Of a stretch of 64,000 nucleotides of DNA, positions 1 through 64,000 are shown piece by piece. How positions within the stretch are numbered: position 1 is the first letter of the stretch; each line of letters opens with the position of its first letter. The stretch covers positions 1,426,001-1,490,000 of the forward strand of contig NZ_JANLNM010000001.1 in assembly GCF_024701975.1 (NCBI RefSeq), given 5' to 3'. Both the position numbers and the translations under genes were made by a program. Under the pieces are notes generated by a model. That model had not been told where the DNA came from, ran no database searches, and saw only the letters and a program-made list of their open reading frames with translations. Source of the stretch: Variovorax sp. ZS18.2.2 (lineage in GTDB: Bacteria; Pseudomonadota; Gammaproteobacteria; Burkholderiales; Burkholderiaceae_C).

Positions 1-1
1 G

Positions 2-3000
2 GTGCCGGAGTCGCGCAGCCTGCTGGCGCCGATGCGCCCGGCGGACCTGAATTACCTCGAAGGCGAAGCCATGGTCAAGGGGCAACCGGTGTCGGTACGC
101 GACATCGAGCTGGCCGTGCCGCCCGACAGCATCCTGGTAATGGCCGAGCGCGGCAATCCGCCGAGTGCCGAGCGCATCGCTGCGGACCTGCGCGCCAAGG
201 GCTATCCCGAAGGCAAGGACGTGGTGCTCTACCTCTGCGAAGGCGGAACGCCGGCGCGGGCGAATGCACCGGTGCCGGAATCGCTGGCGCGTGAGCTGAG
301 CAACAAGATCGGTGCGCGCGTGCATGCGGTGGACGGCGACATCGTGCTCGGCGCGAGGAACACGGTGGAAGGCGCGCCAGCGGTGCAGCGGCCGAACCTG
401 CCGCTGACCGACGTCTCGCAGAAAACGCCGCACCCGGTGACTGCCGATGCTGATTTCAATGCGCAGCAGCGCTTCTGGCTCGAGCCAGGCGGGCGCACTC
501 AGGAGGCCCAGGCGCCGTTCTCGCAGAAGGTGCTCGACCAGGGGGCAACGGTGGGAGACAAGTCGATCGACCCGCTGCACCTGGGTATCGAGGACCAAGT
601 GGTCGAGCTGGTGAAGTTCGACATGGAACACGCCCGCGATGTGATGCAGTACCTTCGGCCGGCGCTGGCGGTGAGCCCCGACTACACCAACCTCGGGCCC
701 GAAGGCATGTCAAAGAAGTGGGTGCAGGAGATGCAGGATGTTCCGGCAACGCCGGAACATCCGGTCGCGCAGGGACCGAGCCGCTACGCCTACGTCGTCT
801 ATCCGGCGCCCGGCTCGGCGCGGCCACGCGAGCCGCTGGGCATCATCAGCGTCCACAAGGGGCCGCTGCTCGGCGACAGCTACATCAAGACGGAACCCGC
901 GGAGATATACGGCGGCCGCAAGCCCGCGGGCACGGCGAGCGGCGATGAGCTTCGCGCGCGCGGCGACGTCTGGCTGTTCTCCACCTACCTGCTGGGATCG
1001 CGGACCGGCAAGGCGGATGCCGGCTTCTCGTCGGGCTCGGTCAACATGGCCGCCAAGAAGCAGATCATGTCGGACGTCATGCAGGCGCAGGCGGCAAAAG
1101 GCGAGCAGATCGACGCCTTCTACGCACATGTGCATGCGGGCGCGCCAGAGGCCTTGTCGGCAAAGAATGTCATGGTGGGGCCGGAGAAGCCCAACGGCCC
1201 GAGCCTGGGCAGCCAGGAAAAGATGTCAGGCACAGGTCCGATCGCCGTGGTTCGCACGCGTGGGTCCCCGATCAGGGACGCCGATTTCCCGAACGGGCGT
1301 CCGGAGCGTTTCGTCGCGATCTTCGAGACACCGGCATCCCGCTTCGCGGAGGACGGCGCGGGCACGGAGTTCTATCGCACGAAAATCAATGACGGAATCG
1401 ACTCGAGCCCGGACCCGTCGCGCTGGCTGGCTCCCGAGGGCGGCCAGACGCCGCCGCTGGTCCATCGCCGCGCCGACCTGAACTATCTCGACGGCAACGC
1501 CACCACGGTCGATGGGCGCACGGTATCGGCACGCGACATCGAGGTTGCCGTGCCGCCGGACACCATCCTCGTCATGGCCGAGCGCGCGAATCCGCCGAGT
1601 GTCGAGCGGCTGTTGGCCGACTTGCGCGCCAAGGGTTATGACGACAACCAGGATGTGACGCTCTATCTCTGCGATGCGGGCAAGCAGCGCGATCCCCAGG
1701 CGGTGAGGCCGGATTCATTGGCGCTCGATCTGAGCAGGGCACGCAATTCGCGCGTGCACGCCATGGAGGGGACCATCACGCTGGGCGAGAAGATCCAGCT
1801 CGGTGACGGCAAGTTCGTGACCGGCTTGCCCGACCTGCCGCTGATCGATACCAACACAGGACGGCCGCACACCGACGCAGACGTCGAAGGCCAGAAGAAC
1901 TTCTGGCTGGCACCGGGCGGGCGGGCCGAGCGCGTCGCGTCTCCGTTCGGCGCAGACGTGCGCGCCATGGGCGCACGCGTGGGCGAAGACCTGATCCAGC
2001 CGTACGTCCTGGGCATCGAGGAGCAGGTCGTCCAGTTGCGGGCATTCGACGATCGGACCGCGGCCGAGGTGCTGCCGACATTGACGGAGCAATTGGCGGT
2101 CAGCCCCGATTTCCAGCGCGGAGGCATCGAGGGGCTGACTCGCAAGTGGCTGCAGGACATCGACGATGAAAGCCGCATGGCCTTCGTCATCTATCCGGCC
2201 GAGGGCTCGCCATTGCCCGATTCGCCGCTGGGCATCGTCGCGCTGCACCGCGAGGCACTGGTCGATGACACGTACGTGAAGACGCTGGCGCCTTCGTACT
2301 ATTCCTCCGGCAATTTCCCGGCGGGCAAGGTGTCCAGGGAGGAGCTTCTCGCCAAGGGCGAGGTGTGGCAGTTCTCCACCTACCTCAACGACGACAACAA
2401 GAAGGTGCCTGGCACCAACAAGGCCAGCAAGATGCTGACCATCGAACAGGCGGCGGCGGAACGTGCCCAGCGCGGCGAGGACATCCTTGCCTTCTATGCG
2501 CGCGTTCACGGTGGCGGGCCGCTGGTACTGCGCGCGAAGGATCCCGGCGTCGACCCCAACTTTGGAAGCCTGTTCGGCCAGGAGTCGATGAACCAGCGCG
2601 GCCCCATCGCCGTGGGCCTGGAGCAGGGCTCGCCGGTGACGGGCGGTGCTGATCGCTACGTGCTGATCTTCGAGACCGACCGTGGGTTGTACCTGCCCGG
2701 CGGGGCCGGTCGGGAGAAGTGGACTGCGGATATCCAAAAGCTGGTCGACAAGGACCCGGATTCGGCTTCGTGGCTGGGCACGCCGCAGACGACCACTACC
2801 GCATCGGGCCTGGTGATTCCTGCCGGCGCGAGCCGCCCGTCCTCCGGGGTCGTCGAGGGCGCGGCACAAGCTCCCAGGATCGACTGGGATCGCGCGCAAC
2901 CCGTCACGATGAGGGATGGCGATGGAGATCCCGTGACGGCGCATCGATTGATGGTTGTCGATGCTGACGGCACACACCGGCCGATGAAGGGCGCGGAGGT

Positions 3001-4045
3001 GGTCGGCATGATGGGCCCCGAGCTCCTGGGGAGAGGTCTCGCCTCCGATGTGTACCCATTCGGCGACGACAAGGTGATCAAGATTTTCCGTACAGAGGCG
3101 GAGGTAGAGGAGTCTCGCGACCTCGTGGATCTCGCGAACCTGCGCAAGGACTTGCCGGACGGCGCATTGATCGATCGCGAAATGGCCACGGCGCACGAGG
3201 AGAAGAGCGCATTGCGAAAGCTGGCTGACCATGTCGGTGCCGAGAACGTGATCGAGGTCGATGGGCCCTATCTCGTTGGCAACCGCCTGGTGCTCCTCAT
3301 GCCCCGGCACGAGCAGGGGAGCAGGGCGCTGGACTCCGATCCGGAGACATGGACTGCCATCGGCGAAGGCGCCGATCTTCTCAACGAACGCACTGCGCGC
3401 AGTGCCGGAACCATCACGGAAGATCTGAATTCCGCTGGCGTCTATCCGTCGGATTCACAGTTTCTGATCCGTACGGACGGTTCGGTTCTGTTGCACGATC
3501 CCGATGGCATCTCCAACGAGAACTGGCGCACGGATTACGAGCTCGAAGCTCTCACGCTGTCCCGCGCCGGGCGGCAAAACGCCGCGGAACGCCCCGCACC
3601 GGACACGCCCGATGCCGGCAAGGTCCAGTTCGTGCTGGGTCCCCCGCCCGATGAGGTGAGCCGTGCAGGCGGTTTGACGCTGGGCGAGCCCTCCGGCACG
3701 CCGGCCGATGCGCTGCATGGCACGGTGGCACAGGCCAAGTGGGCGGCGATCCAGCCTCTGCCCAAACCCATCGAGAGCGAGGGCGAGCAACCGCTGCACC
3801 TCTACACGGTGGATCGCGACAGCACGCAGGTCGCAGCCGATGGCACGCACAGCATTCCGTTGGAAGCCATCATTTCCGGGCGCCGGATGGACGAGTTCGG
3901 CCGCTTCATCCCGGATGAGACCGTGCGTTTCCGCGCGACCGGTGGTGCATCCGGCAGCAGGCAGATGCCTGAAGGGCTCATCGACCTGAGCAAGCTCGGT
4001 CAGAGGAAGGACGGCCCGGGCCGGGGCACGGGCGCGAGCACCTAG
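2..4045 (+). CDS. Large repeat protein with C-terminal kinase-like module (5' end missing)
   Basis: The frame is open from the window edge, so the true start is probably upstream; the first codon seen is GTG at base 2. The visible 1347 residues hold two long homologous units, about residues 12-480 and 489-930. Each contains RADLNYL-type, VPPDxILVMAER and LRAKGY blocks and a later LGIExQVV segment. After them comes a module resembling a minimal protein kinase: a glycine-rich loop GRGLASDVY from residue 1010, a VIK lysine at 1027, an EDLN segment with Asp1141/Asn1143 where a catalytic loop would be, and DPDG at 1166-1169 in place of DFG. The layout recalls secreted bacterial effector kinases of the OspG/NleH kind, but that is inference. 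No signal peptide or secretion tag is visible in this part. The repeat units themselves were not recognised. Confidence 0.75.
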   Translation: MPESRSLLAPMRPADLNYLEGEAMVKGQPVSVRDIELAVPPDSILVMAERGNPPSAERIAADLRAKGYPEGKDVVLYLCEGGTPARANAPVPESLARELSNKIGARVHAVDGDIVLGARNTVEGAPAVQRPNLPLTDVSQKTPHPVTADADFNAQQRFWLEPGGRTQEAQAPFSQKVLDQGATVGDKSIDPLHLGIEDQVVELVKFDMEHARDVMQYLRPALAVSPDYTNLGPEGMSKKWVQEMQDVPATPEHPVAQGPSRYAYVVYPAPGSARPREPLGIISVHKGPLLGDSYIKTEPAEIYGGRKPAGTASGDELRARGDVWLFSTYLLGSRTGKADAGFSSGSVNMAAKKQIMSDVMQAQAAKGEQIDAFYAHVHAGAPEALSAKNVMVGPEKPNGPSLGSQEKMSGTGPIAVVRTRGSPIRDADFPNGRPERFVAIFETPASRFAEDGAGTEFYRTKINDGIDSSPDPSRWLAPEGGQTPPLVHRRADLNYLDGNATTVDGRTVSARDIEVAVPPDTILVMAERANPPSVERLLADLRAKGYDDNQDVTLYLCDAGKQRDPQAVRPDSLALDLSRARNSRVHAMEGTITLGEKIQLGDGKFVTGLPDLPLIDTNTGRPHTDADVEGQKNFWLAPGGRAERVASPFGADVRAMGARVGEDLIQPYVLGIEEQVVQLRAFDDRTAAEVLPTLTEQLAVSPDFQRGGIEGLTRKWLQDIDDESRMAFVIYPAEGSPLPDSPLGIVALHREALVDDTYVKTLAPSYYSSGNFPAGKVSREELLAKGEVWQFSTYLNDDNKKVPGTNKASKMLTIEQAAAERAQRGEDILAFYARVHGGGPLVLRAKDPGVDPNFGSLFGQESMNQRGPIAVGLEQGSPVTGGADRYVLIFETDRGLYLPGGAGREKWTADIQKLVDKDPDSASWLGTPQTTTTASGLVIPAGASRPSSGVVEGAAQAPRIDWDRAQPVTMRDGDGDPVTAHRLMVVDADGTHRPMKGAEVVGMMGPELLGRGLASDVYPFGDDKVIKIFRTEAEVEESRDLVDLANLRKDLPDGALIDREMATAHEEKSALRKLADHVGAENVIEVDGPYLVGNRLVLLMPRHEQGSRALDSDPETWTAIGEGADLLNERTARSAGTITEDLNSAGVYPSDSQFLIRTDGSVLLHDPDGISNENWRTDYELEALTLSRAGRQNAAERPAPDTPDAGKVQFVLGPPPDEVSRAGGLTLGEPSGTPADALHGTVAQAKWAAIQPLPKPIESEGEQPLHLYTVDRDSTQVAADGTHSIPLEAIISGRRMDEFGRFIPDETVRFRATGGASGSRQMPEGLIDLSKLGQRKDGPGRGTGAST

Positions 4046-4968
4046 TCTGCTGTGGTGACGGACGGGTCTGGCGCAGCTGCCTGCGCCAGCACCCAATCCC
4101 TGAACACCCGCATCCCCCGCGTCTCGCGCCGCCCCTTCGGCGCGCAGACGTAGTAGCCGCGCGGCGTGAGCGCGGCGCGATCGATGGGGATCGCGATGCG
4201 GCCCGCGGCGAGTTCGTCTTCGATAAGGCAGCGCTGCACCACCGCGAGGCCGAGGCCCGAGATCACGCCCTGCACCAGCATCACGACCTGGTCGAAGTCG
4301 GCGGCGGGGCGCGGGTTGGTGTCGCGCAGGCCCTGCGTGTCGAACCACAGGCGCCAGTTGTCGGGGTAGTTCGCGTGAAAGAGCAGCGGCCGCTGCAACA
4401 GGTCTTCAGGCGTGTGCAGGGCATGCGGGCCGCGCAGGTCTTCGGGCCGGCAGATCGGCACGATCTCGCGGCCCACGAGGTAGTCGGACTGGATGCCCGC
4501 CGGATGCCATGCCGTGTCGCCGGTGCGCACGCGGATCCAGCCGTCGATGTCGGGCATGTCCAGCGGATCGTCGCGGCGATAGGGCGCGAACGAAATGGCG
4601 ACCTCGGGGTGGCGCTTGCGAAAGTCGGGCAGCCGCGGAATGAGCCACTTGGTGGCCAGCGTCGGCGGCACCGACAGGCGCAGCGTGTGCGGCCCGTGCT
4701 GCGCGCCAGCGGCATCCGCAGCGGCTTCGAGCTGCTGCAGTGCCGGCGCGACGTTGTCGAGGTAGGCGCGGCCCGCGTCGGTGAGCGTGCTGAGCCGGCC
4801 GTGGCGGTCCAGCAGACGCACGCCCAACTCTTCTTCGAGCCGCGCCACCGCACGGCTCACGGCGCCTTGCGTGACGCACAACTCGTCGGCCGCTTTCGAG
4901 AAGCTGCCCAGACGCGCGGTGCTGGCAAAGGCATGCAGCTCGTGCAGCGACGGTGAACGGATTCGCAT
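4042..4968 (-). CDS. LysR-family regulator, GcvA-like
   Basis: Transcription factor with an N-terminal winged helix-turn-helix (FASTARLGSFSKAADELCVTQ region, about residues 10-60) and a C-terminal substrate-binding-like domain. It lies divergently from the Bug binding protein and amidohydrolase genes and probably controls them. I chose the ATG at 4968 because the HTH then sits at the usual LysR distance from the N-terminus (308 aa). An ATG at 5004 and a GTG at 5049 are also in frame but would add a proline-rich leader. The stop codon overlaps the end of the upstream convergent repeat-protein gene by 4 bases. Family assignment is firm; the effector is unknown. Confidence 0.9.
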   Translation of the reverse strand: MRIRSPSLHELHAFASTARLGSFSKAADELCVTQGAVSRAVARLEEELGVRLLDRHGRLSTLTDAGRAYLDNVAPALQQLEAAADAAGAQHGPHTLRLSVPPTLATKWLIPRLPDFRKRHPEVAISFAPYRRDDPLDMPDIDGWIRVRTGDTAWHPAGIQSDYLVGREIVPICRPEDLRGPHALHTPEDLLQRPLLFHANYPDNWRLWFDTQGLRDTNPRPAADFDQVVMLVQGVISGLGLAVVQRCLIEDELAAGRIAIPIDRAALTPRGYYVCAPKGRRETRGMRVFRDWVLAQAAAPDPSVTTAD

Positions 4969-5118
4969 GGGTGAAGGAGGTGGCCCGCTATGCGCACTGG
5001 TCATAGCAAGCGGCGCAATTGTCACTCCAAACACAAGGGGTCGCTTCACATAATCGCCGCACTTCAGGGCACTCCGATGTGCGTTGTCTCCAACGATATT
5101 TCTTTCGACTTACTCACG

Positions 5119-6102
5119 ATGAACAACCGCCGAGACCTTCTGCTGGCCATCACCGCCGTCGCCTTCGGGCTGCCGATGATGAGCGTCGATGCACACGCTG
5201 CTTCTTCCTTCCCCGACAAGCCCGTCAAGCTGATCGTGCCGTTCCCGCCGGGCGGCTCGACCGACCTCATCGCGCGGCTGCTGGCCGAGAAGATGTCGGT
5301 CATCCTCGGGCAGCAGGTGGTGGTGGACAACCGCGCAGGGGCGGGCGGCACCATCGGCATCTCGGCGGTGGCGCGGGCCGAGCCCGACGGCTACACCATC
5401 GGCATGGCCACGGTGAGCACGCACGGCGCGAACCCGGCTGTCTACACCAAGCTGCCCTACGACCCGGTGAAGGACTTTCAGCCGATCACCAACGTGATGT
5501 CGGTGCCCAGCGTGTTCGTGGTCAGCCCCAAGCTGCCGGTGAAGAACATGCAGGAGTTCATCGCGCTGGCCAAGTCGGAGCCGGGCAAGCTCACTTTTGC
5601 CTCGCCCGGCAACGGCTCGCTCGGGCACGTCAACGTCGAGCAGTTCATGGACCTGGCGGGCATCAAGCTCACGCACGTGCCGTACAAGGGCGCGGGGCAG
5701 GCGGCCACTGATGCACTGGCGGGCACGGTCGATGCAATGACCGACAACCTGCCGTCGTCGCTGCCGCACATCAAGTCGGGCAAGCTGCGCGCGCTGGCGG
5801 TGCTGTCGCCGCAGCGCTCGCCGCTGTTGCCCGACGTGCCGACCTACCGCGAGCTTGGCTTCGAGGCAATGAGCGAAGGCGGCTGGTTCGGCCTGGTCGC
5901 GCCCGCGGGCGTGCCGGCGCCGGTGATCGAGAAGCTCATGACCAGCGCGCACCAGGCCATGCAGGACCCGGTGTTCAGGCAGCGCACGATCGAGATATCG
6001 GGCGTGCCGATGGCCAACACGCCGGCGCAGTTCGCGCAGCAGATCCGCGAAATGATGGACAAGTACGCGCGCATCGCCAAGGCGGCGAACATCAAACTGT
6101 GA
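5119..6102 (+). CDS. Bug-family (TTT) periplasmic solute-binding protein
   Basis: Periplasmic receptor of the tripartite tricarboxylate transporter class, which is greatly expanded in Burkholderiales and binds carboxylated solutes. A signal peptide covers about residues 1-29 (MNNRRDLLL start, hydrophobic core, AHA-A cleavage). The family motifs KLIVPFPPGGSTD and a PDGYTIGM block follow, and HVPYKGAGQA lies mid-protein. The length, 327 aa, is typical. The next gene starts at base 6102 inside this stop codon, so this gene and the N-formylglutamate amidohydrolase are translationally coupled; the ligand may be an N-formyl or similar amino-acid derivative. No TctA/TctB membrane genes lie nearby, as is common for these orphan receptors. 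Confidence 0.93.
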   Translation: MNNRRDLLLAITAVAFGLPMMSVDAHAASSFPDKPVKLIVPFPPGGSTDLIARLLAEKMSVILGQQVVVDNRAGAGGTIGISAVARAEPDGYTIGMATVSTHGANPAVYTKLPYDPVKDFQPITNVMSVPSVFVVSPKLPVKNMQEFIALAKSEPGKLTFASPGNGSLGHVNVEQFMDLAGIKLTHVPYKGAGQAATDALAGTVDAMTDNLPSSLPHIKSGKLRALAVLSPQRSPLLPDVPTYRELGFEAMSEGGWFGLVAPAGVPAPVIEKLMTSAHQAMQDPVFRQRTIEISGVPMANTPAQFAQQIREMMDKYARIAKAANIKL

Positions 6103-6986
6103 TGAGCGCGCACGACATGCAGGACACCGACCCGGTCGTCGTGGTCGTCGATCCGCCATCGGGCGTGGCCCGGCTGCCGCTGGTGTGCGACTCGCCGCAC
6201 AGCGGCACCTGCTACCCGGCCGACTTCGTCACTCGCGTGCCGTTCGCGCAGTTGCGTCAGGCCGAGGACACGCACGTCGCCGCGCTCTGGTCGGCCGCGC
6301 CGCAGCATGGCGCCACTTTGCTGAGCGCGCAGTTTCCGCGGGCCTACATCGACCCCAACCGGGCCATCGACGACCTCGACCCCGAACTGCTTGACGGGCC
6401 ATGGCCTTCGCCGCTCAAGCCCGGCGAAAAATCGCGCCTCGGCTACGGCCTGGTATGGAGCCGCATCGCGGCCGACCAGCCGCTGTACGACCAGCCCTTG
6501 CAGCCTGCCGCGGTGCAGTGGCGCATCGACAGATTCTGGAAGCCGTACCACGCGGCGCTCTCGACGGCTGTGCGGCGCGCGGTGGCCGACTTCGGCGCGC
6601 TGTGGCACCTCAACCTGCATTCGATGCCCGGCAACGCGTACGAAAAGCTGCGCATCGCCTCGACGCGGCCGCTCGCGGACTTCGTGCTCGGCGACCGCGA
6701 AGGCACGACCTGCGAGCCCGCGCTGCTGGACGTGGTCGAAGCCACGGTGCGTGCGCACGGCTACACGGTGGCGCGCAACGACCCCTACAAGGGCGTGGCG
6801 CTGATCGCGGAAATCGGCAACCCGGCACAGGAGCGCCACAGCCTGCAGATCGAGATCCGCCGCCCGATCTACATGAACGAAGCGACGCGCGAACCCAACG
6901 ACGGCTTCGCGCCGCTGCAGCGCTGCATCGACGCCACGATCTCTGCGGTGGCGGCGCACGTGAAGCTGCAGCTGGAAAGGGGATAG
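6102..6986 (+). CDS. N-formylglutamate amidohydrolase family protein
   Basis: Zinc-dependent amidohydrolase of the HutG/FGase family, which releases formate from N-formyl-L-glutamate in the five-step histidine pathway. The family signature VCDSPHSGTCYP is near the N-terminus, HLNLHSMPG lies mid-protein and IEIRRPIYMNE near the C-terminus. The ATG at 6102 overlaps the stop of the preceding binding-protein gene (TGATG), so the two form an operon. No other histidine-utilisation genes lie in the window, so the real substrate may be another N-acylated amino acid taken up with help from the neighbouring receptor. Length 294 aa. Confidence 0.9.
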   Translation: MSAHDMQDTDPVVVVVDPPSGVARLPLVCDSPHSGTCYPADFVTRVPFAQLRQAEDTHVAALWSAAPQHGATLLSAQFPRAYIDPNRAIDDLDPELLDGPWPSPLKPGEKSRLGYGLVWSRIAADQPLYDQPLQPAAVQWRIDRFWKPYHAALSTAVRRAVADFGALWHLNLHSMPGNAYEKLRIASTRPLADFVLGDREGTTCEPALLDVVEATVRAHGYTVARNDPYKGVALIAEIGNPAQERHSLQIEIRRPIYMNEATREPNDGFAPLQRCIDATISAVAAHVKLQLERG

Positions 6987-7025
6987 CCCGCGATGCAACG
7001 CCTGTGGACCGTGCCGCCGACCGCT

Positions 7026-7904
7026 CTATCCGACGATGCCGTTCCTGGCCGAGGCCGGCTGCAGTGCATCGAATGCGGAGAGCCTGCGGTAGTCGCCGGG
7101 CAGCACCGCGTAGGTGCCGAGAAAGGTCTTGTGCAAATGGCTCTGGTCGGTGAAGCCGGCCGCATGCGCCGCGTAGGTGACCCGCGCGCCGCCCGCGATG
7201 AGGTCGCGCGCGTATTCGATGCGGTGGCCCACGAGCATCTCGTGCGGCGTGAACCCGAGCGCGCCCCTGAAGCGCCGCTGCAGGTGCACCGGATGCAGGC
7301 CCGCCGCCTCGGCGAGGCTGTCGAGCGTCATGCGCTGCTGGAAGCCGGAGGCGATGAGTTCGTAGAGCCGGTTCATGCGCTCGTCGCCGCTGTCGACCAC
7401 GCGCGGAGGCGGAGGCTGCAGGGGAATCCATTGCGCGAGGCGCTGGCGCAGCAGGGCGCGGCCGGCCGCGATGTCTTCTTCGTTGCCGGTGCCCGAGGAT
7501 TCATGGAGCAGACGGTGGCATTCGAGAAATTCAAAAGCCGCCGACGGATCGAGAAAGATCGAGATGCCCGCATCGTCTTCCGCGCGGGCCACGGGCGTGC
7601 CTTCGTTCGCCGCGCTGATGCAGCGGGCAACGGCCGAGCTGCAATACATCGCGTCTTCGCGCCATGGCGCGCTGCGCGCCTGCACCGAATGCCAGACCTG
7701 TGGCGCGATGCGCAGCAGCGTGCCCGGCGGCACGACCGTCACGCGGTTGCCGCCGCGCACATGCAGTTCGGTGTCGGACACAGAGAGCGTGAAGCCGACA
7801 TGCCGGTGCGGCCGGATCTCGCGATGCAGCAGGCGGTTGGCGGTGAACTGGAGACCTGTGAGATCGGCGTCGCGCCAATAGCGGGAAGCGGCCAGGATTT
7901 CCAT
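7026..7904 (-). CDS. AraC-family regulator with N-terminal cupin-like domain
   Basis: Cytoplasmic transcription regulator of 292 aa. The N-terminal half carries an AraC-type ligand-binding region (histidine-rich LLHREIRPHRHVGF segment). The C-terminal about 100 residues form two helix-turn-helix motifs ending in the AraC signature AAGFTDQSHLHKTFLGTYA. I chose the ATG at 7904 because it follows GAGGAG at a suitable distance; the frame stays open upstream through the palindromic region but that extension is not protein-like. It converges with the amidohydrolase gene, and its promoter must lie in or next to the large palindrome at 7938-8219. Ligand and targets are unknown. Confidence 0.9.
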   Translation of the reverse strand: MEILAASRYWRDADLTGLQFTANRLLHREIRPHRHVGFTLSVSDTELHVRGGNRVTVVPPGTLLRIAPQVWHSVQARSAPWREDAMYCSSAVARCISAANEGTPVARAEDDAGISIFLDPSAAFEFLECHRLLHESSGTGNEEDIAAGRALLRQRLAQWIPLQPPPPRVVDSGDERMNRLYELIASGFQQRMTLDSLAEAAGLHPVHLQRRFRGALGFTPHEMLVGHRIEYARDLIAGGARVTYAAHAAGFTDQSHLHKTFLGTYAVLPGDYRRLSAFDALQPASARNGIVG

Positions 7905-7937
7905 CGAAGGCGGGACTCCTCGGATGCTGTTGTTGTA

Positions 7938-8219
7938 CTGACAGGGAGAGGGCCTGTTCTCACTATGCAAGGGGTCGCGTTGCTTCGCCAAGGGGCTGGC
8001 TGCAAGGCGCCCGGGCGCAGCAAGGCTTGTGCCTTGCAAGCGCGGGCAACGCCGCAGACGGCCCCTTGGCGAAGCAACCCGGAGGGAAGCTCGCCACAGC
8101 CCGCCCCTCGGCGTTGCGCTCCTTGTGCGTGCGGACGCACGCACGGCGTCACGCGCCTTGAGGGGCGGGCTGTGGCGAGCTTCGCGACCCCTTGCATAGT
8201 GAGAACAGGCCCTTGTCAG
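7938..8219. repeat. Nested multi-arm palindrome (cloverleaf-like inverted repeat element)
   Basis: A roughly 280-bp intergenic element with perfect inverted repeats at three levels. The outer arms 7950-7978 and 8184-8212 are 29-bp perfect complements; CTGACA/TGTCAG (7938-7943, 8214-8219) extends them past a bulge. Inside are two further stems: 7979-7996 with 8061-8078 (18 bp), enclosing a small hairpin at 8020-8037, and 8087-8109 with 8160-8182 (23 bp), capped by an 8-bp hairpin around GGAC at 8125-8144. Together they could fold as a two-armed cruciform or RNA. No protein coding is evident. A mobile palindromic element (MITE- or REP-like) or a structured RNA is possible. Confidence 0.9.
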
Positions 8220-8428
8220 CATGCCAGCGCACCGGGCTTCTGTGAAGCATTCATTTCACGCGGATTGATGCGCAGAGCGCATCTTTCATGCAAAGGTATT
8301 CAGTTGCAACGAGGCATGCGATGCCTCGGCCCGCCTTCGACGAACTTGGTGATACGAATGCGTACCGGAAGCTAAGAATTTACAAGGCGACTCCCACACC
8401 CTTTGGTACTTTGGCCCCCAAGCCCGCG

Positions 8429-8442
8429 GCATTTACAAATGC
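8429..8442. promoter_or_regulatory. Small inverted repeat upstream of the LuxR-type gene
   Basis: GCATTT-AC-AAATGC is a perfect 6-bp inverted repeat 26 bases before the chosen start of the LuxR-type regulator, in a locally AT-richer stretch. It could be an operator; no function is shown. Confidence 0.35.
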
Positions 8443-8467
8443 ATGCGGCATTTCAAACAGGCATCCC

Positions 8468-9442
8468 ATGATTCTTGCTACCTTGTTGCAACGCGCCGCG
8501 GCGTCATCGCTGTCGCAGACGCGGAATCACGACACCGACGTGGCCGCGCCTTCGAGCGGTTCACCCGAACTGCCCGAGCTACCGTCCGGCGGCCCGTTTC
8601 CGCAGCTCTACTCGGAGGAGCAGCTGTACCTGCCGCCATCGGCGGACCGGCATGCGGAAGGCGTGCCTGGCATCGTCGGCGAACTGCTGGACGCCCAAAG
8701 CCACGAGGAGCGCCGCTACCTCATCCAGGGCATGCTCAACGCGCTGGGTTTCGACTGGCTCGGCTACGGCACGATCACCTTCCTGCGCGGACGCTGGTGG
8801 CCCTTGAGCTTCTTCACCGCCTACGCGAACCCCGAGTGGGTGCAGCGCTATTTCTCGCATCGCCTCTACGAGATGGACCTGCGCCAGCAGGGCGTGCCGG
8901 CGTCCAGCCTGCCGCTGGTGTGGGACGTCGAGCAGCTCGAGGCCATGCCCATTCCTTCGGCGGCGACCACCGCGACCGAAGACGCGGCGGGCCGGCGGCA
9001 GCGCTTTGTCGACGACCTGCTCGCGAGCGGCATCCGCAGCGGGCTGATGTTCCGGCTGGCTTCGCCCACGCATGTGAACCAGTACACCGTCATCAGCCTG
9101 CAGTCGAGCGAGCCGGGCCGTCGCTGGATCACCGATGAGGTCGTCGGGCAGGCGCTCACGCTGGGCCTGAGCCTGCATGAATACCTGTCGCGCCACTCGC
9201 GCATGGCGAGCGAGACCGGCGGTGCGCGCATCGAGATATCGACGACGCAGCAATACATCCTGCAGCACCTGTTGCAGGGCCGCAGCGACAAGGAAATCGC
9301 GAACCGGCTCGACCTGTCGGCGCATACGGTGGACTACCACATGCGCCAGCTGCGCCGCCGTTTTGCCGCACGCAACCGGGTGCAGTTGGTGAATGCGGTG
9401 CAGCAGGGCGACAGCGATTTCGGTGTGCTGAGCGAGATGTAG
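8468..9442 (+). CDS. LuxR-family regulator with autoinducer-binding-like domain
   Basis: Transcription factor of 324 aa. The middle (about residues 70-235) resembles the LuxR autoinducer-binding domain, with aromatic residues in LGFDWLGYGTITFLRGRWWP. The C-terminus (about 250-315) is a LuxR/FixJ helix-turn-helix with GRSDKEIANRLDLSAHTVDYHM. No acyl-homoserine-lactone synthase gene is visible nearby, so it would be an orphan receptor. The ATG at 8468 was chosen; the frame is open to 8288 but that leader is low in protein character. The N-terminal 60 or so residues before the domain are unusually long and Ser/Pro-rich. A 9-bp-stem hairpin follows the stop. Confidence 0.85.
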   Translation: MILATLLQRAAASSLSQTRNHDTDVAAPSSGSPELPELPSGGPFPQLYSEEQLYLPPSADRHAEGVPGIVGELLDAQSHEERRYLIQGMLNALGFDWLGYGTITFLRGRWWPLSFFTAYANPEWVQRYFSHRLYEMDLRQQGVPASSLPLVWDVEQLEAMPIPSAATTATEDAAGRRQRFVDDLLASGIRSGLMFRLASPTHVNQYTVISLQSSEPGRRWITDEVVGQALTLGLSLHEYLSRHSRMASETGGARIEISTTQQYILQHLLQGRSDKEIANRLDLSAHTVDYHMRQLRRRFAARNRVQLVNAVQQGDSDFGVLSEM

Positions 9443-9471
9443 GCAACGCGCATCGACGCACGAGGGAGCAC

Positions 9472-9495
9472 CTCCTGACACCACGCTGTCAGGAG
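9472..9495 (+). terminator. Hairpin after the LuxR-type gene
   Basis: CTCCTGACA and TGTCAGGAG pair perfectly around a 6-base loop 30 bases after the stop at 9442. A T-run (TTTTT) comes only about 15 bases later, so it is a poor intrinsic terminator and may instead be a regulatory hairpin upstream of the thioesterase gene. Confidence 0.4.
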
Positions 9496-9542
9496 CGGCC
9501 GGCTACGATTTTTCTGCCTGCCTTGCAGAGCGAAGGATCGCG

Positions 9543-9974
9543 ATGACGCCCGACCCGTTGATGCAACGTTTTCCCAGTTCCGCGACCGCGCGGTTGTTCG
9601 GCCAGCACATCATCGAGTTCGATACGGCGAAGGGCTGGGTCCGCATGAGCTTCGTCGCGACCGAGGACTTTTTGAACCCCGCGGGCGCGGTGCAGGGCGG
9701 CATCCTGGGCGCGATGCTCGACGACACGATGGGGCCTGCGTTGTGGTTGAAGAATGGCGCCGGCGCGTTCTCGGCCACGATCGATCTCAACGTGTCGTTC
9801 CTGGCGGCGGCTTCGCCCGGGCTTCTGTACGGGGAGGGCAGGGTCGTGCAACTCGGCAAGACCATCTCGTTCCTGGAGGCGCATCTGAGCGATGCAGCGG
9901 GGCGGATGGTGGCGCGCTCGACGGCTAGTGCGCGGATGATCCGTGAGCGTTCGATAGAGCACGCCCTTGCATGA
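9543..9974 (+). CDS. PaaI-type hotdog-fold thioesterase
   Basis: Probable acyl-CoA thioesterase of 143 aa. The hotdog-fold signature NPAGAVQGGILGAMLDDTMG (about residues 41-60) includes the Asp-containing active-site helix, and a second strand block follows (IDLNVSFLAAASPG). Proteins of this family hydrolyse phenylacetyl-CoA-type or other aryl and acyl thioesters in the cytosol. GAAGGA precedes the ATG by about 5 bases. The gene stands alone between the LuxR-type regulator and a convergent LysR gene, so context does not point to a substrate. Confidence 0.88.
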   Translation: MTPDPLMQRFPSSATARLFGQHIIEFDTAKGWVRMSFVATEDFLNPAGAVQGGILGAMLDDTMGPALWLKNGAGAFSATIDLNVSFLAAASPGLLYGEGRVVQLGKTISFLEAHLSDAAGRMVARSTASARMIRERSIEHALA

Positions 9975-10009
9975 TCGCGGAGCCAGGAAAAAATCTGACC
10001 TGCGAAGTG

Positions 10010-10960
10010 TCAGATGGAGTCCCGAGAGCTTGCCGCGGACAGGTCGCCTACCTTGTCTGTACCTAGAACCTCTCTGATGCACGTTCGCAGCCAGTTGTGT
10101 TGCGGGTCCATGTCCGCCCTGGGGTGCCAGACCTGACCGACGAGGAGTGGCTCGACCTTGAGCGGGAAGGCCATGGAAACAAGACCAAGATCCTTTGCCA
10201 CCGATTGAACAAGGGCATCGGGGGCAGTTGCGATCAGGTCGGATCGCGAGGCCGCCGCCAAGGCGGCGTAAGGCGTGGCAACGCGGAGCACCGACCGTCG
10301 AGACACGCGGGCGTCGGCCAGTGCCCGTTCCACCAACTGGTCCAGTTCGTCGCTCGTTGATTGGCAGACATGCTTGGCCTTGATGTAGCGCGTCAAGGTC
10401 ATCTTCTGTCGGGCGAGTTCGTGCGAGTGATGCATGACCACGACCGTTCGCTGTTTGCGAAGAACCTCTACCTTCATCTCGGGCGGTAGTTTTCCCGCCG
10501 CGCGTACTTCGACATCGATCGTCCCCAGCCTCAACCGATCGAAATTCGTGCTGGTGGCCGGCAACAAGGTGAGTGTCGCGTTGGGCATCTTCGCCCTGAT
10601 TGCGCTGAGCAAGCGAACCCCGTATGCGATCGTGAGTTCATCCGGAGCGACGACAGCAAACTCTCGATTGGCCAGCGACCATCGCTCATCGTGAACGGCA
10701 GGCGCCAGAACCGCCTGCGCTCTGGCAACCACTTCGCTTGCTTCTTCGATCATCGCGAGCGCGTGCGGCGTTGGAACCAGCTTGCGTCCCGCCCTCACAA
10801 GCAATGGATCTCCGGTCGCCTCACGAAGCCGGGCGAGCATATGGCTCATGGCGGGAGCGCTGAGGTTCAGCATTTCGGCGGCAGCCTTGACGCTGCCGGT
10901 TCTCGAGAATGCGTCGAGCGCGTAGAGCAGGTTCAGGTCAGATCGCTTCATATGGTGCAT
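10010..10960 (-). CDS. LysR-family regulator, NodD-like branch
   Basis: DNA-binding regulator with the NodD-branch N-terminus (MKRSDLNLLYALDAF) and an HTH in the AAAEMLNLSAPAMSHMLARLR region. A periplasmic-binding-protein-like effector domain fills the rest. Two starts are close: ATG at 10960 (MHHMKRS) and ATG at 10951 (MKRS); the family pattern favours 10951. It is divergent from the unrecognised gene at 11018, 57 bp away, and may regulate it. Length 313-316 aa is normal. Confidence 0.9.
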   Translation of the reverse strand: MHHMKRSDLNLLYALDAFSRTGSVKAAAEMLNLSAPAMSHMLARLREATGDPLLVRAGRKLVPTPHALAMIEEASEVVARAQAVLAPAVHDERWSLANREFAVVAPDELTIAYGVRLLSAIRAKMPNATLTLLPATSTNFDRLRLGTIDVEVRAAGKLPPEMKVEVLRKQRTVVVMHHSHELARQKMTLTRYIKAKHVCQSTSDELDQLVERALADARVSRRSVLRVATPYAALAAASRSDLIATAPDALVQSVAKDLGLVSMAFPLKVEPLLVGQVWHPRADMDPQHNWLRTCIREVLGTDKVGDLSAASSRDSI

Positions 10961-11017
10961 GTATTCGCTTCAATCATTGCACTTGTCGAAGCCAATTGTG
11001 CGATCCAAGATCCGCGC

Positions 11018-12124
11018 ATGAAAACATCATTCGAATCTTCTGATGCGGGCCCTGACGATGTCAGCGTCGTCAGCGCACATGGACTGTTCCTTCCGGCGGG
11101 CATTGTTCAACCGTTCGACTTGCGCTTTGCTTCCGACGAGCTTCACGTCATCGCCTACTTTCAAGGTCATCCGGAATACGAAGCCGTGGAAGCGATGATT
11201 CATCGAAAGGGGTCGGCGCAGACACTGGTGCGGGCGATTCTGACGCGCCATGACCAGACGCAGATCGACCACGTCAATGACAGAACGGCTCACATCGAAG
11301 CCCAGGCTTTCGAGGGCCGGCAGACTGTCTACCGAGAAATAGAGGTGGATCAAGAGGGCAGGCCTGAACGGCCGTGCACAACGGTTCGCTTCTTGTCTTT
11401 CGCGAACGAAGTCATTCAGCTTCGTGTGGCCGCAGCCTCGCCACCCGACGCCGCTCGCGGAGGATTGACCGATCCTGGCGGGCACTCGCCCAACAGCAGC
11501 CTGCCTCTCATGTGGCGCGGAAAGAGCTGTCTCGCGGGGCCGGGCACAACAGTGCTGATCGATGAGAAGGCCTACGAAGTCGGCGAACGAATCCGGTCGC
11601 CGCAGGGATTCGTGGGGCTCAACGGCTTCTACACCGAGATGCACCAGATGGGCGCTGTCCGCGCAAGCACCCGCGCCTTTGACGTGATGCACGAACCTTC
11701 GCAGATCAGCAAGGGGAGTTCCTGGATCTATGCGGGGGCCAATGGGCAAGAAATGCGATACGTGGTCACCGACATGAATTTGTCGGGGCAGATCGTCATC
11801 GAGAGCAAGTCTGGGTCTCGTGCAGAACGCATTTGGGCGGAGATTCATGGGCAGCACCTTCGGCTTTTGAAGGTGGAGAGACTGGGTCGCGACGCAACGG
11901 AATCGGGTTTCGTCGTTCGGTTTCCGGCGCATGGGCGCTTCGCAATGGATGTTGCGAACAATCAGGGAGTCGTTGTCGGCTCAGCTTCCATCACACATGA
12001 AGTCAATGGCGCCTGTGAAATTGAACTGCAGCCTCAGGAGCCGCACTGGGCTGCTGCCCGAAGAGTCCGTGTCCGAATCTGCCGTGTGGGAAACAAAGCA
12101 GAGGTTCGCACTACCGTCGGTTGA
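11018..12124 (+). CDS. Unrecognised 368-aa protein
   Basis: I do not recognise this protein. It is soluble-looking, with no signal peptide or membrane segment, and rich in beta-type sequence. It has a mid-region SSWIYAGANGQEMRYVVTDM, followed by an Arg-rich C-terminus with several alternating hydrophobic strands. The ATG at 11018 was chosen because the longer open frame from 10691 would run back through the divergent LysR gene. The local base composition is somewhat less GC-rich than the neighbours. Its divergence from a NodD-branch LysR suggests regulated, perhaps catabolic or stress-related, expression; this is inference. Confidence 0.7.
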   Translation: MKTSFESSDAGPDDVSVVSAHGLFLPAGIVQPFDLRFASDELHVIAYFQGHPEYEAVEAMIHRKGSAQTLVRAILTRHDQTQIDHVNDRTAHIEAQAFEGRQTVYREIEVDQEGRPERPCTTVRFLSFANEVIQLRVAAASPPDAARGGLTDPGGHSPNSSLPLMWRGKSCLAGPGTTVLIDEKAYEVGERIRSPQGFVGLNGFYTEMHQMGAVRASTRAFDVMHEPSQISKGSSWIYAGANGQEMRYVVTDMNLSGQIVIESKSGSRAERIWAEIHGQHLRLLKVERLGRDATESGFVVRFPAHGRFAMDVANNQGVVVGSASITHEVNGACEIELQPQEPHWAAARRVRVRICRVGNKAEVRTTVG

Positions 12125-12165
12125 TCGGAAAGTTCAGCCCTTCGTCAAAGCCGAACACTGCAGTC

Positions 12166-12678
12166 TCATGTGGGCATCGCCAGAACATGGTTCCTGTGCC
12201 TGCCTTCGCCAAGAACGAACTCGGTGCTGCCGCGAACCACGAAGCCGTGCTTTTCGTAGAAGCGGCATGCGCGCAGGTTCTGCACGTTGACCATGAGCCA
12301 CAGCCCTTCGTTGCCCGCGCGTGCCGCCTGCAGCAACGCGGAGCCCACGCCGTGTCGCGTGAACGGCTCCTGCACATACAGCTTGCAGAGTTCGGAATCG
12401 GCTTCGGGCACCAAGGGTTGCGGCACGCCGGAGCGCACCAGTGAATAGCCGACGAGGCGGTCGTCGACCTCGGCAACGTGCAGCGAGACATTGGGCGCTT
12501 CCAACAGCGCGAGGAATTTCTCGGGCGTGAACTCCGACAGCACATAGCGCGCGCACAGGTCGCTCACGCCCTCGGTGTAGGTGGCGAGCCAGACCTGGAT
12601 CGACAAGGCGGCGAGGGTGTGCGCGTCGGCCGTGACGGCGGCGCGAACAGAAATATCGGGGCGGGTGACTGACGTCAT
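12166..12678 (-). CDS. GNAT-family N-acetyltransferase
   Basis: Acetyl-CoA-dependent acetyltransferase of 170 aa. The fold is visible as VRAAVTADAHTLAAL (beta1-alpha1), LYVQEPFTRHGVGSALLQAA (the acetyl-CoA-binding R/Q-x-x-G-x-G/A loop) and RACRFYEKHGFV near the C-terminus. The substrate cannot be told. The ATG at 12678 follows GGAG by 8 bases and overlaps the stop of the upstream DUF6434 gene (ATGA), so the two are translationally coupled. Longer in-frame starts exist, but they lie inside the upstream gene. Confidence 0.88.
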   Translation of the reverse strand: MTSVTRPDISVRAAVTADAHTLAALSIQVWLATYTEGVSDLCARYVLSEFTPEKFLALLEAPNVSLHVAEVDDRLVGYSLVRSGVPQPLVPEADSELCKLYVQEPFTRHGVGSALLQAARAGNEGLWLMVNVQNLRACRFYEKHGFVVRGSTEFVLGEGRHRNHVLAMPT

Positions 12679-12893
12679 TTCGACAGCTCCTCGCGTCGCC
12701 TCAACCATTCGTCCGCCACGTCGCCCATGCGCTTGGGCGCCCCGTCGCGAATCCAGGCCATGAAGGCCCGGTCGAATTTGAATTCGTCGCCGCATTTCGA
12801 GACCATGAAGCGCCGCACGTTCTGCGTGTTCCTGTAGCCCTTGTCGACCACGGTGGCCCGCGTGAGGGGATCGCTGTGCCAGTTGAATTTCAT
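12675..12893 (-). CDS. Small DUF6434-like protein
   Basis: A 72-aa basic protein with the pattern NWHSDPLTRATVVDKGYRNT followed by NVRRFMV and KFDRAFMAWIRDG. I associate this with DUF6434, which is often found in SAP-domain or small stand-alone proteins of unknown role. The last bases overlap the start of the GNAT gene by 4 nt. It may provide a binding partner or simply share transcription. Assignment is from memory of the motif, so family confidence is moderate although coding confidence is high. Confidence 0.75.
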   Translation of the reverse strand: MKFNWHSDPLTRATVVDKGYRNTQNVRRFMVSKCGDEFKFDRAFMAWIRDGAPKRMGDVADEWLRRREELSK

Positions 12894-13515
12894 GACGCTT
12901 TCCTGATGTCGGGTGCTTTTCTCAATAGAGCTGATTTTTGTCTGAAATGTAATTTTTCGATCTCGAAAACCTGACTTCGGCCAGCCTGTTTTCAGCGAAA
13001 AAATCCGGCCGAGGAAAGCGCGTTATGGAGGGCAGGGGCAACGGAACAGAAGTGCAGTTGCGCCCCGCCTTTCACGTGAAGTCGTGATCGAACGCTCGCC
13101 AGATATTGGCACGATGGTTGCTAAATATTTATTGCGTAAAACAGGGAGAAAAAATGAAATCTGGTTTCGTTCTCGGGGCAGGGCGTTTTCTGGGAAAGCT
13201 GAATGCGCTCTGCTGCCGTGTCTTGATTTGTCGGGCTGCCGTGAAGGCGAAGCTTCCGAATTTGCCCCCCCGTTTCCACTACGCCGCAAGACATAGTTGA
13301 CATCCTGTCCTATGTAGCGCGCGCCGGTCGTCTCGTGGCCTGTCTCAACGGCACGGACGCCAAGAAGGCGGAAGCGGCGATCTTCCATACCTCCTCTATA
13401 CGGGACGTCCTGTCCAAGGACGATCGTCCCGTGACCTTCCCGTGGAATGGCTGTTGTCACGTCCTCGGGTTCAACGATGCCCTTCATTGATCGGCATCTT
13501 TTCAGGGAGTAAAAA
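12894..13515. promoter_or_regulatory. 622-bp intergenic region and leader of the autotransporter gene
   Basis: AT-richer stretch between the divergent DUF6434 and autotransporter genes. It contains a hairpin, ACGGGACG (13400-13407) with CGTCCCGT (13425-13432), about 85 bases before the autotransporter ATG. It also has a possible 48-codon reading frame from ATG 13154 to 13300, preceded by GGGAGAAAAA, which is a plausible ribosome site, but the product is not recognisable. Promoters for both flanking genes must lie here. No repeat or RNA gene was identified. Confidence 0.5.
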
Positions 13516-16500
13516 ATGACTATTTATCAGCGTCCAAATTCTCTTTCGGTTGATCGCAGCCAGGCCCGATCGAAAGTTTTTCTTGCTGCCACTCTTTTCT
13601 TGTCGATCTGCTCGGTCGCATATGGACAAAGCACGCAAGGTAAATACTTCAATGCCGATGGATCGAGGACGAACGATCTCGAGGCGGCTGCGAAAACATG
13701 GCGAACCCCGGAGTTTCTCCAGGACCATGCGCTGGGGGGTGTGAAGGCGGAGTACGCCTACGCTCGCGGATTCACTGGCACGGGCGTCAAGATCGGCATG
13801 GTGGATTCAGGGGCTCTTGCCAATCATCCCCAGTTGCAGGGCCAGTTCACGCCATTGACCGTGACGGGCATTTATGGTGCGGACGGTGCGCAACTCGACG
13901 GATCTGGAAAGACCTGGAAAAAGGGCGATGCATTCAGTGTGTTCGGCAATTACGACCCTTTTATCAACGACAGCCACGGTACTGCGGCAGCCGGCGAGAT
14001 GGTGGCCAAACGAAACGCGACGGGCGATGCGGCCACGGATCGGATGCATGGCATTGCCTTCGATGCGCATCTCTACTCCGCAAACAGCGGTGGTACCGAC
14101 AGCACGGTTTTTGGTCCGGATGTCGACTATGCGTATTTCAAGGAAGCCTATGGCGTTCTTGCGCGCAATGGGGCGCGCGTCGTCAATTCCAGTTGGGGGC
14201 AGGAGTCTCCTACTGCGGGCGACTACGGCACGCTGCAAGGCATCACCAGGCTCTACGGCACATTCGCCGGAAAGAAAACCTTTCTCGATGCCGCCGCGGA
14301 GGTTTCCCAGGAATATGGAACCATCCAGTCCTGGGCCAACGGAAACGAAAGAAGGAACAATCCCCGTGCGGTGTCGAGCCTGCCTTACTTCCGTCCGGAG
14401 ATAGAGAAATACTGGATTGCCGTCACGGGCGTCACCAAGGACGACAAGACGGAATACGACCGCTGCGGCATTACCAAGTACTGGTGCATGGCGGGTCCAA
14501 CCGTGGATATCACCACCACAACCGTCGGGATAACAGGTCTCACCAACTACGACCGTGGGGGTGGGGGACGACGCACACCTGAGAGCGTGGCCAAGAACCC
14601 TCCCCAACCAGACTATACGGACACCTACAACGGAACCTCTGCCGCAGCGCCCAATGTCACGGCATCGCTTGCCCTGGTGATGCAGCGGTTCTCCTATCTC
14701 GAGGGCGATGCGGCGCGCGATGTTCTTTTTACAACGGCAAAGCATCTGGGCGACGGCCCTGCCGATGTGCCCAATGTCACTTTTGGCTGGGGCAAGCCAG
14801 ACCTCGACAAGGCCATGAGCGGCCCCGGTCAGTTCCTGGGCGTGTTCAAGGCCAGCCTCCCAACGGGGATCTCAGACACCTGGAGCAACAACATCTCCGA
14901 AGCCGCGCTGATCCAGCGCAAGACGGAGGAGCGCACCGAGATCTCGGCCTGGCTGACGACGGGCAAGAGTGCTCTGGTCGCGCAGTTGAAGCCGGTTCCG
15001 GAGCTGCAGGCCCCACCACCCGCTTTGGTCGCGCAGATACCGAATGCGAAGACGCTGCTCCAGGCGGCTATCAACGGGAATACCACCACCACTTACACCG
15101 CGAAGACGTTCGATGCGCAGATCGCCGCCCTCAACGCCGATCCGGCCGGCAAGCAATTGCTGGCAGCCTATGAAGCGACGCACCCCGGCTGGCAGAACGG
15201 CTACAGCGTACCGAGCGACTACGACAATTTCATCGCCGGGCGCAGCGATCAAGCGCTGGCACAGGATTTGGCCAATCTTGCGCGTATTGCCGTTCTCGCG
15301 AGCAACGCGGCGATCCAAGGTCAGATCGAAGCCACTGAGACTCGCGTCACTTATCTACAAAGCAAGACCGACGCCGACTATGTGGGCAGCCTGATCAAGA
15401 CCGGTGCAGGCACGCTGACGCTTACTGGCGACAACAGCTACTCGGGAGGCACGCAGTTGCAGGCCGGCACGCTCGGGGTCGGCTCGTCAACGGCTCTGGG
15501 CACCGGCACGCTTGCGATGTCCGACGCGACCACATTGCAGGCGGCAGCCGATGGCCTGAAGCTGGCCAATGCCATCACCCTCAGCGGCATCGGCAGCATC
15601 GACACCCAGGCCTACGGCATGACTTTGTCGGGCGCCATCTCCGACGGCGCAACGTCCGGCGGCTTGGCCAAGCTGGGCACGGGCACGCTGACCTTGTCGG
15701 GCGCCAATACCTACTCGGGGTCCACCAGCGTGATGGCCGGTGCCTTGCGTGCGGGCTCCACGACCGGCTTCTCGCCGCGCAGCGCTTTCGTCGTGGCCGC
15801 CAACGGACAGCTGGACCTCAACAACTTCAACCAGACCATCGGCTCGCTCTCCGGCGCAGGCAATGTCACGCTCGGAACGGCCACGCTGACCACCGGCGGC
15901 GACAACAGCTCCACCGCGTTCTCGGGCCTGATCGCCGGGGCGGGCGGCCTGACCAAGACCGGTTCGGGCATGCTGAGCCTGACAGGCGGGGCCAATGCCC
16001 TGGGCGGCGATGTCAACGTCACGGGTGGCGCCCTGGGAATCCAGACGCCGGCGACATTGGACGTTGGCGGCGCCGTGAGCTTTGCCGACAATACGGCGCT
16101 GTCCATCGACACCACGCCCACTGGCCCATCGCTCACGGCCCGGAATCTCTCGTTGGGCAAGGGCGTGGATTTCAACCTCAGCGGCATCGACGACAAGACG
16201 CAAGCCAATCGGGTGCTGATCGATACGCGCTCGGGCATCAGCGGCGATTTTGCGTCGGTCAGCATCGGCGGCTTTCACGGCGAGGTGGACTACCTGACTG
16301 TCTCGACCCGCAAGTCCGACGACAACCTCAAATACCTCGCCTCCTACGGCCTGAGCTGGTCGGCGGGCAACAGCCTGGCCCATGGCACCTTCACATTGAT
16401 CGACGCCACCAACAACATGGTGATCGGCTCAAACCTGGGCGACAAGGCGGCCAATGCCGCGACCAGCTGGAACGGCAAGACCCTGACCAAGGCGGGCGCC

Positions 16501-18945
16501 GGCACGCTCGTTCTGACCGGCACCAACACCTACACCGGCGACACCGCGATCAAGGCAGGCACCCTGCAACTGGGCAACGGGGGCACGACCGGCTCCATCC
16601 AGGGCAATGTGGCCAATGGCGGCGTCCTGGCCTTCAACCGCTCCGATGCGATGACCCTGGCAGGAACGATCTCGGGCAGCGGCGCGGTCAACCAACTCGG
16701 TTCGGGCACGACGGTGCTGACTGGCACCAATACCTACACCGGCGGCACCGCGATCAATGCGGGCACTCTGCAATTGGGCAATGGCGGTGCGACCGGCTCC
16801 ATCCAGGGCGATGTGGCCAATGATGGCGTTCTGGCCTTCAACCGCTCCGGCGCGACGACCTTTGCAGGAACGATCTCGGGCAGTGGCGCAGTCAGCCAGC
16901 TCGGTTCGGGTACGACGGTGCTGACGGCGGCCAACACCTACACCGGCAACACCGCGATCAAAGCGGGCACCCTGCAGCTGGGCAACGGCGGCACGACCGG
17001 CTCCATCCAAGGCCATGTGGCCAATGACGGCGTTCTGGCCTTCAACCGCTCCGATGCAGTGACCTTTGCAGGAACGATCTCGGGCAGCGGTGCAGTCAGC
17101 CAGCTCGGTTCGGGTACGACCGTGCTGACGGCGGCCAACACCTACGCCGGTGGCACCGCGCTGAAGGCCGGTCAACTGAACGTCGGCCACAGTAACGCAC
17201 TGGGCACTGGTGCCCTGTCGATGGACGATGGCACCACGCTGGGCTTCACCGCCGACAGATTGAACCTCGCCAACAACGTGGTGCTCACCGGCACGCAGGA
17301 CCCCGTCATCGACACCGGCGCCTTCACCGAGACACTGGGCGGCGTCATCAGCGGCACGGGTTTGCTCACCAAGAACGGCAGCGGCGTCCTCATCACCACG
17401 GGTGCCAACACCTACAGCGGCGCCACCACGGTTGCGGCCGGCACGCTGCAGGCGGGGGCTGCCAACACCTTCAGCCCCGCCAGCGCCATGACGGTGAACA
17501 CGGGTGCGACGCTGAACCTCGCGGGCTACAGCCAGCGCGTTGCAGGCATGAACCTCGCAGGCACGGTCTCCGTGGCAGGCGCCGCGCCGGGCACCACGCT
17601 GACCGTGACAGGCCCCTGGACGGGCAATGGCGGCCTGCTCAAGCTTGGCACCGTGAGCCCCACGGTCTCGGACCGCGTCCTGCTGAGCGGCACCACCGCG
17701 GTCGCCAGCGGCACCACGACAGTGCAGATCGGCAACGTCGTGGGGCTGGGCGCAGCGACCACCGGCAACGGCATCGAACTGATCGGCACGACCGGCGGCG
17801 CGAGCGTCCAGGGCGACGCCTTCGTGCTCGCTGGTGGGCAACTTGTGGGAGGCGCCTACGAGTACCGTTTGAACAACATCAGCGGCGGCGGCTACCTGAG
17901 CTCATCCTCGCCGCAAGGGCAGGTCTTTTACCGCAGCGAGGTGCCTCTGTACGCCGCGCTGCCCGCCCAACTGCGCCAAGCCAGCCTGGCGATGCTGGGC
18001 AACATGCACCAGCGCACGGGTGACGATGACGTGAAGGCCGCGAGCGGCAGTCCGGCGGGTACCGACGGCACCGGCAGCAACAACCTCGGCAATGGCAGCC
18101 AGCGTCGCGCGTGGGGCCGGCTCATCTCGACCAACCTGGACATCCGTCAGAGCGGCACGGTCAGTCCCCAGAGCCACGGCCGGCTCGACGGCTTCCAGGC
18201 CGGCACCGATCTGCTGAGCCTCCAGAACTGGCGTGCGGGCGTCTATGTGGGCCAAGTCGATGGCGACATGGGCGTGAGTGGTTTCGCGCGTGGCATCCAG
18301 AGCCTGCGCGTGGGCCGCAACGATCTGCGCAACCAGTACCTGGGCGCCTACGGCACCTACAGCGCCGACAACGGCTTCTACGCCGATGCGGTGTTGCAGG
18401 CCGGGCGTCATCGCTACGACATCGTCAGCCCGATGGCGCAGGCCGGCAGCGGCAAGGGCCGCAGCCTGTTGGCGTCCGTCGAAGTGGGACAGTCGTTTGG
18501 GTTGGGCGGTGCGGGCACCGGGGGCGACTGGAAGATCGAACCGCAACTCCAGTTGATCCATCAGCGCCTGAGCCTGGACGACGCGGCCATCGCGGGGAAC
18601 ACGGTGGTGCGGCAGCGCCCCGACAGCGCATGGCTTGCGCGCCTGGGTGTGCGCGTCAAGGGCGAGGTCGGCGTCGGCGTTGCGCGCCTGCAGCCCTATG
18701 CGCGGTTCAACCTGTACCGCGCTTCTGGCGGCAACGACGTGACCAGCTTCATGGCGCCGGGTGGGCGCGCGGCGATCAGCTCTTCGACCGGCGGTACATC
18801 GGCCGAACTGGCCGCAGGTGCAACGCTGGCGCTGACGCCGAGCTTCGCGCTGTACGGCGAACTCGGCAAGCTCTGGAGCGCGGGCGGCGACACGCGCGTG
18901 AAGTCCTCGGTGCAGGGCAGCGTGGGGGCGCGCGTCCTCTGGTGA
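13516..18945 (+). CDS. Subtilisin-family autotransporter (type V secretion) with beta-strand repeats
   Basis: Surface or secreted serine protease of 1809 aa. A signal peptide ends near residue 37 (LFLSICSVAYGQ). The S8 peptidase domain has the catalytic Asp97 (MVDSG), His154 (NDSHGT), oxyanion Asn275 (SWANGN) and Ser375 (GTSAAAP). From about residue 620 to 1330 come PATR-type repeats (autotransporter-associated beta strand, TGxNTYxGxT pattern), expected to form a beta-helix stalk. The C-terminal barrel (about residues 1531-1809) ends in the aromatic Trp typical for BamA recognition. Bases 16516-17127 encode three nearly identical 68-residue units, with a fourth diverging copy after them. The gene is monocistronic. 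Subtilase autotransporters mature other surface proteins or act as toxins or adhesins; the target is unknown. Confidence 0.95.
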   Translation: MTIYQRPNSLSVDRSQARSKVFLAATLFLSICSVAYGQSTQGKYFNADGSRTNDLEAAAKTWRTPEFLQDHALGGVKAEYAYARGFTGTGVKIGMVDSGALANHPQLQGQFTPLTVTGIYGADGAQLDGSGKTWKKGDAFSVFGNYDPFINDSHGTAAAGEMVAKRNATGDAATDRMHGIAFDAHLYSANSGGTDSTVFGPDVDYAYFKEAYGVLARNGARVVNSSWGQESPTAGDYGTLQGITRLYGTFAGKKTFLDAAAEVSQEYGTIQSWANGNERRNNPRAVSSLPYFRPEIEKYWIAVTGVTKDDKTEYDRCGITKYWCMAGPTVDITTTTVGITGLTNYDRGGGGRRTPESVAKNPPQPDYTDTYNGTSAAAPNVTASLALVMQRFSYLEGDAARDVLFTTAKHLGDGPADVPNVTFGWGKPDLDKAMSGPGQFLGVFKASLPTGISDTWSNNISEAALIQRKTEERTEISAWLTTGKSALVAQLKPVPELQAPPPALVAQIPNAKTLLQAAINGNTTTTYTAKTFDAQIAALNADPAGKQLLAAYEATHPGWQNGYSVPSDYDNFIAGRSDQALAQDLANLARIAVLASNAAIQGQIEATETRVTYLQSKTDADYVGSLIKTGAGTLTLTGDNSYSGGTQLQAGTLGVGSSTALGTGTLAMSDATTLQAAADGLKLANAITLSGIGSIDTQAYGMTLSGAISDGATSGGLAKLGTGTLTLSGANTYSGSTSVMAGALRAGSTTGFSPRSAFVVAANGQLDLNNFNQTIGSLSGAGNVTLGTATLTTGGDNSSTAFSGLIAGAGGLTKTGSGMLSLTGGANALGGDVNVTGGALGIQTPATLDVGGAVSFADNTALSIDTTPTGPSLTARNLSLGKGVDFNLSGIDDKTQANRVLIDTRSGISGDFASVSIGGFHGEVDYLTVSTRKSDDNLKYLASYGLSWSAGNSLAHGTFTLIDATNNMVIGSNLGDKAANAATSWNGKTLTKAGAGTLVLTGTNTYTGDTAIKAGTLQLGNGGTTGSIQGNVANGGVLAFNRSDAMTLAGTISGSGAVNQLGSGTTVLTGTNTYTGGTAINAGTLQLGNGGATGSIQGDVANDGVLAFNRSGATTFAGTISGSGAVSQLGSGTTVLTAANTYTGNTAIKAGTLQLGNGGTTGSIQGHVANDGVLAFNRSDAVTFAGTISGSGAVSQLGSGTTVLTAANTYAGGTALKAGQLNVGHSNALGTGALSMDDGTTLGFTADRLNLANNVVLTGTQDPVIDTGAFTETLGGVISGTGLLTKNGSGVLITTGANTYSGATTVAAGTLQAGAANTFSPASAMTVNTGATLNLAGYSQRVAGMNLAGTVSVAGAAPGTTLTVTGPWTGNGGLLKLGTVSPTVSDRVLLSGTTAVASGTTTVQIGNVVGLGAATTGNGIELIGTTGGASVQGDAFVLAGGQLVGGAYEYRLNNISGGGYLSSSSPQGQVFYRSEVPLYAALPAQLRQASLAMLGNMHQRTGDDDVKAASGSPAGTDGTGSNNLGNGSQRRAWGRLISTNLDIRQSGTVSPQSHGRLDGFQAGTDLLSLQNWRAGVYVGQVDGDMGVSGFARGIQSLRVGRNDLRNQYLGAYGTYSADNGFYADAVLQAGRHRYDIVSPMAQAGSGKGRSLLASVEVGQSFGLGGAGTGGDWKIEPQLQLIHQRLSLDDAAIAGNTVVRQRPDSAWLARLGVRVKGEVGVGVARLQPYARFNLYRASGGNDVTSFMAPGGRAAISSSTGGTSAELAAGATLALTPSFALYGELGKLWSAGGDTRVKSSVQGSVGARVLW
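16516..17127 (+). repeat. Three in-frame 204-bp tandem repeats inside the autotransporter
   Basis: Units start at 16516, 16720 and 16924, each exactly 204 bp (68 codons), with a fourth related start at 17128 that soon diverges. Each encodes NTYTG, GTLQLGNGG, TGSIQG, VLAFNRS and ISGSGAV blocks. The near identity at DNA level implies recent duplication or ongoing homogenisation, and copy number could change by recombination without breaking the frame. Confidence 0.92.
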
Positions 18946-19068
18946 GTGTGAGTGCCTGAGTGAGCAAGGACGTGGTTCATGAACGCTGTTTTGGCGTTAC
19001 GCGCACGAGCGAGTGCCGTGCGCGTTTCGGCCTGTCTTCACTGATCGCGACGGCGCCCGATTCACTCC

Positions 19069-20988
19069 TCAGGCAATCACCGGCGCCGCCATGCCCGAAC
19101 CCGTCGCGGCAACCGTGATGGTCTTGCCGACCGAGGCCGTGTACGTCGGTTCCTTCACGGTCGAGACGAACACGTACTCGGCCTTGACCTGTGCAGCCGT
19201 CATCGTCACGAGCATGTAGCCGCGGCGCGAGGTGTCGCAGTAGCTCACGTCGTCGATCAGGCCCAGCCCGGCGCCGATCGCGGCATTGCCCAGTTGCGGC
19301 ACCAGGGCGCTGCCGTCGATCGAAGGGCCGGCGGTGCCCAGCCCCGCCGATTCGAAGCCCGGGGACGAGACCGAGGTGCCCGCGAATTCGATGCCGACCT
19401 GCTCGCTGGCGAGCGTGGTGAGTTTGTTGAACCAGCCGTCATGCGAATCGCCCGACAGCGTGACCAGCCGCTTGCCCTGCGTCTTCGCGGCCTGCAGGAT
19501 CGCTTCGCGCTGGGCCGGATAGCCGTCCCACGAATCGAGGTTGTAGGGCAGCCGCGGGTTCTTGGTCGTGCTGAGCAGGTCGGCCTGGGTCGGTGTCAAC
19601 GCGCCCGGGCCTGCGGCTGCCAGCGTGGCCTTTGCGGTGAGGAATGCGGTGATGGCCGCGGGCGCGCCGGACGGGTTGCTGTTGAAGGCCGTCAGCACCG
19701 TGGCCGGGAACCACATGCGCGCCATGATGGTTTGATTGCCCAGCACCTGCCATGCCGCGGTCGATGCGTTCATGCCGTTGGTGAGCCAGTTCTGCTGTTC
19801 GACGCTCATCATCTGGCGCGATGCGTCGGGACGCACGCCGCCCGAAGAGGGCGCAAGGCCCGCAAGATAGCGGGCGATGCCGCCGTCCGCATCGCCGAAG
19901 TTGTCGTACTGGCGGTCGCGCCCTTCGATGCGCGTGTCCAGCATGTGCAGGGTGAAGATGCTGCCGAAGTCGAAGCGGCGGTAGATCTTCAGCGGGTTGG
20001 TGGCGTCGGGCGTGCGGATCGGCATCCACTCGTGATAGACCTTGGCCGCGATGTTCTTGCGCGTGACCCAATCGCCCTGCGTGGCCGGGTCGTGGTTCTC
20101 GGCGCCGTTCACGTAGCTGTTGTTGGCGAACTCATGGTCGTCCCACACCGTGATCCAGGGCATCTTGGCGTGGGCCGCCTGCAGGTTGAGGTCGGACTTG
20201 TAGAGCGCGTGGCGCGTCCGGTAGTCGTTCATCGTCACGATGTCGTTCGCAGGGCTGGCGATACGGTTGCCCGGGATGCTGCTGTTGCCGAACTTCTTCG
20301 GGTCGGAGCCGTATTCGTAGATGTAGTCGCCCAGGTGCAGGGCGTACTGGGCATCGGTCTTCGTCGCCGCGTCGTACGCGTGGAAGTAGCCCTCGGAGTA
20401 CAGCGTGCAGGAGAACACGGCGAGCTTCACCGAAGCCACGCCGCCGGCCGGCAGCGTGCGGGTCGAGCCGATGGTCGAGGTTGCGCCGGTCGCGTCGCGA
20501 AAACGATAGAAGTAGGTGTTGCCCGCTGCCAGGCCGGTGGCATCGACCTTGGCGGTGAAGGATGCCGAAGCGGCCGCGGTCACGCTGCCCTTGCTCACGA
20601 TCTGCGTGAAGGCTGCGTCGGTGGCCACGTCCCAGGTCAGGGGGACATCGGCCTCGCTGGCTGGCACCTTGGCGTGGGTCCAGAGGATGACGCGATCGGT
20701 CAGCGGATCGCCGCTGGCGACACCGAATGCGAAGACGGCGGGTGTAGACGCCTGTGCAGGCGCGGGAGCCGGCGCGGGCGGAAGCACAGGCAGGAAGCCC
20801 GGGCCGCCTCCGCCGCCACCGCCGCCGCAAGCGGCCAGCGAACCTACGGCCGCCAGGGCGACCGCGCTGGAAGAGGACTTGACGAGGAACTCGAGAAAGT
20901 CGCGCCGACGCCGATTGGCGGCTTCGCGGGGGTCGATGTCATCTTCGGGTGGGCGCGGCGGATGGTCAGGCGTCATGGCATTCATCAA
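19069..20988 (-). CDS. phoD: PhoD-type alkaline phosphatase/phosphodiesterase, Tat-exported
   Basis: Secreted metallophosphoesterase of 639 aa that would release phosphate from organic esters. The N-terminus has a twin-arginine motif (RRRRDFLEF, residues 26-34), a hydrophobic stretch and LAAC at 51-54, so the protein may be a Tat lipoprotein; a long glycine run follows. The PhoD N-terminal domain (FGVASGDPLTDRVILWTH) precedes the catalytic domain with HLGDYIYEYG, WDDHEFANN and LSGDSHDGW metal-site blocks. Starts at 20988, 20985 and 20976 are possible. The length is somewhat above typical PhoD. No Pho box was positively identified upstream. Confidence 0.92.
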   Translation of the reverse strand: MMNAMTPDHPPRPPEDDIDPREAANRRRRDFLEFLVKSSSSAVALAAVGSLAACGGGGGGGGPGFLPVLPPAPAPAPAQASTPAVFAFGVASGDPLTDRVILWTHAKVPASEADVPLTWDVATDAAFTQIVSKGSVTAAASASFTAKVDATGLAAGNTYFYRFRDATGATSTIGSTRTLPAGGVASVKLAVFSCTLYSEGYFHAYDAATKTDAQYALHLGDYIYEYGSDPKKFGNSSIPGNRIASPANDIVTMNDYRTRHALYKSDLNLQAAHAKMPWITVWDDHEFANNSYVNGAENHDPATQGDWVTRKNIAAKVYHEWMPIRTPDATNPLKIYRRFDFGSIFTLHMLDTRIEGRDRQYDNFGDADGGIARYLAGLAPSSGGVRPDASRQMMSVEQQNWLTNGMNASTAAWQVLGNQTIMARMWFPATVLTAFNSNPSGAPAAITAFLTAKATLAAAGPGALTPTQADLLSTTKNPRLPYNLDSWDGYPAQREAILQAAKTQGKRLVTLSGDSHDGWFNKLTTLASEQVGIEFAGTSVSSPGFESAGLGTAGPSIDGSALVPQLGNAAIGAGLGLIDDVSYCDTSRRGYMLVTMTAAQVKAEYVFVSTVKEPTYTASVGKTITVAATGSGMAAPVIA

Positions 20989-21067
20989 TGTTGTGGGTGC
21001 ACGGATTGAATGCAGGGGGCGTGACGCCGCTGTGACGCAGATATGACGCGCGGCCGCTGCCCTGTCG

Positions 21068-22048
21068 CTAGGCTGACAGCAGGTTCGTGCGGAATTTGCT
21101 CGGCGTGGCTCCCGCCGCCTTGCGCATGAGGCGTCGGAGCGCCGTGGCGTCTTCGTAGCCGACCTGCGCGGCCACCTGGTCGATCGTCATCCGGCTCGTC
21201 TCGATCAGCATGCGTGCCCGCGACAGCCGCACGCTCTGCACGAGTGCGAGCGGGCCCAGGCCCGTGGCGGCGCGCACATGGCGGGCGAGCGTGCGCTGCG
21301 ACATCGCGAACTCGCCGGCCAGGTGCGCGACGCTCGGTGGACGCGGCAGCGACGATTCGATGCGCTGCGTCAGCCGGCGGATCAGCTCGCTGCCGTTGGA
21401 CATCATCGAGGGCACGACGAAGGGCGCCTGCGCCTCGCGGCCGTCGATCAGCAGCACCTTGCCGACGGCATCGGCCAGCGACGGGCCGAAGCGCGTGCGC
21501 AGCAGATGGAGCATGAGGTCCGACTGGGCGAATGCGGCACCGGCCGTGCTGACCGGCCCGTCGGCGCAGACCATGCGGTCCGCATCGACGTTGCAGCGAG
21601 GTTCGATGCGCCGCAGCTCCGGCGCGAGCCACCAGGTGGTGGTGGCGCGCCGGTCCTGCAGCACGCCCGCGGCCTGCAGCAGGAATACGGCGGAACACGA
21701 TGCGGCCACTGCGCCGCCTCTCGCGGCGTGGCGGCGAACGGCCGCGATGGCGCGGGTGGCGCAATCGTCGGCCAGCCGTTCGGCCAGGTCGGCGGGGCGG
21801 TCGACGCCGAGGCCGGGAACGATCCATGTCGATGTGTCGGCGCGGGCGCGTGTGGGAATCGCCGAGGTCGCCACCTGCACGCCGCTGCTCAGCGGGACCA
21901 TGCCGCCGTCCGGCGACACGACGCGCCAGGTCGGCCGCGGCATCTGGAGGCCGGGCGCCAAACCCGCAGCGGCATCGAGCACGTCGAGCGTGATGGAAAC
22001 ACTGGTGGCAAAGGCTCTGGGCAACACCAGGACAGTGAAATCGTGCAT
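21068..22048 (-). CDS. GlxA-family AraC regulator (DJ-1/PfpI domain fused to AraC HTH)
   Basis: 326-aa regulator. Residues about 1-190 resemble the DJ-1/PfpI amidase-like domain (FTVLVLPRAFATSVS; nucleophile-elbow-like CSAVFLLQAAGVL). The C-terminal about 110 residues form an AraC helix-turn-helix pair (EFAMSQRTLARHVRAATG and VGYEDATALRRLMRKAAG). Proteins of this class often regulate catabolism of quaternary amines or reactive carbonyls. It diverges from the dienelactone-hydrolase gene 80 bp away, which is its most likely target. Confidence 0.92.
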   Translation of the reverse strand: MHDFTVLVLPRAFATSVSITLDVLDAAAGLAPGLQMPRPTWRVVSPDGGMVPLSSGVQVATSAIPTRARADTSTWIVPGLGVDRPADLAERLADDCATRAIAAVRRHAARGGAVAASCSAVFLLQAAGVLQDRRATTTWWLAPELRRIEPRCNVDADRMVCADGPVSTAGAAFAQSDLMLHLLRTRFGPSLADAVGKVLLIDGREAQAPFVVPSMMSNGSELIRRLTQRIESSLPRPPSVAHLAGEFAMSQRTLARHVRAATGLGPLALVQSVRLSRARMLIETSRMTIDQVAAQVGYEDATALRRLMRKAAGATPSKFRTNLLSA

Positions 22049-22128
22049 GGCTTGAAACGCCTGATAAACGTCGAATTGGACACTGTCAGTCTAGCGTCCC
22101 GACACGTGTAATAGGCGCTCCGATCCAC

Positions 22129-22977
22129 ATGAAGACTGCAGGACCCACGATGCCGACGACACGCAACCTGAACGAAACCGACCCGCTCGAAGACTTCGAG
22201 CGCCGCGAGATCACCCTGGACGACGCCATGAAGAAGGTCTACGTCGCAGGCACCGGGCCGGCCGTGATCGTCATGACCGAGATGCCCGGCATCAGCCCGC
22301 ACGTCGCGCGTTTCGCCCGCTGGGTGCGCGATGCGGGGTTCACCGTGTACATGCCATCGCTGTTCGGCCGCGACGGCGCAGTGGCGGCCGCGGAGGAGGG
22401 CAAGGCCGTGTTCCAGCATGCCTGCGTGAGCGCGGAGTTCCGCGCCTTCGCGGGCAACAAGTCGAGCCCGGTGACGCAGTGGCTGCGTTCGCTCGCGCGG
22501 CTGGCGCACAAGGAGTGCGGCGGGCCGGGCGTCGGTGCCATCGGCATGTGCTTCACCGGCAACTTTGCGCTCACGATGATGCTGGAGCCTTCGGTGCTCG
22601 CGCCGGTGCTGTCGCAGCCGGCCCTGCCGCTGGACAACCCGGCGGGCATCGAGATCTCGCCAGAGGAAATCTCGGCGGTGAGGCAGCGCCTCGACCGCGA
22701 AGACCTGACCGTCATGGCCTATCGCTTCGAAGGAGACAGGTTCTGCACCGCGCAGCGCTTCGCCGCTTATTCCGAAGCACTCGGCACCCGCTTCGTCGCA
22801 CGGGTGCTGCCCGACAGCGCCGCTAACCAGGAGTCGTTGCCTTCGTTCTTCGAGCAGGTGGTGGCGAGCCCGCACAGCGTGGTGACGGCCCACCTCATCG
22901 ATGAAGCGGGCCAGCCGACGATCGCGGCGCGCGACGAGATCCTTGCGTTCTTCGTGCGCCGGTTGGCTTCGAAGTAG
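22129..22977 (+). CDS. Dienelactone hydrolase family alpha/beta-hydrolase
   Basis: Cytosolic hydrolase of the DLH family, which opens lactones such as dienelactone during aromatic breakdown. The nucleophile elbow GAIGMCFTGNF carries Cys at residue 141 of the longest frame, where DLH enzymes have Cys rather than Ser. A second in-frame ATG at 22150 (MPTTRNLN) may be the true start. No ring-cleavage genes lie nearby, so the physiological ester or lactone is unknown. It is divergent from the GlxA-type regulator and convergent with the MFS gene. Confidence 0.88.
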   Translation: MKTAGPTMPTTRNLNETDPLEDFERREITLDDAMKKVYVAGTGPAVIVMTEMPGISPHVARFARWVRDAGFTVYMPSLFGRDGAVAAAEEGKAVFQHACVSAEFRAFAGNKSSPVTQWLRSLARLAHKECGGPGVGAIGMCFTGNFALTMMLEPSVLAPVLSQPALPLDNPAGIEISPEEISAVRQRLDREDLTVMAYRFEGDRFCTAQRFAAYSEALGTRFVARVLPDSAANQESLPSFFEQVVASPHSVVTAHLIDEAGQPTIAARDEILAFFVRRLASK

Positions 22978-22986
22978 CCGAAGGAA

Positions 22987-24177
22987 TCAGGCCTGCGCCG
23001 AAGCGCAATCGGCCACGGGGCGGCCGGTTTCGCGCCGGTCGAGCGAACGGCTCCAGAGCGCGATGGCCAGCCCCACGAGCGTGAGCAGCGCCGCCACCCA
23101 GCCCAGCGCGCGCAGCCCTGGGCCATGGTCGATCACCACGCCGCCGACCCACGCGCCGAGCGCATTGCCGAGGTTGAAGGCCGCGATGTTGAGGCTCGAC
23201 GCGAGGTTCTGCCCCGCGCCCGAGGCCTTCTCCAGCACCCGCAACTGCATCGGCGCCACGGTCGCGAACGAGGCCACGCCCAGCAACCCGACGAAGACCA
23301 CCGCGGTGAACGGCGTGCCGATGGTGAACTGCATCGCGCCGAGTACCACGGCCAGCGCCACCAGCGTGCCGAGCACGGCGGCCATCGGCGCGCGGTCGGC
23401 CAGCTTGCCGCCGAGGATGTTGCCGACCGCGAGGCCGCCGCCGAACACCAGCAGGATCGGCGACACGGCCGATTCCGACAGCCCGGTTATCTGCGTCAGC
23501 AGCGGCTGGATGTAGGTGAACACCACGAACACGCCGGCAAAGCCGAGCACCGTCATCGCCAGGCCCAGCAATACCTGCGGGCGGGCCAGCACGGCCAGTT
23601 CTTCGCGCAGCGGCGCGGGCTTGGTCTCGCCCTTCACGCGCGGCACGAACACGGCGAGCACGGTGAACGCCAGCACGCCGATGAGCGTCACTGCCCAGAA
23701 GGCCGAGCGCCAGCCGAACTGCAGGCCCAGCCATGCGCCCGCCGGCACGCCGAGCAGCGTGGCCGCGGTGAGGCCGGTGAACATGATCGCGATGGCCGAG
23801 GCGCGGCGCTCGGGCGCGACGAGCCCGGTGGCCACCACCGAGCCGACGCCGAAGAAGGTGCCGTGCGCGAGCGAGGTGACGACACGCGCAGCCATCAGCA
23901 TTTCGTAGTTGGGCGCGAGCGCACAGGCCAGGTTGCCGAGCGTGAAGATCGCCATCAGCGCGAGCAGCACGGTCTTGCGCGGCAGCTTGCGGGTGGCGAT
24001 GGTGAGCACGGGCGCGCCGACCGCGACGCCGAGTGCATAGCCCGAGATCAGCAGGCCGGCCATCGTGATGGAGACATGAAGGTCCGTCGACACCTGCATC
24101 AGCAGGCCCATGATGACGAACTCGGTGGTGCCGATCCCGAAGGCACCGGCGGTGAGGGCAAGTAGGGCGATTGGCAT
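22987..24177 (-). CDS. MFS transporter, DHA1 (AraJ/YdhP-like) exporter
   Basis: Twelve-helix inner-membrane drug/proton antiporter-type carrier of 396 aa. The N-terminal GIGTTEFVIMGLL stretch and ATRKLPRKTVLL loop are typical of the arabinose-efflux-like branch; a charged loop near residue 200 (VPRVKGETKPAPL) separates the halves. It is divergent from a LysR regulator across an 91-bp interval containing a strong operator-like palindrome, so induction by that LysR is likely. The exported compound is unknown. Confidence 0.92.
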   Translation of the reverse strand: MPIALLALTAGAFGIGTTEFVIMGLLMQVSTDLHVSITMAGLLISGYALGVAVGAPVLTIATRKLPRKTVLLALMAIFTLGNLACALAPNYEMLMAARVVTSLAHGTFFGVGSVVATGLVAPERRASAIAIMFTGLTAATLLGVPAGAWLGLQFGWRSAFWAVTLIGVLAFTVLAVFVPRVKGETKPAPLREELAVLARPQVLLGLAMTVLGFAGVFVVFTYIQPLLTQITGLSESAVSPILLVFGGGLAVGNILGGKLADRAPMAAVLGTLVALAVVLGAMQFTIGTPFTAVVFVGLLGVASFATVAPMQLRVLEKASGAGQNLASSLNIAAFNLGNALGAWVGGVVIDHGPGLRALGWVAALLTLVGLAIALWSRSLDRRETGRPVADCASAQA

Positions 24178-24238
24178 GATGCCCTGTACTGTGAGGACAT
24201 TCGGGGGCTGTGACTAGAATGCCGCCGGTACATGCACT

Positions 24239-24255
24239 TGTGATTTGAAGTCACA
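24239..24255. promoter_or_regulatory. LysR-type operator candidate
   Basis: The 17-bp sequence TGTGATTTGAAGTCACA is a near-perfect dyad with a single G-T mismatch and fits a T-N11-A LysR box. It lies between the MFS exporter and its divergent LysR gene, 14 bases upstream of the LysR start, where autoregulation would be expected. Confidence 0.55.
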
Positions 24256-24268
24256 GACAAGGAAGCCC

Positions 24269-25231
24269 ATGCCGCGCATCGACGTCAACCGCTCCGGTGA
24301 AATGGAGGCCTTCGTGCAGGTGGTCGAGTCCGGCGGTTTCTCCGCGGCGGCGCGCCTCCTGGACATGACGCCCTCGGCCATCAGCAAGCTGGTGGCGCGG
24401 CTGGAGCTGCGGCTGGGCATCCAGCTTGTGCACCGCTCCACCCGCAAGCTGCAACTCACGCCCGAGGGGCTGCATTTCTACGAGCGCAGCACGCGCGTGC
24501 TGGCCGACATGGACGAGGCCGAGCGTTGCGCGGCCGCGGGTGCGGCGCCGCGCGGGCGGGTGAGCATCAATGCCAGCGTCTCGTTCGGCCATCACAAATT
24601 GGTGCCGCTGGTGCCACGCCTGCTCGAGATGCATCCGGAGATCACGCTCGACATCGCGCTCACCGACCGCATCGTCGACCTGATGGACGAGCGCGCGGAC
24701 ATCGCGATCCGCTGGGGCCAGTTGCCGGCGTCCGATCTGGTGGCGCGGCGCCTGGGCGAAACCGACCAGGCCATCGTGGCCTCGCCTGGTTACCTCGCGA
24801 AGTACGGCACGCCACGCACGCCGCAGGAGCTGGAAGCGCACAACCGGCTCGGCTGGACCTACCGCCGCAATACGCCCGACTGGCCGCTGCGCGTCGACGG
24901 CCGGACGATCGCGATTCCCGTGGCGGGTCCGGTGCGTGCGGGCGACGGCGAGACGCTGCGGCAGCTCGCTATTGCAGGCGCGGGCGTGGCGCGGCTGTCG
25001 CTGTATCACATCCAGCACGACATCGATGCCGGGCGGCTGGTGCCGCTGCTGGAGGAATTCAACCCGGGCGAGGCCGAGCCGATCCACGCGGTGTACATCG
25101 GCAAAGCCGGCACGCTGCCCGCGCGGGTGCGTGCGGTGCTCGACTTCCTGGTGGCGTGTTCGGGTGTGGGAGACGGGCGCTACACGCGCAAGCGGACCGC
25201 GCCGATGCCGGGGAACTCGGCCGTCACCTGA
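24269..25231 (+). CDS. LysR-family regulator
   Basis: Regulator of 320 aa with HTH in the GGFSAAARLLDMTPSAISKL region and the common effector-domain pattern HRSTRKLQLTPEG, DIAIRWG and SPGYLAKYG. The ATG at 24269 is preceded by AAGGA. It probably controls the divergent MFS exporter. Its last 52 bases overlap the end of the convergent hydratase gene (25180-25953) in opposite orientation; both C-termini look intact, so the overlap appears genuine. Confidence 0.9.
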   Translation: MPRIDVNRSGEMEAFVQVVESGGFSAAARLLDMTPSAISKLVARLELRLGIQLVHRSTRKLQLTPEGLHFYERSTRVLADMDEAERCAAAGAAPRGRVSINASVSFGHHKLVPLVPRLLEMHPEITLDIALTDRIVDLMDERADIAIRWGQLPASDLVARRLGETDQAIVASPGYLAKYGTPRTPQELEAHNRLGWTYRRNTPDWPLRVDGRTIAIPVAGPVRAGDGETLRQLAIAGAGVARLSLYHIQHDIDAGRLVPLLEEFNPGEAEPIHAVYIGKAGTLPARVRAVLDFLVACSGVGDGRYTRKRTAPMPGNSAVT

Positions 25232-25953
25232 TCGCCGCGGCGGCAGGGCAGCACGCCGACCCACGAGCCTGTTGTGACGACGGTGCCGGCGCGCGCGGTC
25301 TGGCCGTGCCGTGTGATGTGGCGCAGCCAGATCGGCAGCAGCCACGCCGGATCGGCCAGCGGATGCGTGCCTTCGCGCACGACGACTTCGCCGTCGCCGA
25401 TGCGCGTTTCGCAGCGTTGAGAGGCCCAGTCGATGGCGGCGTAGGGTTGCCATTCACCGAGCACGAGTGCGCCGTGGACTTGCGAGTCGGCCAGGCGCAG
25501 CAGGGCGGGCGTGGAAGCGAGGTCTTGCCAGCGCGAATCGACGATTTCGATGGAGACGGCCATCGCGTCGATGAGCGAGGCGGCGTTGTTGTGATCGATC
25601 TTCGCGGCTTGTTCGGGTGTCACGTCCTGGCCGAGGCGCAACGCGATTTCGGATTCGATGCCGGGCGTGTGGAACACGAGGTCGTCGAAATTCGCCGGGC
25701 TCTGGCGCACGCCGGACGGCGGCAGCGGCGCATGCGTGAGCGTCACGCTGCGCGAGCCGCCGCCTGATTTCCAATGGCCGGTGACGACGCCGTCGTCACC
25801 GAACCAGTCGAGGGCTGCGGCCACGGCGTCCTGCACTTCGTAGGCCTGGCTGGCGTCTTGCAGCGCATCGGTCCAGGGGGCGGCATCGAGGGTGCGGTTG
25901 CTGCGGCGTGCGGCGATCAGCGCGTCCGCGAGGGCGGTCATGGATGAGTTCAT
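25180..25953 (-). CDS. 2-keto-4-pentenoate hydratase/fumarylacetoacetate hydrolase-related protein
   Basis: Metal-dependent hydratase-family enzyme of 257 aa. It carries the family pattern AYEVQDAVAAAL, IESEIALRLGQDV, an acidic SIEIVDSRW block and a C-terminal TGSWVGVLPCRRGDQVTAEF. Relatives hydrate 2-oxopent-4-enoate in meta-cleavage or decarboxylate 4-oxalocrotonate. Here it is the last gene of a minus-strand set with a Bug receptor (31-bp gap) and serine-glyoxylate aminotransferase, suggesting a 2-oxo-acid substrate rather than aromatics. The C-terminus overlaps the convergent LysR gene. Confidence 0.87.
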   Translation of the reverse strand: MNSSMTALADALIAARRSNRTLDAAPWTDALQDASQAYEVQDAVAAALDWFGDDGVVTGHWKSGGGSRSVTLTHAPLPPSGVRQSPANFDDLVFHTPGIESEIALRLGQDVTPEQAAKIDHNNAASLIDAMAVSIEIVDSRWQDLASTPALLRLADSQVHGALVLGEWQPYAAIDWASQRCETRIGDGEVVVREGTHPLADPAWLLPIWLRHITRHGQTARAGTVVTTGSWVGVLPCRRGDQVTAEFPGIGAVRLRV

Positions 25954-25984
25954 CCTGCGATTCTGTCAGTTGCAGGACGGCACA

Positions 25985-26965
25985 TCAGGTTTCCACGTGC
26001 ACGTTGCCGTCCTTCACCACCTTCGCCCACTTGGCAATTTCAGTGCTGATGAACTGCTTGAACTTGTCCTGCGAACCGCCGCCGTCTTCCGCACCGTAGG
26101 TGTCCATGCGCTCCTGCACATCGGGCATCGCAAGCACCGTGTTCACATCGCGATTCACCTTCTGCGCAATCGCGGGCGGCAGCTTGCCCGGGCCGACCAG
26201 GCCGTACCAGGTGGTGGCCTCGAAGCCGGCAAAGCCTTGCTCCTGCATCGTCGGCACATTGGGGTGACCCTTGGCGCGCTTGGTGCGCGTCTGGGCGACA
26301 GCGATCACGCGGCCGTTCTTCACGTGCGGCGTGGCGGCCGTCATCGTCTCGAAGCTGTACTGGATCTGACCGCCCATCAGGTCGGCCAGCAACGGGCCGC
26401 TGCCCTTATAGGGCACGTGCAGCGCATCGACGCCGCCTTGCAGCTTGAACATTTCCAGCGCCAGATGCTGCGCCGAACCCGCGCCGGCCGAGCCGAAGCT
26501 CACCGTGCCGGGGGCGGCCTTGCAGGCGGTGACGATGTCTTTCACCGTCAGCGCTTTCTGTCCCGGGTTCGCGATCAGCAGGTTGGGCGTAACGCCCACG
26601 AGCACGATCGGCACAAAGTCGCGCTCCACGTTGTAGCGCAGCTTGGGCTGCAGGCTCGGCGCGAGCGCGTGGCTGTTGATGTGGGCCATCAGCAGCGTGC
26701 TGCCGTCGCTGGGCTGCTGCGCCACGTAGTCGGCCGCAAGCACGCCCGCGACGCCGCCCTTGTTGTCGACGATGACCTGCTGGCCCCACATGATCGTGAG
26801 CTTCTGCGCGACCACGCGCGCGAGCGCATCGGTGCCGCCGCCCGGTGGAAAGCCCACCACGATGCGCACGGGCCCCGAAGGCCACTCCTGCGCGAAGAGC
26901 CGGGGCACGCCCAGCGTGGCGGCCGCGGCGCCCGCGGCTTGAATGAGGGAACGTCTTTGCATCAT
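25985..26965 (-). CDS. Bug-family (TTT) periplasmic solute-binding protein
   Basis: Periplasmic receptor of 326 aa with signal peptide MMQRRSLIQAAGAAAATLG and cleavage near FAQ. The family motif VRIVVGFPPGGGTDALAR and mid-protein VPYKGSGPLLADLMGG are clear. GGAGACAAAG precedes the double-ATG start at 26965/26962, so the longer open frame to 27160 was rejected. It lies between the aminotransferase and hydratase genes on the same strand, so it probably serves uptake of a carboxylic acid that this operon metabolises. Confidence 0.93.
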   Translation of the reverse strand: MMQRRSLIQAAGAAAATLGVPRLFAQEWPSGPVRIVVGFPPGGGTDALARVVAQKLTIMWGQQVIVDNKGGVAGVLAADYVAQQPSDGSTLLMAHINSHALAPSLQPKLRYNVERDFVPIVLVGVTPNLLIANPGQKALTVKDIVTACKAAPGTVSFGSAGAGSAQHLALEMFKLQGGVDALHVPYKGSGPLLADLMGGQIQYSFETMTAATPHVKNGRVIAVAQTRTKRAKGHPNVPTMQEQGFAGFEATTWYGLVGPGKLPPAIAQKVNRDVNTVLAMPDVQERMDTYGAEDGGGSQDKFKQFISTEIAKWAKVVKDGNVHVET

Positions 26966-27077
26966 CTTTGTCTCCGTGGTGTTGGGGGTCCGATGCGTGC
27001 CGGCCTGCTGACAGGTCCGGCAAGGTGGAGGCCGCCGCCTCGTTCGAGCGATGCGTTGCGGCCGGTGTGTCGCAGGC

Positions 27078-28322
27078 CTACGCGGCTTTCTGCAAGCCGA
27101 CGGGCGCTGCCGCGTGGTTCGCGAAATGGTCCATCGCCGCCTGCACGCCGCTGCCTGCAAGTTTGATGCCGGTGAGCTTCATGCCCATCTCGACGCCCGC
27201 GACCATGGCCACGAGCGTCAGGTCGTTGCTGTCGCCCAGATGGCCCATGCGGAACATGCGGCCCTTGAGCTTGCCAAGGCCGGTGCCGAGCGAGAGGTCG
27301 AAGCGCTGATGGATCAGGCGGCGCAGCGCATCGGCATCGACGCCTTCGGGCGTGATCACCCCGGTGAGCACGGGCGAGTACACAGCCGGGTCGGCGCACT
27401 GGATCGGCAGGCCCCACGCATTGACTGCGGCGCGCACGCCCGCACCCCAGCGCTGGTGGCGTGCGAACACGTTGTCCAGGCCTTCGCCGAGGATCATGTC
27501 GAGCGATTCCGACAGGCCGTAGAGCAGGTTGGTGTTGGGCGTGTAGGGCCAGTAGCCGTCCTTGTTCATCTCGACGATCTCGTCCCAGGCCCAGAAGGCG
27601 CGCGGAAGCTTCGCGGTCTTGGAGACTTCGAGCGCGCGCGGCGAGAGCGCGTTGAAGCTGATGCCAGGCGGCAGCATCAGGCCCTTCTGCGAGCCGCTGA
27701 TGGTGACGTCCACACCCCATTCGTCATGCCGGAAATCGGCGCTCGCGAGGCCCGAGATGCTGTCGACCATCAAGAGCGCAGGGTGGCCGGCCGCATCGAT
27801 GGCCTTGCGCACCGAAGCGATGTCGGAGGTGACGCCGGTGGAGGTCTCGTTGTGGACCACGCACACGGCCTTGATCTTCTTCTCGGTGTCCTTGCGAAGG
27901 CGCGCCTCGATGACTTCGGCCTGCACGCCGCGGCGCCAGCCCGGCGCATTCGGCAGGTGCTCGTCGGTGCCGGCGAGCGCGAGGAACTCGGTCGAGAGGC
28001 CGAGGCGCGTGGCCATCTTCTGCCAGAGCGAGGCGAAGTGTCCGGTCTCGTACATGAGCACGTGGTCGCCCGGGCTCAGCGTGTTGGCGAGCGCGGCCTC
28101 CCAGGCACCGGTGCCCGAAGCGGGGTAGATCACGACCGGATGCTTCGTCTTGAAGATCTGCTTGATGCCGCCGAGCACCTTCAGGCCCAGCGTGCCGAAC
28201 TCGGGCCCGCGGTGGTCGATGGTGGGGAGGCTCATGGCCCGCAGGATGCGATCGGGCACTGGGCTCGGACCGGGAATCTGGAGGAAATGGCGGCCGGTGG
28301 GATGGATGTCGAGTTGCAGCAT
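27078..28322 (-). CDS. Serine-glyoxylate aminotransferase (class V)
   Basis: PLP-dependent enzyme of 414 aa that transfers the amino group of serine (or alanine) to glyoxylate, giving glycine and hydroxypyruvate. The N-terminus LQIPGPSPVPDRILRAMS and the segment HRGPEFGTL fit the SGAT/AGAT group. The Schiff-base lysine is K213 in ISGSQKGLMLPPG, preceded by VDSISGLASADF. AGGAC lies upstream of the ATG at 28322. The promoter region contains two identical GCATTCAAAATGC sites shared with the divergent GntR gene, so GntR control is likely. Confidence 0.92.
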   Translation of the reverse strand: MLQLDIHPTGRHFLQIPGPSPVPDRILRAMSLPTIDHRGPEFGTLGLKVLGGIKQIFKTKHPVVIYPASGTGAWEAALANTLSPGDHVLMYETGHFASLWQKMATRLGLSTEFLALAGTDEHLPNAPGWRRGVQAEVIEARLRKDTEKKIKAVCVVHNETSTGVTSDIASVRKAIDAAGHPALLMVDSISGLASADFRHDEWGVDVTISGSQKGLMLPPGISFNALSPRALEVSKTAKLPRAFWAWDEIVEMNKDGYWPYTPNTNLLYGLSESLDMILGEGLDNVFARHQRWGAGVRAAVNAWGLPIQCADPAVYSPVLTGVITPEGVDADALRRLIHQRFDLSLGTGLGKLKGRMFRMGHLGDSNDLTLVAMVAGVEMGMKLTGIKLAGSGVQAAMDHFANHAAAPVGLQKAA

Positions 28323-28347
28323 GGACTGTCCTTTCGCTTTCAGTTTT

Positions 28348-28426
28348 GCATTCAAAATGCTTTTTTGTTTGATGGTTTACCCTTAATTGATGGGGTTGTG
28401 GTGCCTATTTTTTGCATTCAAAATGC
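28348..28426. promoter_or_regulatory. Paired identical operator candidates between SGAT and GntR genes
   Basis: The 13-bp dyad GCATTCAAAATGC occurs exactly at 28348-28360 and at 28414-28426, 66 bp apart centre to centre, in the 121-bp interval between the divergent genes. The second copy is followed at once by another GCATTCAAA half-site. The arrangement fits a FCD/GntR repressor bound at both promoters, possibly with looping. Confidence 0.65.
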
Positions 28427-28443
28427 ATTCAAAGGGAAAGCCC

Positions 28444-29139
28444 ATGACTGCTGAAATCATCGAAATCTCCAGGCTCGCGCTGCACGACCAGGTCGCGGCG
28501 CGCCTTCGCACCATGCTGGTCGAAGGGCACATCGCACCGGGCGCCAAGCTCAACGAGCGCGAGCTTTGCCAGCAATTGCGCGTCTCGCGCACCCCGCTGC
28601 GCGAAGCCATCAAGCTGCTCGCGGCCGAGGGGTTGGTCGACCTGTTGCCCAATCGCGGCGCGGTGGCGGTGAAGCTCACCGAGGCCGACGTGCTCGACAC
28701 CTTCGAGGTGCTGGCGATGCTCGAGGGCATGTCGGGCGAGCTGGCCGCCAAGCGCATCACCGACGAAGAGCTGGCCGAGGTGCGCGCGCTGCACTACGAG
28801 ATGCTGGCCTGCTTTTCGCGGCGCGATCTCTCGGGCTACTACCGGCTGAATGCGCGCATCCACACGGCCATCAACGAGGCCGCCGGCAACCCGGTGCTCG
28901 CGGGCACCTACCGCTCGATCAATGCGCGGGTGCAGTCGCTGCGCTTTCGCACCAACCAGAACGAGACCAAGTGGAAGCACGCGGTCGACGAGCACGAACA
29001 GATGATCCAGGCGCTGGCCGCGCGCGATGCGCAGGCGATGCGCAAGGTGCTCATCGCGCATGTGCTGCGCAAGCGCGACACGGTGCTGGAGCTGCTGCGC
29101 GCGGGCGAGATCTATCCCCAAATCAACAAAGCGAACTGA
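28444..29139 (+). CDS. GntR-family regulator, FCD subfamily
   Basis: 231-aa repressor-type protein. The winged HTH covers about residues 8-75 (RLRTMLVEGHIAPGAKLNER and VSRTPLREAIKLLAAEGLV). The C-terminal FCD helical bundle contains the metal/ligand histidines in NARIHTAINEAAGN and the HAVDEHEQMIQAL block. The ATG at 28444 was preferred over the GTG-rich upstream extension, which would cover the operator. It is divergent from SGAT and lies 10 bp before the dehydrogenase gene, so it likely controls both directions; the effector would be a small carboxylate. Confidence 0.92.
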   Translation: MTAEIIEISRLALHDQVAARLRTMLVEGHIAPGAKLNERELCQQLRVSRTPLREAIKLLAAEGLVDLLPNRGAVAVKLTEADVLDTFEVLAMLEGMSGELAAKRITDEELAEVRALHYEMLACFSRRDLSGYYRLNARIHTAINEAAGNPVLAGTYRSINARVQSLRFRTNQNETKWKHAVDEHEQMIQALAARDAQAMRKVLIAHVLRKRDTVLELLRAGEIYPQINKAN

Positions 29140-29149
29140 CGCCCACATC

Positions 29150-32100
29150 ATGCGCATCGATCCCGCCAGCCACATGCAGCCAGCCGGAACCGTTCTTCCG
29201 CCCAACGACACCTGCGAGCTGCTCTCGCGCCGGCTGCGCGCCGAGACGCAAGGCGAGGTGCTGTTCGACGACGGCTCGCGCGGGCGCTATGCCACCGACG
29301 CGTCGATTTACCAGATCACGCCGGTCGGCGCCTTCGTGCCGACGAACGACAAAGACATCGCGACCGCCATCGATATCGCACGCGACCTCAAGGTGCCGGT
29401 GTTGGCGCGCGGCGGCGGCACCAGCCAGTGCGGCCAGACCACGGGCGCGGCGCTGGTCATCGACAACAGCAAGCATTTCCGGCGCGTGCTCGACGTGAAC
29501 GTGGAAGAGGGCACGGCGACTGTCGAGCCCGGCCTCGTGCTCGATCACCTGAACGCAAAGCTCAAGCCGCTCGGGCTCTGGTATCCGGTCGATGTCTCGA
29601 CCAGCGCGCAGGCCACGCTGGGCGGCATGGCGGGCAACAACTCCTGTGGTTCCCGCTCCATCGCCTACGGGAACATGGTGCACAACGTGCTGGGCGCGAG
29701 CGCGTGGCTGTCGAACGGCGAGCTGGTCGAGTTCGGACCGGTGGGAACGCTCGGCGTGCGCGCGGCCGGCATCGCGCAGTTCGTGCGCGGCCTCGCGCGG
29801 CAGCACCACGATGCGATGGCCGAACACTGGCCCAAGGTGATGCGCCGCGTGGCCGGCTACAACCTCGACATCTTCGACAACCAGAGCGAGAAGCCGTACA
29901 CCGCCGATGGCAGCGTGAACCTTGCGCACCTGCTGATCGGTTCCGAAGGCACGCTCGCGTACACCAAGAGCCTGAAGCTCAAGCTCGCGCCGCTGCCGCG
30001 CGCGAAGGTGCTGGGCATCGTGAATTTCCCGACCTTCCATGCGGCCATGGATGCGGCGCAACACATCGTGAAGCTCGGGCCGACGGCGGTGGAGCTGGTC
30101 GACCGCACGATGATCGAGCTGAGCCTGGCGAACCCCGCTTTCAAGCCGACGGTGGAAACCGCGCTGATCGGCAAGCCCGCAGCCATCCTGCTGGTCGAGT
30201 TCTCCGGCGCCGACAAAACCGCATTGCTGCCGCAGCTGAAGCAACTCATCGAACTGATGGGCGACCTGGGCCTGCCCGGCAGCGTGGTCGAAATGCCCGA
30301 TGACGCGCGTCAAAAGAACCTGTGGGAAGTGCGCAAGGCGGGCCTCAACATCATGATGAGCCTCAAGGGCGACGGCAAGCCGGTGAGCTTCATCGAAGAC
30401 TGCGCGGTGCCGCTCGAACACCTGGCCGAATACACCGATGCGCTGACCGAGGTGTTTGCGAAGCACGGCAGCCGTGGCACCTGGTACGCGCATGCGTCGG
30501 TCGGCACGCTGCATGTGCGGCCGATCCTCGACATGCGGGCCGACGGTGCCACGAAGATGCGCGCCATTGCCGAAGAGGCCAGCGCGCTGGTGCGCAAGTA
30601 CAAGGGCGCGTTCAGCGGCGAGCACGGCGATGGCCTCTGCCGCGGCGAGTGGATCGAATGGCAGTTCGGCCCGGCCATCAACGAGGCCTTTCGCGCGATC
30701 AAGAAGAAGCTGGACCCGATCGACCTGTTCAACCCCGGCAAGATCATCGACCCGCCGCGCATGGACGACGGCTCGCTGTTTCGCTTTGCGCCGCCCACGG
30801 CCCCGAAGCCGTACCGCCGCATCGAGCTCAAGCCGGTGCTCGACTGGTCGGCCTGGAACGTCAACGCCGACCCGGTGACCGAGGTGACCACCGCGCCCGG
30901 CACCGGCGGCGACAGCACCGGCGGCCTCGCCAAGGCCGTGGAGATGTGCAACAACAACGGCCACTGCCGCAAGTTCGATGCCGGCACCATGTGCCCGAGC
31001 TACCGCGTGACGCGCGACGAACAGCATCTCACGCGTGGTCGCGCCAACACGCTGCGCCTCGCGCTCTCGGGCCAGCTCGGCGCCGATGCGTTCACCAGCG
31101 AGGCCATGCACGAGACCATGGACCTGTGCGTCGGCTGCAAGGGCTGCAAGCGCGATTGCCCGACGGGCGTGGACGTGGCGAAGATGAAGATCGAGTTTCT
31201 CGATCACTACAAGAAGCGCCACGGCCACACGCTGAAAGACAAGCTGGTTGCCTACATGCCCGACTACGCGCACAGGGCGAGCCGCATGCCGTGGCTGCTG
31301 AACCTGCGCAACAACGTGCCCGGCGCGGCGTGGCTTGGCGAAAAGCTGCTGGGCTTTTCGGCGAAGCGCTCGTTGCCCGAATGGCGCAGCGACACCTTCT
31401 GGCGCGCGAAGGGCAATGAGCCCGGCCTGTTCGCCGACCAAGCCTCGGTGCTGTCGGTGGCAGCGCGGGGTGGCAAGGCGGCGGTGCTTTTCGTCGACAC
31501 CTTCAACGGCACCTTCGAGAGCGAGAACGCCTTTGCGGCGGCGCGCGTGCTCGAAGCCGCGGGCTATGTGCTGCACACGGTCGAGAAAAGCGGCGGCCAC
31601 CATTGCTGCGGCCGGACTTTCCTAGCGAGCGGCATGGTGGAAGAGGCCAAGGTGCGCGCCGGGGCGCTGATCGATGCGCTGCTGCCGCTCGCGCAAGCGG
31701 GCATTCCCATTGTCGGCCTGGAGCCTTCGTGCCTGCTCACGCTGCGCGACGAGACGCTGGTGATGGGCTTCGGCGACAAGGCGCTGACCGTGGCGAAGCA
31801 GGCGCTGCTGTTCGAGGAATTCATCGCACGCGAAATCAAGGCCGGCCGCTTCGCGCTGGCGCTGAAGCCGTCCACGGCGCCGATCCTCCTGCACGGCCAT
31901 TGCCATCAGAAAGCCTTCGGCGCGGTGAGCCCGATCATGGAGGTGCTCAAGCTCATTCCCGGCGCCGAGCCCGAGCTGATCGAAAGCTCCTGCTGCGGCA
32001 TGGCCGGCAGCTTCGGCTACGAGGCAAGCCATTTCGACGTCTCGATGCAGATGGCCGAGGCGAGCCTGCTGCCGGCCATCCGCGCCAAGCCCGATGCGGT

Positions 32101-32221
32101 GGTGGTGGCCGATGGCACCAGCTGCCGCCACCAGATCGGCGACGGCGCGCAGCGCGAGGCAGTGCATGTGGCGGTGCTGCTGGCGCGCCATCTGCTGAAG
32201 TCGGACCTCGTGGTGCGGTAA
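29150..32221 (+). CDS. FAD-linked oxidase fused to Fe-S/CCG-domain protein (YdiJ/D-2-hydroxyacid dehydrogenase type)
   Basis: A 1023-aa fusion. The N-terminal half is a PCMH-type FAD-binding and C-terminal FAD-linked oxidase domain (LARGGGTSQCGQTTGA, PVDVSTSAQATLGGM, GEHGDGLCRGE). Next come Fe-S ligands: C600, C606 and C615, and C660/C663/C666/C670 in a ferredoxin-like cluster. Two CCG motifs follow (HHCCGRTF and SSCCGMAGSFG), typical of heterodisulfide-reductase-like electron transfer. Length and order match E. coli YdiJ, a D-2-hydroxyglutarate dehydrogenase, and D-lactate or glycolate dehydrogenase fusions. With SGAT upstream, glycolate/glyoxylate or another 2-hydroxyacid is the likely substrate. 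Confidence 0.9.
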   Translation: MRIDPASHMQPAGTVLPPNDTCELLSRRLRAETQGEVLFDDGSRGRYATDASIYQITPVGAFVPTNDKDIATAIDIARDLKVPVLARGGGTSQCGQTTGAALVIDNSKHFRRVLDVNVEEGTATVEPGLVLDHLNAKLKPLGLWYPVDVSTSAQATLGGMAGNNSCGSRSIAYGNMVHNVLGASAWLSNGELVEFGPVGTLGVRAAGIAQFVRGLARQHHDAMAEHWPKVMRRVAGYNLDIFDNQSEKPYTADGSVNLAHLLIGSEGTLAYTKSLKLKLAPLPRAKVLGIVNFPTFHAAMDAAQHIVKLGPTAVELVDRTMIELSLANPAFKPTVETALIGKPAAILLVEFSGADKTALLPQLKQLIELMGDLGLPGSVVEMPDDARQKNLWEVRKAGLNIMMSLKGDGKPVSFIEDCAVPLEHLAEYTDALTEVFAKHGSRGTWYAHASVGTLHVRPILDMRADGATKMRAIAEEASALVRKYKGAFSGEHGDGLCRGEWIEWQFGPAINEAFRAIKKKLDPIDLFNPGKIIDPPRMDDGSLFRFAPPTAPKPYRRIELKPVLDWSAWNVNADPVTEVTTAPGTGGDSTGGLAKAVEMCNNNGHCRKFDAGTMCPSYRVTRDEQHLTRGRANTLRLALSGQLGADAFTSEAMHETMDLCVGCKGCKRDCPTGVDVAKMKIEFLDHYKKRHGHTLKDKLVAYMPDYAHRASRMPWLLNLRNNVPGAAWLGEKLLGFSAKRSLPEWRSDTFWRAKGNEPGLFADQASVLSVAARGGKAAVLFVDTFNGTFESENAFAAARVLEAAGYVLHTVEKSGGHHCCGRTFLASGMVEEAKVRAGALIDALLPLAQAGIPIVGLEPSCLLTLRDETLVMGFGDKALTVAKQALLFEEFIAREIKAGRFALALKPSTAPILLHGHCHQKAFGAVSPIMEVLKLIPGAEPELIESSCCGMAGSFGYEASHFDVSMQMAEASLLPAIRAKPDAVVVADGTSCRHQIGDGAQREAVHVAVLLARHLLKSDLVVR

Positions 32222-32282
32222 CCGGCTGGCCCGTGGGCAGGATCGCGCGGGCTGCCGCAAAATGGCTGCGCCGCCCGATCCG

Positions 32283-33521
32283 ATGTCGACCACCTTCACT
32301 TCTCCCTCCCTTCGCGCGCAGCCCACGCTGCGCCTGGCGTTCGCGCTGTCGATGGGCGCGGCCGTGTCGCTCGGCATCACCCGTTTCGCCTACGCATTGC
32401 TGCTGCCGCCGATGCGCGCCGACCTCGGCTGGAGCTACGCGCTGGCCGGCGGCATGAACACCGCCAACGCGGTCGGCTACCTCGCCGGTGCGCTGGTCAC
32501 GCCGGCGCTGATGCGGCGCTTCGGGGTGACGCGGCTCCTGATCGTCGGCGCGGTGCTGGCCAGTGTGTTCATGGCGGGCAGCGGCTTCGTGACCGATGCG
32601 CCGGCCTTGCTGCTGCAGCGCCTGCTGGCTGGCGTGGCCAGTGCCTGGGTGTTCGTGGCGGGCGGGCTGCTGGCCGCGCGGCTCGGTGAAGCGGATGCGC
32701 GGACCGGGGCCTCACGCAGTGGGCTGCTGCTGGGCATCTACTACGGCGGCACCGGCTTCGGCATCCTGCTGTCGGCGCTGCTCGTGCCGCAGGTGCTGCG
32801 CGCGGCGTCCGATGTGCCGCACGGCTGGACCTGGGCATGGTGGGCATTGGCGCTCGCAAGCGCAGCCGCGACTTGTTTGCTGGCCTGGGCGGGGCGCGCA
32901 ATGCCGGACCCTCAGGTCTCGGCAACGCCGTCGGCCGCGATCGCGACTGAGGCAGCTCCCGTCGCATTGCGCCACTTCGGCTGGGCCCTCGCGGGCTACG
33001 CGCTCTTCGGCATGGGCTACATCGGCTACATGACCTTCGTGATCGCGCTGCTGCGGGAGCAGGGCGCCAGCGCCGGCTTCGTCACCTTGTTCTACGCCTT
33101 GCTGGGTATCGCCTGCGTGGCCTCGTCGCGGCTGTGGGCCGGGCTGCTCGACCGCTACCGCGGCGGCCAGCCGCAGGCGCTGCTGAACGGGCTGCTCGGC
33201 GTGGCCACGCTGCTGCCGGTGCTCAGCCCCTCGGCGCCGGTGGCGCTCGCCTCGGGCGTGCTGTTCGGTGGGGTGTTCCTGTCGGTGGTGGCGTCGACCA
33301 CCGCACTGGTGCGCCACAACCTGCCACCGGCACGCTGGGCGCAGGGCATCAGCCTGTTCACCATCGTCTTCGCGCTCGGGCAGATCGTCGGGCCGACGGT
33401 GACGGGCTGGATATCGGACGGCCCGGGCGGCCTCGCTCGCGGGCTGGTGGCTTCGGCGATCGCGCTGTGGCTCGGTGCGGTGCTGGCATCGCGCCAGCAT
33501 GCGTTGAAGGAGATCGGATGA
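32283..33521 (+). CDS. MFS transporter, YbfB/YjiJ family
   Basis: Twelve-helix inner-membrane carrier of 412 aa. The N-terminal SLGITRFAYALLLPPMRADLG motif is characteristic of the YbfB/YjiJ group, whose substrates are mostly unknown. The stop overlaps the ATG of the next gene (ATGA at 33518-33521), so it is co-translated with the Ogt methyltransferase. The ATG at 32283 was preferred to an upstream in-frame start because the preceding residues are not family-like. Confidence 0.9.
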   Translation: MSTTFTSPSLRAQPTLRLAFALSMGAAVSLGITRFAYALLLPPMRADLGWSYALAGGMNTANAVGYLAGALVTPALMRRFGVTRLLIVGAVLASVFMAGSGFVTDAPALLLQRLLAGVASAWVFVAGGLLAARLGEADARTGASRSGLLLGIYYGGTGFGILLSALLVPQVLRAASDVPHGWTWAWWALALASAAATCLLAWAGRAMPDPQVSATPSAAIATEAAPVALRHFGWALAGYALFGMGYIGYMTFVIALLREQGASAGFVTLFYALLGIACVASSRLWAGLLDRYRGGQPQALLNGLLGVATLLPVLSPSAPVALASGVLFGGVFLSVVASTTALVRHNLPPARWAQGISLFTIVFALGQIVGPTVTGWISDGPGGLARGLVASAIALWLGAVLASRQHALKEIG

Positions 33522-34069
33522 CGGAACAAGACGACACCGGCTTCGCACTGTTCGAAACCACCATCGGCATGTGCGCGCTGGCCTGGGGGCCGCATGGACT
33601 GGTCGGCATACAACTGCCCGCCGACGATGGCGAGCCGGCCACGCGGGCGCGCATGCGGCACCGCTTTCCAGACCTGCACGAAGCTCTGCCGAACGACATG
33701 GCGCAACGCGCCATCGTTGCCATCCAGGGCCTGCTGCACGGCGTGCACGACGACCTGACGCACATCTTGCTCGACATGCGCGGCGTCTCGGAGTTTCACC
33801 AGCGCATCTACGCCATCGCGCGCAGCATTCCGCCGGGGCAGACGCGCACCTACGGCGAGATTGCCGAGGAGCTTGGCGACAAGGGGCTGTCGCGCGCCGT
33901 GGGGCAGGCCATGGGCCACAACCCCTTCGCACCCGTGGTGCCCTGCCACCGCGTGCTCGCGGCGGGCAACAAGCCCGGCGGGTTTTCGGCTGGCGGCGGC
34001 GCGCTGACCAAGCTGCGCATGCTCGGCATCGAGGACGCGCGGCCGAACGGAATGGCGTCGCTGTTCTAG
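33518..34069 (+). CDS. ogt: Methylated-DNA--protein-cysteine S-methyltransferase
   Basis: Suicide DNA-repair protein of 183 aa that takes the alkyl group from O6-methylguanine or O4-methylthymine onto its active-site cysteine. The PCHRV motif is present with Cys143, after the HTH region EFHQRIYAIARSIPPGQTRTYGEIA and the AVGQAMGHNPF arginine-finger region. An N-terminal RNase-H-like domain is seen at about residues 5-90. It is coupled by a 4-nt overlap to the upstream MFS gene. It converges, only 4 bp apart, with the deleted gabD remnant. Confidence 0.93.
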   Translation: MTEQDDTGFALFETTIGMCALAWGPHGLVGIQLPADDGEPATRARMRHRFPDLHEALPNDMAQRAIVAIQGLLHGVHDDLTHILLDMRGVSEFHQRIYAIARSIPPGQTRTYGEIAEELGDKGLSRAVGQAMGHNPFAPVVPCHRVLAAGNKPGGFSAGGGALTKLRMLGIEDARPNGMASLF

Positions 34070-34073
34070 CGAA

Positions 34074-34351
34074 TCACTTGTCCAGCCCCGCGAGGCACAC
34101 GTACTTCACTTCGAGGAAGTCGTCGAGCCCGTACTTGGAGCCTTCGCGCCTGAGGCCCGATTGCTTCACGCCGCCGAAGGGTGCCTCGGCCGTGGAGACC
34201 AGCCCGGTGTTCACGCCCACGATGCCCGACTCCAGCGCCCCGGCCACCCGCATGATGCGGCCGATGTCGCGCGCATGGAAGTACGCGGCCAGGCCGAACT
34301 CGGTGTCGTCGCGGCGCGTAGCAGGGCCGGATCTTTGAGCTTCAACGGCAT
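34074..34351 (-). pseudogene. gabD: gabD (succinate-semialdehyde dehydrogenase) with internal deletion
   Basis: Only the two ends of the gene remain. The ATG at 34351 begins [12 protein letters not shown], the normal GabD N-terminus, 8 bp after gabT. About 13 codons later the sequence switches to a C-terminal part in another frame: [20 protein letters not shown], then GIVGVNTG and [11 protein letters not shown], ending at 34074. About 1.2 kb of coding sequence (roughly 390-400 codons by family length) is missing and the junction shifts the frame, so no active dehydrogenase can be made. Catalytic Cys and Glu are in the lost part. A functional copy may exist elsewhere. A real deletion is most likely, but an assembly join error cannot be excluded. 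Confidence 0.9.
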
Positions 34352-34359
34352 GGGGTGTC

Positions 34360-35631
34360 TCAGGATTGAAGGGCGGCGGCGAGGATGTCCAGGCCTTCCT
34401 CGAGCACCGCATCCTCGATGGTCAGCGGGAAGAGGAAGCGGACCACATTGGCATGCACGCCGCAAGTCAGCAGCAGCAAACCCGCGTCGCGCGCCCGGGT
34501 TTGCACCTGCTTCGTGAAGGCGGGGTCGGGGGCGCCGTCGGCCCCGGCGAACTCGACCGCCACCATGGCGCCGAGGCCGCGCACGTCGCAGATCTGCGGC
34601 ACCTTCGCGCGCAGTGCCTCGAGGCGCACCTTGAGCCGGTCGCCCAGCACCTGCGCGCGTTCGCAGAGCTTTTCTTCCTCGATCACGTCGAGCACCGCAT
34701 GCGCCGATGCAATGGCCAGCGCATTGGCGGCGTAGGTGCCGCCGAGCCCGCCCGGTGCCGGCGCATCCATGAGATCGGCGCGGCCGCAAACGGCCGACAG
34801 CGGCGTGCCGCCCGCCAGGCTCTTGGCCATGGTCATGAGGTCGGGCACGACGTCGTAGTGCTCCATGGCGAACCACTTGCCGGTGCGCGCGAAGCCGGTC
34901 TGGATCTCGTCGGCGATCAGCAGGATGCCGTGGCGGTCGCAGATCTTGCGCAGCGCACGCATGAACTCGGGCGGCGCGGCGTAGAAGCCGCCTTCGCCCT
35001 GCACCGGCTCCAGGATGATCGCGGCCACCTGCTCGGGCTCGATGTCGGCCTTGAACAGCTGCTCGATGGCGCGCAGCGAATCGTCCACTGACACGCCGTG
35101 CAGCGCGATCGGCGCGGGCACATGGAAGATGCTGCCGGGGAAGGGGCCGAAGCCGGTCTTGTACGGCACCACCTTGCCGGTGAGCGCCATGCCCATGAAG
35201 GTGCGGCCGTGGAAGCCGCCGCCCAGCGCGATCACGCCGGGGCGGCGCGTTGCGGCGCGGGCGATCTTGATGGCGTTCTCCACCGCTTCGGCACCCGTCG
35301 TGAAGAAGGCGGTTTTCTTGGCATGCGTGCCGGGCGTCAGCCGGTTGAGGCGCTCGGCCAGAGAGACCACGCTTTCATACGGCACCACCTGGTAGGCGGT
35401 GTGGGTGAAACGGTCGAGTTGCGCGCGGATCGCCTCGACCACGCGCGGATGCCGGTGGCCGGTGTTGAGCACCGCGATGCCCGAGCCGAAGTCGATGTAG
35501 CGCCGGCCTTCCACGTCCCACAGCTCGGCATTGAGCGCGCGTTCCGCATAGATCGGAAAGCCGATGCCGATGCCGCGCGGCGTGGCAGCGATGCGGCGCG
35601 CGTCGATGGCGGCGTTGGTCTTGAGAGTCAT
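34360..35631 (-). CDS. gabT: 4-aminobutyrate aminotransferase-type class III aminotransferase
   Basis: PLP enzyme of 423 aa that converts GABA (or a similar omega-amino acid) plus 2-oxoglutarate to succinic semialdehyde plus glutamate. It shows [47 protein letters not shown] and [14 protein letters not shown], with Schiff-base K270 in [11 protein letters not shown]. It is complete and follows the ABC permease gene on the same strand (35-bp gap). It is followed at once by the broken gabD, so its semialdehyde product would need another dehydrogenase. It is probably part of the long pxp/ABC operon. Confidence 0.92.
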
Positions 35632-35666
35632 GCGAGTTCCTTGTTTTGTGTCTTGTCTTCCAGCGC

Positions 35667-36713
35667 TCAGTGGCTGCCCGGCGCCACCATGCGATGGCGG
35701 ATCTGGTCGGCCACCACGGCCACGATCAGCAGCGCGCCCAGCACCACCATCTGCAGGTATGAGCCGACGCTCGCCAGGTTCATGCCGTTCTGCACCAGGC
35801 CGATGAAGATGGCGCCCATCACCACGTTGGGCACCCGTCCGATGCCGCCGCGCAGGCTCACGCCCGCGATCACGCAGGCGGCGATGGATTCGAGCGCCAC
35901 GGTGCCGCCCAGGTTGGCCTCGCCGGTTTCCACGCGCGCCGTCAGCAGCAGGCCGCTCACGGCCGCAAGGCCCGCGCACAGCAGGTAGGCCATCAGCAGC
36001 ACGCGGCGGGTGTCGATGCCCGAGAGCGCCGCGGCCTTGGCGTTGCCGCCCACCGCGAGCAGGTGCGTGCCGGTCGGCATGCGGCCCATGAGCACGCCCA
36101 TGCCGGCCACGCACACGGCCGTGACCAGGATCGGTATCGGCACCCCGAGCAGCGTGCCGAAGCCGAACAGCTCGCTGAACTCGCCGGGCATGCCCGACAC
36201 CGGCACGCCGCCCGTGAGGAACAGCGCGAAGCCGAAGCCGATGGATTGCACGCCCAGCGTCACGATGAAGGGCGAGACGCCGATGAAGGCCACGCCGATG
36301 CCGTTGATCAATCCCACCGTCAACCCCGCGAGCAGCCCGCAGGCGCAGCCGGCGATCACGACCACCCAGGTCGCGTCGGGCAGCGCGGCGCCGAAGAACT
36401 GCATCGCGAGTGCGGAGACCACCGAGGTGATGGCCATCACGGTGCCCACCGAGAGATCGAAGCCACCGGTCACCAGCGCGAGCATCTGCCCCATCGACAC
36501 CAGGATGAGGTAGACCGACTGGCGCAGCAGGTTCACCAGGTTCTGCACGGTGAGGAACTGGTCCGACAGCGTGCTGAACACCACGAAGGCGATCACCAGC
36601 ATGAAGGGCAGCACGCCCAGCCGCAGGAACAGCGCGCGCAGCAGGCCGAGCAAGCGGGCGCCGGGGCCGGGCGCGGGCGCCGCGGTGGCGGCGACGGTGG
36701 AAGACGGAGTCAT
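35667..36713 (-). CDS. ABC transporter permease, RbsC/sugar type
   Basis: Inner-membrane subunit of 348 aa with about nine or ten hydrophobic segments. It has the carbohydrate-uptake permease pattern, including LALVTGGFDLSVGTVMAITS near the N-terminus and a GGxGR-type cytoplasmic loop (GVSLRGGIGRVPN) that contacts the ATPase. A short Pro/Ala-rich leader precedes the first helix. Its start overlaps the stop of the ATPase gene by 4 nt. Binding-protein identity suggests that the substrate is not an ordinary sugar. Confidence 0.92.
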   Translation of the reverse strand: MTPSSTVAATAAPAPGPGARLLGLLRALFLRLGVLPFMLVIAFVVFSTLSDQFLTVQNLVNLLRQSVYLILVSMGQMLALVTGGFDLSVGTVMAITSVVSALAMQFFGAALPDATWVVVIAGCACGLLAGLTVGLINGIGVAFIGVSPFIVTLGVQSIGFGFALFLTGGVPVSGMPGEFSELFGFGTLLGVPIPILVTAVCVAGMGVLMGRMPTGTHLLAVGGNAKAAALSGIDTRRVLLMAYLLCAGLAAVSGLLLTARVETGEANLGGTVALESIAACVIAGVSLRGGIGRVPNVVMGAIFIGLVQNGMNLASVGSYLQMVVLGALLIVAVVADQIRHRMVAPGSH

Positions 36714-38215
36714 GGCTTTCTTTCGCTGGAACCGAAAAACAGGTTGAGTACGCGGGTCTCGCTGATCGCGTCGCCGTGCAGTTCGCCGGCGATCTCGCCG
36801 CGGCACATCACATAGACACGGTGGCTCAGGTGCAGCACCTCGGGCAGGTCGGACGAGATCACGACCACCGCCGCGCCGCCTTCGCAGAGCTTCTTGATCA
36901 CCTGGTAGAGCGCGCTGCGGGTGCCGACGTCCACGCCGACCGTGGGTTCGTCGAACACATAGAGCGCGGCGTCGCGCGTCATGCCTTTTCCGAACAACAC
37001 CTTCTGCTGGTTGCCGCCCGAGAGCAGTGCGACCGGGCGCTCCAGGTTGCGCGGCGCGAGCTCCACGCGCTCGGCGGCGGCCGTGGAAAGCCGGCGTCCG
37101 AGGCGCTGGCGCAGCCATCCGCCGCGACCGCGCAGTGGCCCGTGCACCAGGGGCAGGGTGATGTTGGCGCGCGACGTGAAGCCCAGCACCAATCCTTCGC
37201 CTTTGCGGTCCGGTGGCAGATAGAAGAGGCCATCGTCGAGCAACCGGCGCACCTTCGCGCCGGTGCGCAACTGGCCCTTGAAGAGCACGCGGCCTTCGCT
37301 CACAGCATCGAGCCCGTAGATCGCACGGAACAACTCGGACTTGCCGCAGCCGACCAGGCCCGCGAGCCCGACCACTTCACCGCGCCGCACCACAAGGCTC
37401 GCGTTGCGCACGCCGTTGGGCGAACTCAGCCCCTCGACCTGCAGCACCACCTCGCCGGGATTGGCCGCGATACGCGGGTAAATCTGCTCGATGGCGCGGC
37501 CGCTCATCAGCTCGATCAGCCGGTCGGCGCTCGTCGCATGGGCCTCCACGGTCGTGACCTTGCGACCGTCGCGCAGCACCGTGATGCGGTCGGCGATCTG
37601 CGCGATCTCCTGCATGCGGTGCGAGATGTAGACGATGCCCACGCCGCGCGCCTTGAGCCGCGCGACGAGTTCGAACAGGCGCTGCGTCTCGGTGCCGGTC
37701 AGCGAGGCGGTCGGTTCGTCCAGGATCAGTACCGACACCTCGCCGCGCAGGCCCTTGGCGATTTCCACCATCTGCTGCTGCGCGCGCGTGAGGCCCGAGA
37801 CAGGCGCATCGACGTCGATGTCGAAGCCCAGGTCGGCGAGCATCGCGCGGGCACGTTCGCGCACCGCGCCGCGGTCGAGCAGGCCGCCTTTGCAGGGCTC
37901 TTCGCCCAGGCTCAGGTTCTGCGCCACCGAGAGCGTGGGAATCAGCGAGAACTCCTGGAACACCGCGCTGATGCCGTGGCGCCGGGCGTCGTGCACATTC
38001 GAGAACCGAACGGGCTCGCCATGCATGCGGATTTCGCCGGCCGAGGGCGTGTTGGCACCGGCCAGCAATGAGATCAGGGTGGACTTGCCGGCCCCGTTCT
38101 CGCCGAACAGCACGTGGACCTCGCCGGCGCGCAGTTCGAAATCCATCGCATCGAGCGCCAGCACGCCCGGATAGCGTTTCCCAAGGCCGATGGTCTGCAG
38201 CAACACAGGCGCCAT
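36710..38215 (-). CDS. ABC transporter ATPase, RbsA/MglA type (two nucleotide-binding domains)
   Basis: 501-aa cytoplasmic energiser with duplicated ABC domains. The first has a Walker A GENGAGKST, a signature-like GLTRAQQQMVEIAKGL and Walker B LILDEPTASL. The second has a degenerate Walker A (GLVGCGKSE) and LLSGGNQQKVLFGKGM, as is normal in this family. It drives the adjacent permease. The start at 38215 lies 7 bp after the binding-protein stop, and the stop overlaps the permease start. The second site is probably regulatory rather than catalytic, as known for homologues. Confidence 0.93.
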   Translation of the reverse strand: MAPVLLQTIGLGKRYPGVLALDAMDFELRAGEVHVLFGENGAGKSTLISLLAGANTPSAGEIRMHGEPVRFSNVHDARRHGISAVFQEFSLIPTLSVAQNLSLGEEPCKGGLLDRGAVRERARAMLADLGFDIDVDAPVSGLTRAQQQMVEIAKGLRGEVSVLILDEPTASLTGTETQRLFELVARLKARGVGIVYISHRMQEIAQIADRITVLRDGRKVTTVEAHATSADRLIELMSGRAIEQIYPRIAANPGEVVLQVEGLSSPNGVRNASLVVRRGEVVGLAGLVGCGKSELFRAIYGLDAVSEGRVLFKGQLRTGAKVRRLLDDGLFYLPPDRKGEGLVLGFTSRANITLPLVHGPLRGRGGWLRQRLGRRLSTAAAERVELAPRNLERPVALLSGGNQQKVLFGKGMTRDAALYVFDEPTVGVDVGTRSALYQVIKKLCEGGAAVVVISSDLPEVLHLSHRVYVMCRGEIAGELHGDAISETRVLNLFFGSSERKP

Positions 38216-38222
38216 GACGGGC

Positions 38223-39305
38223 TTACTTGACCTCGAACACCGGCTTGAAGCCCGGCGGCGGCAGGATGTCATCGAGCTTCACGCTCTTGATGTTGCCGCT
38301 GTCGACCACGAAGATCTTCGGGCCGACGTGCTTGACCACGTCCTTGTTCTCCAGCAGGCGCACCGCCTGGTCGACCGCGATGCGGCCCTGGATCACCATC
38401 GAGTCGGCCGGCGAGGCCACGATGCGGCCCTTCTGGATGCCCTCGTAGACGCCCGGCGTCATGTAGAACGAAAGCACCTGCACCTTCTTGTCGAGGTTGC
38501 GCGAACGCAGGATGCCGGTGGCGGCTTCGGCGGTCACCGCCGTGCCGGCGACGTAGGCGAGGTCGGGGTTGCCCTGCAGCACGTCCTCGACCAGCTTGCT
38601 CTGCGCCTCCTTGCCGGTGTCGCCGTACTTCGGATCGAGCACCACCACCGCGCTGCCCTTGACCGCTTCCATGAAGCCCTTGTGCGCGGCCTCGACCCAG
38701 CCGGCGCCGGCCGGCCCGGGGAACCAGCCCACCTTCACCGGCGGCGAGCCGGCCGGGTGCTTCTTCGCGAGGTACTCGCCGGTCGAATGGCCCATCGTGT
38801 AGAACGAGACGAGCGACTTGGCCGACAGGTCGGGCGAGCTGATGCCGTTGACCAGGTCGATCACCGGCACCTTCTTGGCGGCCGTGGCCTTGATGACGTT
38901 GTTGAGCCCGTCGCCCGAGATCGCGCCGATGATGACTGCGTTGGCGCCGCGCGCCACGCAGTCCTCGATCTGCGAGACCTGCTTGGCCAGGTTGGTGTAG
39001 CCGCCCGCGTCGGCCACCTGCAGCTTCACGCCCTGGCGCCGGGCTTCCTCGATCACGCCGTAGTCCACGCCGAGCCAGTAGGCGTCCTTCATGTGCGGGA
39101 ACGACACGCAGATGTCCCACTTCTTCGAGGCCTTGGCGAGCGGGGTGTAGTCGATGGGCGACTTCTTGCCCTCGGCCGAGAAGGCGGGCTCGGTGGCCTC
39201 GGCCTTGTAGGGGAACCAGTCGGCCGCGGAGGCGCTGCCGTGCCACAGCATGGCGGCAGAGAGCGAGGCGACGATCAATGAAACGCGCAGGGGCGAACTG
39301 TTCAT
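38223..39305 (-). CDS. TorT-like periplasmic binding protein (type I, sugar-binding fold)
   Basis: Periplasmic protein of 360 aa with a signal peptide ending at ASA near residue 27. The sequence WFPYKA, then VDYTPLAKASKKWDICVSFP-type and VSQIEDCVARGANAVIIGAI blocks, resembles TorT, the TMAO-sensing binding protein. Here, however, it is encoded upstream of an RbsA/RbsC-type ATPase and permease, not next to torS/torR. It probably acts as a transport receptor. AAGGAG stands 6 bases before the ATG. The gap to pxpC is only 49 bp, so transcription from the pxp operon is likely. The ligand is unknown. Confidence 0.88.
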   Translation of the reverse strand: MNSSPLRVSLIVASLSAAMLWHGSASAADWFPYKAEATEPAFSAEGKKSPIDYTPLAKASKKWDICVSFPHMKDAYWLGVDYGVIEEARRQGVKLQVADAGGYTNLAKQVSQIEDCVARGANAVIIGAISGDGLNNVIKATAAKKVPVIDLVNGISSPDLSAKSLVSFYTMGHSTGEYLAKKHPAGSPPVKVGWFPGPAGAGWVEAAHKGFMEAVKGSAVVVLDPKYGDTGKEAQSKLVEDVLQGNPDLAYVAGTAVTAEAATGILRSRNLDKKVQVLSFYMTPGVYEGIQKGRIVASPADSMVIQGRIAVDQAVRLLENKDVVKHVGPKIFVVDSGNIKSVKLDDILPPPGFKPVFEVK

Positions 39306-39354
39306 GAAGAACTCCTTGGGTGACAGCGAAAAAAAAGAAGGGAGGGGACTCTGC

Positions 39355-40332
39355 TCAGGCCGCGAGCGCGGCCCGCAGGCGATCGAGCCGTCGTCGTCGC
39401 TCGGTCCGGGCTTCCAAGGCCTCGGCCATGTCGACCTCGACGAAGCGGGCCTTGTGGTTCGGTTGCATCTGGGCGATCAGATCCATGTCGGCGCTGATCA
39501 CCGTGCCGACCATCGCGTAGCCGCCGCCCGAGACCGCATCGCGGTGCAGGATGATCGGCTCGCGCCCGCCCGGCACCTGGATGGAGCCGTAGGGGTAGCC
39601 CGCATCGACGATGTTCGAAGGGTCGTCACCCGCGCCGAACGGCGGCTCGCGGTCGAGGAACTTCAGCGCCGTGCCGTTCTTGTAGCGGTAGCCGATGCGG
39701 TCGGCCTCGGAGCCGACGGTCCAGGTGTCGGCGAAGAAGCTCTCTACCGACACATCCTGCAGCCGATGGAAGTAGATGCCGGGCAGCACGCGCAACGCGA
39801 CCTCCTTGGCAAGCACCGGCAGCAACGCCGCATCGACCTTGCGGCCCGGCCGGGCGCTGGAAGAGGGCGTGCCGACGGGCAGCCTGTCGCCGGCCAGCAG
39901 CTTGCGGCCGTTGAAGCCACCAAAGGCGCCGAGCCCATAGGTCGAGCGGCTGCCCAGCACCACCGGCACGTCGATGCCGCCGGCCACCGCGATGCACATG
40001 CGCGCGCCGAGCTTCATGAAATCGAAGCCCAGCGTGTCGCCGGCCTGCACCGCGAAGGATTCGTTGCGCGGCATCTCGTTGCCGTTGAGCTTGATCTTCG
40101 CCTCGGCACCGGTCACGGCCACGAGCGCGGGCGCATCGAATTGCAACTCGGGCCCGAGCAGCGTGCTTTCGATGACGGCCGCGCCCTCGTCGTTGCCGAC
40201 CAGCAGATTCGCGAGCACCAGGCTCTGCTGGTCGAGCGCGCCCGACAGCGGAATGCCCAGGTTGTAGTAGCCGGGGCGGCCCGCGTCCTGCACGCTGGTC
40301 GCAAGGCCGGGTTTGCGCACTTCAATCGCCAT
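39355..40332 (-). CDS. pxpC: 5-oxoprolinase subunit C/KipA family (biotin-dependent carboxyltransferase domain)
   Basis: 325-aa protein of the PxpC/KipA (AHS2) family. N-terminal pattern: KPGLATSVQDAGRPGYYNLGIP and GALDQQSLVLANLLVGN. Later blocks are LPGIYFHRLQD, VGSEADRIGYR and IILHRDAVSGGGYAMVGTV. In PxpABC it forms a complex with PxpB and PxpA for ATP-dependent opening of 5-oxoproline; the same fold makes one half of the carboxyltransferase of urea carboxylase. Its start overlaps the end of pxpB by 11 nt. Sitting next to biotin carboxylase genes, a carboxyltransferase role is attractive. Confidence 0.9.
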   Translation of the reverse strand: MAIEVRKPGLATSVQDAGRPGYYNLGIPLSGALDQQSLVLANLLVGNDEGAAVIESTLLGPELQFDAPALVAVTGAEAKIKLNGNEMPRNESFAVQAGDTLGFDFMKLGARMCIAVAGGIDVPVVLGSRSTYGLGAFGGFNGRKLLAGDRLPVGTPSSSARPGRKVDAALLPVLAKEVALRVLPGIYFHRLQDVSVESFFADTWTVGSEADRIGYRYKNGTALKFLDREPPFGAGDDPSNIVDAGYPYGSIQVPGGREPIILHRDAVSGGGYAMVGTVISADMDLIAQMQPNHKARFVEVDMAEALEARTERRRRLDRLRAALAA

Positions 40333-41233
40333 GGAGCACCTTCAGGAGCTGTTGGTTGTAGCCGTCGGGGTTGGCCAGGAATTCCTTGAGCGAGAACGAC
40401 ACCGGTGCGATGCGCAGCGTGTAGGTGCCGGCCTCGACCTCGGTGATCTGCCGGTCGTATTCGGCGCGGTCGATGGGCTTCCACTTGACGATGTCGCCGG
40501 GCCGGAAGAACACCATCAGGTCCTTCAGGTAGGACAGCCGCTGGGCCGGATCGAAGATCGGCGCGGGCGTGACGCCGAACATCTGGTAGCCGCCCGCGCC
40601 GCGCACCGAGTAGATGCAGCTGAAGCAGCCGCCGTGGCCGAGCGTGAGTTTGGGCGTGTCGGTGCGCGGGCTCAGGTACTTGGGCACCTGGATCTGGCGC
40701 TCGCGCTCGACCATCTGGAAGAGAAAGGGCAGCCCGGCCACGAAGCCGACCATCGACACGAACCAAGGCGCCGACGAATGTGCCTCGATGAAGGCATCGA
40801 CCGAGGCGTGGCCGTTGATGCGCGCGGCGTACTCGATGTCGGTGCTCGACGGGTCCTGGTGGCGCTCGCGAAAGCGCATCAGCGTCTCGTGCGTCCACGG
40901 GTCGTTGTAGAGCACCGGCACTTCGATGATGCGGGTCTGCATCTGCAGATCGGCTTCACCCAGGCCTGCTTCGATCTCTTTCAGCGTGGCGAGCAATGCG
41001 TCGGGCGCGATCACGTCGGGGTCGAAGCGCACGAGGTACGCGGCGTTGGCGGGGCAGATCTCGGTGACGCCCGCGATCTCGCCGGCCTCTGCACGGTGCC
41101 GCAGTTCGTTGCAGATGGCCATGCCCTTGAAGAAGGCCGGCAGCGACATCTCTTCGCTGATCTCGACGAACAGGTGCTCGTCGCCGCCGAAGCTGTAGCG
41201 GGCCTGGGCGGGGAGGGTGGTTGCGGCAGTCAT
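40322..41233 (-). CDS. pxpB: 5-oxoprolinase subunit B/KipI family
   Basis: 303-aa protein of the PxpB/KipI (AHS1) family with a C-terminal cyclophilin-like domain. It shows IVVEVPVLYN-like (IIEVPVLYNDPW), GFVAGLPFLFQ and RTDTPKLTLGHGGCFSCIYSV-type segments, the last being where the PxpB family binds the ring substrate. It is longer than stand-alone PxpB (about 220-240 aa) because of an N-terminal extension of roughly 60 residues. The ATG at 41233 overlaps the biotin carboxylase stop by 4 nt. It partners with the PxpC protein. Confidence 0.9.
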   Translation of the reverse strand: MTAATTLPAQARYSFGGDEHLFVEISEEMSLPAFFKGMAICNELRHRAEAGEIAGVTEICPANAAYLVRFDPDVIAPDALLATLKEIEAGLGEADLQMQTRIIEVPVLYNDPWTHETLMRFRERHQDPSSTDIEYAARINGHASVDAFIEAHSSAPWFVSMVGFVAGLPFLFQMVERERQIQVPKYLSPRTDTPKLTLGHGGCFSCIYSVRGAGGYQMFGVTPAPIFDPAQRLSYLKDLMVFFRPGDIVKWKPIDRAEYDRQITEVEAGTYTLRIAPVSFSLKEFLANPDGYNQQLLKVLHGD

Positions 41234-42642
41234 GCAGGCACCTTCGCTTTCGAGACAGGGACAAGTGGCGCAGCGTCGGCCAGCGGATTCGCCGCGAGCC
41301 AGGTTTCGAGAAAGCCGGTGTGGAACGCGGCCCTGGCCACGTTGGCGTCTTCGCACAGCGCGCGGTGCAGCGGGATCGTGGTGTGGATGCCTTCGACCTG
41401 CAGCTCGTCGAGTGCGCGCCGCATGCGGGCCAGCGCGCCGGCGCGGTCGGTGTCGTGCACGATCAGCTTGCCGAGCAGCGAGTCGTAATACGCGGGCACG
41501 GTGTAGCCGGGGAACAGCATGGTGTCGAAGCGCACGCCCGGGCCGCCCGGCACCACGAGCTGCGAGACCAGCCCCGGGCTCGGCATGAAGTTCTTCGCCG
41601 CGTTTTCCGCGTTGATGCGCACCTCGATGGCGGCGCCGGTCAGGCGGATGTCTTCCTGCTTCAACCGCAGCGGCTGGCCCAGCGCGATGCGCAGCATTTC
41701 CTTCACCAGGTCGATGCCCGTGATCATCTCGGTGATCGGGTGCTCGACCTGGATGCGGGTGTTCATCTCGATGAAGAAGAACTCGCGCGTGTCGTCGTCG
41801 TACAGGTATTCGAGCGTGCCCGCGCCACGGTAGGCCACCGCGTTGGCGAGCCGCAATGCCGATTCGCAGAGCGCGGCGCGCGTGGCCTCGTTGATGGCGG
41901 CCGAAGGCGCTTCTTCCCAGACCTTCTGGCGGCGGCGCTGCAGCGAGCATTCGCGCTCGAAGCAGTGCACCACGCGCTGCCCGTCGCCCAGGATCTGCAC
42001 CTCGATGTGGCGGGCCTGGCGGATGAAGCGCTCCAGGTACACCTCGCCGTTGCCGAAGGCGGCCAGTGCCTCGGCCGTGGCGGTGGCGAACTGCTGGCGC
42101 AGCTCGGCCTCGTCGTGCGCCACGCGGATGCCGCGCCCGCCGCCGCCGGCCGAGGCCTTGATCATGATCGGGTAGCCGATGTCTCTTGCCACTTCGACGG
42201 CGGTGTCCGAGTCGGTCACGACGCCGGCGCTGCCGGGCACGGTGGGCACGCCGGCCTTCATGGCGGCGGCGCGTGCGGCGGCCTTGTCGCCCATGGTGCG
42301 GATCGCGTGCGGCGTCGGGCCGACGAACACCAGGCCGGCCGCCTCGATGCGCTCGGCGAAGTCGGCGTTTTCCGAGAGGAATCCGTAGCCCGGATGCACG
42401 GCGCCCGCGCCGCTGTCGGCCGCGGCCTGCAGGATCGCGTCCGCGCTCAGGTAACTTTTGGTGGCATGCGCCGGGCCGATGCGCACGGCCTCGTCGGCCA
42501 TGCGAACAGCCAGGCTCTGCGCATCGGCGTCGCTGTAGACGGCGACGGTCTTGAGCCCCAGTTCCTTGGCGGCGCGGATGATGCGCACCGCGATCTCGCC
42601 GCGGTTGGCGACGAGCAGTTTGTCGAATGCAGCGTTCTTCAT
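41230..42642 (-). CDS. Biotin carboxylase (AccC-type)
   Basis: 470-aa ATP-grasp enzyme that carboxylates biotin on a carrier protein using bicarbonate and ATP. It has LLVANRGEIAVRIIRAA, HPGYGFLSENADFA, the glycine-rich KASAGGGGRGIRV, ERECSLQRRRQK and EMNTRIQVEHPITEMITG, so it looks fully active. The ATG at 42642 follows CGGAG; 42657 is an alternative. With a separate carrier gene upstream and the KipI/KipA genes downstream, the set has all the parts of urea carboxylase split over four genes, so it is unlikely to be the housekeeping acetyl-CoA carboxylase subunit. Confidence 0.92.
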   Translation of the reverse strand: MKNAAFDKLLVANRGEIAVRIIRAAKELGLKTVAVYSDADAQSLAVRMADEAVRIGPAHATKSYLSADAILQAAADSGAGAVHPGYGFLSENADFAERIEAAGLVFVGPTPHAIRTMGDKAAARAAAMKAGVPTVPGSAGVVTDSDTAVEVARDIGYPIMIKASAGGGGRGIRVAHDEAELRQQFATATAEALAAFGNGEVYLERFIRQARHIEVQILGDGQRVVHCFERECSLQRRRQKVWEEAPSAAINEATRAALCESALRLANAVAYRGAGTLEYLYDDDTREFFFIEMNTRIQVEHPITEMITGIDLVKEMLRIALGQPLRLKQEDIRLTGAAIEVRINAENAAKNFMPSPGLVSQLVVPGGPGVRFDTMLFPGYTVPAYYDSLLGKLIVHDTDRAGALARMRRALDELQVEGIHTTIPLHRALCEDANVARAAFHTGFLETWLAANPLADAAPLVPVSKAKVPA

Positions 42643-42653
42643 GGGCTCCGGCC

Positions 42654-42902
42654 TCACACCGCTTCGATGACGGCCAGCACCTGGCCCGGATCGACCGGCT
42701 CGGCGTTCTCGACCGCAAAGCGCACGATGCGCCCGGCCGCATCGGCCGTCACTTCGCTGAACTGCTTCATCACCTCGACCAGGCCCAGCACGTCGCCCAC
42801 GGCCACCGTGTCGCCCTCGGCCTTGAAAGGCGGCGCGTCGGGCGCCGAGCGGCGGTAGAAGGTGCCCGGCAGCGGGCTCAGGACTTCATGGGTAGCGGAC
42901 AT
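42654..42902 (-). CDS. Biotin carboxyl carrier protein (biotin/lipoyl domain)
   Basis: Compact 82-aa biotinyl domain. The biotin attachment motif reads EVMKQF with Lys46 (MKQF replaces the usual MKMM). The N-terminus SPLPGTFYRRSAP and the C-terminal VENAEPVDPGQVLAVIEA fit AccB. It lacks the N-terminal Ala/Pro-rich linker of housekeeping AccB, so it is a dedicated carrier for the neighbouring carboxylase. It lies between pxpA and the carboxylase gene; the ATG at 42902 was chosen because the longer frame runs into pxpA. Confidence 0.9.
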   Translation of the reverse strand: MSATHEVLSPLPGTFYRRSAPDAPPFKAEGDTVAVGDVLGLVEVMKQFSEVTADAAGRIVRFAVENAEPVDPGQVLAVIEAV

Positions 42903-42942
42903 CGATGCACTCCTGGAACAAGAACGGGAAACGGGGGAAGAC

Positions 42943-43725
42943 TCAGGCTGGCGTGGCAAGACCGGCAGGACCGGTGACGTGGATGTCGTGCTCGGCAAGG
43001 GCGCGCCGCGTGGCCTGCACCAGCGCAAGTGCGCCGGGCGTGTCGCTGTGGATGCAGACCGAGTCGAATCCGATAGCAATATCCTTGCCCTCGACCGTGC
43101 GCACCACGCCCTCGGTGCAGGCGCGCAGCACCTTGGCGGCCACCGCATCGGGTTCGAGTGCGCCGACGCGGCGGGTGAAGACGATGGAGCCGCTCAGGTC
43201 GTAATCGCGATCCGCATAGAACTCGCGCACCACCGGCTGGCCGAGCTCGCGCGCCACCCGGAATGTGACGGACGACTCCATGCAGAACAGGCGCAGCGTG
43301 GGCTCGATCCGCTGCAGGGCGGTGACCAGCGCACGCGACAGCGCTTCGTCGCGCGCCGCATGCATGTAGAGCGCGCCGTGCGGCTTGATGTGCTGCAGCG
43401 TCATGCCCGCGAGGCGCGCGAACTCGCGCAGCGCGCCCAGCTGGTAGACCATGTCGTTCACCAACTCGTCGGCCGGTGCGTTGATGTGCCGGCGCCCGAA
43501 GCCCACGAGGTCGCGAAAGCCGGGGTGCGCGCCGATGCCCACGCCGTGCTTCTGGGCCAGCAGCACCATCTTCTGCATGATGTTCGGATCGCCTGCATGG
43601 AAGCCGGTCGCGATGTTGGCCGAGCTGATGAGCGGCATCAGTTCTTCGTCGACGCCATCGCCGATGGTCCACGGGCCGAAGCCTTCGCCCATGTCGGAGT
43701 TCAGATCGATCAGCGTTTTCTTCAC
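42943..43725 (-). CDS. pxpA: 5-oxoprolinase subunit A (LamB/YcsF family)
   Basis: 260-aa member of the LamB/YcsF family, the hydrolytic subunit of the bacterial PxpABC oxoprolinase and formerly called lactam utilisation protein. It starts [14 protein letters not shown], followed by [34 protein letters not shown] and [12 protein letters not shown], with conserved Asp/His residues. It is the first gene of the minus-strand operon and diverges from a LysR gene. The operon content suggests that the substrate may be 5-oxoproline, 2-pyrrolidone or another lactam or cyclic amide. Confidence 0.93.
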
Positions 43726-43805
43726 GTCGCGCAGCCTTTGTTTGGTTGGGATCGCCGGAAGCCGGCAATGCAGGACGGAGCGAAGATTAGTGAGCGGCCA
43801 AAAGA

Positions 43806-43850
43806 CTGAAAAGCATTGTTTTCAGGCGACGCGGTATCTGAAAAACAGAT
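43806..43850. promoter_or_regulatory. Two LysR-type operator candidates in the pxpA/LysR interval
   Basis: CTGAAAA-GCATTG-TTTTCAG (43806-43825) is a perfect 7-bp dyad. ATCTG-AAAAA-CAGAT (43836-43850) is a second perfect dyad that contains a T-N11-A box. Both include CTGAAAA half-sites and lie 30 bp or less apart, in an AT-rich patch, 81 bp upstream of pxpA. This fits a recognition site plus activation site for the divergent LysR protein. Confidence 0.6.
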
Positions 43851-43966
43851 GCTGCGATGCCGCGGAATGGGCGCTACGCTGTAGGGATGCGATTCTTCGA
43901 TATCGGGTTTGCGCGCAACGGTGGCCACCGGCAGCGCATCCGGAAATACCCTAGGAAGGCTGCACC

Positions 43967-44896
43967 ATGTCCCTGACCCTTCGCCAGCTCAAGTATTTTT
44001 CGGCCGTGGCCGAGGTGGGGCGCATCTCGCATGCGGCGCTGCAGCTCAACATCTCGCAGTCGGCCGTGACCACCGCGATCCGGGAGCTGGAAGAGATGCT
44101 GGGGCAGCAGCTGTTCGAGCGGCATCCCCACGGCGTGGAACTCACCAAGGCGGGCCGGCGCTTCCTGAGCCATGCCTACGCGGTGCTCTCGGCCGCGGAC
44201 GAAGCGATCCGCATGCCGCACGAGGGCGAGAACGTCGAGGGCTCGCTGACCATTGCCGCGAGCTACACGGTGCTGGGCTACTTCCTGCCGCACCACCTGC
44301 AGCGCTTCGAGCAGTTGCATCCGCAGGTCACGGTGAAGGTGCACGAGGTGGCGCGCGAGGCCATCGAGGAAGGCCTCATCACGCAGCGCTACGACATCGG
44401 CGTGGTGCTCACCTCGAACGTGGTGCTGCGCGAACTTTCACTGGAGACCTTCTTCGGTTCGCAGCGCCGGCTGTGGGTCCCCGCCAAGCATCCGCTGCTG
44501 GACAAGGCCGAGGTGACGCTGGCCGACGTGGCGGCCGAGCCCTACATCATGCTTACCGTGGACGAGGCCGCGGCCACCGCGCTCAAGTACTGGAGCAAGA
44601 CGCCGCACCAGCCCAAGGTGCGGCTGCGCACGAGTTCGGTGGAGGCGGTGCGCAGCACAGTGGCCAACGGGCTGGGCGTGACGGTGCTGTCGGACATGGT
44701 CTATCGCCCGTGGTCGCTGGAGGGCAAGCGCATCGAGACCATCAACCTGCGCGATGCCGTGCCCACGATGAACATCGGGCTGGGTTGGAAGCAGGGCATC
44801 GAGTTCTCGCCGGCCATGACTGCCTTTCGCGAGTACTTCCGCCAGCTCTTCCTGGAGCCGGCGTCGGCGCGCCAGCAGGGGCGCAGCCGGAGTTGA
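43967..44896 (+). CDS. LysR-family regulator, probable controller of the pxp operon
   Basis: 309-aa LysR protein starting MSLTLRQLKYFSAVAEVGRI, with HTH at ALQLNISQSAVTTAIRELEE and a CbbR/CynR-like effector domain. It is divergent from pxpA, and the paired dyads in the 241-bp interval are placed as expected for its binding sites. AGGAAGG precedes the ATG. The inducer would likely be the transported cyclic amide or a product; this is inferred from position only. Confidence 0.9.
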   Translation: MSLTLRQLKYFSAVAEVGRISHAALQLNISQSAVTTAIRELEEMLGQQLFERHPHGVELTKAGRRFLSHAYAVLSAADEAIRMPHEGENVEGSLTIAASYTVLGYFLPHHLQRFEQLHPQVTVKVHEVAREAIEEGLITQRYDIGVVLTSNVVLRELSLETFFGSQRRLWVPAKHPLLDKAEVTLADVAAEPYIMLTVDEAAATALKYWSKTPHQPKVRLRTSSVEAVRSTVANGLGVTVLSDMVYRPWSLEGKRIETINLRDAVPTMNIGLGWKQGIEFSPAMTAFREYFRQLFLEPASARQQGRSRS

Positions 44897-44908
44897 GGCG
44901 CGGCGCCG

Positions 44909-46129
44909 TCAGGCCGCAGCCACGGGCAGCCGATGCAGCGTCGCGATGCGCGACGCGAAGATGATCAGCGCCTGCAGCGCAAAGCCCGCGAGCGCGAGCA
45001 GCAGGCAGGCCGGCTCGCCCCATGCGGCGCCCACGGCGCCACCCAGCGCGGCGCCGATGGGCCGCGCGCCCGCGTTGATCGTGAGGAACACCGCCGACAC
45101 GCGACCCAGCATCGTCGAAGGCACGACGCTTTGCCGCAGCGTGGTCGAGGTGATCACCCAGACCATCGGGCCCGCGCCGAAGAGAAAGAACGACAGCGCG
45201 GCGAGCGATGCGAGAGGAAAGACCAGCGTGGCCGCCATCACGCCCGCGGCGATCACCGCGACGGCGGGGCCGACCTGGATGGCGCGGCCGAAGGGCAGCC
45301 GCGCCACGACGCGCGACGTCAATAGCGCACCGGCCACCATGCCCGCGCCGTACATCGCCAGCGTGAAGCCCACCGCCTGCGCGCCGAGCCCGAGCACCCG
45401 CACCGCATAGGGCACATAGCCGGCCTGCAGCACGAACCATGAGATGTTGAAGACCGCGCCGGTGATCGCCATCGGCCGCAGCAATTCGTGCTGCCAGACG
45501 AAGCGGGCGCCGTCCCGCACTTCGAGCAGCGGATGGCGCGGCGCGATGCAAGAGCGCGGTGCTTCGGTCAGCCGCAGCAGCAAGGCCACGGCGGCGACGG
45601 ACAGCACCGCTGCCAGCACAAAGGCGGCCGAAGCCCCCGCCCATGCGACCAGCGCGCCCGCAAGCGCGGGCCCGGCGGTGAACGCCGCGCTGCGTGCGAG
45701 CTCGAGCCTTCCGTTGGCCAGTGCCAGCGCTTCGCGGGGCACGAGCGCAGGCACCAGGGCCGGTGCCGCGACGCTGAAACCCACGGTGCCCACCGCGCCG
45801 AGAAACCCGAGCACGGCCAGCCACGCGATGCTGAGCTTCGACGCGAACACCATCGCAAGGAGCACCAGCAGCGACACCGCGCGCAAGCCTTCCGCCCACA
45901 CCATCAGCCGCTGGCGCGACATGCGATCGGCCAGCAGCCCGAGCGGCATCGAGACCAGCAGGAAAGGCAGGGTCTGGACCGCCGCGAGAAAGCCGATCTC
46001 GCCCGGCCCCGCGCCGAGCATCAGCACCGCGACCAGCGGCACGGCCGCGAGGCTCAGTTGCTCGGCCGATTGGGCCGCGAGGTTGGACCACGCGAGATTG
46101 CGGAAAGAGCGGGGAAGGGTGGAAGGCAT
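44909..46129 (-). CDS. MFS transporter (EntS/tetracycline-efflux-like branch)
   Basis: Twelve-helix inner-membrane exporter of 406 aa. It carries the MFS loop motif GLLADRMSRQRLMV after helix 2 and has many Ala/Leu-rich helices, as in the MFS_3/EntS branch of multidrug or siderophore exporters. No siderophore genes are in the window. It converges with the LysR gene at 43967 (12-bp gap) and shares a promoter region only with the upstream LysR at 46212, oriented the same way. Confidence 0.9.
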   Translation of the reverse strand: MPSTLPRSFRNLAWSNLAAQSAEQLSLAAVPLVAVLMLGAGPGEIGFLAAVQTLPFLLVSMPLGLLADRMSRQRLMVWAEGLRAVSLLVLLAMVFASKLSIAWLAVLGFLGAVGTVGFSVAAPALVPALVPREALALANGRLELARSAAFTAGPALAGALVAWAGASAAFVLAAVLSVAAVALLLRLTEAPRSCIAPRHPLLEVRDGARFVWQHELLRPMAITGAVFNISWFVLQAGYVPYAVRVLGLGAQAVGFTLAMYGAGMVAGALLTSRVVARLPFGRAIQVGPAVAVIAAGVMAATLVFPLASLAALSFFLFGAGPMVWVITSTTLRQSVVPSTMLGRVSAVFLTINAGARPIGAALGGAVGAAWGEPACLLLALAGFALQALIIFASRIATLHRLPVAAA

Positions 46130-46211
46130 GCGACAAGGCTCGAAAGAAAAGTCCGATCCTCCGCGCGAGCCCTCTCCGGCGCTGGCCGTTTACGGACCTG
46201 CGAGCAGCGTG

Positions 46212-47138
46212 TCAGCGTGAGGTCTTCGCCTTCGCTTCGGGAGCAATCGCCGCCATCACGAAATCGATGAAGGCCCGCACCTTCGCCGCTGGCAGGTGGC
46301 GCGACGGATACAGCGCATAGAGCGGAAAGCGCTCGTCGGGCCAGTCGGGAAACAGGTCGACGAACTCGCCGCTGTCCAACTGCTGCTGGATGCCCACCGC
46401 CTTGATCTGCGCAACGCCGACGCCCGCGAGCGCGGAGGCGAGGATGGTGCCCGCATCGGTCAGCAGCAGCCGGCCGGTGGTGGGCACCTTGACGAGCCTG
46501 CGGCCGCGCTGGAACTCCCATGTGTAGGGCTGCCCCGTGACCGGGTTGCGCACCTGCAGGCATGCGTGGTTCACGAGGTCCGCCGGTTTGGCTGGGCGGC
46601 CGTGCCGCTTCAGATAGCCCGGCGTGGCCACGGTGACGATGCGCGTGTCCATGAGCTTGCGCGCGACCAGCGACGAGGAGGGTGGTTCGCCGAAGCGCAC
46701 TGCGATATCGAATCCTTCGGCCACGAGGTCGCCGAGCTGGTCGCGCGCGACAAGATCGAGCGACAGCTCCGGGTATTGGTCGAGAAAGCGCGGGAGGTGC
46801 GGCGCGAGCAGGAGGCGCGAGGTAAAGGCGTCGGTGTTGACACGCAAGCGCCCGCGCACCGCACCGGACGATCCGGCCGCGATGGTCACCGCGTCCTCGA
46901 TGCCCAGCACCAGCGGATTGACGTTGGCATAGAGCAGCCGGCCTTCGTCCGTGAGGTTGAGCGAGCGCGTCGTGCGGTCGAACAGGCGCACGCCGATGCG
47001 CGCCTCCAGCCGTGCGATGGCGCGGCTGACGCCCGAGGGCGTGAGGCCCAGGGCATTGGCCGCACTCGCGAAGCTGCCGCCTTCGACGACAGCGGCGAGC
47101 ACGCCCACGTTGGAGAGGAGTCGTCCGTCGAGTGCCAT
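46212..47138 (-). CDS. LysR-family regulator
   Basis: 308-aa regulator with HTH at GGSFASAANALGLTPSGVSRAI and a standard effector domain (FDIAVRFGEPP, TPGYLKRHGRP). The ATG at 47138 was selected because it puts the HTH at the usual distance from the start; upstream in-frame ATGs run into the divergent gene. It diverges from the NmrA-type gene at 47260 and presumably controls it, a pairing seen often with quinone- or NAD(P)H-sensing oxidoreductases. Confidence 0.9.
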   Translation of the reverse strand: MALDGRLLSNVGVLAAVVEGGSFASAANALGLTPSGVSRAIARLEARIGVRLFDRTTRSLNLTDEGRLLYANVNPLVLGIEDAVTIAAGSSGAVRGRLRVNTDAFTSRLLLAPHLPRFLDQYPELSLDLVARDQLGDLVAEGFDIAVRFGEPPSSSLVARKLMDTRIVTVATPGYLKRHGRPAKPADLVNHACLQVRNPVTGQPYTWEFQRGRRLVKVPTTGRLLLTDAGTILASALAGVGVAQIKAVGIQQQLDSGEFVDLFPDWPDERFPLYALYPSRHLPAAKVRAFIDFVMAAIAPEAKAKTSR

Positions 47139-47259
47139 CTTTTCAATTCGTGATCGGGTGTCATGAATGATATGCCTCTGGATCGCTTTACTCAAAGACG
47201 CCAGATTCCTACATTCCTTCCATCGCAATCGATTCACTGGAAGAAAGAAGGAAAGTCTC

Positions 47260-48117
47260 ATGTACGCAATCACCGGTATCACAGGCAACGTCGGCGGCGC
47301 CGTCGCGCGCACCTTGCTGGCCCAGGGGCAGTCCGTTCGCGCGGTCGTTCGCGACGCGTCCAAGGGCAAGGCCTGGTCCGACCTGGGCTGCGAAGTCGCC
47401 CTCGCCGACATGAACGATGCAGAGGCTCTGGCGCGCGCCTTCGCGGGTGTCCGGGGCGTGTTCATCCTGCCGCCGCCGAACTTCGATCCCGCGCCGGGGT
47501 TTCCGGAGGCCAGGGCGGTCATCGCCGCCGTGCGTCAGGCGCTCACCGAAGCGCAGCCGGCCCGCGTGATCTGCCTCTCGACCGTCGGCGCGCAGGCCGC
47601 GCAGCCGAACCTGCTGAGCCAGCGCAGCCTGATGGAAGAAGCGCTGGTCGCACTGCCGTTGCCAATCACCTTTTTGCGGCCCGCATGGTTTCTCGAGAAC
47701 CTGGCCTGGGACATCGCGCCGGCGCGTGAGAAGGGCGTTCTCTCCAGCTTCCTGCAGCCGCTCGACAGGGCCGTGCCGATGGTCGCCACCGCCGACGTGG
47801 GCCGGGTGGCGGCGGAACTGCTGGTGCAGGATGGCGCCGTCGAACGCATCGTCGAACTCGAAGGCCCCGAACGTGTGAGCCAGCACGCGATCGCCGCGGC
47901 GTTGGCCCAGGTGCTGGGACGCCCGGTTCAGGCCGAGGCGGTGCCGCGCGAGACCTGGGGGTCACTGTTCCTCGCACAGGGAATGAAGGACCCGATGCCG
48001 CGCATCCAGATGCTCGACGGCTTCAACGAGGGATGGATCACCTTCGAGGGCGGCGATGCAGACGTGCGCAAGGGCAAGGTCGGTCTCGTCGAGGTCATCC
48101 GGTCGTTGGTGGACTGA
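47260..48117 (+). CDS. NmrA-like NAD(P)-binding oxidoreductase
   Basis: 285-aa atypical short-chain dehydrogenase fold protein. The dinucleotide-binding motif is GITGNVGGAVARTLLAQG with a following Arg in AVVRD, which favours NADP. There is no YxxxK catalytic pair, as in NmrA/QorB-type sensors or quinone reductases. AAGGAAAG stands 8 bases upstream of the ATG. A decayed scrap of a second copy of this gene family lies at 49258-49340. It diverges from the LysR gene at 46212. Confidence 0.87.
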   Translation: MYAITGITGNVGGAVARTLLAQGQSVRAVVRDASKGKAWSDLGCEVALADMNDAEALARAFAGVRGVFILPPPNFDPAPGFPEARAVIAAVRQALTEAQPARVICLSTVGAQAAQPNLLSQRSLMEEALVALPLPITFLRPAWFLENLAWDIAPAREKGVLSSFLQPLDRAVPMVATADVGRVAAELLVQDGAVERIVELEGPERVSQHAIAAALAQVLGRPVQAEAVPRETWGSLFLAQGMKDPMPRIQMLDGFNEGWITFEGGDADVRKGKVGLVEVIRSLVD

Positions 48118-48135
48118 GTGACGGCAGCCGGCAGA

Positions 48136-48663
48136 TCACAGTTCCTGCAGCAGCTTGTACCCTTCCGGCCAGTCGCCCAGGCCGCTGCTTGAATTCAGGT
48201 GCCCGCGCGCCCCTGCCTCGACGAACTTGCTGCCCCAGGCGTCCGCGCATGCGCGCGCATAGGATGCGCTGCCATAGGGGTCGTCGGTGCTGGTGACCAA
48301 TGTGCTGCGAAACGGTAGCGGCTGCAATGGCAGCGGCGTGAATCCGATCGACGTGGAAGCGGGGAATGCCGGCGCGGAAGGGTCCGGTACGGCGACAAGC
48401 AAGGCGCCTCGGATCTGCAGTGCTTGACGGGCCGCCCAGTGCACCAGTGCCAGGCAACCCAGACTGTGAGCCACGATCAACGTATCGCGGCCCAATTCCG
48501 TGACCTGTCGATGGATGGCCGACACCCAGTCGTCGCAGATCGCATGGTCCCAGTCTTCAACCTCCAGCCGGTGCCACCGCGGGCTGCTCGCCTGCCAGAT
48601 GCTCTGCCAGTGCGAAGGGCCGGAGTTTCCGTGGCCAGGTATGACCAAGACGGGACAGTCCAT
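48136..48663 (-). CDS. RBBP9/YdeN-family alpha/beta hydrolase
   Basis: 175-aa small serine hydrolase. It starts VLVIPGHGNSGPSHWQSIW, the family's N-terminal signature, and has the nucleophile elbow IVAHSLGCLAL and a late GHLNSSSGLGDWPEG with the catalytic His. AAGGAGG lies 7 bases upstream of the ATG at 48663, which fixes the start against an upstream ATG in frame. It is divergent from the Lrp/AsnC-type regulator, which may regulate it. The substrate is unknown. Confidence 0.88.
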   Translation of the reverse strand: MDCPVLVIPGHGNSGPSHWQSIWQASSPRWHRLEVEDWDHAICDDWVSAIHRQVTELGRDTLIVAHSLGCLALVHWAARQALQIRGALLVAVPDPSAPAFPASTSIGFTPLPLQPLPFRSTLVTSTDDPYGSASYARACADAWGSKFVEAGARGHLNSSSGLGDWPEGYKLLQEL

Positions 48664-48785
48664 TTGCGTAACCTCCTTGTGCGAAGGCATCAGTGTAAAA
48701 ATTCGGGAGGTCGGACACCATCTGAAATCCAACGAAAACATCGCCCGGCAGCGCCCGGATCATTCGAATTTCGAATGCCATACAA

Positions 48786-49238
48786 ATGAAATCAAAGCAG
48801 ACACCACTTGACAAGCTGGACTGGAAAATCATGGAGGCGCTGCAGGCCAACGCGCGCGTCACGAACACGGAGCTTGGCAAGAAAGTGGGTCTGTCTCAAC
48901 CGGCTGTCACGGCCCGCATCAGGCGGTTGGAAGAGTCGGGTGTCATCGAGGGATACGCAGCAAGGATCAATCTGGCGTTGACGGGCCTGCACACGTCTGC
49001 GCTGATGCGACTGCGAACCACGCATGCTCAGATCAAACAGTGTCTGCATGCCTTCGAGGCAATGCCCGAAGTCATCGAGGCGCATCGGATCACCGGTGAC
49101 GATTGCTTTCTTGTGCGTGTGGTCGTCGCTCGGATGTCGCAGCTGGAGAGCGTGATCGACGCGCTCTCCGAGTTTGGCGCCGTGTCGACTGCCGTCGTTC
49201 TGGAGAGCTATCCCTCAAAAACAGTCCGGGCACCGTAA
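48786..49238 (+). CDS. Lrp/AsnC-family regulator
   Basis: 150-aa regulator with an N-terminal HTH (VTNTELGKKVGLSQPAVTARI) and a C-terminal RAM/effector domain (AMPEVIEAHRITGDDCFLVRV). Proteins of this type form octamers and sense amino acids. It diverges from the small hydrolase gene (122-bp gap). The sequence just after its stop carries a remnant of an NmrA-type gene, pointing to local rearrangement. Confidence 0.92.
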   Translation: MKSKQTPLDKLDWKIMEALQANARVTNTELGKKVGLSQPAVTARIRRLEESGVIEGYAARINLALTGLHTSALMRLRTTHAQIKQCLHAFEAMPEVIEAHRITGDDCFLVRVVVARMSQLESVIDALSEFGAVSTAVVLESYPSKTVRAP

Positions 49239-49257
49239 CGCCGAATCGAGCGGGTCT

Positions 49258-49340
49258 GCTTCGCCCGTTTCAGGCCGAAGCGGCGCCGCCGTTCGCAAGG
49301 GCAAGGTCAGGTCGAAGTCATCCGGGCGCTGGCGGGCTGA
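49258..49340 (+). pseudogene. Remnant of an NmrA-type gene (deleted second copy)
   Basis: Bases from 49261 (CGCCCGTTTCAGGCCGAAG) match the NmrA-type gene at 47920-47946. The stretch GTTCGCAAGGGCAAGGTC through the TGA at 49338-49340 matches that gene's last 50 bases (about 48066-48117). About 120 bp between the two matching parts is missing and a few bases are deleted, so no frame is kept. It overlaps the last codons of the convergent LysR gene. It looks like a decayed duplicate tail. Confidence 0.7.
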
Positions 49341-50220
49341 ACGAAGGCAGCATCTCCTCGAGCCATGCCGCCACATGCCGCGCTTCCGGCGCGGCGCCGG
49401 GGGCGAGGCCGTAGTAGTAGCGATCGAGCGTCATGCGCAGTGCGGGCAGTGGCGATTGCAGCCGGCCCGAGGCCAGGTCGTGCGCGACGAGCGAGGTTGG
49501 CGCGAGGGCGATGCCCAGTCCATCGACCGCGGCCTGCAGCACGAAGTGCAGGTGGTCGAACTGCAGGCGGCCCGCCGGCCTCGTGCGCGGCGCGCCGACC
49601 TGCTTCTTCCAGGCGTCCCAGTCGTCCTTGCGCGTCTTGGCCGAGAGCTGCACGTGCGATGCCAGCGCGCGCAGGTCGGCCAGCGGATGCGTTTTAAACA
49701 AGGCGGGCGCGCCGACCACCAGCACCTCGTCTTCGAGAAAGGGATGCACGTCGGCGGAGGAGGGCCAGCCCTCGAGCCCGCGGCGCACCGCGATGTCGAA
49801 GCTGCCTGTGGCCTGCTCCGGCATCACCGTGCTGGTGACGACCTGCGGCTCGATGTCGGGATGGCGCTCGACGAACGACGGCAGCCGCGGGATCAGCCAG
49901 CGCACGGCAAACGAGGGCCGCACGTTGATCCGCACCGCGCGGGCCGGGCCTTGCGTCTGCAGCGCCTGGGCCGCGGCATGGATCTGCGCCAGCGCCGGTC
50001 CGGCCTCCGCGAAGAACTGCTGGCCTTCCGCGGTGAGCGCTACCTGCCGGATACGGCGCTCGAACAGCGCGACGCCCAGGCATTCTTCAAGGCTCTTGAT
50101 CTGCCGGCTCACCGCGCTGTGCGTGACATGAAGCTCTTCTGCCGCACGCGTGAAGCTCTGGTGGCGGGCCGCGGCGACAAAGGCGCGCACGGCGTTGAGG
50201 GGCGGTTCTCGAAGCGGCAT
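49318..50220 (-). CDS. LysR-family regulator, GcvA-like
   Basis: 300-aa GcvA/AmpR-branch regulator starting MPLREPPLNAVRAFVAAARHQ, with HTH at AAEELHVTHSAVSRQIKSLEE and the effector-domain pattern RPSFAVRWLIPRLPSF and SFDIAVRRG. The ATG at 50220 fits the family; 50241 (MREKIAR) is possible. Its 3' end overlaps the NmrA remnant, so the terminal SFSPPAPG residues may be newly acquired sequence. It is divergent from an MFS gene it may control. Confidence 0.9.
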   Translation of the reverse strand: MPLREPPLNAVRAFVAAARHQSFTRAAEELHVTHSAVSRQIKSLEECLGVALFERRIRQVALTAEGQQFFAEAGPALAQIHAAAQALQTQGPARAVRINVRPSFAVRWLIPRLPSFVERHPDIEPQVVTSTVMPEQATGSFDIAVRRGLEGWPSSADVHPFLEDEVLVVGAPALFKTHPLADLRALASHVQLSAKTRKDDWDAWKKQVGAPRTRPAGRLQFDHLHFVLQAAVDGLGIALAPTSLVAHDLASGRLQSPLPALRMTLDRYYYGLAPGAAPEARHVAAWLEEMLPSFSPPAPG

Positions 50221-50298
50221 GCGTGCAATTTTCTCACGCATGAGGGGCGTTAATCTCGTTTGTCAGCCCGCGGTGCCGCGGCGCACCATGCGGTCTCG

Positions 50299-51483
50299 AT
50301 GCCTTCAACGCCCCCCACACCTGCTCCCGCCCCCGCGCCCAGCGCCACCGACCTGAATTCCCGCCACGCAGCCATCGCGCTCGGGCTTTCGCTGCCGGCC
50401 GACGTCGTTCTCTACCTCTTGCTGCCGATGTACGCCGACCAGTTCGGCGTGACGCTGGCCGAAGCCGGCATGCTGCTCGCGGCCAACCGGCTGGTGCGCA
50501 TCGCCGGGTACCGCTGGGTGGCGCGCTTCTATGCGCGCAACGGCGACCGGCCGACCTGCACCATCGCCGTCGTGGCCGCCGCCGTCTGCGGGGTGGGCTA
50601 CGCGACGCTCTCGGGCTTCTGGGCGCTCTTGCCGCTGCGGCTGATGTGGGGGCTGTGCTTCGCGGCGCTCAACCTGTCGACCCAGGCGCTGGCCACGGCC
50701 GACCCGGTCGGCGCCGCGCGCCGCAACGGCCGCTCGCGCGCGTTCATCGCCATGGGGCCGGTGCTGGCGCTGCCCCTGGGCGCGTTGATGGCGCACTGGG
50801 TCGGGCCGCGCGCGATCTTCGGCATCCTCGCGGTGTTCTCGCTGCTGGCGGTGTTCGCGGCCCGGCGGCTGCCCTCGGCGCCGCATCGCACGGAAAAACC
50901 CACGCGGCGCTTCCAGTGGCCCAACAGCCTCGATGGCTGGTCGTTCATGGAAGGGCTGGCGCTCGACGGGCTTTTCATCGTCGGCCTCTCGTACCTCGGC
51001 AAGGACCTGCTGCCGGGCGGCGCGGTGATCGTGGCCGGCCTGCTGATGGCGCTGCGCTACCTCGCGGAGATTTTCCTGAGCCCGGTCGGCGGGCACCTGG
51101 CGGACCGCTTCGGCGCGGAGCGGCTGCTGGTGAGCCTCTCGCTCGTGACGGCGATCGCGCTCGTGGGCTTCGGCCTCGGCTGGCTGTGGAGCTGCGCGGC
51201 GCTGATCGTTGTGCTGCGCGCCTTGCAGCTGCCCTTGCTGTCGCCCATCGTGGCGCGCCGCACGCCGGGGCCCGAGCGTGTGCAGGCGCTGGCCGCGCGC
51301 TCCGTGTGGCGCGACATCGGCGCCGGCGCCGGGCCGCTCATCGCGGGGCTGCTGCTGCCGGTCGCATCGCCGCCGTGGCTCTATGGCATTGCCGCCGTGC
51401 TGCTGGCCATCATGGCGCTGGCCTGCGGGCGAAATCCATCGCCACAATCGACACCATCTCACTCGCAGGAGCGAACGTCATGA
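50299..51483 (+). CDS. MFS transporter
   Basis: 394-aa membrane carrier with about 12 hydrophobic segments and a Pro/Ala-rich N-terminal tail. A central loop (FAARRLPSAPHRTEKPTRRFQW) and a GGHLADRFGAERLLV motif in the second half fit the major facilitator fold; the subfamily was not recognised. The ATG at 50299 follows an in-frame GTG/ATG-containing leader that is not family-like. Its stop overlaps the start of the FMN-type flavoprotein gene by 4 nt, so both are one operon under the divergent LysR. Confidence 0.85.
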   Translation: MPSTPPTPAPAPAPSATDLNSRHAAIALGLSLPADVVLYLLLPMYADQFGVTLAEAGMLLAANRLVRIAGYRWVARFYARNGDRPTCTIAVVAAAVCGVGYATLSGFWALLPLRLMWGLCFAALNLSTQALATADPVGAARRNGRSRAFIAMGPVLALPLGALMAHWVGPRAIFGILAVFSLLAVFAARRLPSAPHRTEKPTRRFQWPNSLDGWSFMEGLALDGLFIVGLSYLGKDLLPGGAVIVAGLLMALRYLAEIFLSPVGGHLADRFGAERLLVSLSLVTAIALVGFGLGWLWSCAALIVVLRALQLPLLSPIVARRTPGPERVQALAARSVWRDIGAGAGPLIAGLLLPVASPPWLYGIAAVLLAIMALACGRNPSPQSTPSHSQERTS

Positions 51484-52100
51484 CAAGGTCCCATGCCATC
51501 GAAACCGTCGAGCAGCTCGAAGCCCTGTTCGGCCAGCCGGGCGAGGCCTCGCTCAAGAAAGAAGTGCCGTACCTGCACCCGAGCTACCAGGCGCTGATTG
51601 CCGCTTCGCCCTTCGCGGTGCTCGCCACCCTCGGCCCCGGTGGCCTCGATGCATCGCCGCGCGGCGACCCGCCGGGCTTCGTGGTGGTGCAGGACGAGAA
51701 GACATTGCTCATGGCCGAGCGCCGCGGCAACAACCGCATCGACAGCCTGCGCAACATCGTGGCCGATCCGCGCGTGGCCTTGCTCTTCCTGATTCCCGGT
51801 GTCGGCGAAACGCTGCGCGTGAACGGACGCGCGCGTATCACTGTCGCGCCGGATGTCATGGCGCGCTTCGCAATGGAAGGCAAGCTGCCGCAGTGCGTGA
51901 TCGAGGTGCAGGTGGAAACGGTGTACTTCCAGTGCGCTCGCGCGATCCAGCGCTCGAAGCTCTGGGCGCCCGTGGCGGCGGATGCAAAGCGCGAAGTGCC
52001 GACGGCCGGGGCCATTCTTTCGGCGCTGACCGATGCGGCATTCGATGGGGTGACCTACGACCGTGAGTTGCCGGCAAGGCAGCAGTCGACCTTGTACTGA
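51480..52100 (+). CDS. PPOX-type FMN-dependent flavoprotein (MSMEG_1061-like)
   Basis: 206-aa member of the pyridoxamine-5'-phosphate-oxidase-like split-barrel superfamily. It contains PFAVLATLGPGGLDASPRGDP, then MAERRGNNRIDSLRNIVADPRVALLFLIPGVGETLRVNG, typical for FMN/F420-split-barrel proteins of the MSMEG_1061 group. These often reduce or sequester small redox molecules; the reaction here is unknown. Start and upstream MFS stop overlap (ATGA). The GNAT gene follows 6 bp later. Confidence 0.88.
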   Translation: MTRSHAIETVEQLEALFGQPGEASLKKEVPYLHPSYQALIAASPFAVLATLGPGGLDASPRGDPPGFVVVQDEKTLLMAERRGNNRIDSLRNIVADPRVALLFLIPGVGETLRVNGRARITVAPDVMARFAMEGKLPQCVIEVQVETVYFQCARAIQRSKLWAPVAADAKREVPTAGAILSALTDAAFDGVTYDRELPARQQSTLY

Positions 52101-52106
52101 AAGATC

Positions 52107-52571
52107 ATGGACAACCACATCGCTTTTCGCACCGCGGCGCTGGCCGATCTTCCCGCCATCGTCGAGCTGCTGGCGAACGACGAACTGGGGCGCCGCCGCG
52201 AAGTGACGGGGCCGACGCTGGATGCGCGGTACCTCGCGGCATTCAACGCCATCGAGGCCGATGCGAATCAGCAACTCGCAGTCGCGGTGGACGAGGCGGG
52301 CGCCGTGGTCGGCACCTTGCAGCTGTCGTTCATACCGGGCATCGCGCGGACGGGCGCGTGGCGTGGGCAGATCGAGGCGGTCCGCATTGCGGAGACGTTG
52401 CGCGGTTCGGGCGTGGGTCAGCAGATGTTCGAGTGGGCCATTGCGCAGTGCAGGGCGCGCGGCTGCACGCTGGTGCAACTGACCACGGACAAGGGCCGTC
52501 CGGACGCGCATCGCTTCTACGAAAAGCTCGGCTTCGTTGCGAGCCACGAGGGCTACAAGCTCGGGCTTTGA
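52107..52571 (+). CDS. GNAT-family N-acetyltransferase
   Basis: 154-aa acetyltransferase with RTAALADLPAIVELLANDELG at the N-terminus, a VRIAETLRGSGVGQQMFEWA acetyl-CoA loop and DAHRFYEKLGFVASHEG at the C-terminus. It lies 6 bp after the PPOX-type gene in the same operon. A terminator-like hairpin follows at 52671-52694. Substrate unknown; the family includes antibiotic, polyamine and protein acetylases. Confidence 0.9.
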   Translation: MDNHIAFRTAALADLPAIVELLANDELGRRREVTGPTLDARYLAAFNAIEADANQQLAVAVDEAGAVVGTLQLSFIPGIARTGAWRGQIEAVRIAETLRGSGVGQQMFEWAIAQCRARGCTLVQLTTDKGRPDAHRFYEKLGFVASHEGYKLGL

Positions 52572-52670
52572 CACCTGTTTTCGGGGCTGAACAGGCCACT
52601 GTGTTTCGATGTTCAGCAAGATGTCACTCAAAGCAACCGCCAGTGGTTCGAGGGCCATCCAGGGGGAGTC

Positions 52671-52694
52671 GGCAGTGTAGACTGCCAGGTTTTT
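52671..52694 (+). terminator. Intrinsic terminator candidate before the DUF3348 gene
   Basis: GGCAGT-GTAG-ACTGCC forms a 6-bp GC-rich stem with a 4-base loop, followed after AGG by TTTTT. It would end the MFS/PPOX/GNAT transcript and isolate the DUF3348 cluster. The stem is short, so efficiency is uncertain. Confidence 0.55.
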
Positions 52695-52707
52695 CCAAGT
52701 GGCGGTA

Positions 52708-53391
52708 ATGGTGCAAGTGTCAAGGCGCACAGGCTTCACCGGCTCGGCGCTGATTCGCTTGCTCGCTCGCCTGACCGACATCGAAGTCCCCGAGCCCAAA
52801 CAGGCTTTTGCGGATCGATTGAGTCAATGGCTCGGCTGGACCGATGCCATCTCCCTTTCTGCAGCGTTGAACGGCGGCCTGACTGCTGCGTCTTCTGGCG
52901 CGCGCGTGGCTGGCAACCCCGAAGCACGCGAATGCGAGCGTGTGCGGACCGCGATGGCCAACGCCATCGCGGAAGACATGCACAGCGTTTCCCGGGACAA
53001 CACGACCGACTTCGCTGCCTACCGCAGGCGCTACCACGCCAGGCAGCAGGCCATGGAGACGAGCATCGCGCCCTTGCGCGGCCGCCTGCGTTCGACGCTG
53101 GCGACGCGCTCGCCCGACATGGCGCGGCTGGCGGCGGTGGACGTGGTCATGGAGCAGGTGTTGAGCGCGCAGGAGCATCGGCTGCTGGCGAGCATCCCGG
53201 CGACGCTCGAGAAGCATTTCAAGCGCTTGGGCCGGGCCGATGCCAACGCCAGTGCCGACGCCGACAGCGAGGCCGAACCCGGCGTGTGGCTGGCCGTGTT
53301 CCGCAAGGACATGCACGACGTGCTGCTCGCCGAGATGGACGTCCGATTTCAACCGGTCGAAGGGCTGCTCGAAGCCCTTCGCGCGAGCTAA
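52708..53391 (+). CDS. DUF3348 family protein
   Basis: 227-aa cytoplasmic-looking, helix-rich protein. The N-terminus RRTGFTGSALIRLLARLTDIE and FADRLSQWLGWTDAISLSAAL is the DUF3348 pattern; a conserved WLAVFRKDMHDVLLAEMDVRFQP block closes it. Function is unknown. It is the first gene of a four-gene cluster (DUF3348, DUF802, OmpA-like, DUF2894), with the DUF802 ATG 10 bp after its stop. The ATG at 52708 was chosen; GTG at 52699 is also in frame. By position it may be a cytoplasmic adaptor for the membrane complex made by the next two proteins. Confidence 0.88.
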   Translation: MVQVSRRTGFTGSALIRLLARLTDIEVPEPKQAFADRLSQWLGWTDAISLSAALNGGLTAASSGARVAGNPEARECERVRTAMANAIAEDMHSVSRDNTTDFAAYRRRYHARQQAMETSIAPLRGRLRSTLATRSPDMARLAAVDVVMEQVLSAQEHRLLASIPATLEKHFKRLGRADANASADADSEAEPGVWLAVFRKDMHDVLLAEMDVRFQPVEGLLEALRAS

Positions 53392-53401
53392 CCAGAGTTT
53401 C

Positions 53402-55492
53402 ATGACCCAACTTCTTCATCGCATCGTCTTCGTCGTCGGCCTGGCCGCAGTCTGCTGGGTCGGCATCGGGTACATCGGCTCGAACCCGCTGGCGCTGGCG
53501 ATCACCGTGCTCATCGGCGCGTTCTATGTGGTGGGTGCGCTGGAGCTGCACCGCTTCGGGCAGGCCACGACCACGCTGACCCATGCAGTCACGGACATGA
53601 CCGCGCCGCCCGCCAGCCTGGGCGAATGGCTCGACAAGCTGCATCCGTCGCTGCGCAATGCGGTGCGCCTGCGTATCGAAGGCGAGCGCGTCGGCTTGCC
53701 CGGCCCGAGCCTCACGCCGTACCTCGCGGGCTTGCTGGTGCTGCTGGGCATGCTGGGCACCTTCCTCGGCATGGTGGTCACGCTGAACGGCACGGGCACG
53801 GCGCTGGAGAGCGCGTCGGACCTGCAGGCCATGCGCGCCTCGCTGGCCGCGCCGGTCAAGGGGCTGGGCGTGGCCTTCGGCACCTCGCTCGCGGGCGTGG
53901 CGACATCGGCGACGCTGGGCCTTCTGTCGGCCCTGAGCCGGCGCGACAGGATGCAGGCCGGGCAACTGCTCGACGCGCGGATCGCCACCACCTTGCGCGT
54001 CTTCTCGCAGGCCCATCAGCGCGAAGAGTCCTTCAAGCTGCTGCAGCGCCAGGGCGAGGCGATGCCCGTGCTGGTCGACCGCCTGCAACTGATGATGGCG
54101 ACGATGGAGCGTCAGAGCCAGGCCTTGAACGAACGCCTGATCTCCAGCCAGGACAGCTTCCACGGCAAGGCCGAGGCCGTGTACGCGGGCCTGGCTTCAT
54201 CCGTCGGCCAGTCGCTGAAAGAGGGCCTGGCCGACAGCGCCCGCATCGCCGGCGCGACGATCCAGCCGGTGGTCGAAGCCACCATGGCCGGCATCGCACG
54301 CGAGACGGCCGCGCTGCACGCCACGGTCGAGCAGGGCGTGCAGCGGCAACTCGACGGCCTCTCCACCCGCTTCGAGACCAACACCACCACCGTGGCGGAC
54401 ATCTGGAAGACCGCACTCGCCGGGCAACAACGCACGAGCGAGGCGCAAGCCAAGGACCTGCGCACCGCGCTCGACCAGTTCACCCAGACCTTCGAGCAGC
54501 GCTCGGCTTCGCTGGTGGACGGCGTTTCCGCCCGCCTCGAAACCACGGTCGAGCGCGTGTCCGACAACTGGCGCAGCGCGCTCGCGCAGCACGAACGTGC
54601 GAGCGAAACCCTCTCGGGCGACACGCACCGCGCACTGACCGCCGCCGCAGCCACTTTCGAACAACACTCGGCTTCGCTGCTGAACACGGTGGGTCAGGCG
54701 CACACCGACCTGCAGGCCGAGATGGCATCGCGCGACCAGCAGCGGCTGGCCGCATGGACCCAGTCGCTCGAAGCGATGGCCGTGTCGCTCCAGCAGGAAT
54801 GGCAGCAGGCCGGCGCGCGCAGCGAGACCCAGCAGCAGGAAATCTGCAAGACGCTCGCGCAGACCGCCAGCGACATCTCCGCCCAAAGCGAAGCGCACGC
54901 GAAGAGCACCATCGCCGAAATCGGCCAGCTCATGCAGGCCGCCTCCGAGGCGCCGCGCGCCGCGGCCGAAGTGATCGCCGAGCTGCGCCAGAAACTCTCG
55001 GACAGCATGGCGCGCGACAACGCGATGCTCGACGAGCGCAGCCGCATCCTCGGCACGCTGGAGACGCTGCTCGACGCGGTGAACCACGCCTCCACTGAAC
55101 AGCGCAGCGCCATCGATGCGCTCGTGGCCACCTCGGCGGACCTGCTGGACCGCGTGGGCTCGCGCTTCACCGACAAGGTCGACACCGAAACCGGAAAGAT
55201 GGCCGACGTCGCCGCGCAGATCACCGGCAGCGCCGTCGAGGTCGCGAGCCTGGGCGAGGCCTTCGGCTTCGCGGTGAAGCTCTTTGCCGAATCGAACGAC
55301 AAGATGAGCGCGCACCTGCAGCGCATCGAAGCTGCGCTCGGCAAGTCCATCGCGCGCAGCGACGAGCAACTGGCGTACTACGTGGCGCAGGCCCGCGAGG
55401 TCATCGACCTGAGCATCATGTCGCAGAAGCAGATCGTCGAAGACCTGCAGCAACTCGCGGTTCAGCGAGCCACCGCGGGCAGCGAAGCGTGA
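53402..55492 (+). CDS. DUF802 membrane protein with MotA/TolQ/ZorA-like core and long coiled-coil tail
   Basis: 696-aa inner-membrane protein. Four hydrophobic segments are seen, at about residues 7-25, 28-48, 100-125 and 154-180. The third contains LGMLGTFLGMVVTL (GTFLG at 119-123), which matches the pore-helix motif of MotA, TolQ, ExbB and ZorA. The fourth, GVAFGTSLAGVATSATLG, fits their small-residue-rich last helix. Residues about 200-696 form a long Glu/Gln/Ala-rich coiled-coil tail with two or three related 75-85-residue DUF802 units (TRFETNTTTVADIW and SARLETTVERVSDNW). A large cytoplasmic tail is a known feature of ZorA. The downstream OmpA-like gene overlaps its stop. The stator-motor role is inferred. 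Confidence 0.85.
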   Translation: MTQLLHRIVFVVGLAAVCWVGIGYIGSNPLALAITVLIGAFYVVGALELHRFGQATTTLTHAVTDMTAPPASLGEWLDKLHPSLRNAVRLRIEGERVGLPGPSLTPYLAGLLVLLGMLGTFLGMVVTLNGTGTALESASDLQAMRASLAAPVKGLGVAFGTSLAGVATSATLGLLSALSRRDRMQAGQLLDARIATTLRVFSQAHQREESFKLLQRQGEAMPVLVDRLQLMMATMERQSQALNERLISSQDSFHGKAEAVYAGLASSVGQSLKEGLADSARIAGATIQPVVEATMAGIARETAALHATVEQGVQRQLDGLSTRFETNTTTVADIWKTALAGQQRTSEAQAKDLRTALDQFTQTFEQRSASLVDGVSARLETTVERVSDNWRSALAQHERASETLSGDTHRALTAAAATFEQHSASLLNTVGQAHTDLQAEMASRDQQRLAAWTQSLEAMAVSLQQEWQQAGARSETQQQEICKTLAQTASDISAQSEAHAKSTIAEIGQLMQAASEAPRAAAEVIAELRQKLSDSMARDNAMLDERSRILGTLETLLDAVNHASTEQRSAIDALVATSADLLDRVGSRFTDKVDTETGKMADVAAQITGSAVEVASLGEAFGFAVKLFAESNDKMSAHLQRIEAALGKSIARSDEQLAYYVAQAREVIDLSIMSQKQIVEDLQQLAVQRATAGSEA

Positions 55493-56139
55493 TGACCGAG
55501 GACCTCGACGCCGGCACCGAGGCATCGGTCCCGGTATGGGCCGTCTTCGGCGACCTGATGTCCGGCCTGCTGGGCGCCTTCGTGCTGATCCTGGTGTGCG
55601 TGATCGGCATGCAGCTCGAGCTCGCGACCAAGCTCGAAGCCGAGGTCAAGCAGCGCAGGGTCGAGGCCGAGCGGCTGCAGACGCTCGAGCAGGCGCTGGC
55701 CGGGCCGCTCGCGGCGGGCCGCGTGACGCTGAACAACGGGCGCATCGGCATCAGCGGCAGCGTGCTGTTCGCGTTGAACTCCGCCGAACTGCAGCCCGAG
55801 GGCCGGCAACTGCTCAAGAGCCTGGCTGCGCCGCTCACGGCCTACCTCCAGGCCCGCGACGAGATCCTGATGGTGAGCGGCTTCACCGACGACCGGCAGG
55901 TGCGCGGCGGCAACCGCCAGTTCGCGGACAACTGGGAACTCTCGGCCCAGCGCGCGCTGACGGTGACCCGCACGCTGATCGAGGAGGGCATTCCGTCGTC
56001 CGCGATCTTTGCCGCGGCGTTCGGCGCCGAGCAGGCGGTGGCGTCGAATGCCGATGCCGACGGACGCTCCAGGAACCGTCGCGTGGAGATGGCGCCCACG
56101 CCGAAGCGTTCGGACGCGAAGACAAAGCCTCGTGAGTAG
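55492..56139 (+). CDS. OmpA/MotB-domain protein, ZorB-like partner
   Basis: 215-aa protein with a single N-terminal transmembrane helix (about residues 16-41) that begins VWAVFGDLMSGLLGAFVLIL. Its Asp21 takes the place of the ion-carrying Asp in MotB (YADFVTA pattern) and ZorB. A short coiled coil follows (ELATKLEAEVKQRRVEAERL), then an OmpA-type peptidoglycan-binding domain with the NRRVEM signature at the end. The ATG overlaps the DUF802 stop (TGATG), so the two proteins are translationally coupled, as expected for stator partners. The Asp position is a strong sign of an ion-driven complex. Confidence 0.87.
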   Translation: MTEDLDAGTEASVPVWAVFGDLMSGLLGAFVLILVCVIGMQLELATKLEAEVKQRRVEAERLQTLEQALAGPLAAGRVTLNNGRIGISGSVLFALNSAELQPEGRQLLKSLAAPLTAYLQARDEILMVSGFTDDRQVRGGNRQFADNWELSAQRALTVTRTLIEEGIPSSAIFAAAFGAEQAVASNADADGRSRNRRVEMAPTPKRSDAKTKPRE

Positions 56140-56734
56140 TGAGGACGCCATCGGAATGGAGGCAACGCTCGGCGCATGGCGCGAGCGCGGGGCGCATCGC
56201 CTCGATCCGGTGCGCTTTCATTTCATCGAGACATTGGCCAAGCGCGCGGCCGACCACGGCGGGGAGGCGCGGCGCATCCTGGACGAGAAGGTCACCGCGC
56301 TGCTTGCAGCCTACGGCGAGGATCTTGAAAAGATTCCGGATGCGGAAGTCGTCGCAGGCGAGCGATCTGCGCGCGGGCCGCTGGCGGAACTGACCGACCA
56401 CCTCGTGCGTCACGCATCGTCCGAACGGATGGACCCGGCGACCAACGAATTGAAGGTGCTCCCGTTTTTCCGGAGCACATGGTCGAAGCTCAGCGCCGAA
56501 CGGCGGCTGACGCAATCGCTGGCGAAGCTGCCGCAGAACGCCGGCCCGCTCAATTCGCACAACCTCGTGCATCAATCCCTCACGCTGATGCGCGAGCTTT
56601 CGCCGGAATACCTCAATCGGTTCGTCTCGTATGTCGATGCGTTGCTGTGGGTCGATCAGGCGAATGCGCCGGCCGGCAACGATGCGCCGCGCGCCGAGGG
56701 TGGCAAGAAGGCTGCGCGCGGCAAATCCGGCTGA
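56132..56734 (+). CDS. DUF2894 family protein
   Basis: 200-aa soluble protein with GAWRERGAHRLDPVRFHFIETLAKRA-type N-terminus, PFFRSTWSKLSAERRLTQSL mid-region and a Lys/Arg-rich tail (GGKKAARGKSG). DUF2894 proteins have no known function but recur beside DUF802/OmpA genes. The GTG at 56132 overlaps the previous stop by 8 nt; ATG 56156 is an alternative. Its last 150 or so bases occur again, decayed, at about 58390-58546, so its 3' end took part in a segmental duplication. Confidence 0.85.
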   Translation: MSSEDAIGMEATLGAWRERGAHRLDPVRFHFIETLAKRAADHGGEARRILDEKVTALLAAYGEDLEKIPDAEVVAGERSARGPLAELTDHLVRHASSERMDPATNELKVLPFFRSTWSKLSAERRLTQSLAKLPQNAGPLNSHNLVHQSLTLMRELSPEYLNRFVSYVDALLWVDQANAPAGNDAPRAEGGKKAARGKSG

Positions 56735-56756
56735 GCCGCGGACGGCAGGGGGCGGG

Positions 56757-57164
56757 TCAGCCCCGGTGCCTCTGGCGCCATCGCGACCCCAACAGATACA
56801 CCGTGGCCGCAAGGAGCAGCGCTGCGGCAGCGACTTCCGACAGGATCGTGATGTTCGCGACGGGGCTGTGCAATTCCATGGGGGCCAAGGTGTAGTGCGC
56901 GAGCCCGTCGAAGCCCAGCACGGCATAGACGGCGACAAGGAGCAGGCCCGTCATGACGAACTGCTTGCGGATGAGCAGGAACCCGAGCACCCCCACCGAC
57001 GTGATGCCGACCCAGGCCGCATAGACCTTCGCGCTGGTGAGCGAGGCGGGAAGGTTCGGGTACTCGCAGATGAACTCGGCGTTGTGACTGAAGTGCCCGA
57101 GGCTGGTCAGGAAGTACATCGCTGCCAACGCGAAAAATAGGCGGGCTTGAGGTTGTGCAGTCAT
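56757..57164 (-). CDS. Small four-helix membrane protein, unrecognised
   Basis: 135-aa integral membrane protein. Four hydrophobic stretches are seen, around residues 8-24 (FFALAAMYFLTSLGHF), 45-60, 65-85 and 102-122. I do not recognise the family. It converges with the DUF2894 gene with a 22-bp gap. A frameshifted, N-terminally truncated copy lies at 58564-58926 after an AT-rich insertion. The ATG at 57164 was chosen because the longer frame begins in low-complexity AT-rich sequence. Confidence 0.7.
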   Translation of the reverse strand: MTAQPQARLFFALAAMYFLTSLGHFSHNAEFICEYPNLPASLTSAKVYAAWVGITSVGVLGFLLIRKQFVMTGLLLVAVYAVLGFDGLAHYTLAPMELHSPVANITILSEVAAAALLLAATVYLLGSRWRQRHRG

Positions 57165-57371
57165 CGGGACAGAAAAGATGCAATGGCAACAGCAAAAGCT
57201 TTTTTTATTTTCAAGGTCAGGTAGATAAAAATACGTCGACACAATTGAAATATTGATTCGAAAAAATCAATCACTCCGATTGCATCGATGAAATAATTAA
57301 ACCTGAAGTTTATTTTTTAAATATTTAATTCGGACAACCTTAAGCGATCCGCTTGGATCCAGAAACCTGCG
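57165..57371. other. AT-rich spacer at the left edge of the inserted segment
   Basis: 207 bp with many A/T runs, very unlike the flanking GC-rich DNA. It contains the dyad ATTGATT-CGAAAA-AATCAAT (57252-57271), which could be a hairpin terminator for the secreted-protein gene that ends at 57372, although no clear U-tract follows. No gene seen. Confidence 0.6.
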
Positions 57372-58109
57372 TCAGGGGCACGGAGACCAAGGAGTAACAA
57401 TACGATCAGGAGCACTGGGGGCCGAATTTACGTAGTTAGGCGGAAGAAGTGTTTTGGCTTCGGAAATAAACCCCATGCCACAAGAGTTGTTTGGCCGCGG
57501 ATTTCCAGCAGCGTCTGAAAGACCGTTTGCGCTCAGTTTAATTAATGCTTGCTGACCCACTGCAAGTGGGGTTTGCAAGCTGCAATTAATGTTGAACGCC
57601 ACACTTGCTGGGTAATCCGGTGATGCCGTAAAGTTTGCAATATTATTGGTATTCATTGGCGTCACAACTTTAGTGAGGGTTTGATTTTCATAAAACCCAG
57701 TGCAACTGAGTGCTGGATCAATCGAATTAATGACAAACGTTGCGCTAGTCAGGAGTGGGGATGGAGCGCCACCTACGTGCCCCGAATGATAGCCAACGGC
57801 AATTTGAAATTGCAACTGCGTTCCGACGGGCAACGGTTGAGCGTTCGATACAGTGGCGCCCGAATTTGTCAATGTCGCCAAAAAAACGGTAGGAGTGGGT
57901 GACCCCCAAAAACTAAACCCTGGTGCATACGGTGTAGCGTTCACTGAAGCGTTGTAAGTCTCTGGAATGCATGTGGTGACCGCCATTGCCGAGGTGGTCG
58001 AGGCAAGCAATGCGGTATGTAGCATGAGTACCAAAGAAATTTGAGCCGCCGTTCGCCTTGTTCTTTTTTTTGGAGCGCCCTGGGTGTGCGTAAAATTTTT
58101 GACAGACAC
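57372..58109 (-). CDS. Secreted protein of unknown function, AT-rich gene
   Basis: 245-aa exported protein. A GTG at 58109 was chosen because CAAGGGAG lies 7 bases before it; a GTG at 58145 is also in frame but lacks a site. The leader VSVKNFTHTQGAPKKRTRRT precedes a hydrophobic core (ISLVLMLHTALLASTT) and a likely cut at AMA. The mature part is Thr/Ser/Asn/Pro-rich with about 5 Cys (TTCIPE, SCTGF, NINCSL, NSCGMG, SPCP), suggesting disulfides. No family was recognised. Its codon use and composition differ sharply from neighbours and it lies inside a duplication gap, so it was probably acquired horizontally. Confidence 0.75.
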   Translation of the reverse strand: MSVKNFTHTQGAPKKRTRRTAAQISLVLMLHTALLASTTSAMAVTTCIPETYNASVNATPYAPGFSFWGSPTPTVFLATLTNSGATVSNAQPLPVGTQLQFQIAVGYHSGHVGGAPSPLLTSATFVINSIDPALSCTGFYENQTLTKVVTPMNTNNIANFTASPDYPASVAFNINCSLQTPLAVGQQALIKLSANGLSDAAGNPRPNNSCGMGFISEAKTLLPPNYVNSAPSAPDRIVTPWSPCP

Positions 58110-58390
58110 AATAAAACTCCCTTGTTGAAAAATTGCAGTAGCCACTCTGGATCATTTGAAATGATCAATAATTCACTGAGTCATTTTTATGAGTCACAAG
58201 AGTGAATTTCAAGTCTACATTGGATTTTCTTTGAGTGTCAATGTGTAGATTGATTTGAGAATCTTGAAAACTTCACATGAACGTTGAGTATGGGAAGCAG
58301 AGCTAGTGTGCGGGATTTTTCGTGAAACACTCGTGTGTAATTAATTTCCGAAATGTTTCTCTAATACACGAAATCTTTGCGATCGATATG
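58110..58390. promoter_or_regulatory. AT-rich promoter region of the secreted-protein gene
   Basis: About 280 bp with several symmetric sequences. GATCATTT-G-AAATGATC (58150-58166) is a perfect 8-bp dyad. Two TGAGTCA direct repeats follow within 20 bp (from about 58177). A longer near-dyad TCTACATTG...CAATGTGTAGA follows at about 58215-58250. These could be operators for tight regulation. The promoter should direct transcription leftward. No gene was seen. Confidence 0.5.
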
Positions 58391-58546
58391 CCATTTACGC
58401 TGATGCGCAATCTGTCGTTGGAATACTCACTTTGTTCACGCCGTACGTCGACGCGTTGCTGTGGGTCGATCAGGCGAATGCGCCTGCGCGCAACGATGCG
58501 CCGCGCGCCGAGGGCGGCAAGAAGGTTGCGCGCAGCAAATCCGGCT
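58390..58546 (+). pseudogene. Decayed duplicate of the DUF2894 gene 3' end
   Basis: Bases here repeat the end of the gene at 56575-56734. TLMRNLSLEY is followed, after a frameshift near 58430, by YVDALLWVDQANAPARNDAP and the GGKKVARSKSG tail, ending in TGA. About 78 % or more of the last 100 bases look identical by eye. Only the C-terminal fifty or so codons are present, so it is not functional. Confidence 0.82.
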
Positions 58547-58563
58547 GAGCCGCGGGGAGAGGT

Positions 58564-58926
58564 TCAGCGAAGCGATGCCCGGCGCCGCTCGCACAACCGC
58601 AACACCAGCAGGCTAACCGTGGCTGCAAGCAGCAGCTCCGCGGCAACGACTTCCGAGAGGATCGTGATGCTCGCTGCGTGTGCGTGCCAGGCCATCGGCG
58701 CCAGCGCGGAGTGGCCGAGTCCGTCGAAGCCGAGCAGGGCATCGGCGGCGATAGGCAGAAGGCCCATCCTCACGAACCGCTTGCGAATGAACAGGAGCCC
58801 GAGCACCCTTACCGACGTGCTGCCAGCCCAGGCCGCATAGACCTTCGCGCTGGTGAGCGACGCCGGAAGATTCGGCGACTCGCAGATGAACTCGGCGTAG
58901 TGCGCTGAAATGCCCGAGGCTGGTCA
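58564..58926 (-). pseudogene. Truncated, frameshifted duplicate of the small membrane-protein gene
   Basis: This copies 56757-57106. The in-frame part reads VLGLLFIRKRFVRMG, then LLGFDGLGHSALAPM and ITILSEVVAAELLLAATV, matching the intact protein. Upstream, YAEFICESPNLPASLTSAKV is still in frame, but a one-base change near 58905 shifts the first helix region, and homology ends at about 58926 before the start codon. An 80-codon frame from GTG 58806 remains open, so a truncated product is possible but unlikely to matter. Confidence 0.82.
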
Positions 58927-58930
58927 GGTT

Positions 58931-59287
58931 CTACTTGTTTCGCGTGACCGGCACGTTCACATGCCATTTCTGCAGGGTGGTGCCCACGGCCCGTGTGCAG
59001 GTGACCATGACGTTGCGCCCCGTCAACCCGTAGCTCTTGGGCGTCCATTTCGTTTCGAGCGGAACACTGCACCTGGGGACCAGAACTTTCATGTTCGGAT
59101 CGAGCGCCACCCACCCGCTGTGCGTGATGGCGTTCTCCTTCGCGACAAAGCTGCGTGCCTCTTACCGTATCTCGAACAGACCGTGTTTTTCGGCCGTGGA
59201 GCGATCAGTTTCGATGCGCCACGAAGCCAAGCAACTTGCCGAGGCAAGGAGCAGAAGGGGAAGCAGGAGTGTGCGGCTTCTGGTCAT
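58931..59287 (-). pseudogene. Small secreted-protein gene interrupted by an in-frame stop
   Basis: The ATG at 59287 starts MTRSRTLLLPLLLLASASCL, a lipoprotein-like or Sec signal peptide with Cys near position 19, then WRIETDRSTAEKHGLFEIR and a TAA at 59162-59164. The same frame continues for 76 sense codons: EARSFVAKENAITHSGWVAL, then VLVPRCSVPLETKW, SYGLTGRNVMVTC and LQKWHVNVPVTRNK, ending in TAG at 58931-58933. Both halves look like real coding sequence, so the TAA is a point mutation, a sequencing error or, less likely, readthrough. The full product would be 118 aa. Family not recognised. Confidence 0.75.
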
Positions 59288-59306
59288 GGCATTCGGGATG
59301 CTGCGC

Positions 59307-60602
59307 TCAGGTTCGACCCGTCGCCGCCTGTTCCGCCCGCGCATCGTGCCCGATGACCAGCACCAGCACGAACGCCACCGCCGACAGCAGCGCGAGAAAG
59401 ATCACCGCGTAGATGTCGTTGCCCATGCGGTCCTTCAGCGCGCCGAAGATCGTCGGGCCGATGTAGCCGCCGAGGTTGCCGATGGAGTTGATCCACGCGA
59501 TGCCGGCCGCGGCCGCGGTGCCGCTCAGGATCGCGGTGGGCAGCGTCCAGAACATCGGCAGCGCGCTGAAGATGCCGAACGCGGCGAGCGTCACGGCCGC
59601 CATCTTGGGGATGGGCGCGCTGGTTTCTGCGGCCGCAACGAGGCCCACGAAGATGCACGCGAGCGGGATCAACAGGAACCACTTGCGCTCCTTCTTCGCA
59701 TCGGAGGCGCGGGTCCAGAACACCATCGCGATGGCACCGATCAGGTACGGAAAGGCGTTGATGAAGCCGATCTCCACGTTGCCCAGGCCGCCGAAGCCCT
59801 TGATGATCTGCGGCAGGAAAAAGCTCAGGCCATACAGCGGCACGGTGATGCCCATGTAGACGAACCCCAGGCCGATCACGCGCGGATTCAGCAGCGCCTG
59901 CCTCCACGAAATGGTGTGCAGCGCTTCGCGGCTGCGGCGCTCGCCGTCGAGCGTGTGCTGCAGCCAGTCGCGCTCTTCATTCGAGAGCCACTTCGCATCC
60001 TTCGGGCCGTCGGGCAGGTAGAACAGGATGAAGAAGGTCAGGATCAGCGAGGGAATCGCCTCGAGGATGAAGAGCCACTGCCAGCCGTGCATGCCGCCAA
60101 AGCCGTCCATGTTGAGGATGAAGCCCGAGATCGGTGAGCCGATCACCGTGGAGATCGGGATCGCGAACATGAACCAGCCCACGATGCGCGCGCGGTAGGC
60201 GGCCGGAAACCAGAGCGTGATGTAGAAGATGACGCCCGGAAAGAAACCGGCTTCGGCAATGCCGAGCAGGAAGCGCACGACGTTGAAGCTGGTCGAGCCG
60301 CCCACCCAGGCCTGGGCCGCGGAAAGAATGCCCCAGCTGAACATGATGCGGGCGATCCAGCGGCGCGCGCCGAAGCGCTCCAGCGCCATGTTGCTCGGCA
60401 CCTCGAAGAGGAAATACGCGAGGAAGAAAATGCCGGCCGCGTTGCCGAACACGGTGGAGGTGAAGTCCAGGTCCTTGGACATTGCGGAGCCGGCAAAGCC
60501 GAGGTTCACGCGATCGAGGTAGGCGATGAAGTAGCTGATCATCAACAGCGGCAAGAGCCGCCAGCTCATCTTCGAGATGGTTCTTTGTTCGACGGGGTTC
60601 AC
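59307..60602 (-). CDS. MFS transporter, ACS family (phthalate/tartrate/galactonate type)
   Basis: 431-aa proton symporter-like carrier. The N-terminus RLLPLLMISYFIAYLDRVNLGFA and the motif EVPSNMALERFGARRWIARI are hallmarks of the anion:cation symporter family, which imports organic acids such as phthalate, tartrate or hexuronates. A GxxxD-rich central loop (DGPKDAKWLSNEERDWL) separates the two halves. It lies downstream of the M48 protease gene on the same strand (68-bp gap) without metabolic neighbours, so the substrate is unclear. Confidence 0.93.
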   Translation of the reverse strand: MNPVEQRTISKMSWRLLPLLMISYFIAYLDRVNLGFAGSAMSKDLDFTSTVFGNAAGIFFLAYFLFEVPSNMALERFGARRWIARIMFSWGILSAAQAWVGGSTSFNVVRFLLGIAEAGFFPGVIFYITLWFPAAYRARIVGWFMFAIPISTVIGSPISGFILNMDGFGGMHGWQWLFILEAIPSLILTFFILFYLPDGPKDAKWLSNEERDWLQHTLDGERRSREALHTISWRQALLNPRVIGLGFVYMGITVPLYGLSFFLPQIIKGFGGLGNVEIGFINAFPYLIGAIAMVFWTRASDAKKERKWFLLIPLACIFVGLVAAAETSAPIPKMAAVTLAAFGIFSALPMFWTLPTAILSGTAAAAGIAWINSIGNLGGYIGPTIFGALKDRMGNDIYAVIFLALLSAVAFVLVLVIGHDARAEQAATGRT

Positions 60603-60670
60603 GGTATATGTCTCCTGTTATGTGAAGGTTTTTGTGGAGCCTGTCCGGTGACAGGTGAAGGGAAGGATGC

Positions 60671-62548
60671 TCAGGACGCCTGGTCTTTTTCTTCTTCTTT
60701 TTCTTCTTTCTGCTGCGCCCTCATGACCTGGTGGCGCTGCCAGTAGTGGCCGACGGCGCCCCTGAAGTTGTCTTTCTGTTTGCCGAGGCCCGCCACCTTG
60801 ACCTTGGTGGTGCGAGCGCCCAGCATGCCCTTGTCGTGGTGCGTGACGATCAGCGTGTCGCCGAAGCTGCTGTCCTTGTAGGTCAGGCCCTTCACCTCGT
60901 CCCAGGCGATGGTCGAGCCGCCGTCCGCGCTTGGATGCAGGCCCGCGTAGTCGACCCCGATGCGCTCGCCGCCCTTCAGCGCGAACTCGAGCGGCGGAAA
61001 GTGGCGCAGCACCACGATGCGCTCTTCTTCGGTGGCGGGTTCGTAGCGGTAGGCGAGGCTCAGTTCGTGGTTCTGCACGAAGCGCTGCTCGTACTCGCTC
61101 CACAGGCGTTGCTCGATCGCCGGCGCCGTCTCGATCTCGTCGGCCCAGGTGGCCTGCGGTGCGGTCGCGACGATGGCGCCGTACACGTTCTCGGGCACAT
61201 GGTGATCGACATTGCGCATGCGTTCGAGCAGGGGCGGATGACTGTCGTAGGGATGGGGCACGTCGGCGGTCTTCATCGTCTCGATGAACGCCTCGGAACT
61301 CGCATAGGGCGGCAGCCCGTCGGCCACGAAGCGGGCGATGCCCAGTGCGCCGTCGTGCTGGCGGTTTTGCGCGAAGAGCTTCTGCTCGACGTCGTTGCGG
61401 TAGCTCGCGTAGGCCGAGATCTTGATCAGCGACTGCACGATGGCGCTCGGCGCCGTGAGGCTCGCGGACACGCGATCGGCCTTGTACTCGCGCTCGCGGC
61501 TGTCGCGCGCCAGGGCGAACTCGAAGATCATGCGGTAGAGGCGCAGCAGGTAGTGCGCCACGATGGTGAGGCCGCCGCTGCGCATCTTCCAGGTGTACTG
61601 GTCGAACTGCCGCAGCTTGGGGCCGAGCGCCGCGCTGCTGCGCGTGTCGCCGCCGCCCAGGTGGGCCAGCTCGTGGGCCAGCACCGCATCGGCCTCGGAC
61701 TGGTCGAGCACGCGCAGGAGCGGAAGGCTCACGAACAGCGTGCGGCCGTTCAAGGCACGGCCGGCGACTTCGATGGGCGCTTCGGTCACGAAGAAGTTGG
61801 TGTCGATGCCCGCCACGATCTGATCGGGTGGCGCCGTCTTCACGCGGCCCGCGAGCTGGCGAATGCGCTCCCACAGGCGCGGTGCATCGGCCTCTGCGAT
61901 GAGCTCGCCGTCGATCGCGTTGACCGAAGGCAGCTTCTTGAAGAGCGTGTACACCGCATAGAACACGGCCGCCGCGGCCGCGACGCCGGCAATGATGATC
62001 AGCTTGACGTAGTAGCTGTGCCAGAAGAAGGCCGTGACCCAGAACGAGAGCCACACCAGCATCGCGCTCTGCAGCACGACCTCGATGGCGCTCGACACCG
62101 TCATGAGCCGCCAGCCCGCGACGAAGCTCGCGTAGCGCAGGCCCCGATTTGCGAAGGCCAGCGCGCCGAGCACGAGCGCCGCAGCGAGCAGCGCCGCGCC
62201 GAGCGCCAGCGTCCAGAGCGCGGCGCGGTCGGCCCAGTGGAACTGCCACTGCATCGAGTAGGGGCTGCACACCTTGTCGTGGAAGTTCTTGTCCTCCGGC
62301 GCGGTGGCATCGCAGGCCTTGGAGAGCGGGTGGCTGCGATAGAACGCGGTGGCCTCCGCCTTGTCGGCGGCGTTGAGGCGGGCATCGGTGCTGATGCGTT
62401 TCTCGATCGACTGCAGGAACTCGGCGTCTTGCGAGCGCAGTGCGTATTCGGTGAAGACCAGCGTCGCCGCCGGGATGGCGAAGAGCGACACGAGGGTCAG
62501 AAGAAACACGCGAAGCAGATCGGCATGGATCGTGCGGGCGAAGGCCAT
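60671..62548 (-). CDS. M48-family membrane metalloprotease
   Basis: 625-aa zinc peptidase of the Ste24/HtpX superfamily. The active site is H292-E293-x-x-H296 (HELAH), followed by a downstream Glu ligand in the KADRVSASL-type region. Hydrophobic segments lie at about residues 11-31, 98-120, 140-165 and 180-200, so the catalytic domain faces the cytosol or membrane. A C-terminal tail ends with an unusual run of Lys/Glu (KEEKEEEKDQ). GGAGGAG precedes the ATG at 62548, which was chosen over an upstream start. Homologues remove damaged membrane proteins. The long C-terminal extension is unlike HtpX. Confidence 0.88.
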   Translation of the reverse strand: MAFARTIHADLLRVFLLTLVSLFAIPAATLVFTEYALRSQDAEFLQSIEKRISTDARLNAADKAEATAFYRSHPLSKACDATAPEDKNFHDKVCSPYSMQWQFHWADRAALWTLALGAALLAAALVLGALAFANRGLRYASFVAGWRLMTVSSAIEVVLQSAMLVWLSFWVTAFFWHSYYVKLIIIAGVAAAAAVFYAVYTLFKKLPSVNAIDGELIAEADAPRLWERIRQLAGRVKTAPPDQIVAGIDTNFFVTEAPIEVAGRALNGRTLFVSLPLLRVLDQSEADAVLAHELAHLGGGDTRSSAALGPKLRQFDQYTWKMRSGGLTIVAHYLLRLYRMIFEFALARDSREREYKADRVSASLTAPSAIVQSLIKISAYASYRNDVEQKLFAQNRQHDGALGIARFVADGLPPYASSEAFIETMKTADVPHPYDSHPPLLERMRNVDHHVPENVYGAIVATAPQATWADEIETAPAIEQRLWSEYEQRFVQNHELSLAYRYEPATEEERIVVLRHFPPLEFALKGGERIGVDYAGLHPSADGGSTIAWDEVKGLTYKDSSFGDTLIVTHHDKGMLGARTTKVKVAGLGKQKDNFRGAVGHYWQRHQVMRAQQKEEKEEEKDQAS

Positions 62549-62747
62549 GGGTAACTCCTCCTGGAAGGCAATGCTATGAGTCGTTATGGAAGCGGTCCGG
62601 GAAGCCGATAGCGTAGCCGCCGATCGTGTCGCTGTGAAATTCCGCGGCGCGTCAAGCGCGTGCAACCGCCGACCAGCCAACGAATAAGGTTATCGCTTTT
62701 GCATCGTTCCGCACCCCGGAGCGCAGGTATAGCCTTCGGCCTCACCT

Positions 62748-63545
62748 ATGCCTCCAACCACCGCACCAAACCCTGTTTCTTCCTCCGGTCCGGGCGCGTC
62801 GCCGGTGGCCTGGATTGCCGGTGTCGGCGCCAGCGCCGGTCTGGGCGCTGCGCTCGCACGGCGCTTCGCGGCCGAGGGATTCCTCGTTGCGTTGACCGGT
62901 CGCACCCAGGTGCAACTCGCCGCGGTGGCCGCCGAAATCGAAGCTGCCGGCGGGCGTGCCCAGGTGTTCGCCGGCGATGTCGCGAGCGAGGCCGAGATCC
63001 ACGGTATCGCGCAACGCGTCAAGGCCCTGGGTCCGCTCTCGGTGGCGATCTTCAATGCCTCGAGCGCGGTGCGCGCGCCGACGCTGGAGATCTCGGTCGA
63101 CCAGTTCACGCAGGCCTGGCGCACCAGCGCGCTGGGTGGTTTCATCTTTGCGCGCGAAGCCTTGCAGGGCCTGCTGGCCAACGGTTTCGAGGCCACTGCG
63201 CCCAAGGCGCGCGGCAGCCTGCTGTTCACCGGCGCCACCGCAGCGCTGCGCGGCAAGCCGCCGTTCGCAGCGTTTGCGGCCGCCAAGGCCAGCCTGCGCT
63301 CGCTGAGCCAGAGCCTGGCGCGCGAGTTCGGCCCGCAGGGCATTCATGTGGCGCACGTGGTCATCGACGGCGGCATCGACGGCGAGCGCCTGCGCAGCAA
63401 CGCGCCCCAGCGCGCGGCGCAGGCGGGCGACGACGGCCTGCTGCAGCTGGACGCCATTGCAGAGAACTACTGGCAGCTGCACGTGCAGCACCGCAGCGCG
63501 TGGACGCAGGAGCTCGACCTGCGCCCGTTCAAGGAACCCTTCTGA
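62748..63545 (+). CDS. Short-chain dehydrogenase/reductase
   Basis: 265-aa SDR-fold enzyme. The dinucleotide site is VGASAGLGAALARRFAAEG, with TGRT after strand 2; the GDV motif and NASS (in place of NNAG) follow. The expected catalytic Tyr is replaced: the block reads FAAFAAAKASLRSL, so YxxxK becomes FxxxK. This is normal for one SDR branch that lacks the usual Tyr, so it may bind a cofactor or reduce by another residue. The CmcJ-type gene begins 14 bp later and is likely co-transcribed. Confidence 0.87.
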   Translation: MPPTTAPNPVSSSGPGASPVAWIAGVGASAGLGAALARRFAAEGFLVALTGRTQVQLAAVAAEIEAAGGRAQVFAGDVASEAEIHGIAQRVKALGPLSVAIFNASSAVRAPTLEISVDQFTQAWRTSALGGFIFAREALQGLLANGFEATAPKARGSLLFTGATAALRGKPPFAAFAAAKASLRSLSQSLAREFGPQGIHVAHVVIDGGIDGERLRSNAPQRAAQAGDDGLLQLDAIAENYWQLHVQHRSAWTQELDLRPFKEPF

Positions 63546-63558
63546 GGAGTCATGCCGC

Positions 63559-64000
63559 ATGGGCACCGCATCGAATGACCACCTGGTGGCCGCCAATCTC
63601 CCTTTCGTCGAAGGCGAGGTGAATTACCTGAAGGCGGGGCAGGGCAGGCCGGTGAGCTACACCTTCGAGCCGCCGCCGGGCGTGCCCTGGGTGACCGGCG
63701 AGCTGGAGCCGCGCCGCGTGGCGATCCGCGATGGCCGGCCGCTCGTGGCGCTGCGCGAACTCTCGCTCGACCGCAGCGGCTTCACGCAGATCTCGCACCG
63801 CAGCGTGGTGGCCGACTTCTCGCACGATGCGACCATCCGCGACATCTACTACCGCGAGGCAGAAGCGCTGCTGCGCGACGTGACGGGTGCCGAGAAGATC
63901 GTCGTCTTCGACCACACGCTGCGCGACAGTGCGCAGGGCTCGCGCCGCACGGCCGAATTGCGCGAGCCGGTGCGCCGGGTGCACAACGACCAGACCTTCG
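63559..64000 (+). CDS. CmcJ/NvfI-family oxidoreductase (3' end beyond the window)
   Basis: The visible 147 codons start MGTASNDHLVAANLPFVEGE, with GAGGAG 9 bases upstream of the ATG at 63559. VNYL and RVAIRDGRPL appear, and VVFDHTLRDS plus REPVRRVHNDQT follow, the latter being the hallmark of CmcJ/NvfI/AsaB-like proteins related to 2-oxoglutarate/Fe(II) hydroxylases and gibberellin desaturase-like enzymes. The reading frame is still open at the last base. It follows the SDR gene closely. In other organisms members act in cephamycin methoxylation, meroterpenoid endoperoxidation or xenobiotic conversion; here the substrate is unknown. Confidence 0.85.
   Translation, partial: MGTASNDHLVAANLPFVEGEVNYLKAGQGRPVSYTFEPPPGVPWVTGELEPRRVAIRDGRPLVALRELSLDRSGFTQISHRSVVADFSHDATIRDIYYREAEALLRDVTGAEKIVVFDHTLRDSAQGSRRTAELREPVRRVHNDQTF

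What the first reader, a model, noticed from the sequence alone, without database searches (positions are those of the whole stretch)
52708..56734. Four-gene DUF3348/DUF802/OmpA/DUF2894 cluster looks like a ZorAB- or MotAB-type ion-driven complex
Seen in sequence: the DUF802 protein has four membrane segments, a GTFLG pore-type motif in the third and a very long coiled-coil tail. The OmpA-like protein has one membrane helix with an Asp (residue 21) in the MotB-like position FGDLMSGLLGAF, then a peptidoglycan-binding domain. The genes overlap or are spaced by 10 bp or less, and a terminator-like hairpin separates them from the upstream operon. Known: MotAB, TolQR, ExbBD and ZorAB are 5:2 proton- or ion-driven units; ZorA has a long cytoplasmic tail. 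Inference: this is a motor-type complex with two soluble partners (DUF3348, DUF2894) that could act in phage defence, cell-envelope work or surface motility. I know of no assigned function.
Basis: partly seen in the sequence, partly recalled or inferred. Interest (0 to 1): 0.78.

Follow-up and report, generated by a model that had tools for sequence, protein, structure and literature searches.

The report
Zorya type III anti-phage motor operon
The four genes are a known kind of bacterial anti-virus machine, a cell-wall-anchored ion-driven motor called Zorya type III, and the surprise is that its genus carries one copy in nearly every species, often at a different place in the genome.

Summary
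In detail: four adjacent genes at 52708-56734 encode DUF3348, a four-helix MotA-like protein with a long coiled tail, an OmpA/MotB-like protein with invariant Asp21, and DUF2894. All four match PADLOC's Zorya type III models, a subtype defined in 2021 and shown there to protect E. coli from phages (PMC8565338). The genome is a Variovorax. The ZorAB guess is right; 'no assigned function' is wrong. My additions: (1) DUF3348 is found, never as two whole copies, in 97 of 100 Variovorax, 41 of 43 Achromobacter and 60 of 61 genomes of a Burkholderiaceae genus, against 47 of 100 Variovorax for a type I restriction domain; (2) in Variovorax the operon sits in many different neighbourhoods, its site here is empty in three relatives that carry it elsewhere, and a zorF remnant lies 1.8 kb downstream; (3) ZorA length varies from 601 to 1228 aa, with in-frame tandem duplications in many tails; (4) both partner proteins are predicted all-helical, so the effector of type III stays open. 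Verdict: an already known system; its near-fixed single copy and missing nuclease are the interesting parts.

The parts
52708..53391 (+). zorG3 (DUF3348; called ZorF in Payne 2021 text, ZorG in PADLOC-DB); no TM segment, predicted all-helical
   Evidence: PF11828 E 2e-80; PADLOC ZorG3 E 1.6e-89; AF2 model 7 helices, pLDDT 80.1, pTM 0.76
53402..55492 (+). zorA3: four TM helices (pore) plus about 460-residue coiled-coil-like tail with DUF802 repeats
   Evidence: PADLOC ZorA3 E 0; PF05650 two stretches, best at 320-372; TM segments and T120/T161/S162; 8vvn match
55492..56139 (+). zorB3: one TM helix with D21, then OmpA/MotB-type (peptidoglycan-binding) domain
   Evidence: PADLOC ZorB3 E 1.2e-114; PF00691 E 3.1e-19; D21 39/39 and T132, D133, R154, N195-R197 39/39
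56132..56734 (+). zorF3 (DUF2894; called ZorG in Payne 2021 text, ZorF in PADLOC-DB); no TM segment, predicted all-helical
   Evidence: PF11445 E 1.2e-56; PADLOC ZorF3 E 4.4e-75; AF2 model 8 helices, pLDDT 75.8, pTM 0.42
52104..59302 (.). approximate extent of the stretch (GNAT gene + zorGABF + downstream genes) that is absent at the same place in three other Variovorax genomes
   Evidence: empty site in L219, L220, L222 between the PPOX gene (51480-52100) and the MFS gene (59307-60602)
52107..52571 (+). GNAT acetyltransferase gene next to the operon in this clade; no evidence that it is part of the system
   Evidence: PF00583 E 1e-17; also before zorG in L087 and L090, absent from the empty sites
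58397..58555 (+). remnant of a second, diverged zorF 3' end (copy of 56582-56741), followed by a broken copy of the 161-aa gene up to 58928
   Evidence: direct repeats D1, D2, D6; remnant 86% to the G045 allele, intact copy 93.5% to the G076 allele
52671..52696 (+). hairpin plus T run between GNAT and zorG; number of such sites not above chance

Best explanation
This is a Zorya type III anti-phage system, zorG-zorA-zorB-zorF, in a Variovorax genome. Five ZorA and two ZorB most likely form an inner-membrane ion-driven motor. ZorB Asp21 facing the ZorA Thr/Ser ring carries the ions, and the ZorB OmpA-type domain grips peptidoglycan when a phage pierces or strains the wall. The pull opens the channel, ZorA turns, and the bundled ZorA tail carries the signal into the cytoplasm. 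There the two helical partners (DUF3348, DUF2894) act as tail-bound adaptors. They either recruit a host-encoded effector or gate the motor, because neither looks like a nuclease. Shown: family membership, conserved residues, gene set, occurrence, position changes, tail variation. Taken from types I and II: 5:2 assembly, peptidoglycan sensing, ion flow, tail relay. Inferred: the adaptor role of the two partners. In Variovorax, Achromobacter and one other Burkholderiaceae genus it behaves as a near-fixed, one-per-genome immune module rather than a patchy accessory one.
For: All four proteins match type III PADLOC models. Pore residues and Asp21 are invariant. The ZorA profile matches solved type I ZorA 8vvn, with GTF and TS aligned. 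The same four-gene set from Stenotrophomonas nitritireducens protected E. coli from phages (PMC8565338, passages read). In types I and II the ZorB Asp, the peptidoglycan domain and the ZorA tail are all needed (PMC11890865, abstract, passages and section 6 part 1). All four genes in order in 77 of 80 named loci and in 20 of 20 loci fetched from each of three genera. Defence-like evolution in Variovorax: neighbourhood turnover, empty sites, remnant of a second zorF lineage, ZorG and ZorF diverging faster than ZorA and ZorB.
Against: No nuclease or other effector domain was found in ZorG or ZorF, unlike types I and II, so the mechanism cannot be copied whole. Near-universal single-copy presence (97/100, 41/43, 60/61), stable positions in Achromobacter and absence of convincing defence genes among 141 flanking proteins are unusual for a defence system. 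In B. cenocepacia only the first one or two Zorya III genes changed in expression on infection, and the authors did not list it among transcriptionally active systems (PMC12584637, passages). Nothing here tests phage protection by the Variovorax copy.
Confidence: 0.72

Rival explanations
1. A core envelope-maintenance or wall-damage-sensing motor of these genera. Phage protection seen in E. coli would be a side effect of a general response to wall puncture.
For: DUF3348 once in 84 of 86 good Variovorax, 40 of 40 good Achromobacter and 60 of 60 good genomes of genus g132, against 47 of 100 for HSDR_N in the same 100 Variovorax. Positions are fairly stable in Achromobacter and g132 (131 and 116 of 190 pairs share a neighbour). 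Flanks look like ordinary genes. No nuclease seen. 0 of 50,697 phage records; 27 of 72,556 plasmid records, all on replicons of 366 kb or more, though 7 of the 27 are predicted mobilizable.
Against: Two good Variovorax genomes (G047, G080) lack it, and two more carry a broken zorG (G017 in two frames, G064 with a stop). Most genera sampled lack it: found in 46 of 141 in the family, 15 of 135 in the order, 6 of 272 in the class. A housekeeping gene would not be expected to change neighbourhood so often in Variovorax (10 and 8 of 190 genome pairs share the upstream and downstream neighbour; control 190 and 94). Direct protection was shown for a homologue (PMC8565338).
Confidence: 0.2
2. The motor is itself the effector: on infection ZorAB opens and leaks ions, arresting or killing the cell, and ZorG and ZorF are regulators of the leak.
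For: Payne et al. propose that the two partners regulate ZorAB (PMC8565338, passages). Both partners are predicted all-helical with no catalytic fold found.
Against: In types I and II the effect is traced to DNA damage by nucleases recruited by ZorAB (ZorE shown, ZorCD cited; PMC11890865, passages). A leak would not obviously need a ZorA tail of 360 to 990 residues.
Confidence: 0.3
3. A flagellar or gliding stator (MotAB-like), TolQR or ExbBD unit.
For: Shared MotA/TolQ/ExbB pore architecture and OmpA/MotB domain.
Against: Best and full-length matches are ZorA3 and ZorB3. The named Mot models shown in NCBIfam match mainly the OmpA part and fall far below their cut-offs; the one model passed is an unnamed 'hypothetical protein' family, NF006547 (best 25 of 40 shown). 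Of five neighbouring genes scanned, three are GNAT, PPOX and MFS and two have no Pfam family.
Confidence: 0.03

Closest known systems
Zorya type III (Payne et al. 2021; PADLOC ZorA3, ZorB3, ZorF3, ZorG3)
   Same: Same four genes, matches over nearly the whole length of all four models
   Different: Nothing defining differs; this copy is from Variovorax, and its anti-phage activity is untested
Zorya type I (ZorABCD) and type II (ZorABE)
   Same: ZorA pore motif, ZorB Asp, OmpA-type domain, long ZorA tail
   Different: No ZorC, ZorD or ZorE in the operon; two all-helical partners instead; ZorA length varies 601-1228 aa, whereas Mariano et al. state that component size is well conserved within types I and II
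MotAB flagellar stator, ExbBD, TolQR
   Same: Ion-driven MotA/TolQ/ExbB pore fold and, for MotB, OmpA-type wall-binding domain
   Different: Long cytoplasmic tail, fixed partners DUF3348 and DUF2894, profile scores far better for Zorya

Membership tests
Zorya type III | ZorA with MotA/TolQ/ExbB-type pore | tested here: met
   PADLOC ZorA3 E 0; 8vvn match E 5.9e-6; four hydrophobic segments
Zorya type III | ZorB with TM Asp and OmpA/MotB domain | tested here: met
   PADLOC ZorB3 1.2e-114; D21 39 of 39
Zorya type III | flanking DUF3348 gene | tested here: met
   PF11828 2e-80; PADLOC ZorG3 1.6e-89
Zorya type III | flanking DUF2894 gene | tested here: met
   PF11445 1.2e-56; PADLOC ZorF3 4.4e-75
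Zorya type III | protection against phages | not testable with these tools
   Shown for the S. nitritireducens operon in E. coli (PMC8565338); not for this copy
Zorya (all types) | 5:2 ZorA:ZorB complex with bundled cytoplasmic tail | not tested
   No multimer prediction was run; the tail shows 11/22/33/55-residue (also 7 and 18) periodicity, in line with a coiled coil
Zorya type I or II | ZorC and ZorD, or ZorE, in the operon | tested here: not met
   The two partner proteins match only type III partner models; adjoining genes are GNAT and a 161-aa protein of no Pfam family. ZorC, ZorD and ZorE were not sought elsewhere in the genome
MotAB stator | MotA/MotB equivalog profile match above cut-off | tested here: not met
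   Mot models shown for ZorB score 93 bits or less against cut-offs of 250-301 (best 25 of 40 families shown); no MotA model among the two families matched by ZorA

The most novel reading that the evidence does not exclude
Type III Zorya is not an accessory defence-island system but a genus-fixed, strictly single-copy wall-sensing motor. Incoming alleles replace the resident one and two copies do not persist, perhaps because mixed ZorA/ZorB motors interfere. It works without a nuclease of its own, through two helical adaptors on a tail whose length is tuned by in-frame tandem duplication.
Probability: 0.3. Interest if true: 0.65.

Novelty: already known. Interest (0 to 1): 0.4.

Why it matters
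The cluster has a name and a homologue with tested activity, so the identification is not new. What matters is that an annotated defence system is present once in nearly every species of at least three Burkholderiales genera, with no convincing defence neighbours in the 24 loci scanned, and has no visible effector. That makes it a good place to ask whether bacteria have fixed, innate-type immunity, whether such motors also serve the envelope, and how ZorAB signals without ZorD or ZorE. The tandem-repeat tails give a natural length series for testing the tail-relay model.

Tried and rejected
MotAB/ExbBD/TolQR membership was considered and rejected on profile scores. The genes came from a simple ORF caller of mine, so some may be wrong. 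Pfam on the same set: only the 25 commonest of 149 families were shown, mostly transport, regulatory and metabolic, so rarer mobile-element families could be hidden. Viral spread: 31 pattern matches in IMG/VR, none confirmed, and 0 phage records.

The first rpoB comparison was wrong because minus-strand loci were not turned; corrected. PxpA (PF03746) was picked as a synteny control; it is multi-copy, so I chose one copy per genome from the hit list by score, and its upstream sharing (190 of 190) probably reflects an operon, so the downstream figure (94 of 190) is the fairer comparison. The type I ZorA model NF033914 rang in 21 of 100 Variovorax but in none above its cut-off; most of these hits lie beside DUF3348, so they are the type III ZorA itself.

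Hu et al. 2025 (Nature) on the type I mechanism is not held; I saw only its citation in PMC11890865.

Full report
WHAT IS THERE. Four plus-strand genes occupy 52708-56734: DUF3348 (227 aa), a 696-aa protein with four hydrophobic segments and a long coiled tail, a 215-aa OmpA/MotB-like protein with one hydrophobic segment, and DUF2894 (200 aa). Spacings are +10, -1 and -8 bases. All four match PADLOC Zorya type III models over nearly their whole length: ZorG3 1.6e-89, ZorA3 E 0, ZorB3 1.2e-114, ZorF3 4.4e-75. A profile of 17 ZorA N-termini finds the solved type I ZorA 8vvn (E 5.9e-6), aligning GTFLG with GTFMG and the FGTS of TM4 with FLTS.

WHAT IS KNOWN. Payne et al. 2021 (PMC8565338, passages read) defined Zorya type III from 6,401 clusters and showed that the Stenotrophomonas nitritireducens operon reduces plaquing in E. 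[quoted passage not shown] Mariano et al. 2025 (PMC11890865; outline with abstract, passages and section 6 part 1; [quoted passage not shown] A Variovorax sp. with PADLOC-called type III is on record (PMC11953036, passages). In B. cenocepacia only the first one or two genes of Zorya I and III changed in expression during infection, and the authors did not list type III as transcriptionally active (PMC12584637, passages). Name note: Payne's text calls DUF3348 ZorF and DUF2894 ZorG; PADLOC-DB models use the reverse.

RESIDUES. ZorB W16, D21, G28, T132, D133, R154 and N195-R197 are identical in 39 of 39 aligned sequences (38 chosen from the loci plus the window). ZorA T120, T161 and S162 are identical in 17 of 17. 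That these form the ion path and wall-binding site rests on types I and II and on MotB; it was not tested here.

OCCURRENCE. DUF3348 (PF11828) is found in 97 of 100 Variovorax genomes, the window's own included (84 of 86 good ones). None has two whole copies: the three genomes with two matches (G017, G028, G058) show pieces that together make one gene, and G064 has a stop inside. In Achromobacter it is in 41 of 43 (40 of 40 good); I name g92 as Achromobacter from contig lengths shared. In an unnamed genus of another family of the order (g132, probably Burkholderiaceae in the usual sense, 5.5-9.4 Mb) it is in 60 of 61 (60 of 60 good; one match is partial). As a yardstick, the type I restriction domain HSDR_N is in 47 of the same 100 Variovorax, and a type I ZorA model passes its cut-off in 0 of 100. 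Wider samples are mostly empty: 87 of 299 in the family (46 of 141 genera), 18 of 300 in the order (15 of 135 genera), 8 of 369 in the class (6 of 272 genera). It is found on 27 of 72,556 plasmid records, all 366 kb or longer, 7 of them predicted mobilizable, in 0 phage records, and in no confirmed IMG/VR contig. So it is present or absent largely by genus. The full four-gene set was checked in 20 of 20 Variovorax loci picked from the 97 genomes, in 20 of 20 Achromobacter and 20 of 20 g132 loci, and in 77 of 80 named loci, the other three being cut by contig ends. I did not check all four genes in every genome counted by DUF3348.

POSITION. In Variovorax only 10 of 190 genome pairs share an upstream neighbour and 8 of 190 a downstream one, against 190 and 94 of 190 for one copy of pxpA in the same 20 genomes. 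The 40 named Variovorax loci fall into 22 neighbourhoods by my threshold, some split only because contigs end, and one (L157) joined to the Achromobacter group. Achromobacter differs: 17 of 17 named loci are linked in one neighbourhood, and 131 of 190 pairs share a neighbour; g132 gives 116 of 190. At this window's site, the pyridoxamine-oxidase-like gene (51480-52100) and the MFS gene (59307-60602) stand about 400 bp apart in G061, G089 and G014, with no zor genes between; in G066 and G025 the upstream side is kept, zor is absent there too, and the downstream side is arranged differently. All five carry zorGABF elsewhere. Nine genome pairs with a shared zor neighbourhood (marked by hand) have mean ZorG distance 0.155 at mean rpoB distance 0.034; 28 pairs with different neighbourhoods and rpoB distance under 0.045 have 0.355 at 0.038 (pairs are not independent). 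Over all 20 genomes zor and rpoB distances still correlate (Mantel r 0.63-0.65), so inheritance is partly vertical. I read this as frequent allele replacement and relocation on a vertical background. Relocation with faster change is not excluded.

REMNANT. 58397-58928 repeats 56582-57111 (the zorF end plus part of the next gene) at about 80%. The remnant is closer to the allele of G045 (86%) than to that of G076 (79%); the intact copy is closer to G076 (93.5%) than to G045 (87%). So two zorF lineages seem to have met at this site.

TAIL. ZorA length in 78 named loci runs from 601 to 1228 aa (two loci cut by contig ends left out), 777-1109 in 20 g132 loci and 1075-1228 in 20 Achromobacter loci. 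In tails of ZorA proteins of 690 aa or more, similarity peaks at lags 11, 22, 33 and 55, also 7 and 18, in line with a coiled coil, and at 131. Tandem Repeats Finder reports an array in 37 of 78 zorA genes; 34 have units of 62 aa or more, commonly 131 aa (13 genes) or 87 aa (8 genes). The other 41 have none at that threshold. Mariano et al. state that component size is well conserved within types I and II, so type III differs. The window's own zorA has no tandem array by that program, only a 33-nt repeat spaced 55 codons apart.

PARTNERS. AlphaFold2 models are all helix: ZorG pLDDT 80.1, pTM 0.76; ZorF 75.8, pTM 0.42. Searches by sequence and fold gave no relative. A missing match proves nothing about fold, but no mixed alpha/beta nuclease core is visible. 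Invariant positions are few: 14 in ZorG (five of them polar or charged: Q113, R124, D145, E209, R213) and 9 in ZorF (W, G, P, N, L, M, S, P, Y). I take them for binding proteins rather than enzymes; that is inference, and the polar set in ZorG leaves a catalytic role open.

MECHANISM. By analogy with types I and II, wall damage is sensed by ZorB, ions pass Asp21, ZorA turns and its tail carries the signal. The step after that is unknown for type III. I favour helical adaptors that recruit a host effector or gate the motor. The leak model and the core-envelope model remain.

PRINT STATUS. I found no statement in print of the near-universal single-copy occurrence, the changing neighbourhoods or the tandem-repeat tails of type III; the searches were and 94 of an open-licence library, of which I read passages of four papers, so papers outside it or parts unread could hold them.

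VERDICT. A correct and useful observation of a system already named. Interest rests on its near-fixed occurrence and missing effector.

Noticed in passing
window 57372-58145 (-): 257-aa protein with no Pfam match above cut-off, in a stretch (57243-58396) that matched no other locus fetched except the window's own genome.
   Followed up: partly
window 56757-57242 (-): 161-aa hydrophobic protein of no Pfam family directly after zorF; present after zorF in the G045 and G076 loci, with a broken second copy in the window at about 58578-58928.
   Followed up: partly
window 13516-18945 (+): 1809-aa subtilase-type autotransporter (Peptidase_S8, PATR repeats, autotransporter beta-domain).
   Followed up: no
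   Followed up: no
PADLOC-DB models versus Payne 2021 text: ZorF and ZorG names are swapped between the paper's text (DUF3348 = ZorF) and the PADLOC models (DUF3348 = ZorG); a trap for annotation.
   Followed up: yes
unnamed Variovorax genomes G047 and G080: Two nearly complete genomes without DUF3348; natural losses, if not assembly gaps, that could serve as comparison strains.
   Followed up: no
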